64,000 nt of DNA from Ulota crispa (lineage: Eukaryota; Streptophyta; Bryopsida; Orthotrichales; Orthotrichaceae), in contig OY987244.1 in assembly GCA_963920765.1 (NCBI GenBank), positions 18,704,358 to 18,768,357 on the forward strand, given 5' to 3'. Every line of letters begins with the position of its first letter. Positions within the stretch are counted from its first letter, which is position 1. The translations under genes were made by a program, and so were the position numbers. The notes under the pieces were generated by a model that ran no database searches, had not been told where the DNA came from, and saw nothing but the letters and a program-made list of their open reading frames with translations. This document shows positions 1 to 64,000 of this stretch, one piece after another.

Positions 1-9
1 TGTACAATA

Positions 10-635
10 TATAACATTCAGTAGCCTGAAGAGAGGCTGCTTTTCCCACTCTTCAAGTATCATTCATGAACTTCATCTTGATATAATAATAATAATAATC
101 CTTCCGTCCCAAAATGATCTTCCTGTGGGCTTTTATTTAGTGTCCCAAAATGATCTTCTTGTTGTAGGAGGAAGGGAGCTAGTGACACTTGCACATAGTC
201 CAAAAGCATGAGCATGCTAACCAATCCCATGCCATCAGGTGAGTGGCCATTGGTCAAAAATGCCTCAAAAAATTCAATTTACAAGCACTTCAAAACCACA
301 CTTTGAAAATTAATTTGAAACTCAAATTTTTAGAACAATAGGAGGACATCAAACTCTATTCATAGGTCAATTTTTTTTTGGAAAATGGTTATTTTCAAGC
401 TTAATCTAGAACATTTTGTGTAATAGGAAGATCATTTTGGGATAGAGAGAGTAATATTTTTTTCCTCGGACATGTCTGGGTCCCCACATTGATGTATGTG
501 CACTAGATTGAGCCTCCTTTTCATAAACTCTGACAAATTTAACCAAGCGCCTCCATAGCTAAAGAATGGTGTGAAATATTCCACACCATTCTCTTGGAGG
601 AAGGGCAACCTTTACTAGTGCTACTCAATATTATG
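10..635 (+). mobile_element. TIR element, family CATAACATTCAGTA, copy 1 (carries a nested Stowaway MITE)
   Basis: The left end ATAACATTCAGTAGCCTGAA and the right end CTACTCAATATTATG are inverted repeats. The sequence outside the MITE matches copy 2 at 19107-19414 (GAGAGGCTGC, CATGTCTGG, GTGTGAAATATTCCACACCA). Subtracting the MITE leaves about 270 bp, similar to copy 2. Confidence 0.7.
98..451. mobile_element. Stowaway-like (Tc1/mariner) MITE
   Basis: The ends are ATCCTTCCGTCCCAAAATGA and the inverse of CTCTCTCTATCCCAAAATGA, flanked by TA on both sides. The CTCYCTCYRTCCC start with TA duplication is the Stowaway hallmark. The first 25 bases of the left end are repeated internally at about 150. 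It has no coding capacity. Confidence 0.75.
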
Positions 636-639
636 TAGA

Positions 640-3600
640 GTAGGTGATTTTATGATAAGTTATTGGTTCTCGTTTGCATGTGCTGCATATGAATGAAAAT
701 AGGTTTCTTGCAACCCCCTCTATTCTCCATGCATGACCCAAACTAATTAGAAAAACATAGAAAAAAGCAAGGGAATTGAAAATTTGATATGTGCATACTG
801 GGGTTTAATATATGCACACTGGGGGAGGGGTAAATTTTTTATATTTATTATCAACAAGTTGAATTTGGAAAGTTTGAATCAGATTTGGATTTAGAGACCT
901 TGATTAAGTCTAGAACCCCAAAGGAGGTTACAATTGAACAATACCTAGATATAATAAAAATTTATTCAAAATCTTCACAAGTTCTTTTCATTTTTTTTAG
1001 AATTTACTAAAGCAGTCTTTACATATACACCTAAAACCAACCCCTAGGCTTTTCAATATCTATGCTACTAAGTGGGAGGATTTCCCTAAGTGCACCTTTT
1101 TCCAAAACCTTATAGAATCTTTTGTTGTAAGTTGAAGCAACAAAGGACGCCCAAGATAGAGAACACCAAGTGCCCTCCAACCATGTCATTTTCCAAAAAT
1201 TTCTAAAACTTCTTTGTGGAAGTTAAAAAATAAAGGATACCTCAAATATGAAATACCAAACACCCTCCAACCATGTGCTATAAATCAAAAATTGCCAAGT
1301 TATATTACCCATATATGTCCAACTCACGCAAAGAGTGTGCATGTATAATAGTAGGCAATAATGGATAGGGTCAGGTTTTGTACCAGAAGTAGTTTGGTGA
1401 CTATACCATGAAAGTATGAAACCCCCTACAATTGAATGAGGTTATCAGGATACCTTTCCATGAGGGGCTGGACGGATCCGGCCTAGACCTATAGCCTCGG
1501 ATTTTGTAAAAGTCAAACTACATTCCTAGAGAACCTAGACCCAAAATAGAAGGTTATTTTTTAAACTCTATGAGTGGTGAAGATTTCAAAAAAAAATCTC
1601 AGTTCTGGCAGTGGTCAACCTGGATGGCCTCCAGTTCCGATTACCCATGGCAAGGTACCCTTAGGGTTCAGCTTTTCCACGCAAAATGACAAAAAGTCCC
1701 ACCCAAAGTCAGGATATGCACAAATGGCTCATTACTATTTCTAGATAAGTTTCCCCTGCTACTAAACCCTTGCCACGTCAGAAAAGCCTCTCATCCACTC
1801 CCTGGCTCACACACGGCGATCTCTCGAAAATCCACGTGGCCACCCTCGATGCCACAAAGGGAGCAGGAGTGTGGAGCTCAGACGCTGCTCGTATGTCAGT
1901 TAGTGACAACTGACAACTATAGTAAAATAATGTCATTCCATTCTCAGTTGTTTTTCTTGTTTTTCTGAATAAATTTGAAAAAGTTCCTAAGTTTTCTTAC
2001 TCATCTTTTCCTTCAGTTACTTTTGAATTTTTTGGCAGGTACTTTATTTTGAGTGAAAGCTCACAATACATCGTTGTCTCGACCCTGGAAAGTTTCAGTG
2101 TTTAGGGGAAACCAAATCTTATTATTATAAAGAGTTTTTTTATTTTTTTCCAGCTTTCTACTCTAGTAGTTGCACTGGACTTCTAACCTTGCAATAGTAG
2201 GTTATAAGAATAGCAAAACAATAAGGGACATCATGAGCTATATCTCTTATTTAAAGAGATAAGTGGATAATATTTCTACTTGTTGTCCACTAGACATAGT
2301 AGTGCTTTCTAAAAACACTAGTTATTAAGTCTCCTATAGAAACCCTATAATATAGGCAACAACAAATAATGGATCTCATACTTCTTTAGTTGGGACCATA
2401 GCTAAGCAAAGAGTGACAAAGCTGCTATAAATATTTTAGACCTTGCGCTAAAATAATGCCTAATGCTTTTTACATAGGATACATATAGCTCGCTAGAAGT
2501 TTAGCACTAGACTAAACTTGACTACTTACATGTGACAATCATTGAGAAGTAATTGTGCATTAAAAATGCAATATGATACAATATCCATTAAGGATTTAAG
2601 TCCTTAAAACAATTGGATATTAATTAGCCCTTTTTTGAGGCAAAGATAAAAGAGTAGAAAAACCACCTTGTGGCACTAATATCGAACCTTGCAACGTATT
2701 TAAGTTATATGCAGAGTTGTGATTTATTAAATCAGCATTTAAAAATTTAAGAGACTGGTTTTTCAAAAAAATTGTGGGAAGAACCCTAAGCCTTCCTTGT
2801 CCAATGGGTCTAGCAAACACGCTCTTCTCTTGCTGCGGGCCTAATTGCATGAGCTTACTAATTAGGGTTTGCTGCTTACCTGGTAATGCTGAGCAAAGGG
2901 TTGTTTTTTGGGCAATCTGACGCCACACAGAGCGCCAGAGCCTGCGCACTCATGCTCAAGGACTTGATACTCTAGACTTTGGCAGCATAAAGTTAGGGTA
3001 TTGGATACCACACAATGGAATTTTATTACTCGCAATACCTGCCAGATATGCTGCCTTTGCGCAACGTGGGAGTAGAGCTTTTGATTCAATCACTATAGTC
3101 ACTATTGCGTCACGCAAGGACACCTAGTTATACAAAGGTCCTCGTGATTTGTTGCTGGAGTTTCAAGGTTTACGATGACAAATGTGAATACTACACAAGC
3201 TACACATGTTCCTTGTCATTTTATTTGAAGTTGTCAATTGGTTTGTGCAAGATATGTGTTTTGGTTGCAAATTATCCTGGCAAAATCTATGACACGCATC
3301 TTTGAGCTGCTGACACCTTGTGCAACCTCTCTCTACTAACATTGGTTTGTTGGCTGACACCTTGTGCAACCTCTCTCTACTAACATTGGTTTGTTGGCAT
3401 GATTGGGATGGGCAGAGGTGAGGTTCAAGACCTCCAGGAGAATATGCCAAGTATTCCGAAACTCTTGCCGAAAACCTCTTGTTTGCTATGCTTTTTTTAT
3501 TTTCAATTGATGAAAAGCAGAGTCTGTCTAGCATGGAAGATGCGGGGGTTTGCTTGTTTAAAATACCCTGTTTTGTAAAAAATAGGCTAAGCACCACCAA

Positions 3601-4710
3601 TGAAAATCCCTAGGATAAAATTGAGTGATACCTCGGATAAAAGGCCGAATAAGCCTCTGGGACAGTAAATTTCAAACGTATAATACACGGTGTATTAAAG
3701 CTGAGCCCGGCTGACCTTAAGGTGTTATATGGACTGAGGCTTGACGTTATAAATGTATGCTCTATACATTGTATAGAACCACAGCTCCTTACCTCCAATT
3801 AAACTCTCATGCTTTTCCTTCGAATCTATTATTGAAACTTTTGTATACACCTGTACTACTGATCTTGATACGTCTTATACTCATAAGAATGTCAACCGGT
3901 ACTTACAATAAAATCAGTATCGATAGCACATGGCCTCATTGTTCTGCATAAACACCTCCGATATGCAGCTCTACGGCACTGATAAGGTCTTTGTATGCAA
4001 AAACAAGGTTTTTTTGTAATAACACTGTTACCAATTCTCGCTGCTAAAAATCTATACTTGGGATGGCTGGATTTGTCACATGGGCGGTACAATAGCCTTT
4101 TGTGAGCCGAATACTGGTACATGGTTGATTTACATGTCCTGACATGAATTGAGACATTTTTCTCTTTCCTTTTTTCTGGTACATGAACAGATACCTTAAT
4201 AGTGATACTCGAACCTCGAGGTTCAGCACATTAAGGTACTTATGAAACACACTTGAATTTGATAAGCCATAAGGGTAAAACATAGTAGTATTACTGGCTT
4301 GCATGGGTATTTGACATGATCCACGAGGATAATTATAAGCTAACAAAAAGTGTCCAGTTTTTACAAAGATTTGTTTCAAAATTAGGATCAGGGATGTTTG
4401 CAAAAACTGATAAGTGCCCAGATTCCTGGGTTGTACCAGAAAAGGGTTTTTTGATACAGAATAATAGACCATTTTTCCTAAGACCATTGAAATTATATTT
4501 CTAGAAAAATCATGTTTGTCACCAAAAATAAATTAAAATTAAAATTATGCATAAAGAAATGTAGAAAACTCGACCTTTAACTCCCTTGCATGGGAAATCT
4601 ACAAAAGACAAGAAATCGGAGGAATGAGCTTTGAAACCACCTGGGAGTTTCATGATTCTTCTACTGCAGAAAGGGCGAAGGTGTTTGAAAGTATGAAATT
4701 TTGGAGAGGT
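640..4710. other. Gene-free stretch
   Basis: No supported gene. At 788-960 there is a decayed partial copy of the MULE MITE family seen whole at 7559. At 1780-1860 a GC-richer patch holds a perfect G-box (CCACGTGG) and GCCACGTCAG, but no gene follows. Only short chance ORFs elsewhere. Confidence 0.6.
3309..3396. repeat. Exact 44-bp tandem duplication
   Basis: Two identical adjacent units, each starting GCTGACACCTTGTGCAACC. The perfect identity implies a recent duplication. Confidence 0.9.
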
Positions 4711-4714
4711 TTAA

Positions 4715-5623
4715 CCCCTAAAGACCCAAAGAACCCACTTTGGGTTTTATGAGAACTCGGGCAGGTTCTATTGACTTCATAATTTGGAATTTTTTTATGA
4801 AATTTTTAGGATGGATGCACTCATCATAATTTACATGTGAAGCTTTCTTTCATGTCATTCCAATAAGCAATGCAAAAGTTATAAGGTTTTTTCAATTTCA
4901 TTGTCAAACTCGGTAGCAAAAAATATGTTCTAATATTTTTTTAATTTTTTTTTATAGAATTGCATAGATTGATACCTACTCAAAAAAAACTGAATCAGTC
5001 AATTCCAAATAATGAGGAAAGAGTTACAAGGAGTTTTCTTTTGCGGGCAATGAAGGTAGGAAGAGGGTAGAAAAGACATATAAAGTTATCTTTTACTTTT
5101 GAAAAATTACAAATGAAAATGAGAAATAAAGTTACAAATTATCTGTTAGAGCATTCTCACCATTGGGATTAACAATTTTCAGATTCTTCCAAAACTTATT
5201 AGCATACTAGTTATATCTTTCATTCATCAATACCTTTCACTTTACAATTTTTGTTTAAATGAATCCAAAGTTTTTTTTGGTTAAATTTTTTTATATATGC
5301 TTTCAACCCATTTTCCAACATATTGCAAAAATTGCACAAGAAATACAACATATGTGTTTTTTTTCTAAAAAGTTTGAAAATCAAAACTTCACCTTTTGGA
5401 AGGACTAGAAAATCCTACATTTTGAAGTTTGGGCACATTGATCTTGCAATTGGTGGGGATCTTCATTCTGAAATTTTGGGACAATGTACTTGTGCAAGTC
5501 AACCAAAGGATCCTACGGGTTGGATTTGTGAAAAAGTAAGTTTCAATGAAGATTTTGACCCTGGTTTGGGGACTAGTATTTTGAAGCAATTTTGAGCCTC
5601 TAAACACAAAAGAATTTTATGGG
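4715..5623. mobile_element. TTAA-flanked, CCC-ended element (piggyBac-like signature), beta type
   Basis: It begins CCCCTAAAGACCC after TTAA at 4711-4714 and ends TTTTATGGG before TTAA at 5624-5627. Length 909 bp. The terminal repeat is short and the right end has drifted. A 90-codon ORF at 5323-5595 matches nothing I know. Confidence 0.6.
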
Positions 5624-5627
5624 TTAA

Positions 5628-6543
5628 CCACTAAAGGATCGTTGTCCCTTGGGGGGACAAATGAGAGTTTGGGCAAGTTAATATGGCCTCAATTTTTGTC
5701 TTTATTTTTTTAAACCTTTTTTGAAGATATAAAACACATTCACTTTTGGGGAATGTAATTTTTATTCCAATCTATGCTCAAGAGCAAAGGTTATGCCCAA
5801 ATAAGCACAAATTTGAGGAGACCGGGTAGCACAAGTTTTTTCACTGAAATTTGAAACATTCCATTTAATTTTTTTCTTCTTATAGAGTGTGTTTTTATCT
5901 ACATCTGAAGCTTTTGATTCATTCCAATTGGACTAGTTATGAGAAAGTTATGGACAATCTTGTTTTTTGGGCAATTCAAGCATCTTCTTGAAAAAATAAC
6001 TTATAAAGTTCATTTTTGAATGCAAGTTTAACATTTTTTTTAAATGGTGGAAAGGGTTAATTTTGCTTGCTAGAACAATCTCACTATTGGGATTGTTGTG
6101 TTTCAATTCCATTGCAGTGTTATTAACAATTTAAGTTTTTGTTCAATCTCATACCTTCTTCTACCTAATTCTTTTTTAAGAATGAACATCAAGTACTTTT
6201 TGCTTTATTTTTTTCCAAAGATTCTCAACTCAATTCTCCACCATAAGGATTTAAACCTCCAAACTCTATGGAGCAAAAAAAATTAGTTAAAAAAGTTCAA
6301 AGGCAAGTAATTTAGTCATGCAAGGTGGAAAAGAGTTTGTTTTTTACACTTTGAACGCACATATCTTGCAATATGTGCAGTCAAAGCTTTTGAATCTTTT
6401 TTTACACATTCTTATATTAGTCTAGTACAAGATCCTATAGTTAGATATGCAAAAGACCAATTTTCAAACATTTTTACTCTTTGCCATATAAATGGCAATT
6501 TTGATAGTCTTTTGACAAAATAAAGGCCACAATCCTTTAGGGG
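5628..6543. mobile_element. TTAA-flanked, CCC-ended element, partner of 4715-5623
   Basis: The left end CCACTAAAGGATCGTTG and the inverse right end CCCCTAAAGGATTGTGG agree over about 17 bp. TTAA lies on both sides (5624-5627 shared with the preceding element, and 6544-6547). Length 916 bp, non-coding. Confidence 0.75.
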
Positions 6544-6624
6544 TTAAATCCTCCTTAATTTTACAAAAAGAAGTTGGATTTGTTTTGCACAACATATCTT
6601 GAGATTCTTAACCTTTAGACTCGA

Positions 6625-6925
6625 TATTGCAAATAGTTTGCCCCACACTAGTTTTTTGACATTTCTCACTAAATAAATATTTATTGATACTACAACATCT
6701 TTCATCAATAATTACTACAACAAACAAACTATAAAGCACTTAACAACAACAACAAAGCCACAATAAAAAAAATTAGTGGTGTCCAAGCTGTAAACTATGT
6801 GAAATCCTAGTATATGGAGAGTTGCATGGGTCTCCAAATAGCCAAGCAATGAGTCATGAGATAACTTTCTAAGGTAAAACAACCTAATTGTGAAGATAAC
6901 CTAAATGCAATATTGGGTGTATCTA
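6625..6925. mobile_element. Decayed copy of the CACTG/CACTA-ended MITE family
   Basis: It shares the AGTTTGCCCCACACTAGTTT block, the CTCACTAAATAAATATTTA block and the GAGTCATGAG...GCAACCT-like right half with the copies at 12483 and 21308. The ends are degenerate. Confidence 0.5.
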
Positions 6926-7195
6926 ATTGAGCTCTCCAAATTTTGAATGAACAATAAATGTGAGCATACATGTACCACTATAGTAAAACTTGTTTTTCTC
7001 ATCTGTTGTCATAATAATGATTGTTTGGGGTTCCTTACTCTCAAAGATCTCACTCACTATAACATACCTTGTAGGTATTGGCAAGGAGTGTCTATGGAGA
7101 TTTTGGACAGTTGAGTCTCATTGACAAAAATCCGGCATTTCTCATTTACAACTAGTTTTTTTGAGTGCACACACTAGATATTGCCTTTATAATCA

Positions 7196-7495
7196 GGGAA
7201 AATTTCATGGATACCCTTGAAGTTTGCAATATTTTCATAGAAATCATGCTTTTTTCAAAAATATCACAAATATCCGTAGACCAAAAAATTTAGGTGTTTG
7301 TTTTATTGTGCATGCCACTGCTCTTCTTCCTTTGTGCGTATGCGTAACAAGAAAGAAGTAGTGTGTGCACAAGGGGAGAAGGAAATGACATGCATAACAA
7401 ACAAACGCTTGGTCAAGGGTATTTGTGATATTTTTGAAAAAACACAATATCTATGAAAGTATTGCAAACTTTAGGGGTATCCATGAAATTTTCCC
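7196..7495. mobile_element. MITE, GGGAAAATTTCATGGATACC family
   Basis: The ends are inverted repeats of about 45 bp (GGGAAAATTTCATGGATACC...TTTGCAATA...TTTCATAG). Length 300 bp. The flanks TATAATCA and TATAAACT may be a worn 8-bp duplication. Non-coding. Confidence 0.8.
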
Positions 7496-7558
7496 TATAA
7501 ACTAATATTATAATTACACATGTATTGAAATTTTGGCACTATTTGTTGTTTTTATTTA

Positions 7559-7964
7559 GGGAATTGATATGTGTACCACACCCTTTGAACTATTGTACCA
7601 CATCCCGGGGCAAATTTTAGATTTCTACCATCAAAAAGCTAAATTTGAGAAATTGGAATTCAGATTTGGACTTTGAGATCGTCATTCAGTCTAAAACCAT
7701 TGAAAGGTTCTAATTGAACAACACCCAATGAAAAAGCTTATCTTTTTTTATATACAAAAGTAAAAATAATATTTTTCCCCCTAACTGAATTTTATCATTA
7801 GGTGTTGTGCAACTACAATTTTTTTTTGCGATTCTAAACTAAATGACAGTCTCTAAGTTCAAATCTGAATTCCAAATTCTCAAATGCAGCTTTTGATGGT
7901 AGAAATCTAAAATTTACCCCGGGGGTGTGGTACAGTAGTTCAAAGGGATACACATATCAAGTCC
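7559..7964. mobile_element. MULE-type MITE with long inverted arms, copy 1
   Basis: It starts GGGAATTGATATGTGTACCA and ends with the inverse (GATACACATATCAAGTCC). The arms pair for most of the 406 bp. It is flanked by TTTTTATTTA and TTTTTCTTTA, a 10-bp duplication with one mismatch, which fits Mutator-like elements. Confidence 0.75.
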
Positions 7965-8130
7965 TTTTTCTTTAATACCCCAGCTCATTCCTATTATTAT
8001 TTGAATCTCCTTGACCATTTGTTGGCAACCGTAGGGGAGGATAAATGGATGATAAAACCAGATCCTTGAGGCCAGATCCCTCAGGCCAAACTGTCAAGAC
8101 ACAAAACCCTAACTTTTGATTTCCAAAGCG

Positions 8131-8268
8131 ATGGCGGCTCTCGGGCTTGATCCGCCTTGTGCCAGACACTCGCCAGTTCCGAGTATTCCTGCGATTTGCA
8201 AGCACAGTCACGCTTTGATGGGGTCGAGTGCGCACGGCGAAAGTCTCGTACTCTCGTGTCATCTGTGA
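8131..8268 (+). other. Possible orphan first exon or short ORF in a GC-rich island
   Basis: Within an AT-rich region, 8050-8400 is GC-rich with many CpG. An ATG in good plant context (AAGCGATGGCGGC) opens 45 codons beginning MAALGLDPPCARHS and ending at TGA. It is preceded by ACAAAACCCTAAC, a telo-box-like motif common in plant 5' leaders. The opposite strand is also open (139 codons) but lacks an ATG. No known domain is visible and there are no convincing downstream exons. It could be a gene start left by rearrangement, a small peptide gene, or chance. Confidence 0.3.
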
Positions 8269-8693
8269 GACTCTGAAGTCTGAAGCGGGCCCACCGGCCA
8301 CGCATTGAATTTGGTCCAGAAAAAGAAGTGAATAAACAAAAACAGAGGAAAACAAACGGGAACCTCCAACCGAGAAGCGCGCGCTTGCCACAAGTTTGTG
8401 TTTGTGGTGCTGGTTTCCTGTAGTATAGTACCCCTCAATAAGTTAACCCCTGAGCGCCCAAGAGAAAGTATACTTCCTCTAGAAAATTTGAAAATAGGTA
8501 CTTAAGTCATGTTAATACGATGTACTAGAACTAGGGTACGGTGGTACGAGGGTGACATGGAGTGGGGTACCCGGGTTCCTAGTGATTATGATTGGTTTCA
8601 CATGAGTTAACTTAATTTTGTAAAAACCACAAGCTAGTGAGTGTGAGTAGGTTTCCCTAAATTGGATTTTGAGCTGGGTGCTCAGGGGTTGGT

Positions 8694-9968
8694 GTTCAAA
8701 TTTTTGAAGTAGGTAGGAGGTTCATGAATCGACCATCTAAGGGAAAGAGGACATTTGTGGAAAAATTGGGTCAGCTTAGCAATTTGGAAATATTTTAATA
8801 GACAGTTAAAGGAGAAAGAGTTCTATAGCCATTTAAATTTAAATTTTCTGAGTTAGTACAAAATTAGCTACAATTTATTAGAGCAAAAGGTGCATAGGTA
8901 GCTATTCTTAATCATAGGCTATAGCATTCATGATTTAGAGGAGACTTGTAAATGGAGCACATGAGTCCAAAAAGTAACCACCACAAAACCGAGGATGTTC
9001 AACTAAGTTCTTTAAAGCCTGCAAGCACCCATTCCATATTCTATTACTCAAATTCTGATTGAAAACAAGTTTTTATTAATTTTGTATGACATGTATCTAT
9101 AATTTACTAAAAGACAAAACTCAACACAATTATGACCAATAAGCATATTGAATAGTAGCTCGTGTCACTCTCTTAAGTTCCTAAAACAGTGCATGTACAA
9201 GTATAAATTTCTAAACATAGAAATTGTGACCCATTAATGAAGCTTTGTGTACCATTTCTGGCAACTCTACATGAGCCATTCAAAATGCGCAAACCAAATT
9301 AGAGCCTCCCTTTACCCCTCAGTAAGTTCATGTTCAAATTTTTGAAGTAGAACTGGTAAGGTAGGAGGCTCAAGATTCAACCATCTAAGGGAAAGAGGAC
9401 ATCTGTGGAAAAATTAGGTCAGCATAGCAATTTAGAAATATTTTTGGTAGAAAGTCAAAGAAGAAACAATTATGTGGCCATTTAAATTGAATTTTTTTGA
9501 ATTGGTATGAATTAATTACAATTTATCAAAGTAAATGACACATAGGTAGCTATTCTTGATCATAGGTTGTAGCACTCAGAATTCAAAGGTGGCTTGTAAA
9601 TATAGCACATGAGTCCAAAGAACAACCACTACAAAATTGAGAATGCTTAAATAAGTCCTTTAAAGCGTGCAATTAAGCACTCATTCCATATTCTAATACT
9701 CAAAATTATGATTGAAAATACATTTTAATTTCTTTTAGTATAACATACTTTATCTATATTTTACTCAAAAACTAAACTCAACACAATTATGACCAATAAG
9801 AAAAGTAAGCAGTAGCTCTTGTCACTCTTATCACTTTGTTGAATTTCTAAAACCATGCATATGCAAGGACAATTTCTCAATATAGAAAGGTAGATCAATT
9901 TACAAAGCTCTCTACACTATTTTTGGCAGTTGTGCAAAATGCCCATACGGAATTCAAGCCGCCTACAT
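8694..9968. repeat. Tandem segmental duplication, 638-bp period
   Basis: The units at 8694-9331 and 9332-9968 both run from GTTCAAATTTTTGAAGTAG through CCATCTAAGGGAAAGAGGAC and on past CAACACAATTATGACCAATA. Divergence is visibly about 10-15 percent. Non-coding. Confidence 0.85.
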
Positions 9969-9969
9969 T

Positions 9970-11027
9970 AGTGAAAGTGAACAAGGGCCATATCTTCCAC
10001 CTCACATGTCCAAAATAGACAAAATTGCCTTCTAAGTGATGAGAATCAAGTTGAGTACCTGTTGGGTGACATTTGAACGTGAACTAGAGTCACCTGACTA
10101 TGAAATTTGAAATGCAATGGCAAGAGATCCAAATTGTTTTTGCAGCACGTTCACAGTGCAAGCAACGTCAATACTCCTCGTGCCAGTACATTTTAGATTT
10201 TTGTCAATCAACACTTCATACAAGAAGCTCCAAAAACCTCCTAGTGTGGAACACGTTTCAGACAAATAATGGGTAGCTTGTGAATGTTTTGTGAGTATGT
10301 TTTGGTGAAGTGTCTTGGTGAAATTTTAGAAGTTGTGCAAGTTTGTGTATGTGTGAGAGTGAAGGTGTTTTTTGATTGTAAGAAGCAAATTTAGTGGTGG
10401 TGTAAAGTCTTTAGAGCTATGAAGACTAGAGTATTGAGTGAGACCAAAAAAGGGGTGATTGTTGAAACACTGATAGTAATGCCATGTCAACCCATTGTAA
10501 TACAACATAGAGATGGGGACACAAAGATCCATTCCTCAATCATACCCCTCCCATACCATCAATACTTCACTAAATCTAAAATTTAAAATTATATATGTTG
10601 AAAGCTCTTATAATGGGGTGAGAATGTATTGGTTTTAAACTGATGGTGAACTTGTAATGATTTTAAAAGCATTTTAATCATAATTTGATGCTTTTTCTAA
10701 ATGATTTTTTATTAACACTTCTCCTAATTTGATTCATGTCAAATTTTAGTGCGTAATGTCCCTCTTTCTATCTACAAGAGGATCTCTTGAGTTGAGGCAA
10801 TTTCAAGCTCTAAAAGGTGGTTAAAAGCTAAAAAACTTGTTGGTGGAAGTCTAAAAGTTGATGACTATAGCATATTTGATAGTGCACAATTACACTTTGC
10901 ATGAGTTAAAGGTGTTGAGTTGGAATACTCTACTTTCAAAATTTAATGCATGTTTTCCCCCTTCATAGACTTTTGAAATATGTAATTGGTTTTAGATTTG
11001 ATGAAGAATTGATTACATGGAAAGGGT
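9970..11027. other. Gene-free stretch
   Basis: Nothing supported here except the likely upstream part of the Tc1-like fossil after about 10750. ORFs are short and compositionally biased. Confidence 0.5.
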
Positions 11028-11860
11028 TTGAGTGAGGAATGGATCTTTTTGTCCACATCTCTAATTAAGAATGACTCTATCTACACTCTTTCTTTTTTGA
11101 AAAATTTCAAAGATTGTGGAACATTGCAATCGTTGAAGTCAAGCGGCAAGCCTCCAAAACTAAATATGCAAGATAAGAAGACTCTTGTTTGTATTCTTTC
11201 ACAAATCTAATGTTGTCCACTTGTTGCAATTTGAAAAGAAATGCACGTAATGGTTTCTTATACCACGTTGAGGAAGGCAATGAAGAATATTAGATTTTCC
11301 AACCAAGAAACTGCAAAAAATCATTTCTTAGTCAAAAGCACAAGGCATCAACGTTGGCATTTGCTACAAAACATCAACATTAGGCAGCATCAGATTGAAA
11401 GAATGTAATAAGGACAAAAGCAAATCTTCATTTGAAACTGGAAAAAATCAAGGCAAGTGAAGATATATATGACAAAAACAACACAAATTTTTTTCACATC
11501 AAACATTTGTTAATTTCTCTTTATCAATTTCAAGAATTCTTCACATTTTCTCTAAGAGCTGTTAAACATTTCTATCTATTTCTTCTATGATTTTTCCCTC
11601 TGTCACATTTCCTTATTAATACACAAGGAATTCATGTGCAGACTCCTACAAGGAAATTGGTGAGAGTTTGTTGTGTTTCTTTGGATTGCTCAGCATTGTC
11701 CTTTGAATTTGGTCGTTCATTGGTAATGGCATGGGGTGCATTTATTGGTTTTGATATATGTCCTTTTATTATAATACATTTTGATAGACGGAGAGGTAGA
11801 GATTTTTTGAGTTCAAATAAGAGTATCATTAACAAGTCAAGTGTTTTAGAATGATAAGAT
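11028..11860 (+). pseudogene. Tc1-like DNA transposase fossil
   Basis: The first open segment (11028-11210) ends with FKDCGTLQSLKSSGKPPKL, which matches the layout of the second helix-turn-helix of Tc1 transposases (ETGT-x-GRPRK) and is followed by the DKKTL helix. After a stop codon, two frames at 11240-11370 give SYTTLRKAMKNIRF and then KNHFLSQKHK...LAFATKH, resembling the TVRRRL-GL-KKPLL-KHRK-RLAFAKKH block. At 11730-11790 a third segment reads SLVMAWGAFIGFDICPF, matching the SVMVWGCF--G-GPL motif near the third catalytic residue. At least two stops and several frame changes separate these blocks, and the DDE catalytic Asp residues were not located, so it is dead. Confidence 0.65.
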
Positions 11861-12009
11861 TAAGTTTGAGTTATTGATGTGGAAGACATTGAGTGAAATA
11901 CAATGAATATTTGAATTTAGGTTTCCTTAACAATTAGGTTGCCTTGTCTTGGAAAGTTACCTTGTGACTCATTGCTTAGCTTGGCCACTTGGAAGCACAT
12001 GCAATTATA

Positions 12010-12160
12010 CTACAAGGGAGTAGTGTTAATTTGGACATTCTCTGTCAATTAGGGCACCTTGATTTGGACATTTTTTAATCAATTTGAACAAGTTTTTGTT
12101 AAAGTTTTGTCAATTAGGACATTTTTGTCAGTTTGGACACTATTTCCTTGTACATTACTC
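12010..12160. repeat. Iterated TTTGGACA motifs, possible end of the Tc1-like element
   Basis: Four TT(T/A)GGACA units occur at about 12031, 12071, 12115 and 12133. The block opens with TACAAGGGAGTAGTGT and closes with the inverse-like ACACTATTTCCTTGTA. GGACA/TGTCC-rich ends are common in Tc1 elements. It lies 150 bp beyond the transposase fossil; no matching left end was found. Confidence 0.4.
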
Positions 12161-12482
12161 TCTAAATTTATAAATTTCACATGATTTACAACCTAAACGC
12201 TACTAGTTTGTTTTTCCGCAATTTTGTTGTTGTTGCCAAGTCCTTAGTTTTTTTTGCTTTAATTATTGATGAAAGTTATAGTAATATTAATAAGTATTTA
12301 TGCATTGTAAAATTTTGAGAAATTAGTCTGGGGCAATCTAAATACAATTTTTAGTGTATGTGATGTGCTCAAGTTCAAGATTTACCAATGATGGATTGGG
12401 TAAAAGGCATTTCAATAGAGGGACCCGAACAACCAATGAAGGGGCCCAACTGACAACGTATAGAATGACCCCAAGTAACCTA

Positions 12483-13193
12483 CACTGAATACTGCGTTTA
12501 GGTTGCCCCAGACTAGTTTCTTGACATTTTACACTACAGATATTTACTGCTGCTACAGTAAATTTCATTCGATTATTGCAAAAAAAGGTTTTAAAGGTCT
12601 TAGTAACAACAATGATCATTGCAAAAAAAAATAATAGTAACCTCCACATTAGAGGTAGTCACGGTTGAGATTTTGCATTCTCAAACTTCACGGAAAACTG
12701 ATGTGCCGCGCTGTTCGCGGCTGGCGCGAGGCCAATTCCCCAAAGATTGAGAAAAAAATTCTCCTCCCCCAAGCATGGAGAAAATGGTATGATAATGTTA
12801 TTTGCGTGAGAACTTTTACGATGGTCCAAATGTTTACTTGCTTGTGAATTGCTTTTCACCCTTACTTTTTCTACTCCTCCAATTGGTGGCCGTGCTGCCT
12901 ACCTCTAAGTAAAACATTCTCCATTCTTCATTCTCCATCACTCACAAAAGGAGTGCCACACCTCCTTCCATGAAGAAGTGCTTCCATTGGTTCCTACATT
13001 CACTCAACCATTTCTCAATCTTCAAAGAAATCTCAATCTCAACTCAACCGTCACTACCCCTATTGTAAATCATATGAAATCTTAAAATCTACACAATTAT
13101 GTGTGCCTTCAAGTGATCAAATGATGAGTCATGAGGTAACTTCTAGGGTAAGGCAACCTAATTGTCAAGGCAACCTAAATGCAATATTCAGTG
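12483..13193. mobile_element. TIR element with CACTGAATA ends
   Basis: The left end CACTGAATACTGCGTTTAGG and the inverse right end CACTGAATATTGCATTTAGG differ at two of 20 positions. Length 711 bp. The outer parts match the short copy at 21308-21500; about 400 bp of the middle (from about 12650) is extra and may be a nested insertion. The start resembles CACTA ends, but no clear 3-bp duplication was found. Confidence 0.7.
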
Positions 13194-13196
13194 TAA

Positions 13197-13568
13197 GAGC
13201 ATTTCTTGTAGCACGTTAGAATAGCCCTTTGTGTTCAACCCGTAACGGCTTCTGCAATTCAAGTCCCCAACAGCACTTGAAACGTCCATGTGCAAGTCAC
13301 AAGGCCTTCATATTGAGCCGCATACCCGTCAGATTTCAGCTTTCTCCATGCCCCCTTCACGGTCCCTGACGAGCATTGTTCAAGCACTGTTCACTCACGA
13401 CCCCACTCCAAAGCCAGGTGTACCCGTGCAATTTGTTGTAACGTAGGTGCAGGTCCGGAAAGTTTTAGGGCTGCAAGAGAACTTCAACCTTGCCTTGAAG
13501 ATTTGTGTCATTCTCCCCGTGAAATCTCATTTATCTAGGTGTTACAAAGCGTGCTGCAGGAGATGCCC
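13197..13568. mobile_element. Tourist-like (PIF/Harbinger) MITE
   Basis: TAA flanks both ends (13194-13196 and 13569-13571). The left end is GAGCATTTCTTGTAGCA and the inverse right end GGGCATCTCCTGCAGCA. Length 372 bp. It is related to the inverted copy at 57038-57410. It lies 3 bp after the previous element. Confidence 0.75.
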
Positions 13569-13624
13569 TAAGGAGAGACCAAAGTAACTTACCCCTATTC
13601 TGCTCAAGTTTATCAAAATAGTAA

Positions 13625-13948
13625 GGTAGGAGGCTCAAATTCGGATCAGGCTCTAAAATGGAGCACCACCTCAAATGTACTCAATTTGTACATGTTTTTT
13701 TCATAACCCTTCAATAATGTAAAAGTCGTGTACATTTGAGGAGGTGCTCCATTTTAAAGCCCTATGGCCTTTCCACTTCAAATATTCATAACTAATTCCA
13801 TAAAGTTAAAAAAAATATAAAACAACTTGGGTTAGATGCCAATTCTTCTTATCTTTCAAGAAAAGTTTACTGGAAATCATTTCAAGACGTTTCACCTACC
13901 CAAAATTCAGTTTCAGCCCTCAGATGCTCCATTTGTGAGCCTCCTACC
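13625..13948. mobile_element. GGTAGG-ended TIR element, copy A
   Basis: The ends are GGTAGGAGGCTCA and its inverse, flanked by GTAA and TTAC. Length 324 bp, the same as copy B at 55088-55411, with which it shares CCTTTCCACTTCAAA and TTCAGTTTCAGCCCT. Internal complementary arms GGAGCACCACCTCAAATGTA and TACATTTGAGGAGGTGCTCC form a hairpin. Confidence 0.85.
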
Positions 13949-14239
13949 TTACAAACAGATGGAAATGCATCCAGACTGAAATTGCAGAATTTTCCGACTT
14001 GCTCTTGGACCGAAGCCGCAATTGTGCCCATTTACGGCACAAAGGTCCAACAATTCAACCCAAAAAAATAAAAAGCAGATGTAAGCTTAGTCTATATTTG
14101 ACTGAGGGCCCATAAATCCCTCAACCCTATCTTCTCATATAAAAAAAGAAGAGATACCATCATAAAGTCACATCCCCTCAAGCGTATATATATACAATAA
14201 TTAATAGCTAATTCAGATCATTCTTCCCTTCTATGGCGT

Positions 14240-16930
14240 GGTACAACTTCATTGGCTGTGGGACAGGCTTGGCAGGAATTTACAGTAGAACAAGTGAAGC
14301 TTGCGAGATCCACTGAAGAAATAATAGATAAACAAAGCATTTTGCTTCGGAAAGTTCTCTAGTTTTTGCATGCGTAGATTCTGCTTGAATGCAAGGGAAT
14401 CTTTTATATGTATGTCCACTGGGCGAGTGACACGCACCCTTCAATACAAGCAGGTAAAGGTAGAGAGGAAAATGGACATAATTTTCTATGCATATATCAC
14501 CCTGTAAGGTAGATATTATTTCGTAGATTTTACTCCAAGTCAGAATGTTTCTTCAAGAGTGATAGGGCGATTATATTCCTTTCTTCACCATGTTTTGAAA
14601 GTGTCAGAGTGGCTTGTATAACAATGAGGTCAAAACCAAAAAAGGAAAAAGAATTAGCATGGTGAGCTGGATTGATAACAAAGGTAGATTTCGAAAGGGT
14701 CCCAGCATGAAACTTTTGAAGTGAGCAGTCTAGGCTCCGCTTGCCATTGGCCCCTCTCTTCACTCGCTTTACATGTAGACTTTTATAATACTATTATAAT
14801 TCTCTATAGGATTTTGATGGCTTCACTTTTCATGCATTGTGCATGCTTCATTAAAGCTTGTTGGTTCCAATTGTGGGTCCTACTCATCGGGAAAAGCTGG
14901 CCCTACTATTAAAATGATGGAGGGAAAATTTTAGATGCCCCTGCATTTTGTGATATTTTAAACGGATATCCTTGATTTTTTCTGGAAGTTGCAGGAATGT
15001 CCTTATATTTGTTCTTGAGAGGGGGGCAATAACTAATACTTGTGTTTGTCATGAATCAAGCTACTTGTGCGCGCATGACAATGTTGTGACGCTTAGTTGC
15101 AAGGTTCCCCATGTTTCACTATTTGTCACTAAGGCAGTTTTTTTTGGCTATATTTTGTTAGATTGGCAATATATTTGACAATTTGAACCAATGATGGCCG
15201 GTCCCTCCATTATTACCCAATGGGTAGTGGAAAACAAAAATTGTCAGCACCAAAAACAAATGCCATGTTTGCCACATAACAAGCAACCCTTCATGCTTGT
15301 GTGCATAAAGAATGCAACTTTGACACACAAATGCATGTGTACCAATGCCGTTTGACGCCAAACAAAAAGAATTTGACAACACTATGACCAAAGATGTGAC
15401 TGCAAAATTGCAAGCTTTTCCTTTATTTAGCTCTTTGTAATCCCTATAATCTCAAGAATATTCAGAATTTGCCAAATTATTAAAGAAGAGGTTTAATCAT
15501 GGTAAGTTACAGTATAAATATAGTAAATATTTGGTGCATGCACATAAAATTTAATTGAAAATGAGAAATATTGAATTTTAGCCAATAAACAATAAAGCTA
15601 TAAATTTTCTCCAAATGCTAGCCCTGATCCCCCGGTATTATGTTTCAACCTCTATCTTCTGTATCATTTTTTGAATTAGTATATGTCAAAGGGTCATAAA
15701 CAAAGATCGAATTTTGAAAAATTCACCATTGTGGACAGAACATCTCTCATGATCACTTTGTTCATCAACTAAAATATGGCTTTTCTACTGCTTATAATTC
15801 TATAATGCCAGAATGATCAATTTTGATTTTTTGTACATTTTTGCTTCTATATTTTACAAAAATACCATTCATCTCAAAATCTATCAATGAGGTCATAAAC
15901 AAGGTTGATTTCTAAAGAGTCAAACATTTTTGTAGAGGACTGAAATGTTACTTGAACAAAACATCATCTTGGAACAATTTGTTCATCAACTAAAGTATGA
16001 ATTTGTAACAGTAGAAGCAAATTTGTAGTAAAATTTTTAATGTAGAAATGACAAAGAACTGATGAAGTGTTGGAGAAAGGGTTTGGATTGACATAGAGGT
16101 ATTTGGTAGAAACTTCAATAAGGTAACTATATTTATTATTCATACTTTGACTCTAAAATGTCCACAAGCTTCCAAGTTGTTTTCTAGATGTTTAGCTCTA
16201 TCCTCACAATCAATGAACCAGAAATTTTTTATTTTTATTTTATTTTTGATTTCATAACGTTGAAGTTGTTGAAGAGTTGTTAATAGCAAAGTTTCAATCA
16301 AAGTGTTTCAAATTCAGCTGGACTTTTTGATAGTGTGATCTTTAATTTTTGGTAGAATTGTTTAGAGCAAAGTAGATAGGCTTTATAAAAAGCAAAAAAG
16401 TACCGTTTTTTACTAGTGACAATAAAATTCAGAACACAAACAAACTGAAAAAAATAAATCAACAAATGACTTTAATGACTCTGTATTAAACAATTCTACC
16501 AAGCCAATTGTTGTATAGTAATAGTGATGCACTCATAAATGTTTTCCGACAATCATGAAATATTAACCTCTAAGACCTTGAGCAATTTTGGATGAAAACT
16601 GCCAAAAATTATGACCTATGAAAATACTCATTGCTGTAAATTTGATGGGGGATTTTTTGTACATTTGGCAACATGATCCTAAAGTTAACTTGGTTTTGTA
16701 TTAGAAGAGGGTTTTGAAACCCTAGGTCCCTACCATTGACCATCATACCACTATAAGATGCAACATTTTCATTTTTGAACAGTGTCAAAAGGAGGAAATT
16801 TGATTTCAAGGGCTTGTATCTCCAAATCACGAGTTTGTATGCCTTGTAACTCTAAGAATTATGTTGAACAATTGTGCTAAGTAATTGAATATTTTACACT
16901 AATTGGACGTGCCTATTCTGGTGAAATTAT
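14240..16930. other. Gene-free stretch
   Basis: No supported gene. 14922-15010 resembles one end of the GGGAAAATTTCATGGATACC MITE family. 15688-16090 contains a worn tandem repeat of about 203 bp around GGTCATAAACAA and TTTGTTCATCAACTAAA. Confidence 0.5.
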
Positions 16931-16943
16931 TCATTTTGTACAG

Positions 16944-17825
16944 TACCTGGAAGTATTGATACACTCATGTTTATTTTGATGTTCAAAGAACTTTGCATAA
17001 TACAGAGTAAAGTTGGCAATTTCTTACCTTACATCATGGTTTTGTAATTCTTATGTAGGTACATACAACCAAGCATGTCAAATCTTAGTTCAAAAAATCA
17101 AAATCCCAATTTTTGGTGAATTATTTTACCATCAAATTAAAGGGTTTACATAGTAATTGATTGAAAAACATTGGTAATTATTTTTTGAGACTTGATTGCA
17201 TAGATATGTAGGAAACATCCATATGCACCTTTTTCATGTTAGAAAAACACCATTAAGCAACAAGACATGATCTACAAAGAGTTCAATGTAGTTATGTAGG
17301 GTGTCCTAAGACCAAAATTTGTAAAATAAATACTTCTTTATGATCATTAGAATTTGCTATTTGACTCATACACTATGACTAACCAAAACCATTGAACACA
17401 AAACTATAGTTACCTAGCCAAAAGCTAGTGAAAAATTAGTATACATTTTTATTTTACAAATTTGGTCTTACCGCACCCTACATTGAACTCTTTGTAGATC
17501 ATGTTTTGTTACTATATGGTGTTTTTCTAAAATGGAAAAGGTGCATATGGATGTTTCCTACATATCTATGCAATCAAGTCTCAAAAACTCATTACCAATG
17601 TTTTTCACTCAATTACCATGTAAATCCTTTAAATTTTTGGTAAAATAATTCACCAAAAATTGGGATTTTGATTTTTTGGAACTAAAATTTGACATGCTTA
17701 GTTGTACCTACATAAGAATCACAAAACCTTAATGTAAGGGGGCAAGAAAATGCCAACTTTACTCTGTATTATGCAAAGTTCTTTGAACATCAAAAAAAAC
17801 ATGAGTGTATCAATACTTCCAGGTA
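16944..17825. repeat. Long palindromic foldback, arms about 380-390 bp
   Basis: The left arm 16944-17333 (starting TACCTGGAAGTATTGATACA) is the inverse of the right arm 17446-17825 (ending TGTATCAATACTTCCAGGTA) with roughly 85-90 percent agreement by eye. The spacer is about 112 bp. It is probably a foldback or long-TIR element. No target duplication was identified. A transcript would form a long hairpin. Confidence 0.85.
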
Positions 17826-17894
17826 CTTTGTAGTACAATATTATACATGGGAGTCCCACAATTTCATAGTACAAAAAGTAGACTTTGTGAGGGA

Positions 17895-18623
17895 GGGTGA
17901 TTGCAAGAAACACTTGTACTATTTCTTGTCCCCTTCACCTTCCGCAGGTGCTTTTTGGTTTGTAACTTTTGCGCAGCAAGTTCTTTTGAGCTGAAATTTC
18001 AGAGGAAGGTACATGTCATAGTTACAGACCTTCCATAATTTTTGCAGTCTTTATTTATTTATTTCTTCTATTTTAAAATAACTCCCAAATAGGTGTCTAC
18101 CTTGGACCTTTTTGGGGTTTTTAGTACTATTTTGGGTCCAAAAAGCTTCTCTAGGGCTATAAATCAAGGATGTTGTTTATGGAGCATGCTTACACGCATT
18201 TGTAGAAGGTTTTTGCAAAATTATAAATTCCATGGCATCTACATTGTCTCAAAGTGGGCATCCTATCTCCCTTCATTGGCAAAATACAAAGAAATTCCTC
18301 AGCAAAGCAATTGTACCATGTGAATGTGTTTAATGGGTTCTCAAATGGCCATTTTTTATTTTATTTTTTTGAACTATTTTACTATTTTCTAAAAAACAAG
18401 AAAGAAATTAGCTTTTTAAGGTGATTTTGTTTTGCACATAACTTTTAGAATAAAAATTTTCTAGGTCTGAATTTTCACAAGTATGCTATTTTAAGTGCTT
18501 TACAAATTTTTTATATTATATTATATTTTTTTAAAATTATTCCAAAAGCTCGGTAGTACTACTAGTACTACCAGCACTAAGGGTGTTTGAGACAAAACAA
18601 TGAAGTGTTTCTTGCAACTACCC
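17895..18623. mobile_element. TIR element, GGGTGATTGCAAGAA family, copy 1
   Basis: The left end GGGTGATTGCAAGAAACACTT and the inverse right end GGGTAGTTGCAAGAAACACTT differ at two positions. Length 729 bp. It aligns along its length with copy 2 at 53328-54204 (CTACCTYGG, TTTTAGTACTATTTTGG, CATTGTCTCAAAGTGGGCAT). Non-coding. Confidence 0.85.
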
Positions 18624-18639
18624 AAGAACCAATAAATAA

Positions 18640-19012
18640 GGTAGAAATACCATAAACTAGTTAAAATAAGTCACTTATCCTATAAGACATGGGGAATTTC
18701 CCGAGAAATTGAGCTCAATATGTGCAAAAACAAGTATAAGGAAGAATGTTTTTTTTTTTTTTTTTTAAATTTATCCTTCCATGAAGAATGAATATTTTAT
18801 GCAATATAAATGTGGATTCTTCATTTGGACCCATTCTTGTTTCATAGGTTCACCTAAAATGGCTACTTCTAGAACTTTGTTCTAAAACATGTTTGAACCA
18901 ATCAAATGCAAGAAAATCATATCTTTTCATAATCTTTGCAGAGTCAACTTTTGTTGGTTTTAGAATAGTCTACTCTACCATTAAAGGGGATAACGGTTAT
19001 GGTATTCCTACC
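18640..19012. mobile_element. GGTAGG-ended TIR element, copy E
   Basis: The left end GGTAGAAATACCATAA and the inverse right end GGTAGGAATACCATAA match at 15 of 16 positions. Length 373 bp, starting 17 bp after the previous element. It contains a run of about 20 T at 18750. Confidence 0.75.
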
Positions 19013-19106
19013 TAAGTGACTTCAGTTTTGAAAAATCTAAATAGAGGTACCTAGCTTAATCCCTGGTCCTTGCCAATGAATATAAATTGCATAATTCAAA
19101 ACCTAA

Positions 19107-19414
19107 CATAACATTCAGTAGCCTAAAGAGAGGCTGCCTTTCCTTCTCTTCAAGTATCATCCACGAACTTCGTTTAAAAAAAAAGTTAAAAAAAATAAAA
19201 ATAAAAATATGACATGTCTGGCCCCCTCGACGTGTGTGCATTGAACTAAACCTCCTCTCATAAACTCTGACACATTCAGCCAAGTGTCCACATAGCTAAA
19301 GAAGGGTGTGGAATATTCCACACCATTTCATCCAAGTGAATGGAATGGTGTGAAATATTCCACACCATTCTCTTGAAGGGCGGGCAGCCTTTGCTAGTAG
19401 TACTGAATGTTATG
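19107..19414 (+). mobile_element. TIR element, family CATAACATTCAGTA, copy 2
   Basis: The ends are CATAACATTCAGTAGCCT and AGTACTGAATGTTATG (inverted). It lacks the Stowaway insertion seen in copy 1 and so is close to the empty site. It contains the palindromic GGTGTGGAATATTCCACACC twice. Confidence 0.75.
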
Positions 19415-21300
19415 AAAATCCTTTGAATTGGATTTCAATTTGTTTTCAAATGATGTCCGATTAAAGGAGGAAACCATATTCAATGTCTTGTAAGCCCATT
19501 ACATGTACTTGTGTGCTTGATAACCTTTGAAATTATGTTACATAAGTGTGGTGCAAGGTATATATGACAATTCTCAATCCTATTGGACCTCTTTAACATA
19601 ACTGTCCAAACGCTCCTAGTTCAACATCAATGAAATAAATTGACATTTTGAAGCAAAGTTTTTAAACCACAAATTCAATAATTAAAATTTTTTAGGCATG
19701 AAGAATGTAATGAAATGTACTTATAGTCAAGATTTCACAAGAATCCAACAAATATTGTACTCAAGGGCGTACCCAAAATTAAATAACAGCCTGAAATTTC
19801 AGCGCAGGGCTTGAAGAGATAATTACCTCATATGCTTAACCCCTCTCATACTTGAACCAAACAAAAACTCACTTTCAAAATATATATTAAGACCATAGAA
19901 TATACATGTTTTTTATTCTGCCAACACATTCCTCTATTTCCAAGAAAACCTTATCATCAAAGTATAACAACTATGATAGCCACTTTTAGACAAATCGATC
20001 AAACCTCCTGTGGTTTTTTCTTTCCACCAATACATATTTCTCTACATCCACCAAAACCTTCTCTAAAATTTATAAGTAAACATCTTTTGGGCAAATAAGT
20101 ATTTTCTGAGTTGCAACACCTAAAACATGAAAAGTGCACAGTGGCCACCATTGTCCGGGGAGAACCAAGTTTTAGTTACAAGTCGGCCAATTTTTTTTGA
20201 GGATTGCCAAAAAAAAAGTTGGTGGTTTTGCTTCCGACCATAAAAACATGGTTTTAGGAAATCAGCTGAGTTACAATTTCATCTTTAGAAATTTAGCCAA
20301 ACATGCACTTGTAAATGAGGAAATGGGCCAAATAAAATTTGAAACTATGGGAAATCAACTTTTGAATTGTTCCATAATAAAGAACCTTTAACATGGGTGA
20401 GGTGGCCATGTGGGTGAGTAGGTGAGTAAGTGAGTGGGTGAGTGGGTGACTGTGTGATAGTTAATGGGATAATTGGTGCACTTGATGGTTAATGGGATAA
20501 GAGGTGCACTTGGTGCACCAATCTTTAAAGGAAACATGGTGCTCAACCCCAAGATGGTGGGACATGACCTGGTTCAAATCTAGCCAAAAATATTCAAGTA
20601 ACAGTCAACAATAAATCCTTTTAAAGTATAAAGAAGTGCATTGATTGGGGGTAACTTGACAGGTTTTTGATGTCTTGATCATTGTCTTGCTTTGCTATGC
20701 CATGCAAATGGTAAGCAAAAGATTGATTTGTGTGCAGTGTTTGTAAGAAAAAAAAATCCAATACAATACATTAAAATTCAGATTTCAACCGAAATATTTT
20801 CCTAAACTTAGGAAATCAACCCAAAGAAAAAAAAACAAAGGATACTGGCCAACCAAAAAATACATGTCTAGACCATGACCGATTAAAAAAAAGAAACCAA
20901 GTGGACCAGATAAGACTAGGAAATGTACCTAGTTTTTTTAAACCTCCCCGGACACTGGTCGCTACCAAAAGGACACGTAAAGGAGTAAGTAAAAACCGCG
21001 GATCCAGTAAATATTCAAAGTCAGAGTAACTCAACATCATAATCCATACAAGCAACGAAGGTGCAAGTCCAAGGAGAATCACATCAATTCCAGTGCAAGG
21101 CGTACTACAATGCTGTAGACGTCACACAAAACAACGACATCTGGCAATTTTGTATTTCTATAAGGTCGGTTACGTCCGGCATCTTCAGTTGACTTCTGAC
21201 TGCAGAGCAAGTGACGTGATACTCGGACACATCCACATTCACATTTGTGAAAGGAAAAACACCAGAACAATCATCACGCTATCATGTGCAAAACCAATGT
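19415..21300. other. Gene-free stretch
   Basis: No supported gene. A GTGA/GGTGAGTG-rich simple repeat lies at about 20398-20455. GC rises somewhat at 20930-21290, which may be 3' flank of PAP8; the minus-strand ORFs there show no recognisable domain. Confidence 0.5.
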
Positions 21301-21307
21301 TCCTTGC

Positions 21308-21500
21308 ACTAAACAGTGCATTTAGGTTGCCCCCACATTAATTTCTCTACACTTTACACTATATAAATAGTTACTGATACTACAATAATTTTCATCAATA
21401 ATTATTGCAATAATTTTTTTTTAACAACAATAAGGACTTAACAACAATGAGTCACGAGGTAACTTTCTGGGGCAAGGCAACCTAAATGCACTATTTAGTG
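21308..21500. mobile_element. Short MITE with CACTAAACAG ends
   Basis: The left end CACTAAACAGTGCATTTAGG and the inverse right end CACTAAATAGTGCATTTAGG differ at one of 20 positions. Length 193 bp. It is the compact relative of 12483-13193. Confidence 0.8.
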
Positions 21501-21718
21501 TACAAAATTTCCCGTTCGGACATGAACCCTTCTCATAAAACTTTATAGAGTAGAAGTAGTTTAACACTGAGGTGTTTCAAAACCAGATCAGAATCGTAAG
21601 GAAACCCACCTTGGGAATGACAATAAAGGCACCTGAAGCACGTCTTCCGAGACGAAATTTGTCATGCTATTGATCTCCATAGTCTGAAGAAATCATAAGG
21701 AAAAAGTTCCGTGCAAGA

Positions 21719-21752
21719 ACTCTTCTTCTTCTTCTTCTTCTTCTTCTTCTTC
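21719..21752. repeat. (CTT)n microsatellite downstream of PAP8
   Basis: About eleven CTT units 130 bp beyond the PAP8 stop codon, read as GAA repeats in a possible 3' UTR. Confidence 0.9.
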
Positions 21753-21885
21753 ACAGTCAATCGCAAAAGGCTGCTGCTAGCGTTGTTGCTAATTCTAACA
21801 TGTTGGAAAACCCTGCTACTTAGGCCCAGGTTCTAAGGGGGTTAAGGTGATTAACTAAGATATGTGGAATGTACCTCGGGTAAAA

Positions 21886-24609
21886 TTAGAACCATTTCGA
21901 TTTCTCGTAATCACGGAACCCTCGTAGATAGTTGTCCATGTTTTCTTTTGTGCGGTCCCACTGGAGAGCCTGGATTACGTCATCAGGAGAGTGTACTTCC
22001 TCCTGAACATCAAGGTAGCAAATATTCAGTTTTCATTATAAGTGTTTAATCAAGCTTAAAGCCTCTTGCAACGCCAAGACTTCAGAGATCAAAGCTTAAG
22101 CACACTCGGGCTAAAATCGCATTAATTCCCCTAGCACTCTCAGTAATCTCAAACCCTAAACCCTAAAAGCTAAATGAAAAAGTATGTAGAGATGTGAAGG
22201 AGGAAGAGAGGCTGGAGCTTACCGAGGGGATGACCTTGAACGTCGTTCCATCATCTCGAACAATCAAGGTTTCTGCACTACGGTCCCGATATTTACCTCT
22301 TCTAACCTCCACCTGTTCATCACCCAAATTACACTGGCTATATTAATTGAGGATGTACTAATAATCATTTACAACAAGCACAAGAGAAATTTCAAATCTG
22401 AGATGTGGCAAACTAGTTGGTTCCAATTGAATTTTCATGTTCACCGATTTTTGCAGCATATGGCATAAATTAAGCAAAATCATAGCATGGCTACTAAAAT
22501 TACATCAACATGCATCACGCGTAGGAATATATGTCCATGTCGTGTACCTTGACATCAGCTTTTGTGATCGATTTTGTGGTAGAATCAATGACGTAAATGT
22601 TTTCGAAGTCTAGAGCAAAATCCTCGTGATCTTCCCGAAGGTTTCGATAGTGCTTCATCAGAAAGACCTGTTGCATGCAAAATCAAGCCATTAAAGCTTG
22701 AAACAGAAAGAAACTTGAATCGTGGCTTAATACATCAAAACCAAATACAAGACAATCTGCTTTAAGGTTAAAATCAATTTAGATAAAACCATTCATAGAG
22801 AGGACTTTGAAGCCACCTTCATGGCTTGATATTCAGTTTTCGAAAGCGGTGCTCGTGGAGTGTCGACTGGAGGCTCTGTCACAGAGATGTACTCGTAATT
22901 GCTCTTCATACACCGAAGCGGCTGCACAAACATAACAGGGAGTCACATCACCGTAAAACCCGAAATGCTATTGTAACTTGAGAGTAGGAAATGCATAGAC
23001 TGGTCGCTGAAGCATGGATTCTGTGATACCTTCTTTGGCATTTCGCCGATAACCTTTGGGATTGCGTACGTGTCTGTATCTGGAGCAGTGACATACATCT
23101 GCACCAAAACCAAGACATGACATAAGAAAGGTGCATTTCTCTCATTCAAACAAACATATTGCAAGAAAAGTGGCTTGTCAAAGAGCATGAAACGCATACC
23201 TCTCTAAAATCAAAGACGTCGTCATCTTGGTCCTGTATTTTTCTGATGAAAAAATCACACTCATACAGACTGAGTTTGTGAAACTCATCTTCGTCAATTT
23301 TGTAGTCCACTACTCGCTCCTCCTCTACACCTTCGGTAGACATAAACGTCTCACTTTCCTGTACAGTGTAGTCCCCCATGGGCATGTCGTACTCAGTCTC
23401 ATAGTCTCGAAGATCACCTTCGTCCTCGTCGTCCTCACCCGCTCCATCCATTTCATAGTCCACCGCGTCTTCAACCTCAAAATCGTCCTCCGCTGCTCGA
23501 ATTCGTGTGTCCCGCCATCGTTGCCGTTCATACGATGTCCACGTTCCGTGTGTTGATGCTCTTGAGGTTGAGCTTCCCTGTCGAAAATAACAGAACATGC
23601 AAAAATATAACGAACACAGGGATTTCAGAAACAATATCCTAAATACTTGAAATATGCTTTGAAAGTTACTACAATCGACTTAATGGCTTCTGAAACGGAC
23701 CTTGTATTGACAGGCAAGCCGGAGTTTAAACCATCAACTCTAATGTATCATTCTGTCTTCGATGTGAGTCGACCTCTAAACCCTAACCTTAAACCCGAAA
23801 CCCTAAATCCTAAACCCTGCACTCAAATCAAGCTTTCTCGCAAAGAGCAGTGAACGCCACTCCGTGGCTCAAGTTCTCGAATCAAAACGAACCAGCTCGT
23901 AATACGCGCGGGTTGAAAGATTTCCTCACCAATTATGTCATTAGATGTTCAGAAACAGGACATAAATTCTGAGAGAGAAATTAAAAAATTCGATACGATT
24001 TGAAGCGGATTCTTAATGGCAGGAGAGAAAGATAAAGATAACAAACCTCTCCAACGCCAACATGGAACGCCAGTAATTTCCTCCTGCCGTTGAATGTGCT
24101 CCCGTTCGCAAGCCGGCCCTGCTCATCTCACACATTTTCCTCTACAACACGTCACCACCAAAGCTCAATGTCGCCAAGAGCGCAATCCAGGGGACATCCT
24201 CACTATTGCAGCAAGTCACAAAACCTATGACTTAAAACGCAAGGCGAACACCTACAACTCTCCGCAACAGACGTGAGCTCTGAGGATTGAAATCTGAGCT
24301 CCAGTTCCAGACTTGCAAAAACCCTAATTTGTCTCACAAGTGGAGCAAATTCTTTTGAAGTTGGAAACAAATTGAGGTGATTTTACGCACCATAGCAAGA
24401 TGTTTCGCCCGTAATACACCGCCCTGCATCCCGGACGCTCTCCCTTGCCATCTCACATCCTTCAGAAATACCTTAAGAGCCCGACTGGGTAACCCTAATT
24501 TGGAAGAACTACTGAACTCGTTCACATGCGCGGAGCTTGGATTCATACCAGAGATCGAATTTGAATCCAATTGGACGGTCCACCTCGACGGTGACGGAAT
24601 GGCTAACAT
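21886..24609 (-). CDS. PAP8: Plastid-encoded RNA polymerase-associated protein PAP8 (pTAC6), 8 exons
   Basis: PAP8/pTAC6 is an essential accessory subunit of the chloroplast multi-subunit RNA polymerase, reported in both plastid and nucleus. Exons on the minus strand: 24609-24472, 24118-24047, 23577-23200, 23098-23030, 22921-22817, 22667-22548, 22312-22223, 22002-21886. All junctions are GT-AG and phase 0, giving 362 residues (Arabidopsis is about 328, from memory). Recognisable segments are VVDYKIDEDEFHKLSL (about 159-174), CDFFIRK, FDFREMYVTAPDTD across exons 3/4, VFLMKHYRNLRE, FENIYVIDSTTKSIT, and the C-terminus ending KSKWF. Residues about 99-131 are very acidic (Asp/Glu runs), as in the family. 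The first 46 residues are Ser-rich, as expected for a transit peptide. Exons 3-8 are certain. Exons 1 and 2 are inferred from splice sites and phase; an alternative exon 1 donor lies near 24400. No intact neighbour shares its function. Confidence 0.93.
23776..23819. repeat. Telomere-like (CCCTAAA) degenerate run in PAP8 intron 2
   Basis: Five or so imperfect units around ACCCTAAA lie inside the 469-bp intron between exons 2 and 3 of PAP8. A second short run (AAACCCTAAACCCTAAA) sits at 22151-22168 in the last intron, and a single AAACCCTAA at 24319 in intron 1. Such telo-box motifs are known binding sites of telomere-repeat-binding factors in plant genes; a role here is inference. Confidence 0.6.
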
Positions 24610-25010
24610 TTCGAGCGTCGGGTCAATGGAGCCGAATGTGTAAGTACGAGGGGCGATGCTAGAATGGCATAGTGGAGAAACCTTGAAGCACGTGCTTTCA
24701 AGCAATGCTGCGAATTGAGCTGAAGAACCGAAAGAAGGACTACGACGTGAAGCTCGGAAACCCTAGCACGATGAGAAGCCGGAATTTTGAATGCATGAGC
24801 TCAATCTCGTCGGTTGTTGTGATCGACGAGGCGCAAGAAACAGGCGAACAGAGACGACGAGGGGGACGAGACGGATAACCCCTTCTAAAACCCCGAGAAT
24901 GCAAGCCCTATCCAAACCCACACACTGGACAGACTGGAGCAAGTGGATGAATGAAGTTATGGATGAAACGTATAACTCGGTTTCATCGCAGATTTGTGCT
25001 GTCCAATGAC
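24610..25010 (-). promoter_or_regulatory. Presumed PAP8 5' UTR and promoter
   Basis: GC-richer stretch directly upstream of the chosen PAP8 ATG. The reading frame of exon 1 stays open upstream to about 24760 without an ATG, so either this is 5' UTR or a further upstream exon exists. A GCTAGGGTTT motif (minus strand, near 24760) resembles a telo-box. No clear TATA box was seen. Confidence 0.4.
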
Positions 25011-25494
25011 CCTCTGTAATTGCACATTCCTCCTTCCGGTAGTAAATAATGGGAAATTTTTAATTGATACCCCTGAGGTTTGCCATGTCTACATAGGTAC
25101 CCCTGGTTTTTCAGAAATTGCACAAATACCCTTGAATCATAATGTTCAAGCATTTATTTTGTTATGGACGCTCATTTCTTTTATGATCAACTAGTGTAGG
25201 TACCCATTGGTTCAAGTGGGACACAAAATAATTTCAAGCCTAACTACACAAAACTATTTCAAGTCTAACTACACAAAACCTTTCCTTTGCGTTAAAGAAT
25301 TTTGTTGTCTTTTTATCCAAACAACCCAATTTTAGGCTCAATTTTACAATATCTCCAATTTTAGGCCCAATTACGTACATCTTTTTTTTTTCTTTACCCA
25401 AATGGTAAAACTTTTGCTTTTCCCCTCAAAAAAATGTTCTTTAATTTTCCACACAATTTTGTTTCCCATGCAATTTTTTTACCCATGCAGTTTT

Positions 25495-26228
25495 GGGAAA
25501 TTTTCATAGATACCCGTGAAGTTTGCCATATTTACATAGGTACCCTTGGTTTTTTGGAAATTCCATAAATACCCTTGGATCATAACTTCCAAGCATTTGT
25601 TATGTATGCTAATTTCTTTTATGACCAATGTTAAAGACAAGAGTGCAATAGAATGGAAACAAATCAGCGTGCGCACAAGGGAAAAAGAAGTAGCATGCAC
25701 AATAGAACAAATGCTTGAAAATTATGATCTAAGGATATTTGTGCAATTTCTAAGAACTATGGGTATCTATGTAAGGGAATTGATATGTGTACCACACCCT
25801 TTCAATTACTGTACCACACCCCAAAGTAAATTTTAGATTTTTACCCTCAAAAAGCTGAATTTGAAAATTTGGAATTCAAATTTGGACTTAGAGACCATGA
25901 TTTAGTCTAAAACCACAAAAAAGTTACAATTCAACAACACCCAATGAAAAAATTTATCTTTTTTACAAACAAAAATAAAAGTAACACTTTTCTCCCTAAC
26001 TAAACTTTCTCATTGGGTGTTGTTGAATTGCAACTTTTTTTATGGTTCTAGATTAAATCATGGTCTTTAAGTCCAAATTTGAATTCCAAATTCTCAAATT
26101 CCGCTTTTTGATGTTAGAAATCTAAAATTTACTCTGGGGTGTGGTATAGTAATTGAAAGGGTGTGGTACACATATCAATTCCCTCTATGTAAATATGGCA
26201 AACTTCAGGGGTATCCATGAAATTTCCC
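25495..26228. mobile_element. MITE, GGGAAAATTTCATGGATACC family, interrupted by a MULE MITE
   Basis: The left end GGGAAATTTTCATAGATACC and the right end GGTATCCATGAAATTTCCC are inverted. Without the 409-bp insertion and its 9-bp duplication it would be 316 bp, close to the 300-bp copy at 7196. Confidence 0.8.
25775..26183. mobile_element. MULE-type MITE, copy 2, nested, with perfect 9-bp duplication
   Basis: It begins GGGAATTGATATGTGTACCA and ends with the inverse TGTGGTACACATATCAATTCCC region. Perfect TCTATGTAA lies at 25766-25774 and 26184-26192. Length 409 bp; the arms pair over about 180 bp each. A 9-bp target duplication with long TIRs is typical of Mutator-like elements. Confidence 0.9.
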
Positions 26229-27723
26229 TTAAATAATCTCTATTATTGTAATGTTGTGCATACGTTTAGTTGGTCAACTTCCACGTGTCAAATTGCAAGC
26301 ATATACAAAAGTGCATTTTGAAATTTCTTTTATTCTTACCTTTGAGGGTTGAGTGCAGACTAGGATCATCATTTATGTTGAGTTCATTGGTAATTAGAAA
26401 TTAATATGTTGTTTTTGAAACAAACAAGGATGCTGGCAATCATCAATAGTCACAAACAATTGGTCATCAAATTCACCAAGTGGCTGCCAAATGCAAATTC
26501 TTCTTAGCGAGGTTTCTAAAATTTACAAGGGGTTGGTAATTGCAAATTATTTTATGTCCTGATTCCTAAAAATGTGATAATTTGATCGTATACAATATTA
26601 CTTTTATGAATTTTAGTTCTAAAACCTAGTGCTTTTGTTCTTAATGAATGATTTTCTTTTCAAAGTCTACATGCATGCAAAGTCAAAAAAATCCTACAAG
26701 AAGGTTGGTGGCTCTAACTCTTGTTTGTAAGGCGTTTGCATGACTAGCACACTTGAAACATCATGTGCACTTTTAGTAGAAATGGTGTTGAACACACAAA
26801 AGGTTCATGAAAAGCTTTTGGTAACTTCTGTACGTAAATCCCGAGCATTTGTGTATGTGAAGCCTACTTAATATGGAAGGTAGAGACTACTACCTCTTTT
26901 GGAGCTTCTTAGAGTATGTTTTACAAAACACAAAAATCCCCATTTTTAATATCTTTTCACAACTAGGTGCTGTTGGTAATCACAAACTCTTAAACTAAAT
27001 GTGATAATGATCACAAGGACAAAGAAAACAATGCAACAACACATGTGGGGTTGAAGGAGTTGAATGTTTGATCACAACAGGGGTTGATCATTTGAAACCA
27101 AATCAGAAATCTTTCAATATTCCACTGCTTGCATGCAGTAATATCAAAAAGAGTGGTCATGTAAAAATATGCAAGGTTAAAGAAAAAAAACATGTATTGT
27201 AAATAGCATACACAATAGTAAGCAAAGCAATGGACATGGAGAGCACGGTTGTACTTCATTCTGACTCAAGGACCATTTCAGGAAATAAATAGCTTGCCAA
27301 CCAAGTCTACAGTTTGAACGAAAACATGGTCAGGATGTTGCTCCTGTTGGTATTGTTATCACCAGCCTCGGCTGCATGCCGTGTCTATGTGGAAAAAAAC
27401 TGCAGTGGTAGAATCTGGATCTAATCTCCACTAAGAATCAGAACAAAAATAATGATAAAGTCAAATAGAAGGTTACCTTGGCTAGCTAGCTAATCCACAA
27501 ACTGTGACTAACTAACTAATCGGCACTATCGATGTATACACCGTCTTATTATTTTCCTAGTACCATGAAAAGCGAAACAAACCAGCATCATCAGTGTGGA
27601 GAGCGCTTATGAACTGGCCAGACTGAAAGAGTCACCGCAACGATGGGATAGTTATCAGAATGGTCAATCTGTACAAAGGAATTGCGAGTCTTGCAGTTGA
27701 TGGTCTTGATCGAAGAAGCTCTG

Positions 27724-27757
27724 GAAGACAGAGACAGAGACAGAGACAGAGAGAAAG
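27724..27757. repeat. (GACAGA)n microsatellite in the presumed 3' UTR
   Basis: Five tandem GACAGA-like units start about 40 bp downstream of the secreted-protein stop codon. They could be transcribed as the 3' UTR of that gene. Confidence 0.8.
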
Positions 27758-27795
27758 AGGAAAAAAGTGCCAGAGAGAGAAGAGAGAAGAGCTTC

Positions 27796-28602
27796 TTAGT
27801 GCTGAGATCCATAGCCAAGGTTGGCATTCTCGAAGTTGGTGGCCATGGCAGACGCGGCTTGCTGGGACACCAGAGCACCTCGGAAGGCAGACTTGACTTG
27901 CACGGGCTGGTAAGGAAAACCACGCACTGTGTACGAGTTCAGAACAGCAGCAGATCCTTGTCGCAGCAGTGCACTGTAGCCGTCTGTGCCCGTGTTGGTC
28001 AGGCCTTGATGCAACGTGGTTTTGGAGCCAAAAATGCTGGTGATGGCATCGATGCCGGAGCTCCCCGCGCCGCTGGCGAAAACGTCCAGGATGGGGGTAA
28101 TGAACGTCAGCAGGCTCGGAAGACTTGAGTTATGCGCCTTCGACCAGAACCTGCATCAACATGACACGTCATGCATGTGGAGAAAGTATGCACAAAATCC
28201 TGGCTTGGTGTTGCTTGTTGGTTAAGCTTACAGTAAAGGAAGAAACAGAAAAAAATATACATAGCTTGGTTGGCACTTACGAGCAGGATCCAGGAGTTGG
28301 CGGAGGTGGTGGAGGGCAAGCGACTGTAGGGGGGTCAGCTGCTGGTGAGGGTGTGGTGTAAGTCTTTTCTTGAGCGTTCTCGAAAGTTGTCTGCGTTCAT
28401 AACATCACAAACTGAGAGGCAAAAAATAAATCAAAAAAGTTCAAACAACAAGACAATAGAATAATAGAAATAATGTTGGATAGTTGCATAAGAGTGCAAG
28501 CTCGTGGTTGTTGAGTGATACCTCTTCCATGGTGGCCGAAGCAGCCAGGACGAAACATGAGAAGGCGACGAAAGCCAACATGGCATGCGAAGCTCTCGCC
28601 AT
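27796..28602 (-). CDS. Small secreted proline-containing plant protein of unknown function, 3 exons
   Basis: Exons are 28602-28522, 28390-28281 and 28150-27796, with GT-AG introns, giving 181 residues. Residues 1-23 form a signal peptide (MARASHAM, then a hydrophobic core ending in AASA), so the product is probably secreted. Residues about 47-62 hold Cys-Pro6-Thr-Pro-Gly-Ser-Cys, followed by FWSKAH. The C-terminal half carries GLTNTGTDGYSALLRQGSAA and VLNSYTVRGFPY, then an Ala-rich tail with FENANLG. I recognise this arrangement (PGxC-FW, TDGxxAL-REG-A-LN, FP-T/Q-QV) from plant secreted proteins annotated only as uncharacterised, so no function is assigned. A TATA-like box lies 170 bp upstream and a GACAGA microsatellite follows the stop codon. 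Confidence 0.85.
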
Positions 28603-28770
28603 TGTGGTACGGGAAATGAACAAACACGAGAGAGAGCGACAACGGAGACGTAAAAAGTGCAAAAATGTGAAACTACGGTTGACCCTCCGCTCAGGAGCTG
28701 ATCGAAGCTGAGAGTGAAGTTCAGCACAGCTGCTCAAAGAGTGTGAAGGAAGGAGTCGGAGCATGGAGTC

Positions 28771-28776
28771 TATATA
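28771..28776 (-). promoter_or_regulatory. Candidate TATA box of the secreted-protein gene
   Basis: TATATA lies about 170 bp upstream of the minus-strand ATG at 28602, in a GC-richer context. It would place transcription start near 28740 with a 5' UTR of about 140 bases. This is assigned by position and motif only. Confidence 0.45.
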
Positions 28777-31700
28777 CTTGGGTGCCGAGGCTGCAGGAGA
28801 TGCATGCCATCGGAGAGCATCAATTTGTGAAGAGAGCACGACAAGTGCTCTTTATGGCGCGTCCAGGCCGTTTTCGCTACATGTCCTGCATCACCTGCCA
28901 ATTCTCAGTGCGACCAGACATCTCAGTTGACTGCAGTGATGTAGCCTGCAAGCGTTGTTGATCCCAGTTTGATGATTGACGCCAATTTGCACCTGCAGAT
29001 ATCATTACCAAGTTCGACGATTCAGCTGGAGTCACCATGAAATCTGAGCGACCTGCTAACACTCCTCATTAGAACTGATTACTTCCGTCTTCAGTACTAG
29101 CAACTTTAGGCTTCACTTAACGACTATTCAGAGTACGATGGCTCCTCCTTTGGATCCGACAGGAGTTGGAAAGATTAATATTCAGGTATGTCACAGGATG
29201 TTGTTTCAACTTCCTCCGAAGCAAAGTAGAAGAGTACCACAAATCACAGATGTTTAGCTATGGCGGAAGGGTCGACTGCAACTCTACAAGTGACAGATGA
29301 TCGATTCACGAGCATGAGAAAAGCAGCCCTCGTCCCATGTACAACCTGACCAATTTGAGTTAGTTTTAATGGAAACTGCTTTTTAGTCCAAGTTTGTTTC
29401 TTTTTTGACCAGCACAAGCAAGGTTCTTCAGTGTATCTGGTGATAATAACACTGGCTCCATCTGGATTTTTTTCTTCGTAAAACACCATATTCGTTCGTT
29501 ATAATGAGAGTATTCCAGTGAAATGAGAGGTGAAATACCCGAAATAAAAAAAAAAGGTCAATTTGACAAAAAGTTTTAGGTAAATTCAGCTCGATTCGAG
29601 CTGAAAAACTCTCATTTTAATGAAAACTGGTGATTTTGGATGGAAATTGGTGATTTTGGATGGAAATTGGTGATTTTGGTCAAAATCTAACATATTTATT
29701 TTGAGAGGTCCCCATTCTCTCATTATAACGAATATGGTGTTGTAACTGAATTGGGTACTTTTAAACCATGAAGTCATGAACCGTTGGTCCTTCAGGAAAC
29801 TGGCCCGGAGCGGGAAGCAGCAGCGTTGCTATAACTTAAACAGAGAGCACAGCTGCATAAGGAGGGGTGTCTGACAAACTGACTGGCTCCCACTTTGCCT
29901 ACTCACACGGTGTCAGGTTTAGTTAGCAGGCACGTACCGAAGCGCAGTAGTGGTAAATAATTAATCGACTGCACCGAGGCATACGTTCTCCATGTTCAGT
30001 AGCATTACTGCCCTTCAGTTTCCAGTCTGTTGAATCAGCCCTGTCATTAGTCATTACAACGTGCAGTCAATGATTCTCTCAGCTAAAAGAAATTGGCGAA
30101 TTTTCGCCACATTCTCACCTCATTTTGACCCCAGTTACCGTTGGGTGAAAAAATGGATAGTTATTAATATTAGTATGTATACAAGTTAGTGGATTTCATG
30201 AATAAACGAGCAAGCATGAATGATTCTATTCTTTCTTTCTTTTTTCTTACCTGCTTGCATTATTGGGTGCGTGTTGCTCAATCAACGAAAACACAAGAAA
30301 AAGTCCCTGGATCCCCTGGCAACAATACCAAGTAATGCTATCAACCAGTGATCTTAAGTTACGCATAGTTTTCAAAATTGGCTCTCAAGTGGCTAAACAC
30401 ACTGCTTACATGTGCTAAGAATTCAAGTTAACACTGGTATGGTTTTCACTCAAAGCTTTAAAACAACCCCTTGCAGTAGATTGCTAGAGCAAAGTTAATT
30501 AGATTGTACAGGAACTTGCAAGCAATTGTTGGCAGACTTCGGACCTTGCCTTCCAATCTCGCTCAGTCAATAAAATGAAAGCTGAGATTTGTTGTTAGTA
30601 GTATCGTATGAGAATCACGGAAACAAGCATCAAAAAAGTTTTAAAGCTATTCACGACGCACGCATGTGCACATCTAGACTTGTGATTAAATCTAACAGTT
30701 CAACAATCAGCGACACAGTAATCGTATAATTAACTTCTGTTACGGTAATACGAGAACATACTTGAAAGCCATCTACCGTGATGAATGAAGGCCTGACCTG
30801 AATAAAACCCTGCATCATACCCTGCATGGACAGTCATTTACAGGGGACACAGATGAGCGGCTCTGCACGGCTATGCAAACCATTATGAGTTCTGTTGCAG
30901 ATTTTCAGAGCCTCTGCCGGGGGTTTCATCAGGTGACAGGGCATGAACGATGCAACAGAATCCCACAGATTTCCAACTAGAGGGCATGACTCTCGACAGA
31001 GCCCTCAGATTGTAAGAAGAAACACAGGCATACGACCTCTGCAAGGTAAGTTACCACCCACAGGAGAGAGAGAGACTATTCAATGAACAACTCGTGTCGG
31101 TACAGTTACAAAAATCTCATCTGTGCCAAAACTTCCACCCGAGTGGGCTGGTGTAAAAATTCACGATGAAAACAAAATTCCCGTTTGCGTAGAAAGAGAC
31201 AAAATTAAAAACACGACCATTGCAGTTGTGAAAACAAACCTTTACCTGAGAATGAAGGCATGCCAGCTAATTGCAAACAACTGGTAAGATCTGTTGCTCA
31301 ATCGGTATCAAGATGTAAGAACTCTGCATGAGAACACTGCAAAGTTGCTATTAAGAGAATTTGGTCATGTATGCTGACCATGATTTCGCATTGAAACCAA
31401 CCGAGACAGAACAACGTTGGCTCTCCTAAGCGCAGGATCTTCTTCTAAAACCCAGGTTTTGAAAACTCCAGCATTACCGCAAGTATCATCTAGCTTACAC
31501 CGTTTTATCCGAATGCCACGAGAGATTCCATCCCTCAGCTCCATCTTAACCTAACACTGCTTTACAAGAAACTTCAGACACTTTGATGCCGCTGGGACAT
31601 CCATGTGACACATGCAATTCCCCTCGATGTGTCAAGCAAGACAAGGACACAAACAGTAGAGAAAAAGCTTGTCACTTGTTTAGTTCACACTCCAGATCCA

Positions 31701-31815
31701 CAATTGGGATCAGGCAGAAAAGGCCCTTCAATGTACAATCTCATCAGGGGAATCTTGTACTTGGTGAATCCTGGTATACAGCTTTCCTTTCTAGTACAAA
31801 AGCTAGATGGCTCGT
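28777..31815. other. Gene-free spacer
   Basis: Apart from the MITE at 29481 and its internal repeat, no gene is supported. The last 700 bp probably include the 3' UTR of the saccharopine dehydrogenase-like gene. Confidence 0.5.
29481..29742. mobile_element. TA-flanked MITE, mariner/Stowaway-like
   Basis: The left end AAACACCATATTCG...TTATAATGAGAG and the inverse right end CAACACCATATTCGTTATAA agree except for a CGTT duplication on the left. TA lies on both sides. Length 262 bp. Inside are a palindrome CAGCTCGATTCGAGCTG and a 20-bp tandem repeat (TGATTTTGGATGGAAATTGG) of nearly three units at 29631-29680. Confidence 0.7.
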
Positions 31816-34800
31816 CTAGATCTTCTTGGTGCTGAGAACATCAAAACTCATACCATTCTTTTGCAGACGCTGTAAGTAGTCAGTCCCACTGAAAACTACA
31901 CCAGGAGTGAGCACTCCTCCTCTCGGCAAGCTGCTCCGCTCATCCAGCATGATCAAAGCTGCTTGGATAAGCACGATAGGAGTGGTGGCGTACCCGATTT
32001 CAGGCCCTGACACTCTCGTGACGATCTCCTTGTTGGGCTGCTTGCCAGGAGTCACCTGTGCGGAGTCGCTGTACCCTCGGCCCACGAAGAACATCTTGAA
32101 CGAGGCCGCTTCAATCTCCTCGTGACTGGGACCGCCCTTGTGGAACACTCCCAAAGAGAAGAGCTCCGGGTACTGGACTAACAGCTTCCGGCCCCACTCA
32201 AACTGCGCAAACAGCACCAGAATGAGACCTATGATGAACATTCCTACTAATCCCACCACGGACCTCTGCACCACGTAGCATCCGTAGTGGACTGGCTTGA
32301 TCGCTGCCCATGCGTTGTCATCAGATGGCTGCTCTTCTGCTTTTGCAAGCCCCTTGGGATTGTCCGTCAGCGTGGCGTGTGTGCGACGTACTACTGTTGC
32401 ATCCGCTGACGGAAGCCGAATTGCCCAGCCTCCAGCGTTTTCCTCCCAGTGTATCAACCCCGGTTTCTGCAATGAGCTTCCTTGAATCTGCAAAAGCAAC
32501 AACAATAATTAATGTTTACAACCTTTCGTACGACTGGGGGCTACTCTGGATTGTAAGAATCAAAGCAAGAAAAGAGCTTAAAGTTTGAACCAGCATCAGG
32601 GGGCGAGATAAGAAGCTAAGAAACATCGGTTGCACTTTGTGACACGTTTGAGGTAATGAGTGTCCAATCCAGCTTGGAAGGTTGTTGTCTGAGTATGTCG
32701 AATAGGAGTAATTTAGGTATCAACTCGACTTGGATTGGTATAAAGTTGACCTTGAACAAAACAAGGTAACATGAAGATTTTTTTTGGTTTTGCATCAATC
32801 CAGGTATAGTATTTATAATTTTCTCAAGCTTTGACTTCTAACACTCTGAATGCTCTTATCTCAGCCAGCGAATGCAAGTATAGAGAAACCAAGGTTATAG
32901 ATGATGTTTGTGAATCAGAAGTCTCGAATGAGTAGTTATTATTCTTTGAAAATTTATGATGTGAGATGTCTCATAAGGTACATTACTACACCTTCAGCAA
33001 ATTCATATCAGGAGAATATAAATAAACATCAGTTGTTCCGCATTCTTTGAGTAGTTCTTGAGAATTAGGATGTAGGGTTTAAGCCTAAGGGCAGAACGCA
33101 GCCTAACAAGTCCAATCGTTAAAAGAAGGTTGGAGTATCAAGGTGCTACACCTGCTGTATTACCGACATATGTTCAGAATGCAAGGCAGTGTAAGCTATC
33201 AATATCATAGATGGCTCAAGATATAAGTGATAGGCTGAGCTACCTAACGATCCGAAACACATGAATATTCAAGGACGACCAAATGACATGTTATAAAGGG
33301 AAGTTGGATAAAACTACCTGAAATTAGGGCTTAGGGTTAAAGAGCAAAACTCAACCAATTATTAGTCCGTTCATTGGAACGAGCTTAAGATTTCAGGGGT
33401 GCTGTAGTAACACCGACAGATCCGAAATGTGTTCAAGTAGCAAAACACAGCACAGCTACCAATGTCATCGATAGCTCAAAAAAAGCAACATATTCACAGA
33501 GATGATGCAAACAAAGTTGGAATGACCACCTGAGGTCGAGAGCGGCGGGGTCTTGATTTTCGCAACTTTTGAAGATTAGCTTCGTTAGCAACGCCGAGAA
33601 CTAAAGACTCCCACGTTCCCGTGTTCCCTTTCATGCTCTTCTCAGTAGTTTCAATCACAAGATAGGAGTCCACACTGTTGGGAACAGAAGGATACTCCCA
33701 TTGTTGTGTGTTGTGAATGATGCCAAATTCCGCTGGGATTGAGTCGTAACCGCATGCACTCACCACCAATGACCCTGCACCACGTCACGAATCTCATCTC
33801 GTCACCATCTTGCAGTCGAAAGCTCAAAAACCAAACATTCCTTTGCAAACACATGCTTTCACTCAACTCTAGTCTACCAAATCTAAGCTATAGTTCCACT
33901 TTCTATTACTTCAGTGGTCATTTCACAAGTCCTGATTTCATATTATGGTCTGATTTGAACCTTTAAAGAAGATTGCATGCATTTTTCAGTTATTAGGATT
34001 AATCACAAACATCATTCACCAATTTTTTCAGGGTTGAGCAGCTATATTGACATCCAGGCTGCCTGCCATTTTACCAACAGACTATCTAAGCTAAAGTTCC
34101 AATTTGTATTACTTCAGTAGTCATGATTTTGGATTGTGGTCTGATTTGAACCTTTTCAAGAAAAATGCATACATTTTAGGTTACTTAGGTCATTTACAAA
34201 CATCATTCTCTAATTTTTTTAGGATTGAGGAGCTTTATTGACAACCAGGCTTGCCTATCATTTTACCAACAGAATGTTTACACAATGCTTTGGTTTAGGT
34301 TAATTTGAATCTGGTTTTTATGTAAAGTAGTCCAGGAATGATATCAACCAAATGCAGTTATGTTGACCTTCTGAATACCTAAAATTTGGAAAGGGTTGAG
34401 CAGCTACATTAACAGCCAGGCTGCCTGCCATTCTACCAACAGAGTGTTTACACAATACTTTGATTTAGGTTAATTCGAACCTGGTTTTGATATAAAGTAG
34501 TCCAGGAAAGACATACACCAAATGCAGTTATGTTGACCTTCTGAAATACCTAAAAATGTGGGAAAAATTCCTTCATTTCAAAGCCATAATAAAACCAGTA
34601 AAAAGGCAATGCAACAGCAGGGACATGCAACAAACCAGTCTGAATGGCTTTCTCATGATACAAAGCCTCCATCTGCTCCATGAACTCCGGCTCTCCAGTG
34701 ATGTCGAGGTAATCCACGCCAGCCTCCACGCAGGCTTCCACAACAGGTCGGCCATACTTTCGGTACGGGCCAACGCAGCTCACGAGCACCTTGGTCTTCT

Positions 34801-35053
34801 TACAAAGAGTGATGAGCGATTCCACGCTCCCGACGTCCGCTTCGAAGATGGGAATGGAGGAGGCGAGCGAGGGGTCTCGGGAGGCCCATGTCAAAGCGGC
34901 GGCGAGTTTCTTCTTGGAGCGCCCGGCGATGGCGATCTTGCGAGGGTGGGCGGAATTGGGAGCGGTGGCGAATCTGAGCAGCTCCCGCAGCACGTACTTC
35001 CCCGTGAAACCGGAGGCGCCCAAGATGACGATGTCCACCAGTTCCTCCGCCAT
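31816..35053 (-). CDS. Saccharopine dehydrogenase-like oxidoreductase (SCPDL type), 3 exons
   Basis: Exons are 35053-34636, 33774-33530 and 32487-31816; introns are GT-AG and phases agree, giving 444 residues, the usual length of the SCPDL family. The N-terminus is a Rossmann NAD(P)-binding fold: VDIVILGASGFTG with G12, G15 and G18, then AGRSKKKL. VSCVGPYRKYG and VDYLDITGEPEFM are typical of the family, as is LVVSACGYDSIPAEFG at the exon 1/2 junction (exon 1 donates the first base of the Gly codon). A single hydrophobic segment lies at about residues 299-317 (VGLVGMFIIGLILVLF), matching the membrane or lipid-droplet association reported for animal and plant members. The substrate is unknown; true saccharopine dehydrogenase activity is not implied. 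The gene ends in STKKI. It stands alone, divergent from bL28m 2.5 kb away. Confidence 0.93.
33875..34560. repeat. Tandem duplications inside intron 1 of the SCPDL gene
   Basis: Two overlapping tandem duplications fill most of the 861-bp intron. One has a period of about 200 bp (33875-34080 and 34081-34270). The other has a period of about 171 bp (34217-34390 and 34391-34560), with units running from a TTGAGCAGCT-like start to TTGACCTTCTGAA. The last unit ends about 75 bp from the exon 1 donor. Confidence 0.75.
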
Positions 35054-35623
35054 AACTTAGTCTATGGCAGGGGTGGTGTGAGATTTGATCGAATGCAGCA
35101 GCAATTCACGAGGTTGTTTGAAAATGCGAAGAGCAGGAGGATGAGGAGGAGTAGAGTGAGCAAAGTTGAGGAGGTGGTGATGGTGCGGAGATGGTGCAAT
35201 CGGGGGAAGAATGGCGATTGTTGCGAGCAAGGACGATGGATGCGTGTGGCCGTGGCTCTGCTCGCCACTTGGAGGACCAAAGCTCATGCTCCCCCGCCAT
35301 CTCACTAAAGTACCGGTGTGAACGCAGAGCATCTCCACCGGAGGACCAAAATTTCGTCATCATTGTTGGATTTGGAGTGCTGGGTTTGGACTTTGGAGTG
35401 TTTGATTTAGGCCTTTAGGCAGTTTAGGGCATTTGCACCCTTACTTTGTCAAGAAATGGTTTTTGAATCTAATACTCATTCTAAGGTTGGTGAGTTTCAT
35501 TCTAGATTCCATTTGGTGTGTGATAATGGGCTATTTATGAGACACATTTGGTGACTATAAGTAAAAAATAAGACTTTTGAGGACTTTTCAAAAACATATA
35601 TAATTTTTTAGCAAGCTCACTTA

Positions 35624-35956
35624 GGCCCGGTTGAGAATAGCAGCCAAACAAAGCACAAAAATTGGCACCTTGTCTAGTGTTTCATTTGTTAGGACCACTT
35701 CCCGTGCCACTTCCATGTCATCCGGTAGTTGCGTGTGCCGTCAAGAAGTGTTCCTCTACCAGACAAGTTTGGTACCACCCTTTGAGCCAAGCCCCAAAAT
35801 TTTACTATCTTGTCCACTAACGTGAACATATTAATTGGTTGGTGACATGGCAAGTTGAAGTATTGGACAAAACACCAACCTTTTAGTGGACAAAAATGAT
35901 TTTTCAACCAATAACGTTTGAGATAATTTTGTCTAGTTGCTAGTTTGAAGCAGGCC
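35624..35956. mobile_element. Tourist-like MITE with GGCC ends
   Basis: TTA flanks both sides (35621-35623 and 35957-35959). The left end GGCCCGGTTGAGAATAGCA and the inverse right end GGCCTGCTTCAAACTAGCA share 13 of 19 positions. Length 333 bp. Confidence 0.65.
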
Positions 35957-36079
35957 TTAGAGAGTCAAGGCATGTACGTAGAGCATCCTTAACTAGGGTT
36001 TTTTATTTTATATTTGTTGAGGTCAAGGTTGAGGTAGAGCAACTTGCACCCCAATATGCATGCAGGTAAGCAAAATTTA

Positions 36080-36186
36080 GCTAAAACTGGGAAGTATGAA
36101 TTATCTGTGCATGTAACTAAAGTTGGGATGTATGAATTATCTATGCACATAGCTAAAATTAGGAAGTATAAATTATCTATGCACAT
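36080..36186. repeat. 36-bp tandem repeat, three units
   Basis: Units centre on GTATGAATTATCTATGCACA. Identity between units is about 80-90 percent. Confidence 0.85.
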
Positions 36187-37616
36187 TCATCCAATGTTTT
36201 TACTAATATAAGCTATTTTCATCCAAAATTTAGCAAATCACATGTGTGCCTAAGTAGAGATTTGGCAATTTCATCCACTTTTTCACCCAAATTTTTTAGC
36301 ATAGTGATTGTTAGGGACATTTTGAAGTAAGATTTAGGCAAAAAAATTGCCAAGAAAAAAAACCTTGTCTTTAACCCTTAAAGGCTTAAATGTCCAAGGA
36401 CATTTTTTCTCAAATAACACTCAAAACTGCCATTTTCAGATATGAGAATCCAAGATAAATAATTTTCTTCTTTTTACAATTCTAACCATAGAATCCTACA
36501 TAAGATTTATGCAAAAAGCCATTATGGTGAAAATTTCATGAAGTTTGGCTATATAAATTAAGAGATTTAATCATTTGACGTTAAAAATACATAGTTTTTT
36601 TACCCTTGCCCACCATTCTCAAACCCCTTTGATCACATGTTATGAACATTATGTGCAACATGCGTGTTGTAGGGAGTTGCCCAACATGCTCCAAATCATG
36701 TTAGGCATATTTCCACAAATTTTCAAAATCAACAAAGATGTAATAGGTTTGTGGTGTTGCAAGAGCAACCTTAGCATTACCTGCAATTAAATGAAAAAAA
36801 GTATGTATTAATGTTTGGACTTATTATAGTGTAATCTTTGCATCTCTAAGTAAAGCAAGTTTAAATAAAATCAACAACTCCATTAAGCACTAATTTTTTG
36901 TTTACAATTAACAAGATGCCTTTATAGGTGATGGCGTTGATTTGTTAATTTTGCACACTGGGAGACTCTCAATCAAATGGAAGTTAACCTTGTTGTACAA
37001 GTGAAGCTAAGGGAGGACTATTTTCCATGTCGTTGAACAAAACTGTAGCCAATAACTTTCACGTGAAGAGGGAGAAAACACATGGTAAATTCTTAAAAAA
37101 AGGTACAACATTTCCAAAATATGCCAATAGACAAAACGCGTTTGTTTTGTTTTTTCATGTGGAGAGCCCATAAATCTTGTAGGCCAAATTCTTCAATTTT
37201 CATTTTGCAATATTTGCACAATTTTATGCACTAGTATAGACTAAAATTTTGTCTTTTTTGCAAATCAAAATCCGGCTGGCCTTGCATGGAAGTTTGGCCT
37301 AACAAGTAACTCAGGTTCAAATTTTAATATTGGGGGGAGTAGTTTTTGTTGCAAAAGTGGAGAGGGAAATGCTATATCAGTATATCCTGAGCAAGGATAT
37401 GTGAGTTGTGAGCTTGGATTTTTTTTAGAATACTAAATTTCACCTACGATTGTGTACATAGGGTTATACAATTACGTATTTTAACTTTCATTGCTTGATA
37501 AAATTGTCATTTTTTAATTTCTCCATTAATTCTGAGCTCAAAATCAATTCCCGCTCACAAAATCTTGAATCACCACTCATGTCTTACGCTCAAAAATAGC
37601 GTGGTTCCCAGTGGAG

Positions 37617-38391
37617 ATGCCCTCTCTGTTATTCAAACACGGTATAGCAGGGTATCAGACCCGATTTCAATTACCTCGACCCCTGCGGCATTCCGAGGGT
37701 TTAGGGTTTGGGAGTTCGGGCGATGGCGAAGTGATTTACACGAAGCTGAGCGATTCTCTCTGGCATCGTGCGCGATTGCTTGCGTCTCTCGTCGTCAAGA
37801 TGTCTGCAGCCAGGGTGGTGATGGGCCGTGCGAAGCGGGGATTGTACGCAGGTCGCCACATTCAATTCGGAAACCAAGTCAGCGAGGACGGTGGCAACAA
37901 GTGAGTCCTTTCTCTTTCACCTTCTTTTTCCCTTTCGTTTCCATTATAACCACTTGCAGTCGATATCCAATCGTGGAAAAATCCATACTCGCATAAGCTC
38001 GGTTTTGGTACTAAACAACGGTGCCATCTGGATCCCCCGCAGATCACGCCGGACGTGGAAACCGAATGTGCAAACGAAACGGATATTTAGCTTAGGGTTG
38101 GATCGGTACATCAGAGTGAGTATCACCATGCACGCCCTGCGTTGCATCGACAAGGCAGGGGGTTTGGACGAGTATCTGCTCACCACTCCTGCACACAAAC
38201 TGGATAACGACTTAGCCCGGGAGTGGAGGACCAAGATTGCGGCAGTGTATTATAAGCTGTACAACATGGAGTTCTCCATGCTGAATGTCAAGCCTGGTAT
38301 GGAGGCCCAAGTGCCTCGACATATTCAAGCCAGGCAAAGCGGATTAACCTTAGAGCAGTTGAACACCCTAGAAGGTCGCAGTGCATCCTAA
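37617..38391 (+). CDS. Mitochondrial large-subunit ribosomal protein bL28m, 2 exons
   Basis: Exon 1 is 37617-37900 (donor GTGAGT) and exon 2 is 38043-38391; the split Lys codon (AA + A) restores the frame. The protein is 210 residues, close to the plant family length, and belongs to the large subunit of the mitochondrial ribosome. Diagnostic core: VVMGRAKRGLYAGRHIQFGN, VSEDGGNKSRRTWKPNVQ, KRIFSLGLDRYIRV, then TMHALRCIDKAGGLDEYLL and a K-rich tail region. An alternative ATG at 37800 would give 149 residues starting MSAARVVMGRA. I prefer 37617 because family members carry 60-70 residues before VVMGRAKRG and the extra segment is open. That N-terminus is poorly conserved, so the start is uncertain. 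Confidence 0.9.
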
Positions 38392-41300
38392 CTCCTAAGG
38401 GTAAGATTCTATCATAAAAACAACATTTTGTTTATGTCCAGGGTTTCTAGTTTTTGAAATACCCTAATATCTTGTGAAGCTATTCTAGAATTCAGGCAAT
38501 TCGAGATTCTCAGATGTCTCAATCATTTTACATTCGACTCCCTTCTCAGAGCATAGCGCTCTTCAATGGTGTGGCTCATTTTTTTGTCATAGTGGAAACC
38601 TTCGGACATGAGTCTATACCAGTGGAACTTTTTGTCTGTGTCAGTAAGGAGCTTTTTTTCTTCTCATATTTGTCGAGAGTATATTCTTTGACATTGGCCT
38701 CCTTCCTTGACTAGTATCCAGTTTTGAGTATGTTGCTCAATCAAGTGGCAACTACGTCAACGACTAGTGTGCGAGTAGCAATAAGTGTGGCCATTATCAC
38801 GATTCATGCATATATACAGTTTTCATCGAAACCTCTACACCTGCTTGACTTTTTCTCCTTTTCAAATTGACTGACTGCCTGGTTGCTTTCTGTGTAACTT
38901 TTAGGTGAATGTTATTTTTTCGTTGGTGGAGCCGAGAAGGTTTTAGAACCAGATGTGTAGGTATTCTTTTTGAGCCCTCGGAGGAAGCAACAGTAGGGTG
39001 TGAACATTCTTTGGGTCATCTAGGGTTATGTTCACTAATCGTGTCTCGAGCATCCTAGCTCATAGCTCATACTGGTTATCTTTGATTCATATGATTCATA
39101 GCTTTTGTTTTGTAATTTTGTTGTATTAGTGATAAGGAAACAGATCAGCTTGTAGATACACTGATATCCGCAGCAGCTTTGCTCACAAGAGAGTAAGAGG
39201 TGTGTCCATGGCTGGGGTCAAACTGACCACATAATTTCTATGGCAGGCATAGAGAACCTGGAAAAACCGGTGGAGAAAATTCAGCTTTTTCTACCAAGTT
39301 AAGTTACATGAACCAACGTACCTGTGGTTGTGTTGTTTTTTGCAAAGCTGAATACTTACTGTCACAATTAACTTTGATTGGTTTCAATTCTTAATTTTAC
39401 GTTGATGTTGCTGAACGTTGTAGAGAAAAGTAGGAGCGGATTTGTGAGAATGGACGTTGGTGCCTTAAATCTGTGTATCAATGTCAAGGGAAGGATGACA
39501 AACATAGGTTCTTCAATTTCAAAGGGGTTCTTCATTATGATCTCTGATCGATTGTTTCAAATAATGACGGCTTCCGTTGTGCCACTGAGACTTCGGCGTA
39601 CGTGAACGTACCAGTACGGTACTAAAGAAGTTCTTGTTCAGAATGTAGACAAGTTTATGAGACAAGTGTGTTTTTCCAAAGTTGTTTCATGTAGAGTACG
39701 GTAGCTGTATAAAGTAGATTTCCTCAAAAAAGCAATTCCATGGATCTTTTGCGTACTGGAAGCCGGATGAAGCACCGACTAGCTAACCAAGGATTCTCAT
39801 ATCATTGGAATTTTTTTGTTGAAAAGGAAAGGGAGAAATCATTGGTTTGAATCATGATCACTTCTAGCCTTCTGTGTTGCATTGTTCATTCTTTTTGCTT
39901 CGTATGGGCTACAGTATTTCAAACTCAGAAGCAATAGGATATCATGCTCCTTTGTTGATGGCGTGTCCTAAATAAAGTAGGGTGCCCTAAAAGTGGACTG
40001 GCTCTTCAGATTGCCTGTACAGATAGTGAAAGACAACTACTACTGTGAGTTGAGGAGCAAGTTCTGTACTTTTTTCGTTGAGCGAAATATTTGCATCTGC
40101 TTGTATATGCCAGATTTGTTATGAAGGTATAGTATGAAGTCTAATAATGCTCCTTTCATCAACTCCTTGAGGTCTGGGGGTAGTTTAAGTTTCTCAAGAT
40201 AAAACGACGTATAGTAAAATGTAACCTGGAGGAATAGTTTGGTACTAACTTTCAAACCAAAAATTTAGACAGAGAGCTATAAACCATATTCATAAAATTG
40301 GACTTATTGTTGCATTCATCACTGTTCATTAACAATATTTGATTTTTTAGATTTCTCATTATTTATTGGTGAGATTGAGTATTAAAAGTTTTTCACAAAA
40401 AGTAATTTGCTATAGATTTCAAATTTTTGTTTGTTTTAGAATATTCATATATATTGTATTTAGTGCAGTAATATTTGAAGAGTTGTGCTTCAAACTAATA
40501 GAGATAGTATTTGGTATGAAAATAATCTTGTGGTTCAAACTTTTACAATGAAGGGTATCGAAACTTAAAATTGTACATATGCTTGAGAATTAACTTCAGA
40601 AAAAGTGGCCTAAAATTGAAAGTCTTCGTATATAATGGCATGTTTGAATGTGTTCATTATGCAAAATATACATGTTGCGGCAATTAGGAAAGTACAGGCA
40701 TAATGGATCATATAAAAGGAAAATTTTAAGGTTTTGGATTTTACCTTATAATTATATTATCTGAACACAAAAAATTAGTTGGTAAATAAAAACCTAATGT
40801 TGGTTTAAGCATGTATATGAGTTTTTTATAAACAAAGGATGAATTATAGAATCAATTGGATTCACTTACAAATGCCTTAATAGCAATTTTGGGTCTTCAT
40901 AAATTAGTTAAAGGAAAAGTCATGAGTGACTTTTGTCCCTTTGAGGAACTCAAATAGGTGTCATAGACATACATTTGACATCATGTTGGACAACTTTTCA
41001 AGCCTCTATTTCAAATTGTAATTCATCTTTTGAGAAGTTTTCAACCTCTTCCATAAGTTTGAGTTCACTTGATATAGTTGAAATGTTAAGACTATCCCAC
41101 ACAAGACAATCTTGATCACACTATAAGTGTGCAAGTGCTAAAACCAAACTATTTGGGACAACTGTAAAAGGTGCATGTTGTAATAGCCAAGCACTCAAAC
41201 CTTCTCTAAAGCTTAATTTCTAAAGATGTTTTGTATATGCTCTCTTGCATTGTATACTAATGGGACACTTGATTAGCAAATGAATTCCATTATATTGCAA

Positions 41301-41490
41301 TTGTAAATTTCAAACTAAGTCACAAACATACGACTATTGGTCAATTAGGATTTTTTTGGGAATATTTGGCATTTGTCAAGAAGCTGTTTCTTCATGAGCG
41401 TTTCTTCAAGTACTAAATGGTCCTTGTATGAATATAGTCAACACTTTTGGTAGGCAACATCTTTGAGGGGTTGAGTACATCCAAGTGACA
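38392..41490. other. Gene-free stretch after bL28m
   Basis: The first few hundred bases are probably the bL28m 3' UTR. No further exon with recognisable coding signal was found; the 39378-39605 and 40040-40255 ORFs match nothing known to me. Confidence 0.5.
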
Positions 41491-41495
41491 TCTTA

Positions 41496-41915
41496 GAGCA
41501 TCCCCAATCCAGTCGTAACAGCATACTCTAGCATGTTGTTAGACCAAGTCTGATGGCGGGGCAAGAGGAGGGTAGGGCCATTTCCTAACTCTCCAACCCC
41601 CAATGCACACACTTTATAACACTCACTAAACACAGTTTTTTTAATTGATTATGTCTTTTTTAAGTGTTTGCGTGAGGAGATTCATGTCAGAAACATCTAA
41701 AATTGTGTTAGGGTCAAAGAATCAAACACTCTGGAGTGGTATTCAGGACTCTCCAAAGAATGCAAATATGCACAAGAGGGGCTCTTATATAGAGAGCCCG
41801 GAAAAATGCAGTTGCAAGTAACTGATGCATTGGAGCCCATGTTTTCACCCAAATTCAATTTAACACTATGAACAAGCTTTTGCCTGCTTGTGTTACGGCT
41901 GGATTGGGGATGCTC
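41496..41915. mobile_element. Tourist-like MITE, GAGCATCCCCAATCCAG ends
   Basis: TTA lies at 41493-41495 and 41916-41918. The ends GAGCATCCCCAATCCAGTCG and the inverse GAGCATCCCCAATCCAGCCG differ once in 20. Length 420 bp. GAGCATC ends with TTA/TAA duplication are a Tourist hallmark. Confidence 0.9.
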
Positions 41916-42128
41916 TTAGGTGACAAATTACACTATATGACCAGTTGAAAGCTTCAAGTGACTCATTCAAACGCAGCCTTTTGATGCACCTTAATAACTC
42001 CTTAAATTTCTTAGTATCCCCTAAAAAGTTACAAATTTCCTTGAAAGAACTTCAAGATATAGTGATGTCATGTTTAAAGAACAAAATGAAAGAGACTCGC
42101 ATCATAAATCTTTTAACATTCTACTTAA

Positions 42129-42776
42129 CCCCTAAATACCTGAGGCCATTTTTGAGCTTCTAGGAATTTGTTCTAAATTGGACAAAAAGACAACATTTTG
42201 ATAATTTGTATCAATTTTTAAAAAAAAATGTAATCATACAAATAAACTAGAGATGTTATAGTTTGCAGAGGAAAAGAAATTACAACAACATTACTTATAG
42301 ATTGAAAGATTATAATGTTTGATCATGAGGGTGTTAAAACTGCAAAAATGACTTGAAATCTTTCCATCCTCTTTTCAATGTTCACACATCAAAACTAAAA
42401 AGTCAGCCACCAAAAACATACAAGGTTAAGGGACATAACATATATAATCAATTTATGGCATTTCAAAATCTCTTCTACAATTTTTGAAAATTAATTTTTA
42501 TTGTAGATTTTTCTCCAAGATCTAGTGTATTTGAGGCTCATTTCCAAGAGCTCTCAAGACTACAAAAAGTCAAGATTGCAATAAAAACCCTTGCATAAAA
42601 TCTTGAATAGAAAAATCATAATTACTCATTTTCAAAATCAGATTTTTGATGCTAAAACAAGACTTCAAAAAGAATAGCTCCAAAATATAAATTACTAAAA
42701 ATAGTAATTTAGTTAGGTTATATTGAACTTCAAAGTATTTTGAACACCAAAATGTGGTGCCTCAAGCATTTAAGGG
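42129..42776 (-). mobile_element. TTAA-flanked, CCC-ended element, alpha type, copy 1
   Basis: TTAA lies at 42125-42128 and 42777-42780. It starts CCCCTAAATACCTGAGGC and its inverse right end is CCCTTAAATGCTTGAGGC. Length 648 bp. It is the inverted homologue of 49684-50315 (shared GATCATGAGGGTGTTAAAA, CAAAATGTGGTGCC-type blocks). Confidence 0.85.
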
Positions 42777-42780
42777 TTAA

Positions 42781-43689
42781 CCCTTTAGAGACCACCAAAC
42801 CATACTTTGGTTTGGGAGAGTAGTTTTTTGGCCTATACAATAAAATTGCTCAACAATTTGGAAAATGATCTTGAAGAATGCTTGTGATCACAAGAATTTT
42901 GCATCCAACCCAAAAAACAACAATAGCATCAGGCATGGGAGTTGATAAATAATGGTGTTTATACATCATGGCCTCAAAATACGTATCCATATTTGGTCAA
43001 AGATGGATCAAAGCAACAACACAATACATCAAACATCCAAGAAGAATGTCACTTTTCAATTGTGCAATCTTAAAAAAAATCAAATTGCTTAAGGAATATG
43101 CCTGTATTGTTTCTCTATACGGTAGTAGTACAAATGTAGTATTTGAGAATCTATTGAAATGATGCTATCAAATTATTAAAAAAAAAAAACCATCCTAAGT
43201 TTAAGGCCAATTCTTGATTGCTTTCATTGATCGGATTTTCCATAACAAATATCAAATTTCTTGTAGAACTGTTTTACGGTAGCAAAGAAAATGGGATTTT
43301 TGATCCTTTTTGTCCACTTAGCTACACGTTGTGATTGCTATTTTTGTCTATTTTGAATGAAACTAGTCTTGTTGGAAAGGTGGGAAACCCTGCTTTTTAG
43401 AAATGTAAGGCTCTTCTCAATCAAAGCTTGCATGAAGCGCTACCATTCAAAACCACACAAGCATGAAAAACTAGAGATTTTCCATATACGGCTCACTCAA
43501 TCATTGTAATGTTTCACCTCCAACGATAGATCTAGCTGAAATTTTGATACATTGCAACAAACAAGGTGTCCTTCACATTTGTACGGTTGGATTATGCAAA
43601 TTGGGTCCATATTTGTTTCAAATGCACATCTAATCTTATTGCCTTGGTTTCTAGTGGATTTTAGGAAAATGTGTGTGGTATTTAAAGGG
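42781..43689 (+). mobile_element. TTAA-flanked, CCC-ended element, beta type, copy 2
   Basis: It begins CCCTTTAGAGACCACC; the inverse right end is CCCTTTAAATACCACAC. TTAA lies at 42777-42780 (shared with the alpha element) and 43690-43693. Length 909 bp, identical to 4715-5623. Non-coding. Confidence 0.8.
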
Positions 43690-43816
43690 TTAAGCTTGTG
43701 ATTATATTGCTTTGTGTATACAATTATCTTAAAATGTTGTCTCTAAAAATGCTCTAGTACTTACGTCTTAGAATCTCCTTGCTCTTCAGATTTCATTAGT
43801 TTTAAACAAAATGAGA

Positions 43817-43943
43817 CACTACAAGGAAACTATAGTCAAATCTACAAAAAGTTGACAAAGATTGTGACCTAATCTACAGTATATTGTAAATTAGGTCACA
43901 ATCTTTGTCAACTTCTTGTAGATTTGACCATGATTTCCCTGAC
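43817..43943. mobile_element. Short palindromic MITE with CACTACAAGGAAA end
   Basis: The left end CACTACAAGGAAA is CACTA-like. Arms of about 45 bp (TCAAATCTACAAAAAGTTGA and inverse) are nearly perfect around a GTATAT centre near 43882. The right end is worn (ATTTCCCTGA). Confidence 0.65.
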
Positions 43944-45030
43944 TCCAGAGTCAAAACACTTTGCATTGAGAGAAGCTACCTTGAAATAATTAAAGTAGGA
44001 ACCTTACCCTAAAAGAGAACTAATGCTACAAGGACAAAACCTTTGATAACATACAGTAAGGTAGAAGCACCTTATATGGACACTAGTCCTTTTTGGACCC
44101 CTAGAATCATCATAATTTTTTTAGGCAAATTTTTGCCTAAATCTAACCTGATATCCCTCCTGGTGAATTGATAATAGGGGAAAAATCAGCCTAGAGGGGC
44201 TTGTTTTGCCAAATGAGTTCTTTGCTTGGGTATGCATTTGCATCAATGGCCAAAAGCAAACAAGTCATGTTGCCCTAAAAGGCGAGGGCAGAAGTGCTTT
44301 TTGCGCCATTTGATGATGTCCAGCATGATCACGTTGCCAGCTGGCGCCACCTTGTTCAATTGGAGGGGCCAATAGTAATTGCGCATCATAGGGTTTTCAA
44401 CGCAAATGAGCTGCTATTTGTCGCATACTCTACATTTTGCAATTTTGTTGCAGCACGCATTGCTTAGTTGCAACAAGATTCTTGCTGAGCTATCTTTGTT
44501 AAGAATTTGGTGACCGCTGCTGGCGCAAATGTGGAAGGCCAAAATGTTGTAGTTAATGCTCGTGTGAGGAATGTGGCTGGGAATTGAAATTGGCGTGAAT
44601 CGAGAAGCAATTTGCTGTTGGAGCAGCAAGTGGATTCTCTAAGAATTCTAATCTGGTGCACTCCGCAGCTGTCCGCTGGTTTTTGCGAGTTGGCGGAGTA
44701 GGGATTGGCTGCGTTGAGGGCCAAATTTGTTGCATATTAGCTTTCTAGACTTGCTTTAGGGTTCACAATTGACAGCGGAGGATTGTGAAGACGGAGGCGC
44801 GGAGGCATGGAGGCACAAAGCCTGGCAGGGCGGAGGAGCAAAGGCGTCAAGGCGCAAAGGAAGCCGGAGTCTGCTTTGGATGTGTCTTACGGGAGGGGGA
44901 GGTGGTTCACTACATTGGTGAACTTAAGAAGCAGGGACTGCACTCAACCTTCACTTGTCTTCCATCTTTGTTTTGTATTTGTGTTGGTGATTGTTGTTAT
45001 TGATTTTGCTTACTGCTCTCTTTAGTTCTT

Positions 45031-47752
45031 GTGATGAAGTGTCCGAAGATAGGTGGTACGATACATGCACCTCTTTGTAAATGTCTTTACAGTGGACGTG
45101 TAGAGACTTCAAAGAAAAACAAGGATTTAGGAATTTTTGGGTTTGCGTCCTCATTGTCGTCTGGGGCAGCAACTGTTGTTGCTTCAGCGTCCTGGTCAGC
45201 AACTGCCGCTTTGGTTGCTGCCACCATGAGTTTGGACTCTGATTGTATTATGTTGAATAGATTGTCCAATGCTGTTAAGGGTAAGGGTGTTGCAATTGAG
45301 GAGCCTGAGACTATTGTTTTAGATTCTGCTATTGCATATGTGTCACACGACTTGGCAAAAAAACTTAAAAAGAATTACAACCTGCAGAGGCACTTCCAAG
45401 ATAGTTGGGCTACTAAGTTTACGTGAGGTGAGCCTATTGTTGGGGCTAGCGGCAGTATCACCCATGTTTGTTGTAAAATTTGTACTGCAGTTGAGGGACA
45501 CCAGAAGTTGCTTGTCCCAAAAGTAGATTCGCTTTGGAAACATGCTGGCCAGAGGACATGCCCTTGCAACATTCGGGAGATTAGGAAGGGGGAGCACTAA
45601 TACTTGGGCTCTACTCAGCACATTAAAAATGAGAAACTCTTCTTTGCCAAGGGAGGGATCAAAACTTTGTTGCAAAGGGTTGTTGACAAGCTGGGCAGGT
45701 GAAAGAGCGAAGGAAGAAGACTATCCAAATGAAGGTTGTCTTCAACATTCTACAGCACGACTGTCCTATGTCCGATTATAGAGCTGTTGAAGACCTCCTG
45801 GTGCAATTGAATGTTCCAGAGCTCCCGAAGAAGCACTGGAGCAAAAGTGCCGGCTAGGACTTTGCGAATGCAATGGCGGCAGTTTGCTCCAACATGCTAA
45901 AAGTTGAAGTTAAGAAGGCAAGATTCCTTGCTCTCTCTGTTGATGAAGTCACATCCAATGATAATCAGCAATGAGAATCAGCAATGGTTAAGTATACACG
46001 TTTATACTTGTTTAAATTATGCAAGGCAATCCATGATGGCTACTATATGTCGAGTTGTAGAGGATGCCAACGCTACCAACACTTATGAGCTCATCTATGA
46101 TATGCTTGCTTGGCATGGAGGCTTAACCGCTTAAGAAATTGGAGAGAAACTTGTCTCTTTCGGGGCAGTCAGAGCATCAGTCTTTCAAGGTTAAAGGACG
46201 GGCATCACTACTCAGCTGAAATCCAAAGCCGCCCCATATACCATCACTGAGCATGACATGGCCCATAGAACTAGTCTTGCGGTGGAGGCTCTTTCCAACT
46301 TGCCAGTTGTTCAGAAGTTGGAGACCTTGTTCAAGGCTTTGTACTCTTATTTCTCGAACCCATTGAAAAGGCATTGGGAGTTCACCAAATTGGCCGAGGT
46401 TGTGGAGATAGAGGGCCTACGCATCTTAAACAAGGTTTCAACCCGCTGGATATTGCTCCTGGAGCCCCTGAAGAGAATCATGGGTGAATATAAAACCCTA
46501 ATCGTGAAGTTCTCAGAAGACTCAAACTAAGAAAGTTCTGCTCAAAAGAACCTCCTCTTGTTGTATGACATTTCTACCCTTCTTGCTTTGCCATGTTTGT
46601 TGCCACTCTTGGAGAGCATTCAAGGTTTGATAAAATTTGCTGAAAGCGGTTTTGTGTTTGTCTCTGATTTCTTGGCTGCGGTTAAAATTTGCCAAGCTAA
46701 AATCTATGAGATGTACTGTGATAGTGCTACTTCTTATAATGCTATTCATTTTCAGCTCTTCATAGATATTGTGGATAACCATTCTCACACCATTTCTCAA
46801 GAATGGATGGTAGATTTGAACAATGGAGCTGAGAGTCTATCTTTTCGGATGGCGGGGCACACGTATCCTGCCCACTGCATCCATGCTACAATAGGGATTC
46901 CAAAGCCCGTGAGCAGGATTGACTTTCAAGAGGTCGTGATGGCCGTGAAGGGGCAGTGCACGACAGCGGCGGAGCTCCTCATTTCTCAACTTGAGAAACG
47001 TTTCCCTCATTCAAACATCATGGTGGCGTTTGGGTTTGTCTTTCCCCAGTATTGGTTGCAGCCAACGTGCAACAACTTGTTCCCTTTGCATCTTCAAACT
47101 TTGAAGGAGTGGTTTTCTAAAACCAAGTCTATCTCTACCGGTGATACTTTAGGTAAGTGATTTTATGTTTTATATTCAAGAACATTATTGATTTTCAAGT
47201 GTTGGTGTTTAATAGAGGCCCTTTCTAGACTTTAGAAGTTCACATTCATTATACTAACTCTTAGTCATTGGTTGTGAAGGAGATTTGACACAGGTGGAGG
47301 CTCCCTTGGACGCACGTTGTCTTGACATTTAGGCTATGATTTTCAAGATGACCATGAAGGCAAATGCTTCCAAAGCTATGGAAGAACCATTCAACGTCAA
47401 CCCAATTACAAAGCTTTGGCAACAAGTAGGTTGCAATGTCCTGCTTCATAACAAGATCAGCGAGTATATTAAAGTAGTTGAGATCGCAGTGATGGCAGTG
47501 CTGGGGAGCGTTGAGAACAAGAGAACCTTTTTGACTTTGGCTTATTGTAAATCCAAGGTCAAGAATAGGCTCCATGGGAATCTTGATACTTGCATTCAGA
47601 TGTTTTCACAACAGTTTTATACCCTCAAAAGTTACCCATATGCAGAGGCTTTTGATAAGTGGCGGGAGGCCCGTGTGAGGATGGGGGGTGCATCATTAGT
47701 ATTTCTGTTTCCAATGTTAGACAATGTGGGATGCATGCAACGTATGGTTTGA
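45031..47752 (+). pseudogene. Broken hAT transposase with BED zinc finger
   Basis: The order of blocks follows BED-hAT proteins. A Ser/Ala-rich start at 45031 is followed by a BED finger at about 45425-45560 (WATKF, ...THVCCKIC..., LVPKVDSLWKHAG). SDYRAVEDLL and LPKKHWSKSAG come at about 45770-45860, then the first catalytic-Asp region ARFLALSVDEVTS (about 45920-45955) and HDMAHRTSLAVEALSNL with KRHWEFTKLAEVVE (46250-46400). The large helical ORF 46558-47160 comes next. A GT donor follows at 47154, and after a short intron the C-terminal hAT dimerisation region VVEIAVMAVLGSVENKRTF...KNRLHGNL...FDKWREARV (47336-47700). In-frame stops occur near 45424, 45598, 45714, 45857, 46133, 46193, 46528 and 47331, with a frame change near 45900. 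It cannot be functional. Confidence 0.85.
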
Positions 47753-47783
47753 GATTTTTTCTAATTGTGTGGGGGTGAGTGGG

Positions 47784-47842
47784 AGTACTTGTTGCGCAGG
47801 GCAGGCTCTATCCAAGAGCAGGGTTCAAGTCCCCCAAGTACT
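47784..47842 (+). ncRNA. tRNA-like 59-nt sequence, shortened tRNA or tRNA-derived fragment
   Basis: The first seven bases AGTACTT pair perfectly with the last seven AAGTACT, like an acceptor stem. The T-arm is present as AGGGTTCAAGTCCCC with a B-box (GGTTCAAGTCC), and an A-box-like TTGCGCAGGGCAGG lies near the 5' end. A central hairpin GCTCT-loop-AGAGC replaces the anticodon arm but has a 5-nt loop. At 59 nt it is too short for a normal tRNA. It lies just after the hAT relic. It could be a decayed tRNA or a SINE head; function is doubtful. Confidence 0.4.
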
Positions 47843-48756
47843 AGTTGTTTTTATGTTTTTCTTGATGTTTTTAAGAATATGCTATTCTAGTTTTTGCAAT
47901 TCCTTCTGTGGGAATGCCATTCATCTTTTAATTTTTCTTGAACAACCGAGTTGCACTTTGAATGCCTCAAATGAAAAGTCAAGAGTGAAGTTTGCAAGCC
48001 CTAAACCTACAGTATATTGTAAGACAAGCGCTTTCAGATGAGAAGGTGACTGTAAATTTTAGTTTGCTCTTTCTCTACTTAAGAAGAGAGTCCATTGAAT
48101 TACTCTATAATTCCTACTATGTTTTTTTGTAAGTTGCCAGTTCCTGCTTCAAAATATGAGAAAGAGCCATACCTTGTTTTCACTAAAAATTTCAGCATTT
48201 GCCCAATTTGTATTTGACAATTTTTATAGTTGCCAGCAAATCTGACCCAAAACTAGCATACAGTGCTACATTGGCAATACTATATACAATGAGGGTGCAG
48301 GTCAGTCTACCTTTGAAAAATGAAAAAAAATACGCTCCTAGAATTCCCCCAAAAGTAAATCCTAGTTGAATGCAAATCAAACCCTTGTTGCACGCAAATG
48401 TGACATGTTGTTTGTATTCAAGTCGCAATGACCATTTGAAGCATTAAAGTGATTTTTTCTTAAACTCTCATGCTCACTCATTTGCTCTTCTCCTTGTTTA
48501 TTTTCCCAAGGTTCAATGACCACTTTTCAACATGTTTAAGAGCCACAATAGGTGTATCTACAACCTTGTCTTCAATTTTTCATATTTTATTCATAGAACT
48601 GCAAAATAATATGAGGACAGTTTTTGCCCATCTATGCCCATTTGCTAACCAAAATTTGATTTCTTCCTCGTGAAATGATTTCACAGAAGTGCCCATATAA
48701 GGTGCTTCTAGCTTAACTCCTCTGGGTCTTCTTGCTTGAACAATGTTACCATGTAA

Positions 48757-49184
48757 GGTAGCGACACTCATACCCGTTATTGTCTCCATGGGCGTGACCT
48801 ACGCCTGACAGGTTGTGTCAGTGACTTTCATTTAATAAAAAAATTAGTTATGGGTACTTAAGTGATGGTTATGGGTGACAAAGTGATGGTTATGGGTGAC
48901 AAAGTGATGGTTATGAGTGACAAAGTGATGGTTGTAGGTGATTTGCATGACGGTTTTGAGAACCCCATCACATTGTTTTTAGCATCTCCTACTCACACCC
49001 ATGGATTTTCAGTGATTTTGGATTTTGAATAATTGTTGTGAAAAAATGTTTGCAATTGAAACTTTGAAATTGATGCCAATATTTTTCATTCCTTCTTTCT
49101 AATTTAGCAATATTATTTTCAAGTTTGTTTAGTTGGGGTATATACCCTATAATGCTTAAACTCACGCTTATGGGTGCTGCTACC
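48757..49184. mobile_element. GGTAGG-ended TIR element, copy F
   Basis: The left end GGTAGCGACACTCATACCCG and the inverse right end GGTAGCAGCACCCATAAGCG agree at 15-16 of 20 positions. It is flanked by GTAA and TTAC. Length 428 bp. It carries a 21-bp tandem repeat (GTGATGGTTATGGGTGACAAA), about four units at 48846-48941. Confidence 0.75.
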
Positions 49185-49683
49185 TTACTTCACAACAAAC
49201 ATCTATAGGTTGCTGACTTTGAATTTTCTAAGCTATATTCTGCAAAGATCTAATAAAAGACTACGAAATAATGTGCATTAAGTGCAAACAACCAACCAGA
49301 GAGTTTTGAATGCAGAAGGCACCTGAGCATCGTGCACGTGGACATGTGGTCCACGACAAGATTCTCCAAACTGCAGTAGCAGCACTTGTAACTCATTCGA
49401 TATTGACGAGTTCACCAAAGTTCCCACCAAAGTTATTATTATGTAAATTTTTTATTTACTTTGTATGAAGATTTCAAAAAAGGGAATTGCTAAATCCACC
49501 ACAACTTTTCGCTAAATCCACCACAACTTTTTGCTAAATTCACCACAACTTTTTGCTAAATCCACCACAACTTTTTGTTAAATCCACCACAACTATTTGC
49601 TAAATCCATCACATTGTACCATACTTATGATTTTCTCAAAGAAAAAAAAGAGTAAATTTTGTATTTATTGAATGATCACTTAA

Positions 49684-50315
49684 CCCCTAAATGCATGTGG
49701 CACCAAATTTTGGTGCCCGTAGTACTTTGAAGTTCAATAAATCTAATTAAGTTGATATTTTTAGTGTTTCATATTTCAAAACTATTCTTTTTGAAGTCTA
49801 GCTTTAGCATCAAAAATCTAATCTTGAAAATGATTGATTGTAATTTCTCTATTCAAGATTTTGTGCAAGAATCTTGATGTCCCATAGCGTTGTGTGCTCT
49901 TGGAAATGAGCCTCAAATATACTAGATCTTGAAGAAAATTTTACACTAGGAATTCATTTGAAAAATAACTAAAAGAGATTTTGAAAAGCTGTAAAGTGAT
50001 TAGAGTTATGTATGTTATGTCCTTCAACCTCAAATTTTTTGGTGATCAACTTTTTAGATTCAACATACAAAAAGAGGATTGAAAGACTTCAAGTCATTTT
50101 TGCAATTTTAACACCCTCATGATCAAACATTATAATCTTTCAATCCATAAGTGATATGGTTATGTTTTTTTTCCTATGTGATCTCTAACATGTCTAGCTT
50201 GAATTTGTATGGTTATAATTTGAAAAAAAGTGATACAACTTATTAAAATGTTGACTTTTTGTTCAATTTAGAGCAAATTCCTAAAAGCTCAAAAAAGGCC
50301 TCAGGTATTTAGGGT
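49684..50315 (+). mobile_element. TTAA-flanked, CCC-ended element, alpha type, copy 2
   Basis: TTAA lies at 49680-49683 and 50316-50319. It begins CCCCTAAATGCATGTGGC; the right end is GCCTCAGGTATTTAGGG. Length 632 bp. It lies inside element 1. Confidence 0.85.
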
Positions 50316-50319
50316 TTAA

Positions 50320-51086
50320 CCCGTAAAGGACCAAAGAGCCCAATATGGCCAAATGGGGTTCTTGGAGGTGTAAAAGTATACTAAAAAGACATTGCAGGCT
50401 CAAGTTTTGGTCTGTCACTCAAGTCTAAATGGAGCTAAAAGTCCAACAAAACTTTTGGATTGGCTTGTTATTCCTTGAAACCTCTAGATTTTGCACCCAA
50501 GCATTTGAATTTACTATTTTTAATATTAAAACTATTAGTGGGAGTGTATATAGGCATTGTACATTGCATTGTTGATGGAGGAGTTTTGGATGGGATGGGT
50601 TGGAAGCCCACACTCCCATGCATAGGGGAGAAGGTTGGTGATGTGTCACTTTTTTTTCTCTCAATTGGGCAAGGTTTTTGTAGCTCTAAAGTAGTGAGCC
50701 AGCTAGATCCGCTTACTTTGAATGACCATAAATTTTGGATTTTTTCCCATTCAAGGAATTTTTTTTCCATCAAGTATAGCTAGACACAATCTCATGGGAC
50801 CAACCATTAGGTAGTTTTCTTTTTTGAAAAAAATCACATCAAAGTCCAAAATCCATATTGTGAATTGCTACCCAAGTTAACAAATATGAGATTCTCAACT
50901 GTGGGGATTTTGCAAATTTACTTCGATTTGAAATCAGACTAGCCTTAAACTTTTGATTTGTAGTTGGATATAGAATGACCGGGTTGGATTGTGTGAATAC
51001 TTGTTCAACTTTCTAAAAATTGAGGGAATGTATTGAAGGTTCCATATTGGAGGTATGCTAAATTTTTGTAGCAAGACACTTAGGGG
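50320..51086 (+). mobile_element. TTAA-flanked, CCC-ended element, beta type, copy 3
   Basis: It begins CCCGTAAAGGACCAAAG after the shared TTAA and ends ACACTTAGGGG before TTAA at 51087-51090. Length 767 bp. ORFs at 50460-50783 on both strands match nothing known to me. Confidence 0.75.
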
Positions 51087-51376
51087 TTAATAATAATAGC
51101 AAATGTATTCCACTATCTTTTCTTTACTTTTTTTAGAAGACTTTTTTGTTCTTCTTTCTTTTCTTTATCCACTCTTATCTTTCTTCTCCCTTTTAATTGA
51201 CTTAACTTCCATAACTTAAAGTATATGATATCCTAAAATAAACATGATTACCATCATCACTAAATGGTCATTCACTAAATAAAATAGTTGCTTTTTTTAT
51301 TTTAAGAAATCCTAAAAACAATACAATCTAATGGATTTAGCAAAAGTGTGGTGAATTTAGCAATTCCCTAAAAAAA

Positions 51377-51859
51377 GGGAATTGCTAAATCCACCACATC
51401 ACACCATTTATAGGAGTTTCATAAGAAAAGAAGGGCAAATTACATGATTACTGGATGACCACTTAATGATAAAAGGAAATGTATTTATTCTAAGATTATA
51501 AGTGTTCAAGCATATGAAAGTTAAACCAAGTAAAAAAATGAAGAAAATGAAGAATCAATAAAAAAAAAAAAAAAAAATGGGAAAAGTGGGTAATTGTGTA
51601 GTAAACAAATATGCTTTCAATGGTCATTTGACAAAAATGAAATTTGCCCTATTTTTCTTTATGAAATTCTTAAACATGGTGCAATGTGGTGAACTTAGGA
51701 AGAAGATGTGGTGGACTTAGGGAAGAAGGTGTGGTGGACCTAGGAAGTAGGTGTGGTGGACTTAGGAAGAAGATGTGGTGGACTTAGGGAAGGTGTGGTG
51801 GACCTAGGAAGAAGGTGTGGTGGACTTAGGAAGAAGGTGTGGTGGATTTAGCAATTCCC
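51377..51859. mobile_element. GGGAATTGCTAAATCC element 2 with an expanded right end
   Basis: The ends GGGAATTGCTAAATCCACCA and inverse GGGAATTGCTAAATCCACCA are essentially perfect. Eight bases (TAAAAAAA) separate it from element 1. The right arm is amplified into about seven units of AAGAAGGTGTGGTGGACTTAG at 51690-51850. It keeps the uninterrupted CCACTTAATGATAA site. Confidence 0.85.
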
Positions 51860-51869
51860 CAAAAAAAAC

Positions 51870-53320
51870 TCCAATCATTTGTGTTCATAACTCAAGATGT
51901 GAAAGTTGTTGATAGACATGGGTGGACCTCAAGGAGTGTTTTGAAAAATTACATTTTACTTGTAAAAAGTCACATTTGAATGTGGTGTTTTATTAAAGGC
52001 ATGTCAAGTTTGACGCATGTGGACAATAAATTTGGTGATTTGTATGCACAAAATCTCATTGTTTTTGTCAATGGATTATTTTGAACATAGACATGTTATT
52101 TCACAAATCATAATGCACTTCACATTTGTCACAAATTGTGACCACCTTGTTTTGAATTTTCAAATGTTATCTCTCATGATCTAGTTGTATGCCACGTGAC
52201 GTTCTCATAAGCATGTTCTTTAATGTGGACTTTTCTAATAAGTACAATAAATTTGAAAATTTCACCATTGTCTGACAATAAAGCGTGGATTCCCATACTG
52301 TAATATCACGAATCTCATAAATTATACTATTAAGAGAACTCCCAACTTCTGATTGCAATTCAACGCTCATTTTTGCAGATTTTTCAAAATTCTCAAGTAG
52401 AATAAAACCAAAAGATCAACAATATGGGTATACCATTAGGAGAACTGTACGAAAAAAAAACACAAAAAATATTTCCTTTTGACTATGAACAAGAAATGGT
52501 TTGACCATTCATTAGTATTTTGTTGGGGGTTTTGCTTGTTTTTTCCTTGCTGGTCAACTTCCTCTTGATGGGAAAATGCAAAGACAAATGTACTCCGAAG
52601 CAGTCCAGTCACCGGCCCACCTTGACCTTCTCCTGAAGCGAGCTGGTTATCAGGATTTTTGTTTATTTGTCCATGCACTAAGCGACACGTACCCTGGCAC
52701 ATGCAGGTGCATGAGAAATAGTGGATAGAACCATCACAAAAATGGATAGAATCATCGATGAATGCATATTTATGCATAAAGTGAGCTACCTAAAATCACT
52801 ATATAGTATATATTGTACACCGCATTCTTGTTGACAAGTATTATGAATTCTTTTACTCTGCAGTTTACTCTAAGATTAAAAATCTTCAAAATAATATTAA
52901 TACAAAATACAATGATGCTTGGATGAGAGAAACGTTTGGATAAATTAGGGTCAAGATCTTTTTTTTATTTTTAAGTTACGTGCCCATTGGAATGAAGTGT
53001 TAGTTTAAGGTCAATGCTTAGATATGGTCAATGTTTTTGTCTTGCACAAGGCATTGACTTCATCCAAGCATCATTATATTTCTTTCTAGTGCATACAAGT
53101 TTCTTAAAGGCGCAAGCTTTTAAGGTTGTGAACTTGCTTGTCACAATGATTTGCAACAATACACAAAGTTACTATGAACCATAATAACTAAAAACAAATG
53201 ATAGTTTTTTGCCTATGGTACAAGATGATTTTGATATGGTATTAGTAAGTTTCTTACAAATGTTGGTAACGTTTCTTAATCATTATTTCATCCATTTCTC
53301 ACCCAATTTTGCACTAGAAT
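51870..53320. other. Gene-free stretch
   Basis: No supported gene. A GACACGTACCCTGGCACATG block near 52685 recurs in altered form near 14427 and 60508, so it belongs to a further unresolved repeat family. Confidence 0.5.
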
Positions 53321-53327
53321 GAGGTGA

Positions 53328-54204
53328 GGGTGATTGCAAGAATGACCTATCTTGTTTTTTGTCTCATTCACCTCCTACAAGTGGTTTTTGGGTCCTATCA
53401 CTAGTAAAAAAACAGGTCCTAAATGACTAAGTGACAATGACTAAACCACAACTGCAATGACTATACAACAACTACAAAATGACTCTACAGTTGTGGTTTA
53501 GTCATTGTCACTTAGTCATTTAGGACTTGTTTTTTTACTAGTGTATCTTTTGCGGCTTTAGTAATTTTGACCTAAAATTTTAGAGTAAGGTGAACATGAA
53601 AGACATTGACATTCAATAATTTTTTTGTTGTTTTTAAATTATTTTACTATTTTTAAGTGGACCCCGATTGCATGTCTACCTCGGCAATTTTGGTGGTTTT
53701 TAGTACTATTTTGGATTTAAAAAAGAAAATCTCATACCACAAATAAGGGAAGTTGTTCATTAGGAAGCATTACATGGATGTGTAGATTAGTTTTACAAAA
53801 CTCAAAAAAACTCTGCCCTGCACATTGTCTCAAAGTGGGCATCCTTTCTCCCTGCATTGGTGAAAGACAAAAACCTTCCTTCAAAAACCACTTGCATCTA
53901 TTCAAGCTAATGAGAGAGATAAAAAATGAGCATTTTCTTTTTTTGAAATATTTTACTATTTTCTAAAAATAAAATAGAAATTGTCTTTTATTGGTAATTT
54001 TTGTCCCTCTATTTTTGTGTATAACTTTTAGAATACAAATTTTCTCGTTATGAATTTTCACAAGTATGCTATTTTAGGTGCTTTACAAATTGTCCATATT
54101 TTGTTTTACTTAAAAAAATAATTCATAAGCTCATAGTACTACCTAGGACTACCAATTTTAAGGGTTTTTGAGACAAAACTCGCAAGTCAATCTTGCAACT
54201 ACCC
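53328..54204. mobile_element. TIR element, GGGTGATTGCAAGAA family, copy 2, with nested CACTA MITE
   Basis: The ends are GGGTGATTGCAAGAATGACC and the inverse GGGTAGTTGCAAGATTGACT. TGA flanks both sides (53325-53327 and 54205-54207). Removing the nested MITE and its 3-bp duplication leaves 729 bp, the same length as copy 1. Confidence 0.85.
53399..53543. mobile_element. CACTA-type MITE, 145 bp, near-perfect palindrome
   Basis: It begins CACTAGTAAAAAAACAGGTC and ends with the inverse GACTTGTTTTTTTACTAGTG-like sequence. The 3-bp duplication TAT (53396-53398 and 53544-53546) and the CACTA start are diagnostic of the superfamily. The arms of about 56 bp pair throughout, including GACTAAGTGACAATGACTAA. 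Confidence 0.92.
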
Positions 54205-54209
54205 TGAGA

Positions 54210-55080
54210 TTCAAGCAAAAAAAGCAAAAAGAATTGCCAAAGGGAAAATTGGCTGCTAGTTATGATGATGTAGCATGATGCCAAGGACATACATGCTAAA
54301 ACGACCAGTTTGAAAGAGATGAAGAAGTAGCTTATATTTAAAAAAAATTGGGAGACAATCACTTTTCCAAGGTTTCATTTACTGTTTTATTAAAGATGAC
54401 CTTTTCACCATTATAGGGTAGGAGGTTTTAGACACCAGTTTGTGAACTCTCAAAAATATCTATTCATCCCAAAAAATGGATGTAGAAAATCAAAAAATGT
54501 ATTTTTATACACAAAAATAAACACAGCCACGTGTTTTTTTTTTTTCAAAACTCTGATTTAGTTTGGTGTGGTCCGGCCTTGAGCAAGGCATGGTAGTTGC
54601 AAAAGTTGTAGGCTGCTAGCAAACTCCAAGCTCCATTGTACTCACTATTGACTAAGGTAGACACACCGTTCTCCAACCCCTCATCAATTCTGCACCTTAC
54701 TTTTGAGGGCTTCTTCACCCACTGTTGAACCCAAAGTGGAGAAGTGAATGCCTCTTCCACAAGCAAATTCTCCTACATGTCAAGTGCTAAGCTACTTTGA
54801 GATAGTTGGGATTAGGACCTTCAAGTGCCATTATAGGAACACATCCAAGCAATTTCAAGGGTAGTCTAGAGTCACTAATAGGGACCCTAAGAGCTACAAC
54901 TTTGCCCTTTAATATAAAATAATCTACAATACTTTTTTTCTGCAAAAATTACATTCCATGACAACTTGTTGAAGAGCTAACCCTACTAATTTTTTTTTGA
55001 ATTTTTTGAGACTTTGAGGTACCCCAAACCCTTAAAAGGTCGGGTGTGGGTGTGTCTACATTATTGAGGCATCCTTTGTT
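54210..55080. other. Gene-free stretch
   Basis: Short ORFs only; none has recognisable domains. A worn GTAGGAGGTTTTAGACACCA segment near 54419 may be one end of a further GGTAGG element. Confidence 0.5.
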
Positions 55081-55087
55081 TTACTAA

Positions 55088-55411
55088 GGTAGTTTGCTCA
55101 TATTCCGCCCACGCTCTAAAACCGCTCACCTCCCCAACTGCACTTTGCTAGTACATGTGCTTATTTTTAGCTTTTTAACAATGTACATGGAACGTACATT
55201 TGAGGAGGTGGGTGGTTTTAGAGACCTATGACCTTTCCACTTCAAAATTTCATAAATAATTCCACGAAGCTCCACAAAATATGAAAAAACTTGGGATAGA
55301 GACAATTCCTCTTGTCTTTCAAGGAAACTTTACTGAAACTTATTTCAAGAAGTTTCACCTCCCTGAAATTCAGTTTCAGCCCTTAGATGGACTATTTACG
55401 AGCACACTATC
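55088..55411. mobile_element. GGTAGG-ended TIR element, copy B
   Basis: The left end GGTAGTTTGCTC and inverse right end GATAGTGTGCTC, flanked by CTAA and TTAG. Length 324 bp, colinear with copy A. Confidence 0.8.
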
Positions 55412-55449
55412 TTAGTGTAGATCTATTACTGGATATGATAGTACATGTC

Positions 55450-55613
55450 CATAACATGTAGTAGCACTACCACAGGCTGCCCTACCTCCAACAAAATGGT
55501 GTGAAATATTCTACACAATTCTTTAATTATGTGTACACTTAGTTAAATTTGTCAGAGTTGATGAAAGGGAGGCTCAATTCAGACAGCCTCTCTTCAGGCT
55601 ACTGAATGTTATG
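55450..55613 (-). mobile_element. TIR element, family CATAACATTCAGTA, copy 3 (shortened)
   Basis: This is an inverted copy: it begins CATAACATGTAGTAGCAC and ends AGGCTACTGAATGTTATG. It is only about 164 bp, having lost the central part present in the other two copies. Confidence 0.65.
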
Positions 55614-55859
55614 TCACTAAAAAGGAGGGGAGACATGAAACAAATAGTTAGTTTGTCACCACATGTGTCCACGTGGCAAACACAAAAAGCATGATACAAC
55701 ATACCAATAGAAATGTGTCTTCAAGTAATAATTTAAAAAAAGTATCCATATCCAGATCCTTGGGCAAGTATTGGCTTTGATTTCTTAGCTCATGCCAATG
55801 CCAGGGTTTATTTTTTCATTTCGGCAAGATAGAGCAACCCGCACCTTTACTGTTTTTAA

Positions 55860-56240
55860 GGTAGGACCACCCATTCCAAATTAAGGATCCAAACCCAGCC
55901 TCTAGGGTGTGCTATTTTCAAGTTTTGGAATAAGTATTTTTTTCTTTTTCAAGATTAAGACTAATGAGATCATGACATGTGTCCCAAAAAAAAGTAAGAA
56001 GTAGTCAGCAAGAAGTATTTTGGCTATGATCAAGATTAGGAGAGTTTAGTGATTGTGTATGGATTTAGAACACTTTATGCACTTCAAATTTGTATAAAAC
56101 TCAATTTTGAGTAAAAAATTCTAAATTTTTTTGTGTCACAACATTTCATATGAAGCCACCAAAGAAAATTTTGCGCCATATTGTTACTCTAATATGGTGT
56201 CTTGCAGAAACTTAAATAATTAGGAATGGGTGGTCCTACC
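55860..56240. mobile_element. GGTAGG-ended TIR element, copy D, with TTAA on both sides
   Basis: The ends GGTAGGACCACCCATTCC and its exact inverse (18 bp). TTAA lies at 55856-55859 and 56241-56244. Length 381 bp. Confidence 0.9.
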
Positions 56241-56744
56241 TTAAGGTAACCACTAAGGCAACTGCAGTTTGTGGATTTTTCTTATTCATTCTCACTCGTC
56301 TCTCATAGCACTTGTTGATCCAGTCTTCAGACCCCAACTTTTCATAGGTTATCATTGTAAAAAAATTCAATTAAAAAAAGAAAAAGAAACATGTGGCCGT
56401 CTTCAGATGCACCCGGTTTTTTTCCTCACAAGGTGTTTTTTCACTACGGCAATAACTACCTACGCAAAGTAAGTTTTGCTGGTCCAAGGCTTTGAGCACA
56501 AGTGTTTTGAATGTGGCTTGTTTTGGATGTGTTCAATGCAAAAGGGCTCCTTCATTAGTCAACCCCGGGTTCCAAACAAATTCTCTGTCCACACGCACCT
56601 AATGTACCCCTGTAAAAATCGGGCGTGCCCAATGCTCAAAATAATTTGTCCATAAGTTCAAAAAAAACTTGCTCAGTGCCATAGTGGGGTAGTTCCTATC
56701 CCACGGCCATTGATCGTGCCCCCGTGGCTGAACAAGGGGAGTAA

Positions 56745-57034
56745 GAGCATCTCCACGCTCAAAGTTTTCCATCTGGTTAGGTGAGGCCTGAAGGCTCTCA
56801 ATCTTCACCCATGCTCTTTGAAAAGGTGGTCTTACACTCAAACACACCCCATAAATAAGTAATTGACCACTTATTTAGGAAATAGTGCATAAAGCTCACT
56901 AAACTTAAGGTGAATAGTGCATGAATAGTGGTTTGGAGAGTGACTTGCTAGACTTGCCAAATAAGAGAGTTTGAGAGGGGCCTGGCTACTTTTCATCCAC
57001 TTTGAGCGAGTCAAAGCCACCAGTGGAAATGCTC
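56745..57034. mobile_element. Tourist-like MITE, first of a back-to-back pair
   Basis: TAA lies at 56742-56744 and 57035-57037. The left end is GAGCATCTCCACGCTCAAAG and the inverse right end GAGCATTTCCACTGGTGGCT. Length 290 bp. Confidence 0.85.
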
Positions 57035-57037
57035 TAA

Positions 57038-57410
57038 GAGCATCTCTTGCCACTTACCAAATGAAGCCCTTGGAAACTACGTTTGGAGGGGCAAGGAAGC
57101 AGCAAGTAGCGCATCAAGTTTGAAGTTCCCTGTAGTCCAGAAGGTTTGAGGACTTGCACTTGCGTTGCAACAAATCGCAATAGTACATCTGGCTACAGAG
57201 TGACATTGCATAGTGAACAATGTGTGAACAGTGCTTGGCAAGGGCCGTGAAGGAGGCATGGAGAAAGCTTGAAATTGATATGAAAGTGGCCAAGTCTAAA
57301 AGGCCCCGCTCTTGCACATCAATGAGTACAGTGTTGTTGGAGACTTGAATTGCAGAAGCCGTTATTGGTTGAACGCAAAGGGCTCATTTTGTGGGGGGCA
57401 AGAGATGCTC
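57038..57410. mobile_element. Tourist-like MITE, second of the pair
   Basis: It shares TAA 57035-57037 with the preceding element and has TAA at 57411-57413. The ends GAGCATCTCTTGCC and exact inverse GGCAAGAGATGCTC. Length 373 bp. It is the inverted relative of 13197-13568 (372 bp): TTGCAGAAGCCGTTA versus TAACGGCTTCTGCAA. Confidence 0.9.
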
Positions 57411-57513
57411 TAAGGGTGGGGATCATCTAAGTAGTTAAACTATAAAGCTCAAACATTCTACCTAAAATTTCTTTTGTAATATTATGTGAAATAAGGTTCC
57501 ATGCATTGTTTAA

Positions 57514-57739
57514 CCCTTAAACGACCATAGGGCATAGTATATATGTTGATGTATAATTGTCATTTGCTACCAATAAGAAATTGTAATTTGGGATCTCAAG
57601 TAGCTCACTAGAACGGCATTGATCTATTCTCTAACTTCTTTGTTGATCTCAAATATAGTAAAAGTGTGGACCCATTCCAATTACAAAAAAAATATCCCAT
57701 ATTGTATTGATTGCAAAGGGCCTTTCAATTGTTTAAGGG
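57514..57739. mobile_element. Small TTAA-flanked, CCC-ended element
   Basis: TTAA lies at 57510-57513 and 57740-57743. The ends are CCCTTAAACGACC and inverse CCCTTAAACAATT. Length 226 bp. Confidence 0.7.
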
Positions 57740-57749
57740 TTAACTGAAT

Positions 57750-60600
57750 ATAACCTCTCCACCATTCAAGGACACGAGTATGGAAAGGATAATTTCTAAA
57801 AACTCAAAACCGTTGATTTCAAAAAGCACCTAATCATGAGTATAAAAATTGAAGAAATCCACTTTAACGGATTGAAGCAAGTGTGGCCACTTGTTCTTAA
57901 CAAAAGTGTTCAAAGTTTTATTTGTGTATCCCAACCTTTCATATAGATGGCTCTCTTGGTCTTACGTTTTCTTGCACTTCCAAAATCCTTAACAAGTAAA
58001 GTACCTTGGCTTTAATTTGAGTGCTTTTCAAGACTGTATATGAATATTGGTCCCGCACAAGGGCGTGGCAAATAATTGCTATGTGCTGTTTTTGTTGAAG
58101 TAAAAAGGAGGGGACCCTTCATCTTGGAAAAGTGGTCCTAGAATTGCTAATAATTTTGCTTTTTATTAAACACATGGATTACCCGCTATGTTGTAAATCT
58201 TGCATGTAATGTGACAACCCAAACAATATAAAGGGCTTGTTCTTGATTATTGGGTATGTCCAAGGGGCCTTCTTACTGCTAGTGAATAATGGACAATAAT
58301 TTCTATGTCTCAATTCCCTTGATTGTTAGAACTTAAGTTTTGTTGGGGCATAAAGAATTGCTAAAACTGCTAAAAGATGCCTTTTGGAAATATATGCTTT
58401 ATGGAAAATCATTGCTGAAACTTAGCCTTCAAGTTGGATTTCCAACTTGGAACATAGTGTGAAGTTGTGAACTGCTCCTAGAATAAGGGTATGTTCACAC
58501 TTGATGTTAGGAGGGGTATTAACAATATGAATGCAGTCTAAAGTAGTGTCAATATGCATCTAATTTTTCTTTGCTAGTACTCCTCCTAACACCAAGTGTG
58601 AACTTACCCTAAGATTGCTAGCAGGACTTTTCCAAGGTTGTAACTTACCTTCCAACTGTATGAGCCGCGCTCTAGAGTCGATATGAAGGTGACTTAGTTT
58701 ATTAAACAAAGGGCCCACCTCCATTTTCCCCCAAAATCCTTCTTTCCCTTCACGTGGATACATTGTGAAAAATTTCAGAAATTTCCTTGCAAGGGTAAAC
58801 AATGAAATTGGGAATTTACCAAGGTAGGCCAAATTTGGAAATCTTGAATTCATATTTGAATTCAAAGACCCTCAATTGGTCTACCACAAGTGAATGAGAT
58901 AAAGTTGAACAACTACAAAACACAGCAAATCTTTCTTTTTCCTTTTTTTGTTTCTCAACCCCATTATAAGCACAAGTCCATTTCCACATGATCAAATTTC
59001 AAAACCTCGTATTTTGTAGGCTCCATGCATGCAATCATTTGTTTATGTTTTTCAAAGATCCAATCACGTGTTTTCTGAAAATCATAAAATTGTCAGATGT
59101 TATTGAAAAGATAAAGAATTATTATGAATTCAAATAAAAAATCAAATAAAATCACTTCATCAACGCATTATGTTCAAAGAATATGAATGTTACATAGGTA
59201 GGTAATGAATGTAGAACATATTAGTGCAAACCAACGTTTCGTGTTGTCGTAAAGTTAGGAAAGTTAATTATACTTTTAACTTTGATTCAATAAGTTACTC
59301 AAACTTGAGAATCTCTCAAATTTTTGTAGCACATTAGAAATCAAACTTGAAAAGCTTTACTCTAGTTGATTGTACTCAAAAGCAAATTAACTATTCTGAA
59401 TGTTGATCACATCAAATTTCAATTACAATTAAGCTTAAACTTAAAGAGCTAGAATATATTATACCAGTATCCCATTTTTGTATACAAACATCCCATATTT
59501 TAGAACTCCCCATACACAATCAATGACCAAATAATATGGTTTTTGCTTAATTGGGTGATGAAGAGGTGCATTTAATTAAAGCTTATTCAGCAAGAAAAAA
59601 GTTGGTAAGATTATGTCAAATGATTTCCCATTTCTAAAAAATAATAAGGAAAACAAATTGGGAGATTCTGCATGAAACGAGCCATGTATATGTATATTTG
59701 TGTATCTATGTATATGAACATGTATGCATGTGTATGAATTTTAATGATTTCTACTCAAAACATGCATGAATGTACAAATATGTGGTTTTTCAGTAATATC
59801 TTTTGGGACATTCAAACACTCTTTTAATCCTTAAACACATACCTAATTCAAGGATCCTAGGTTTACCGGTGTCTTACTTTATGCAAGAGTACAACTAATT
59901 GGGTTAGCCTAGGCAAGGGGCTTGCAATTCCGCTCAATGTGGGTCATCCAGTGTACTTATATGCCACATCATATTCTTCCACATTTGATGCAATGTACAT
60001 AAGAGAGGTTTGGAGGATCAGTTGATTCTCGCCAAAGTCTTCAATTGATTCCTCACATAGTTATCTCTTTTGTTGTAATCGATCATGCACGCATGCTCAA
60101 TCTCAATATTTGCATCTTATTCTTTTGATGATTTTAAGGCTGCCCCCACCAGGACCTAAAATGTCCTTTGGGATAAACATGAAAAGAAGAAGAAGGTTGG
60201 TACCCAATAAAAATGGATGGGAAAATGTTTTTTACTCGCGATTAGAGTAGAAATCATGCATAAGCCACTTTTGGCTTTGGCTACATTCCAAAGGAAAAAA
60301 CAGACTGCTTCTTAAAACATATTTGAAAAATGGAATGATTCCCTCACTCTCTCCATTTTGTGAGCTATTATTTCTCCATAGTCCATATTAAGACTGCACG
60401 GCACGGCACCGAAAAACGTGCTGTGACTGTGTATCGATGACCATATGGAGGTGGAGATGATCCCAGCAGGTTACATTCTTTATTTTTTCAAAACTTCCAA
60501 TGGTTGAGCGACACGCACCCTAGAACCTATGCAGGTTTGGGAAAAATGGTTAGGATTACCTATGTGTACGCTTTCATACATCAAAATCAGCTATTATAAA
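57750..60600. other. Gene-free stretch
   Basis: Apart from the MITE at 58497, only AT-rich sequence with short chance ORFs. The 58560-58865 minus-strand ORF overlaps the MITE end and is not a gene candidate. Confidence 0.5.
58497..58609. mobile_element. Tourist-like MITE, GGGTATGTTCACACTTG ends
   Basis: TAA lies at 58494-58496 and 58610-58612. The ends GGGTATGTTCACACTTGATG and inverse GGGTAAGTTCACACTTGGTG differ twice in 20. Length 113 bp. A lone right end of the family sits at 63311-63340. Confidence 0.85.
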
Positions 60601-60610
60601 TAGGGAACGA

Positions 60611-60997
60611 CTAGGAAGACACCCCCAGTTGCTAGGGAGACACCCCTATAATTCAACCTATTAAATTTGAGATTATCATTACGTTGAAATATGAAATAAA
60701 ATCAAAACAGTATTTTAGCGCACATTTGCACCTGCAAGCATTGCAAACATACAACAAATATGTCTTATTTGTGACATGGTCAAGAGCTAAACTTACAAAC
60801 AAATGGAATGCCTAGTTTTAACTCTTGATCATGTCACAAATGAGACATATTTGTTGTATGTTTGCAATGCTTGCACTTGCAAATGTGCACTAAAATATTG
60901 TTTTGATTTTATTTCATATTTCAACGTAATAATAATCTCAAGTTTAGTAGGTTGGGCTATAGGGGCGTCTCCCTAGCAATTGGGGGATGTCTCCCTA
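60611..60997. mobile_element. Palindromic foldback element, arms about 175 bp
   Basis: The left end CTAGGAAGACACCCCCAGTT and inverse right end TTAGGGAGACATCCCCCAAT. The arms remain complementary inward (ACATACAACAAATATGTCT and inverse) to a short spacer near 60805. No target duplication was confirmed. Confidence 0.8.
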
Positions 60998-61378
60998 ATC
61001 GGGAGGATGCAAGCTAAGGGTGACTACTATGTAAGTCACAAGGGTAAAAATGAAGGGTTTTTTAGCAAATGGATTTAGTTTCATTGAAAAATGAAGTCTT
61101 TAAGAGAGAAAGGACTCATATTTAGAAAGTAGACTTGTTGATGATCCAATTTCCACCAAAATAAAGTATATATCTCTAATGTGATAAGAGAAAAGGACTT
61201 TTGAACATAGCTCCTAAAACCGTCACTGTGCCTTTTCTTGCTAAAAAAGACTCTTGAAGTTATATGTACTCATATTATGGGCACAATTTTTTGGCATCAT
61301 TATTGGAGGATTGGGATGATTACAATTTGGAATAAGTTTTTAGTGAATGTAATTTACATTTTGGAGAAAAGGACTTTT

Positions 61379-61905
61379 ATGTGCTCTTAAATGACTCCAA
61401 TTTGTGGCCCTTTTTGGGGATTGAATTCTCTAAGTTAAATCATTTTTTTGGTTTCTTTCTTTACTTAAATGTCTTAGAATGGCATTAACTAGGGTGCAAC
61501 CTTTGGAATTTGGAACTCTCATTGAGAAGAGGGAGAATTCTCATTGGTAACACAATGTGCTCTTGAATGACTACAATTTCTGGCCCTTTTTTGGGCATTG
61601 ATTTCTCTAAGTTAAATCATTTTTTTGTGTGTTTTCCTTCTTCTAAGTGTCTTAGAATGGCATAAACTAGAGTGGCCAACCTTTGGAATTTGGAACTCTC
61701 ATTGAGAAGAGGAAAAATTCTTGTTGGGAACACAATGTGCTCTAGAATGACTAATTTTTTTGGAGATTGATTTCTCTAAGTTAAATCATTTTTTTTAGTT
61801 TTTTTTTTACTTAAATGTCTTAGAATGGCATAAACTAAGGTGGCCAATTTTTGGAATTTGGAACTCTCATTGAGAAGAGAGAGAATTGTCATTAGAAACA
61901 CTAAA
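61379..61905. repeat. 177-180-bp tandem repeat, three units
   Basis: Units start at 61379, 61556 and 61736 with TGTGCTCT(T/A), and contain TTTCTCTAAGTTAAATCATT and GGAATTTGGAACTCTCATTG. The third unit is shortened by internal deletion. Confidence 0.9.
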
Positions 61906-62748
61906 CACTTTGTTTTGTACTAAAAAAAGGATTTTTTTTTGCCACAAATGAGAACCCTTAGCTTGCAACTCCCCATTCATTCCCTACAAATAACATTCAT
62001 CCTATATAGACTAACTTGATGTTCCTTTGAGAAGGATTTGGCAGGTTTATCCTTTTTTCACCTAAGATCTTTTTCTTGGTTTTGTGGTAGCATATGTTAA
62101 AATGAGGCAAGGTTTTATCAAAAGTTTGCCAATTATAATTGAACCCCTATATGCTCAAAGCACGAAATTTTGGTGTTTAGGAAATTTCAAGAAACTTTGA
62201 AATCCTGTTGAAGGCAAAGATTTGATTGTTTTAAGGTTTTTTTTGGAGAAGTTGCTAGTTGAGGTTAGCTTTGGTGTTCAATTTTAATGCCTTCCACACC
62301 TTATTTCAATTGTTTTGGTGGAAGCTAAATTGCAAGGACACCTATTGCGCACCAAATAGTGTGATGAAAAGTGACTATGCAAAACCTATAATAAGTTGCC
62401 ACGTTGAAAAAACAAGCATCAAGTTGAGATTGAAGTCAAGATTTCCCTTGGGCATTCCCATGGGCAATGGGGGTCCTTTTACTAAAACTTTGTCATCTAA
62501 CAAAATCTAAATGCGTTTTTGTGCTAATTTCACTTGGAATGGATTTATTATACATATTTGAATTCATGCACAATTGAATTTTCTTTGGTTCATAATTATT
62601 TTTGGTCAATAATGGAGTTAAAAAAACTCTTTGCAACATGTGGTAGCTCTTTGACAATTGCATTGCTAGCTCATATATGATATTGTGATCATGGATTTGG
62701 AAGAGGGTCATTAGTTTTGAAATAACAACAACAAACACTAAATCATCT
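61906..62748. other. Gene-free stretch with a worn alpha-like end
   Basis: TTGAACCCCTATATGCTC at about 62139, followed by CGAAATTTTGGTG, resembles the start of the alpha TTAA elements. The ORF at 62259-62510 (83 codons) matches nothing known to me. Confidence 0.4.
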
Positions 62749-62752
62749 TAAG

Positions 62753-63063
62753 GTAGGAGCACCCATAAGCGTTAGTTTAAGGGTTTTGAACATGACGGCT
62801 ATCAATAAACATCTAGCAAATTATAAGATCCTATTAGGACTAGAAAAATAATGAGTTTGCACTTTCAAATGTATTATTTGGATACTATGAGAATAAGTTG
62901 TGAAATTTTAAAGAGCAAACTGCCATTGCACCCATAACCAACACTAAGGTTTCATGTTCACATGTTGTACATCCTTGTAATAGCATCTATTTACTTCCAC
63001 AGATTTTCCAAGATTTTAGAGGTGACGGTTATGGGGACACTAATGCTTATCGATGTTCTTACC
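62753..63063. mobile_element. GGTAGG-ended TIR element, copy C, with TTAA on both sides
   Basis: The ends GGTAGGAGCACCCATAAGCG and inverse GGTAAGAACATCGATAAGCA. TTAA lies at 62749-62752 and 63064-63067. Length 311 bp. Confidence 0.85.
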
Positions 63064-63441
63064 TTAAGTGGTTTTTCCCATTTTTGTACACAAAAGTTGC
63101 CTTTTTTGCATTAGAATTGTTGGACGGCTAAAAACACCAAAAATTCCACATTCATCCACATTTAATCACTAATATACTAAAATATGCGTGACCTATTTGG
63201 AGGTTTTTTTGGTAGCACCATCTAAAAGTCTTGAAGTTCAAACCCTATGGTTTCAATTTTGTTTTTGATGCATTTGGACTCACCTTTAAATTGCATTCAT
63301 ATTACTAATATCCCTCCTAACACCAAGTGTGAACATACCCTTAACTCAAAAAACCAAGAAAATGGATGATGAAAAAACATGCAAGTGCTTACAAGAGGCT
63401 ATTTCCTTGTAGCAATGGCTCAATTTTTGCTTGGTTTTTAA

Positions 63442-64000
63442 CCCCTCACCGCCCAAGGGGACCAAAACTATCTCTGCTTGTTTGCAATTTTGGATTTATA
63501 AATTTCCTCCATGATTAATTACAATGATTATTATTTTTTAAGTTCTTGTTGAGGTCTTGTTTTAGTATCAAGAGTTTGATTTTGAAAATGACCAATTATG
63601 ATTTTTCTATTTAAGATTTTGTGCAAGGGTGTCCATTGCAAATTTTCACTTTCTAGTATTGAGGGCTCTTGGACACGAGTCTCAAGTACACTAGAACTTG
63701 GAGAAAATACTACATTAGAAATTGATTAAAAAAAATTGTAGAATAGATTTTGAGAAGCTATAAATTGATTGGGGTTATGAATATTATATTTTATATATTC
63801 ATGTTTTTGAGGTACCCTCAATTTTAGATTTGAGATGTGAAAAGAGGATTGAAAGACTTCAGATCAATTTCACAATTTTAATACCCTCATGATCAAATCT
63901 TTTAATCTTTTAATCCATAAGTGATATTGTTAAGTTTTCTTTTCCCATGTAATCTTTAACATGTCTAGCTTGAATTTGTACGGTTACATTTTTAAAAAAA
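63442..64000 (+). mobile_element. TTAA-flanked alpha element, copy 3, cut by the window edge
   Basis: TTAA at 63438-63441, then CCCCTCACCGCCCAAGGGG. It aligns with 49684-50315 from about 63560 onward (TTTTGTGCAAG, TACACTAGAACTTGGAG, AGGATTGAAAGACTTCA, ACATGTCTAGCTTGAATTTG). The right end lies outside the window. Confidence 0.75.

Follow-up and report, generated by a model that had tools for sequence, protein, structure and literature searches.

TTAA elements, probably old, non-autonomous and moved by a piggyBac-type transposase, in a 64-kb window of apparent land-plant DNA

Main

The systems closest to the elements described here are the piggyBac superfamily and other transposons that insert at TTAA. 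The hallmark of piggyBac is TTAA combined with CC[C/T]T (PMC2872659), and CACTA, CCCTC, CCCTT and CCCAT are given as conserved starts of its elements (PMC10813416). TTAA elements can also occur in tandem, as in the CMITEs of corals, where the arrays consist of highly similar units and are ascribed to slippage (PMC2872659), and TTAA is not the mark of piggyBac only: it is also the target of Kolobok-type elements, whose ends start with AG in Xenopus (PMC6004289). For land plants, a 2023 review counts PiggyBac as one of seven angiosperm MITE superfamilies (PMC10004981), and PiggyBac rows appear in the draft repeat tables of the fern Ceratopteris (1230 / 122417, 0.00; PMC6890710) and of Stipa (1 / 75 (bp), 0.00; PMC8319324). 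The first-pass annotation calls such elements rare or unreported in land plants, which goes too far in view of the angiosperm MITE list and the Ceratopteris table; among the titles and abstract openings of the literature matches listed, a coverage from which subscription journals are mostly absent, none concerns a TTAA/CCC family from a land plant outside the flowering plants.

In this work, we analyse a stretch of 64,000 nucleotides of apparent land-plant DNA (the window) that contains elements with a TTAA target, one related empty site and full-length relatives bounded by TTAA, in which there is no recognisable coding sequence. Seven elements with two ends (alpha1, beta, alpha2, gamma, delta1, delta2 and epsilon) account for 5007 bp (about 5.0 kb of 64 kb), and partial ones come in addition (Table 1). 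We consider it likely that these are old, non-autonomous (MITE-like) elements that were moved by a TTAA-specific transposase, probably of piggyBac type.

Table 1 Coordinates of the TTAA elements, their shared or duplicated target sites and the fold-back elements in the window.
Feature	Position	Strand	Description
delta1	4715..5623	+	909-bp TTAA element; TIR match 8/14
TTAA common to delta1 and delta2	5624-5627		shared single copy
delta2	5628..6543	+	916 bp; diverged relative of delta1, in the same orientation; TIR match 12/14
zeta	36375..36673	-	delta-type end at TTAA 36371-36374
alpha2	42129..42776	-	second full alpha copy; 79% identity to alpha1
TTAA common to alpha2 and gamma	42777-42780		shared single copy
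gamma	42781..43689	+	909-bp TTAA element; TIR match 12/14
E1	49482..51368	+	fold-back element with GGGAATTGC ends and 22-bp array; host of the insert
TTAA, left copy of target duplication	49680..49683	.	read in sequence; duplication-length fit
alpha1	49684..50315	+	632-bp TTAA element, non-coding; at its left end a palindrome, 16-34 nt inwards
TTAA common to alpha1 and beta	50316..50319	.	read in sequence
beta	50320..51086	+	767 bp; single copy in window; TIR match 8/14
TTAA, right copy of target duplication	51087..51090	.	read in sequence; duplication-length fit
E2	51377..51859	+	sister of E1; related empty site CACTTAATGATAA near 51460-51472
epsilon	57514..57739	+	226-bp solo TTAA element; TIR match 10/14
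alpha3	63442..64000	+	third alpha copy, truncated by window end; TTAA on left

Results

A TTAA-flanked insert and its related empty site

Two neighbouring fold-back elements, E1 and E2, have GGGAATTGCTAAATCC as their ends and each contain 22-bp tandem arrays. E1 is split at CACTTAA by a 1.4-kb insert composed of alpha1 and beta, so that it reads GATCACTTAA, insert, TTAATAATAATAGCAAATGTATT, whereas the homologous place in E2 is uninterrupted (GACCACTTAATGATAAAAGGAAATGTATT). With the insert and one TTAA removed, E1 aligns with E2 over 106 columns across the junction (74.5%, E value of 4.5e-12), and the 23 bases from the right-hand TTAA match E2 at 87% (chance P(>=20/23) of 4e-8). When duplication lengths of 0-8 bases were compared at this site, 4 bases (TTAA) gave the best fit (34/52 identities), with 0 bases (31/52) and 3 bases (29/52) as the runners-up. 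This confirms what had been proposed in the first-pass annotation, that two elements were inserted into E1 at TTAA with the empty site kept in E2, and the paralogous site likewise bears out the duplication of TTAA that it had claimed. As E2 is a sister copy rather than the same locus, it provides a related empty site and not an allele. The joined flanks of the delta pair, of alpha2-gamma, of epsilon and of zeta found no match over the junction within the window; a weak junction-spanning match for the joined flank of delta1 alone (E value of 0.008) was delta2's own inverted end and was discarded.

E1 and E2 are separated by 8 bases (TAAAAAAA, 51369-51376), and the outer flanks of the two together are CAAAAAA (49475-49481) and CAAAAAAAA (51860-51868). 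Given these flanks, E1 and E2 may together be a single compound element whose target duplication is A-rich. A search with the end shared by E1 and E2 returned 0 matches in genome contigs, and one with a DNA pattern of the alpha core 0 matches in viral contigs.

Families delimited by homology

The limits of alpha are set by a second full copy 7 kb away: the homology between alpha1 and alpha2 (49680-50319 to 42780-42125) runs exactly from TTAA to TTAA, by which alignment alpha is an independent unit. The right end of alpha1 is ACCCTAAA, one mismatch from CCCCTAAA. In alpha3, whose TTAA starts at 63438, the terminal sequence differs from that of the two other copies. A profile search also recovered two decayed alpha relics, at 26882-27206 (E value of 2e-15) and at 62139-62294 (E value of 1.6e-3). 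The latter starts with TTGA followed by CCCCTATATGC and has kept, by eye, most of the subterminal palindrome described below; found by homology and flanked by TTGA, it counts against strict TTAA flanking.

The region 8443-8692 may contain a further element of 242 bp (8447-8688), with the ends CCCCTGAGCGCCCAAGAG and CCCCTGAGCACCCAGCTC, TTAA on its left flank and TTGG on its right. The left end of alpha3 (CCCCTCACCGCCCAAGGGG, 63438-63461) is closer to the ends of this possible element than to those of alpha1 and alpha2. A relationship between alpha2 and the 8443 stretch (z of 8.2) was dropped, the alignment being gappy and the ends not anchored.

The two delta elements align with a score of 211, compared to 54 ± 6.8 for shuffles, over a span that reaches from TTAA to TTAA plus three extra bases at the left. 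A delta profile identified zeta (nhmmer E value of 6e-7), for which a second end was searched for and not found; its link to delta2 (z of 6.2) was retained because zeta ends at TTAA and matches the delta profile, and a relation between gamma and zeta (z of 4.8) was dropped. Also dropped was a common family of beta, gamma and delta1, suggested by a right-end motif seen by eye, as no pair exceeded z 4 against 20 shuffles. Since beta occurs once in the window, its limits are taken from its ends and the flanking TTAA only.

TIRs in the piggyBac superfamily measure about 12-19 bp. Over 14 bp, the left and right TIRs of the seven elements agree at 8, 8, 10, 11, 11, 12 and 12 positions, and the weak TIRs of beta and delta1 (8/14 each) count against our preferred explanation. 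Alpha1 and alpha2 diverge at about 21% of aligned sites, and the delta pair scores 211 compared to 754 for the alphas, over a greater length. By these measures the insertions look old, and the sequence of this window holds no signs of present activity.

End motif and target site

The motif TTAACCCNTAAR occurs 11 times in the window and in none of 30 Markov simulations (0 in each), and TTAACCC is found at 19 sites over the two strands, compared to 6.2 ± 2.0, and at most 10, in 30 simulations with a second-order Markov model. Named-element ends account for 14 of these 19 sites and the possible further element for one (8443), which leaves four outside named elements (19836, and the right-hand sites 6060, 21845 and 33340), a point against our preferred explanation. 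Among 24 CCCNTAAR sites, 11 are preceded by TTAA and at most 2 by any other four-mer, and inverted end pairs (at least 10/14, starting with CC) are found 5 times at the 397 TTAA sites, one of them being the outer pair of alpha1-beta, and 0 times for each of seven control four-mers.

The base preceding TAACCCNTAA is T in 11/11 cases, compared to a TAAC background of 129/410 (31%; P of 3e-6). Because TTAA equals its own reverse complement, any one insertion could also be assigned a shorter target; if that target were TA or TAA, the base before TAACCCNTAA would be free to vary, and its constancy argues against both and for TTAA. These end-pattern tests use a motif that was prompted by the original observation, and most ends were found through a pattern containing TTAA; the alpha and delta copies, and only these, were found also by homology, which is independent of that motif. 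Taken together, the related empty site, the TTAA limits of homology, the constant T and the confinement of inverted end pairs to TTAA make TTAA-specific transposition well supported.

Across the 16 ends counted, 15 start with CC, 14 with CCC (the right end of alpha1 and the left end of delta2 depart from it) and none with two purines (0/16). CC[C/T]T fits only 6/16, and CCCC is commoner in this window, which speaks against our preferred explanation. The plant telomere repeat, too, is CCCTAAA; a telomeric origin of the ends was rejected, as there is one unit per end, inverted between ends and placed at TTAA. Elsewhere in the window, at 23776-23818, lies an array of about six CTAAACC units with 78% matches; CTAAACC is the plant telomere heptamer in another register.

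Coding content and other features of the window

Pfam searches with 18 frames that cover the three paired loci, and with the 62 stop-to-stop ORFs of at least 90 aa in the window, detected no transposase; of these ORFs, 60 were scanned directly and two, inside beta, through the 18-frame scan; coding pieces shorter than 90 aa were covered at the three paired loci only. We therefore read the elements as non-autonomous. Two matches below the cut-off were treated as chance, a zf-C2HE at 47264-47605 and a bacterial family in a frame of 49684-51086 (E value of 0.059), and Rfam gave 0 matches at gathering score.

The Pfam matches in the ORFs of the window are PF03435 and PF00830. A host gene at 31819-35056 (31.8-35.1 kb) has a saccharopine dehydrogenase NADP-binding domain (PF03435) in the exon 34553-35056; we take the exon 31819-32508 to belong with it, and the gene presumably resembles Arabidopsis At5g39410. 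At 37822-38388 there is a mitochondrial bL28-type exon, matched in the PDB by two chains at an E value of 1.3e-26, of which one bears the Arabidopsis locus name AT4g31460, then by a group at 1.2e-11 and by the rest at 3e-8 or weaker. We take the window to come from a land plant, probably not a flowering one. Three long stretches (16942-17827, 25774-26184 and 60608-61001) are 84-87% identical to their own reverse complement and are perhaps other fold-back elements, and a 168-bp unit forms a three-copy tandem array at 61379-61901.

Elements paired at a shared TTAA

Six of the seven elements lie in pairs with a single TTAA between the partners: alpha1-beta, alpha2-gamma and delta1-delta2. In simulations that presume equal access to every TTAA site, which is possibly wrong, at least three adjacencies among seven insertions at 397 TTAA sites arise with P of 7.5e-5. 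So improbable an outcome of random TTAA insertion would be explained if each pair formed one long element that contains a GGGTTAACCC-like palindrome in its interior, and the outer ends of alpha1-beta do match better (10/14) than beta's own two ends (8/14). Even so, we regard this as improbable. Alpha adjoins beta by its right end at one locus and gamma by its left end at the other, hence alpha1-beta and alpha2-gamma do not descend from a single compound ancestor; the visible left end of alpha3 has no partner; and delta1 and delta2 are two complete elements related to one another. The pairing may reflect a preference for inserting next to the end of another element, or movement of both partners together.

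A second feature is a palindrome 10-44 nt inside the left end of alpha1, beta, gamma, delta1 and delta2 (5/7), with none at P <= 0.0225 at the other end. In zeta it lies at the sole known end, which is the homologue of the delta right end, whereas those of delta1 and delta2 are at the left. Compared to 4000 random windows, 6/16 ends have a stem at P <= 0.0225 if mismatches are tolerated, and with perfect stems 5/16 reach P <= 0.02; alpha2, alpha3 and both epsilon ends miss the threshold. Judged by folding energy, zeta is ordinary (P of 0.31), and low values are seen for the five left ends (P <= 0.041) and for the right end of alpha2 (P of 0.033). The stem sequences differ even between the relatives delta1 and delta2. 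Because the palindrome was tested post hoc, after the pattern had been noticed, a recognised structure at one end is a lead only.

Both features could belong to a plant TTAA group whose transposase prefers a TTAA at the border of a member inserted earlier, which would let unrelated members stack end to end and move as compounds, and in which a palindrome of changing sequence is kept 10-44 nt inside one end, where its structure may be recognised. We put this forward tentatively and consider it possible but rather unlikely.

Discussion

In the mechanism we favour, a transposase encoded elsewhere would recognise ends of the CCC(C/T)TAAA type, excise the element and join it into a TTAA that is thereby duplicated. 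The enzyme would be of the piggyBac (DDD) type, and the host a plant that possesses it. The three tandem pairs could have arisen by later insertion into the TTAA flanking an existing element or by two neighbours moving together. Of the proposal in the first-pass annotation that a piggyBac-like or unnamed TTAA-specific transposase acted here, the TTAA specificity has held up, through the empty site, the limits of homology and the constant T; its piggyBac part is a matter of the ends only. As no transposase was found in the window, we infer piggyBac membership from those ends.

The superfamilies that could otherwise account for the elements differ in what they predict for target and ends. Kolobok-type elements share the TTAA target duplication seen in this window and are on record in green and red algae (PMC9587614); their ends have the form 5'-RR...YY-3' (PMC9587614) and here 0/16 ends start with RR, which makes them very unlikely, and piggyBac would appear to be the better fit of the two, by ends only. 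Still less probable is a Tc1/mariner-type element with a TA duplication and ends that start with ACCC: the palindromic TTAA does let one insertion be read as TA, ACCC...GGGT, TA, but a target of TA only does not predict the T found before TAACCCNTAA in all 11 cases against a background of 31%. PIF/Harbinger (Tourist-like) elements are among the angiosperm MITE superfamilies and make TAA or TTA duplications (PMC10004981), both of which are contained in TTAA. At the single related empty site, however, a 3-bp duplication fits less well than one of 4 bp (29/52 compared to 34/52), a TAA target does not predict the constant T before TAACCC, and the ends would become asymmetric. Tourist-type ends, moreover, usually start with GG, and we hold this origin to be just as improbable as a Tc1/mariner one. 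Sola3, another user of TTAA, is a possible alternative superfamily.

We retain the piggyBac-type reading. The 5.0 kb of two-ended TTAA elements in 64 kb stand against near-zero PiggyBac content in two plant repeat tables (PMC6890710, PMC8319324). Should the source genome be as densely populated throughout, a TTAA-specific transposase would have been highly active in a plant for which one is hardly described, and pairs that share a TTAA would make insertion beside existing elements countable genome-wide.

Among known systems, the PiggyBac MITEs of angiosperms and the PiggyBac row of Ceratopteris are alike in representing the TTAA-class superfamily in land plants, a comparison made by listing and not by sequence (PMC10004981, PMC6890710). 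Kolobok elements and the T2 MITEs of Xenopus have the TTAA duplication in common with the elements described here (PMC9587614, PMC6004289) but have ends that start with AG or RR instead of CCC. The coral CMITEs (Acropora) are TTAA MITEs whose ends resemble those of piggyBac; they form tandem arrays, and one pair of alleles differs by the presence of the element (PMC2872659). In this window, by contrast with the similar units of the coral arrays, alpha shows no relation by score to beta or gamma, and delta1 and delta2 have diverged. With the piggyBac superfamily and its TTAA MITEs, the elements share the TTAA duplication and, in the MITEs, the lack of coding sequence, and to some degree they resemble them in the CCC starts seen in many members and in short imperfect TIRs (PMC2872659, PMC10140906, PMC10813416). 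Unlike known piggyBac elements, they have CCC[C/T]TAAA-like ends with CCCC the commonest start and no transposase in the scanned window, and they combine an apparent land-plant host with three TTAA-sharing pairs and a one-end palindrome in 5/7.
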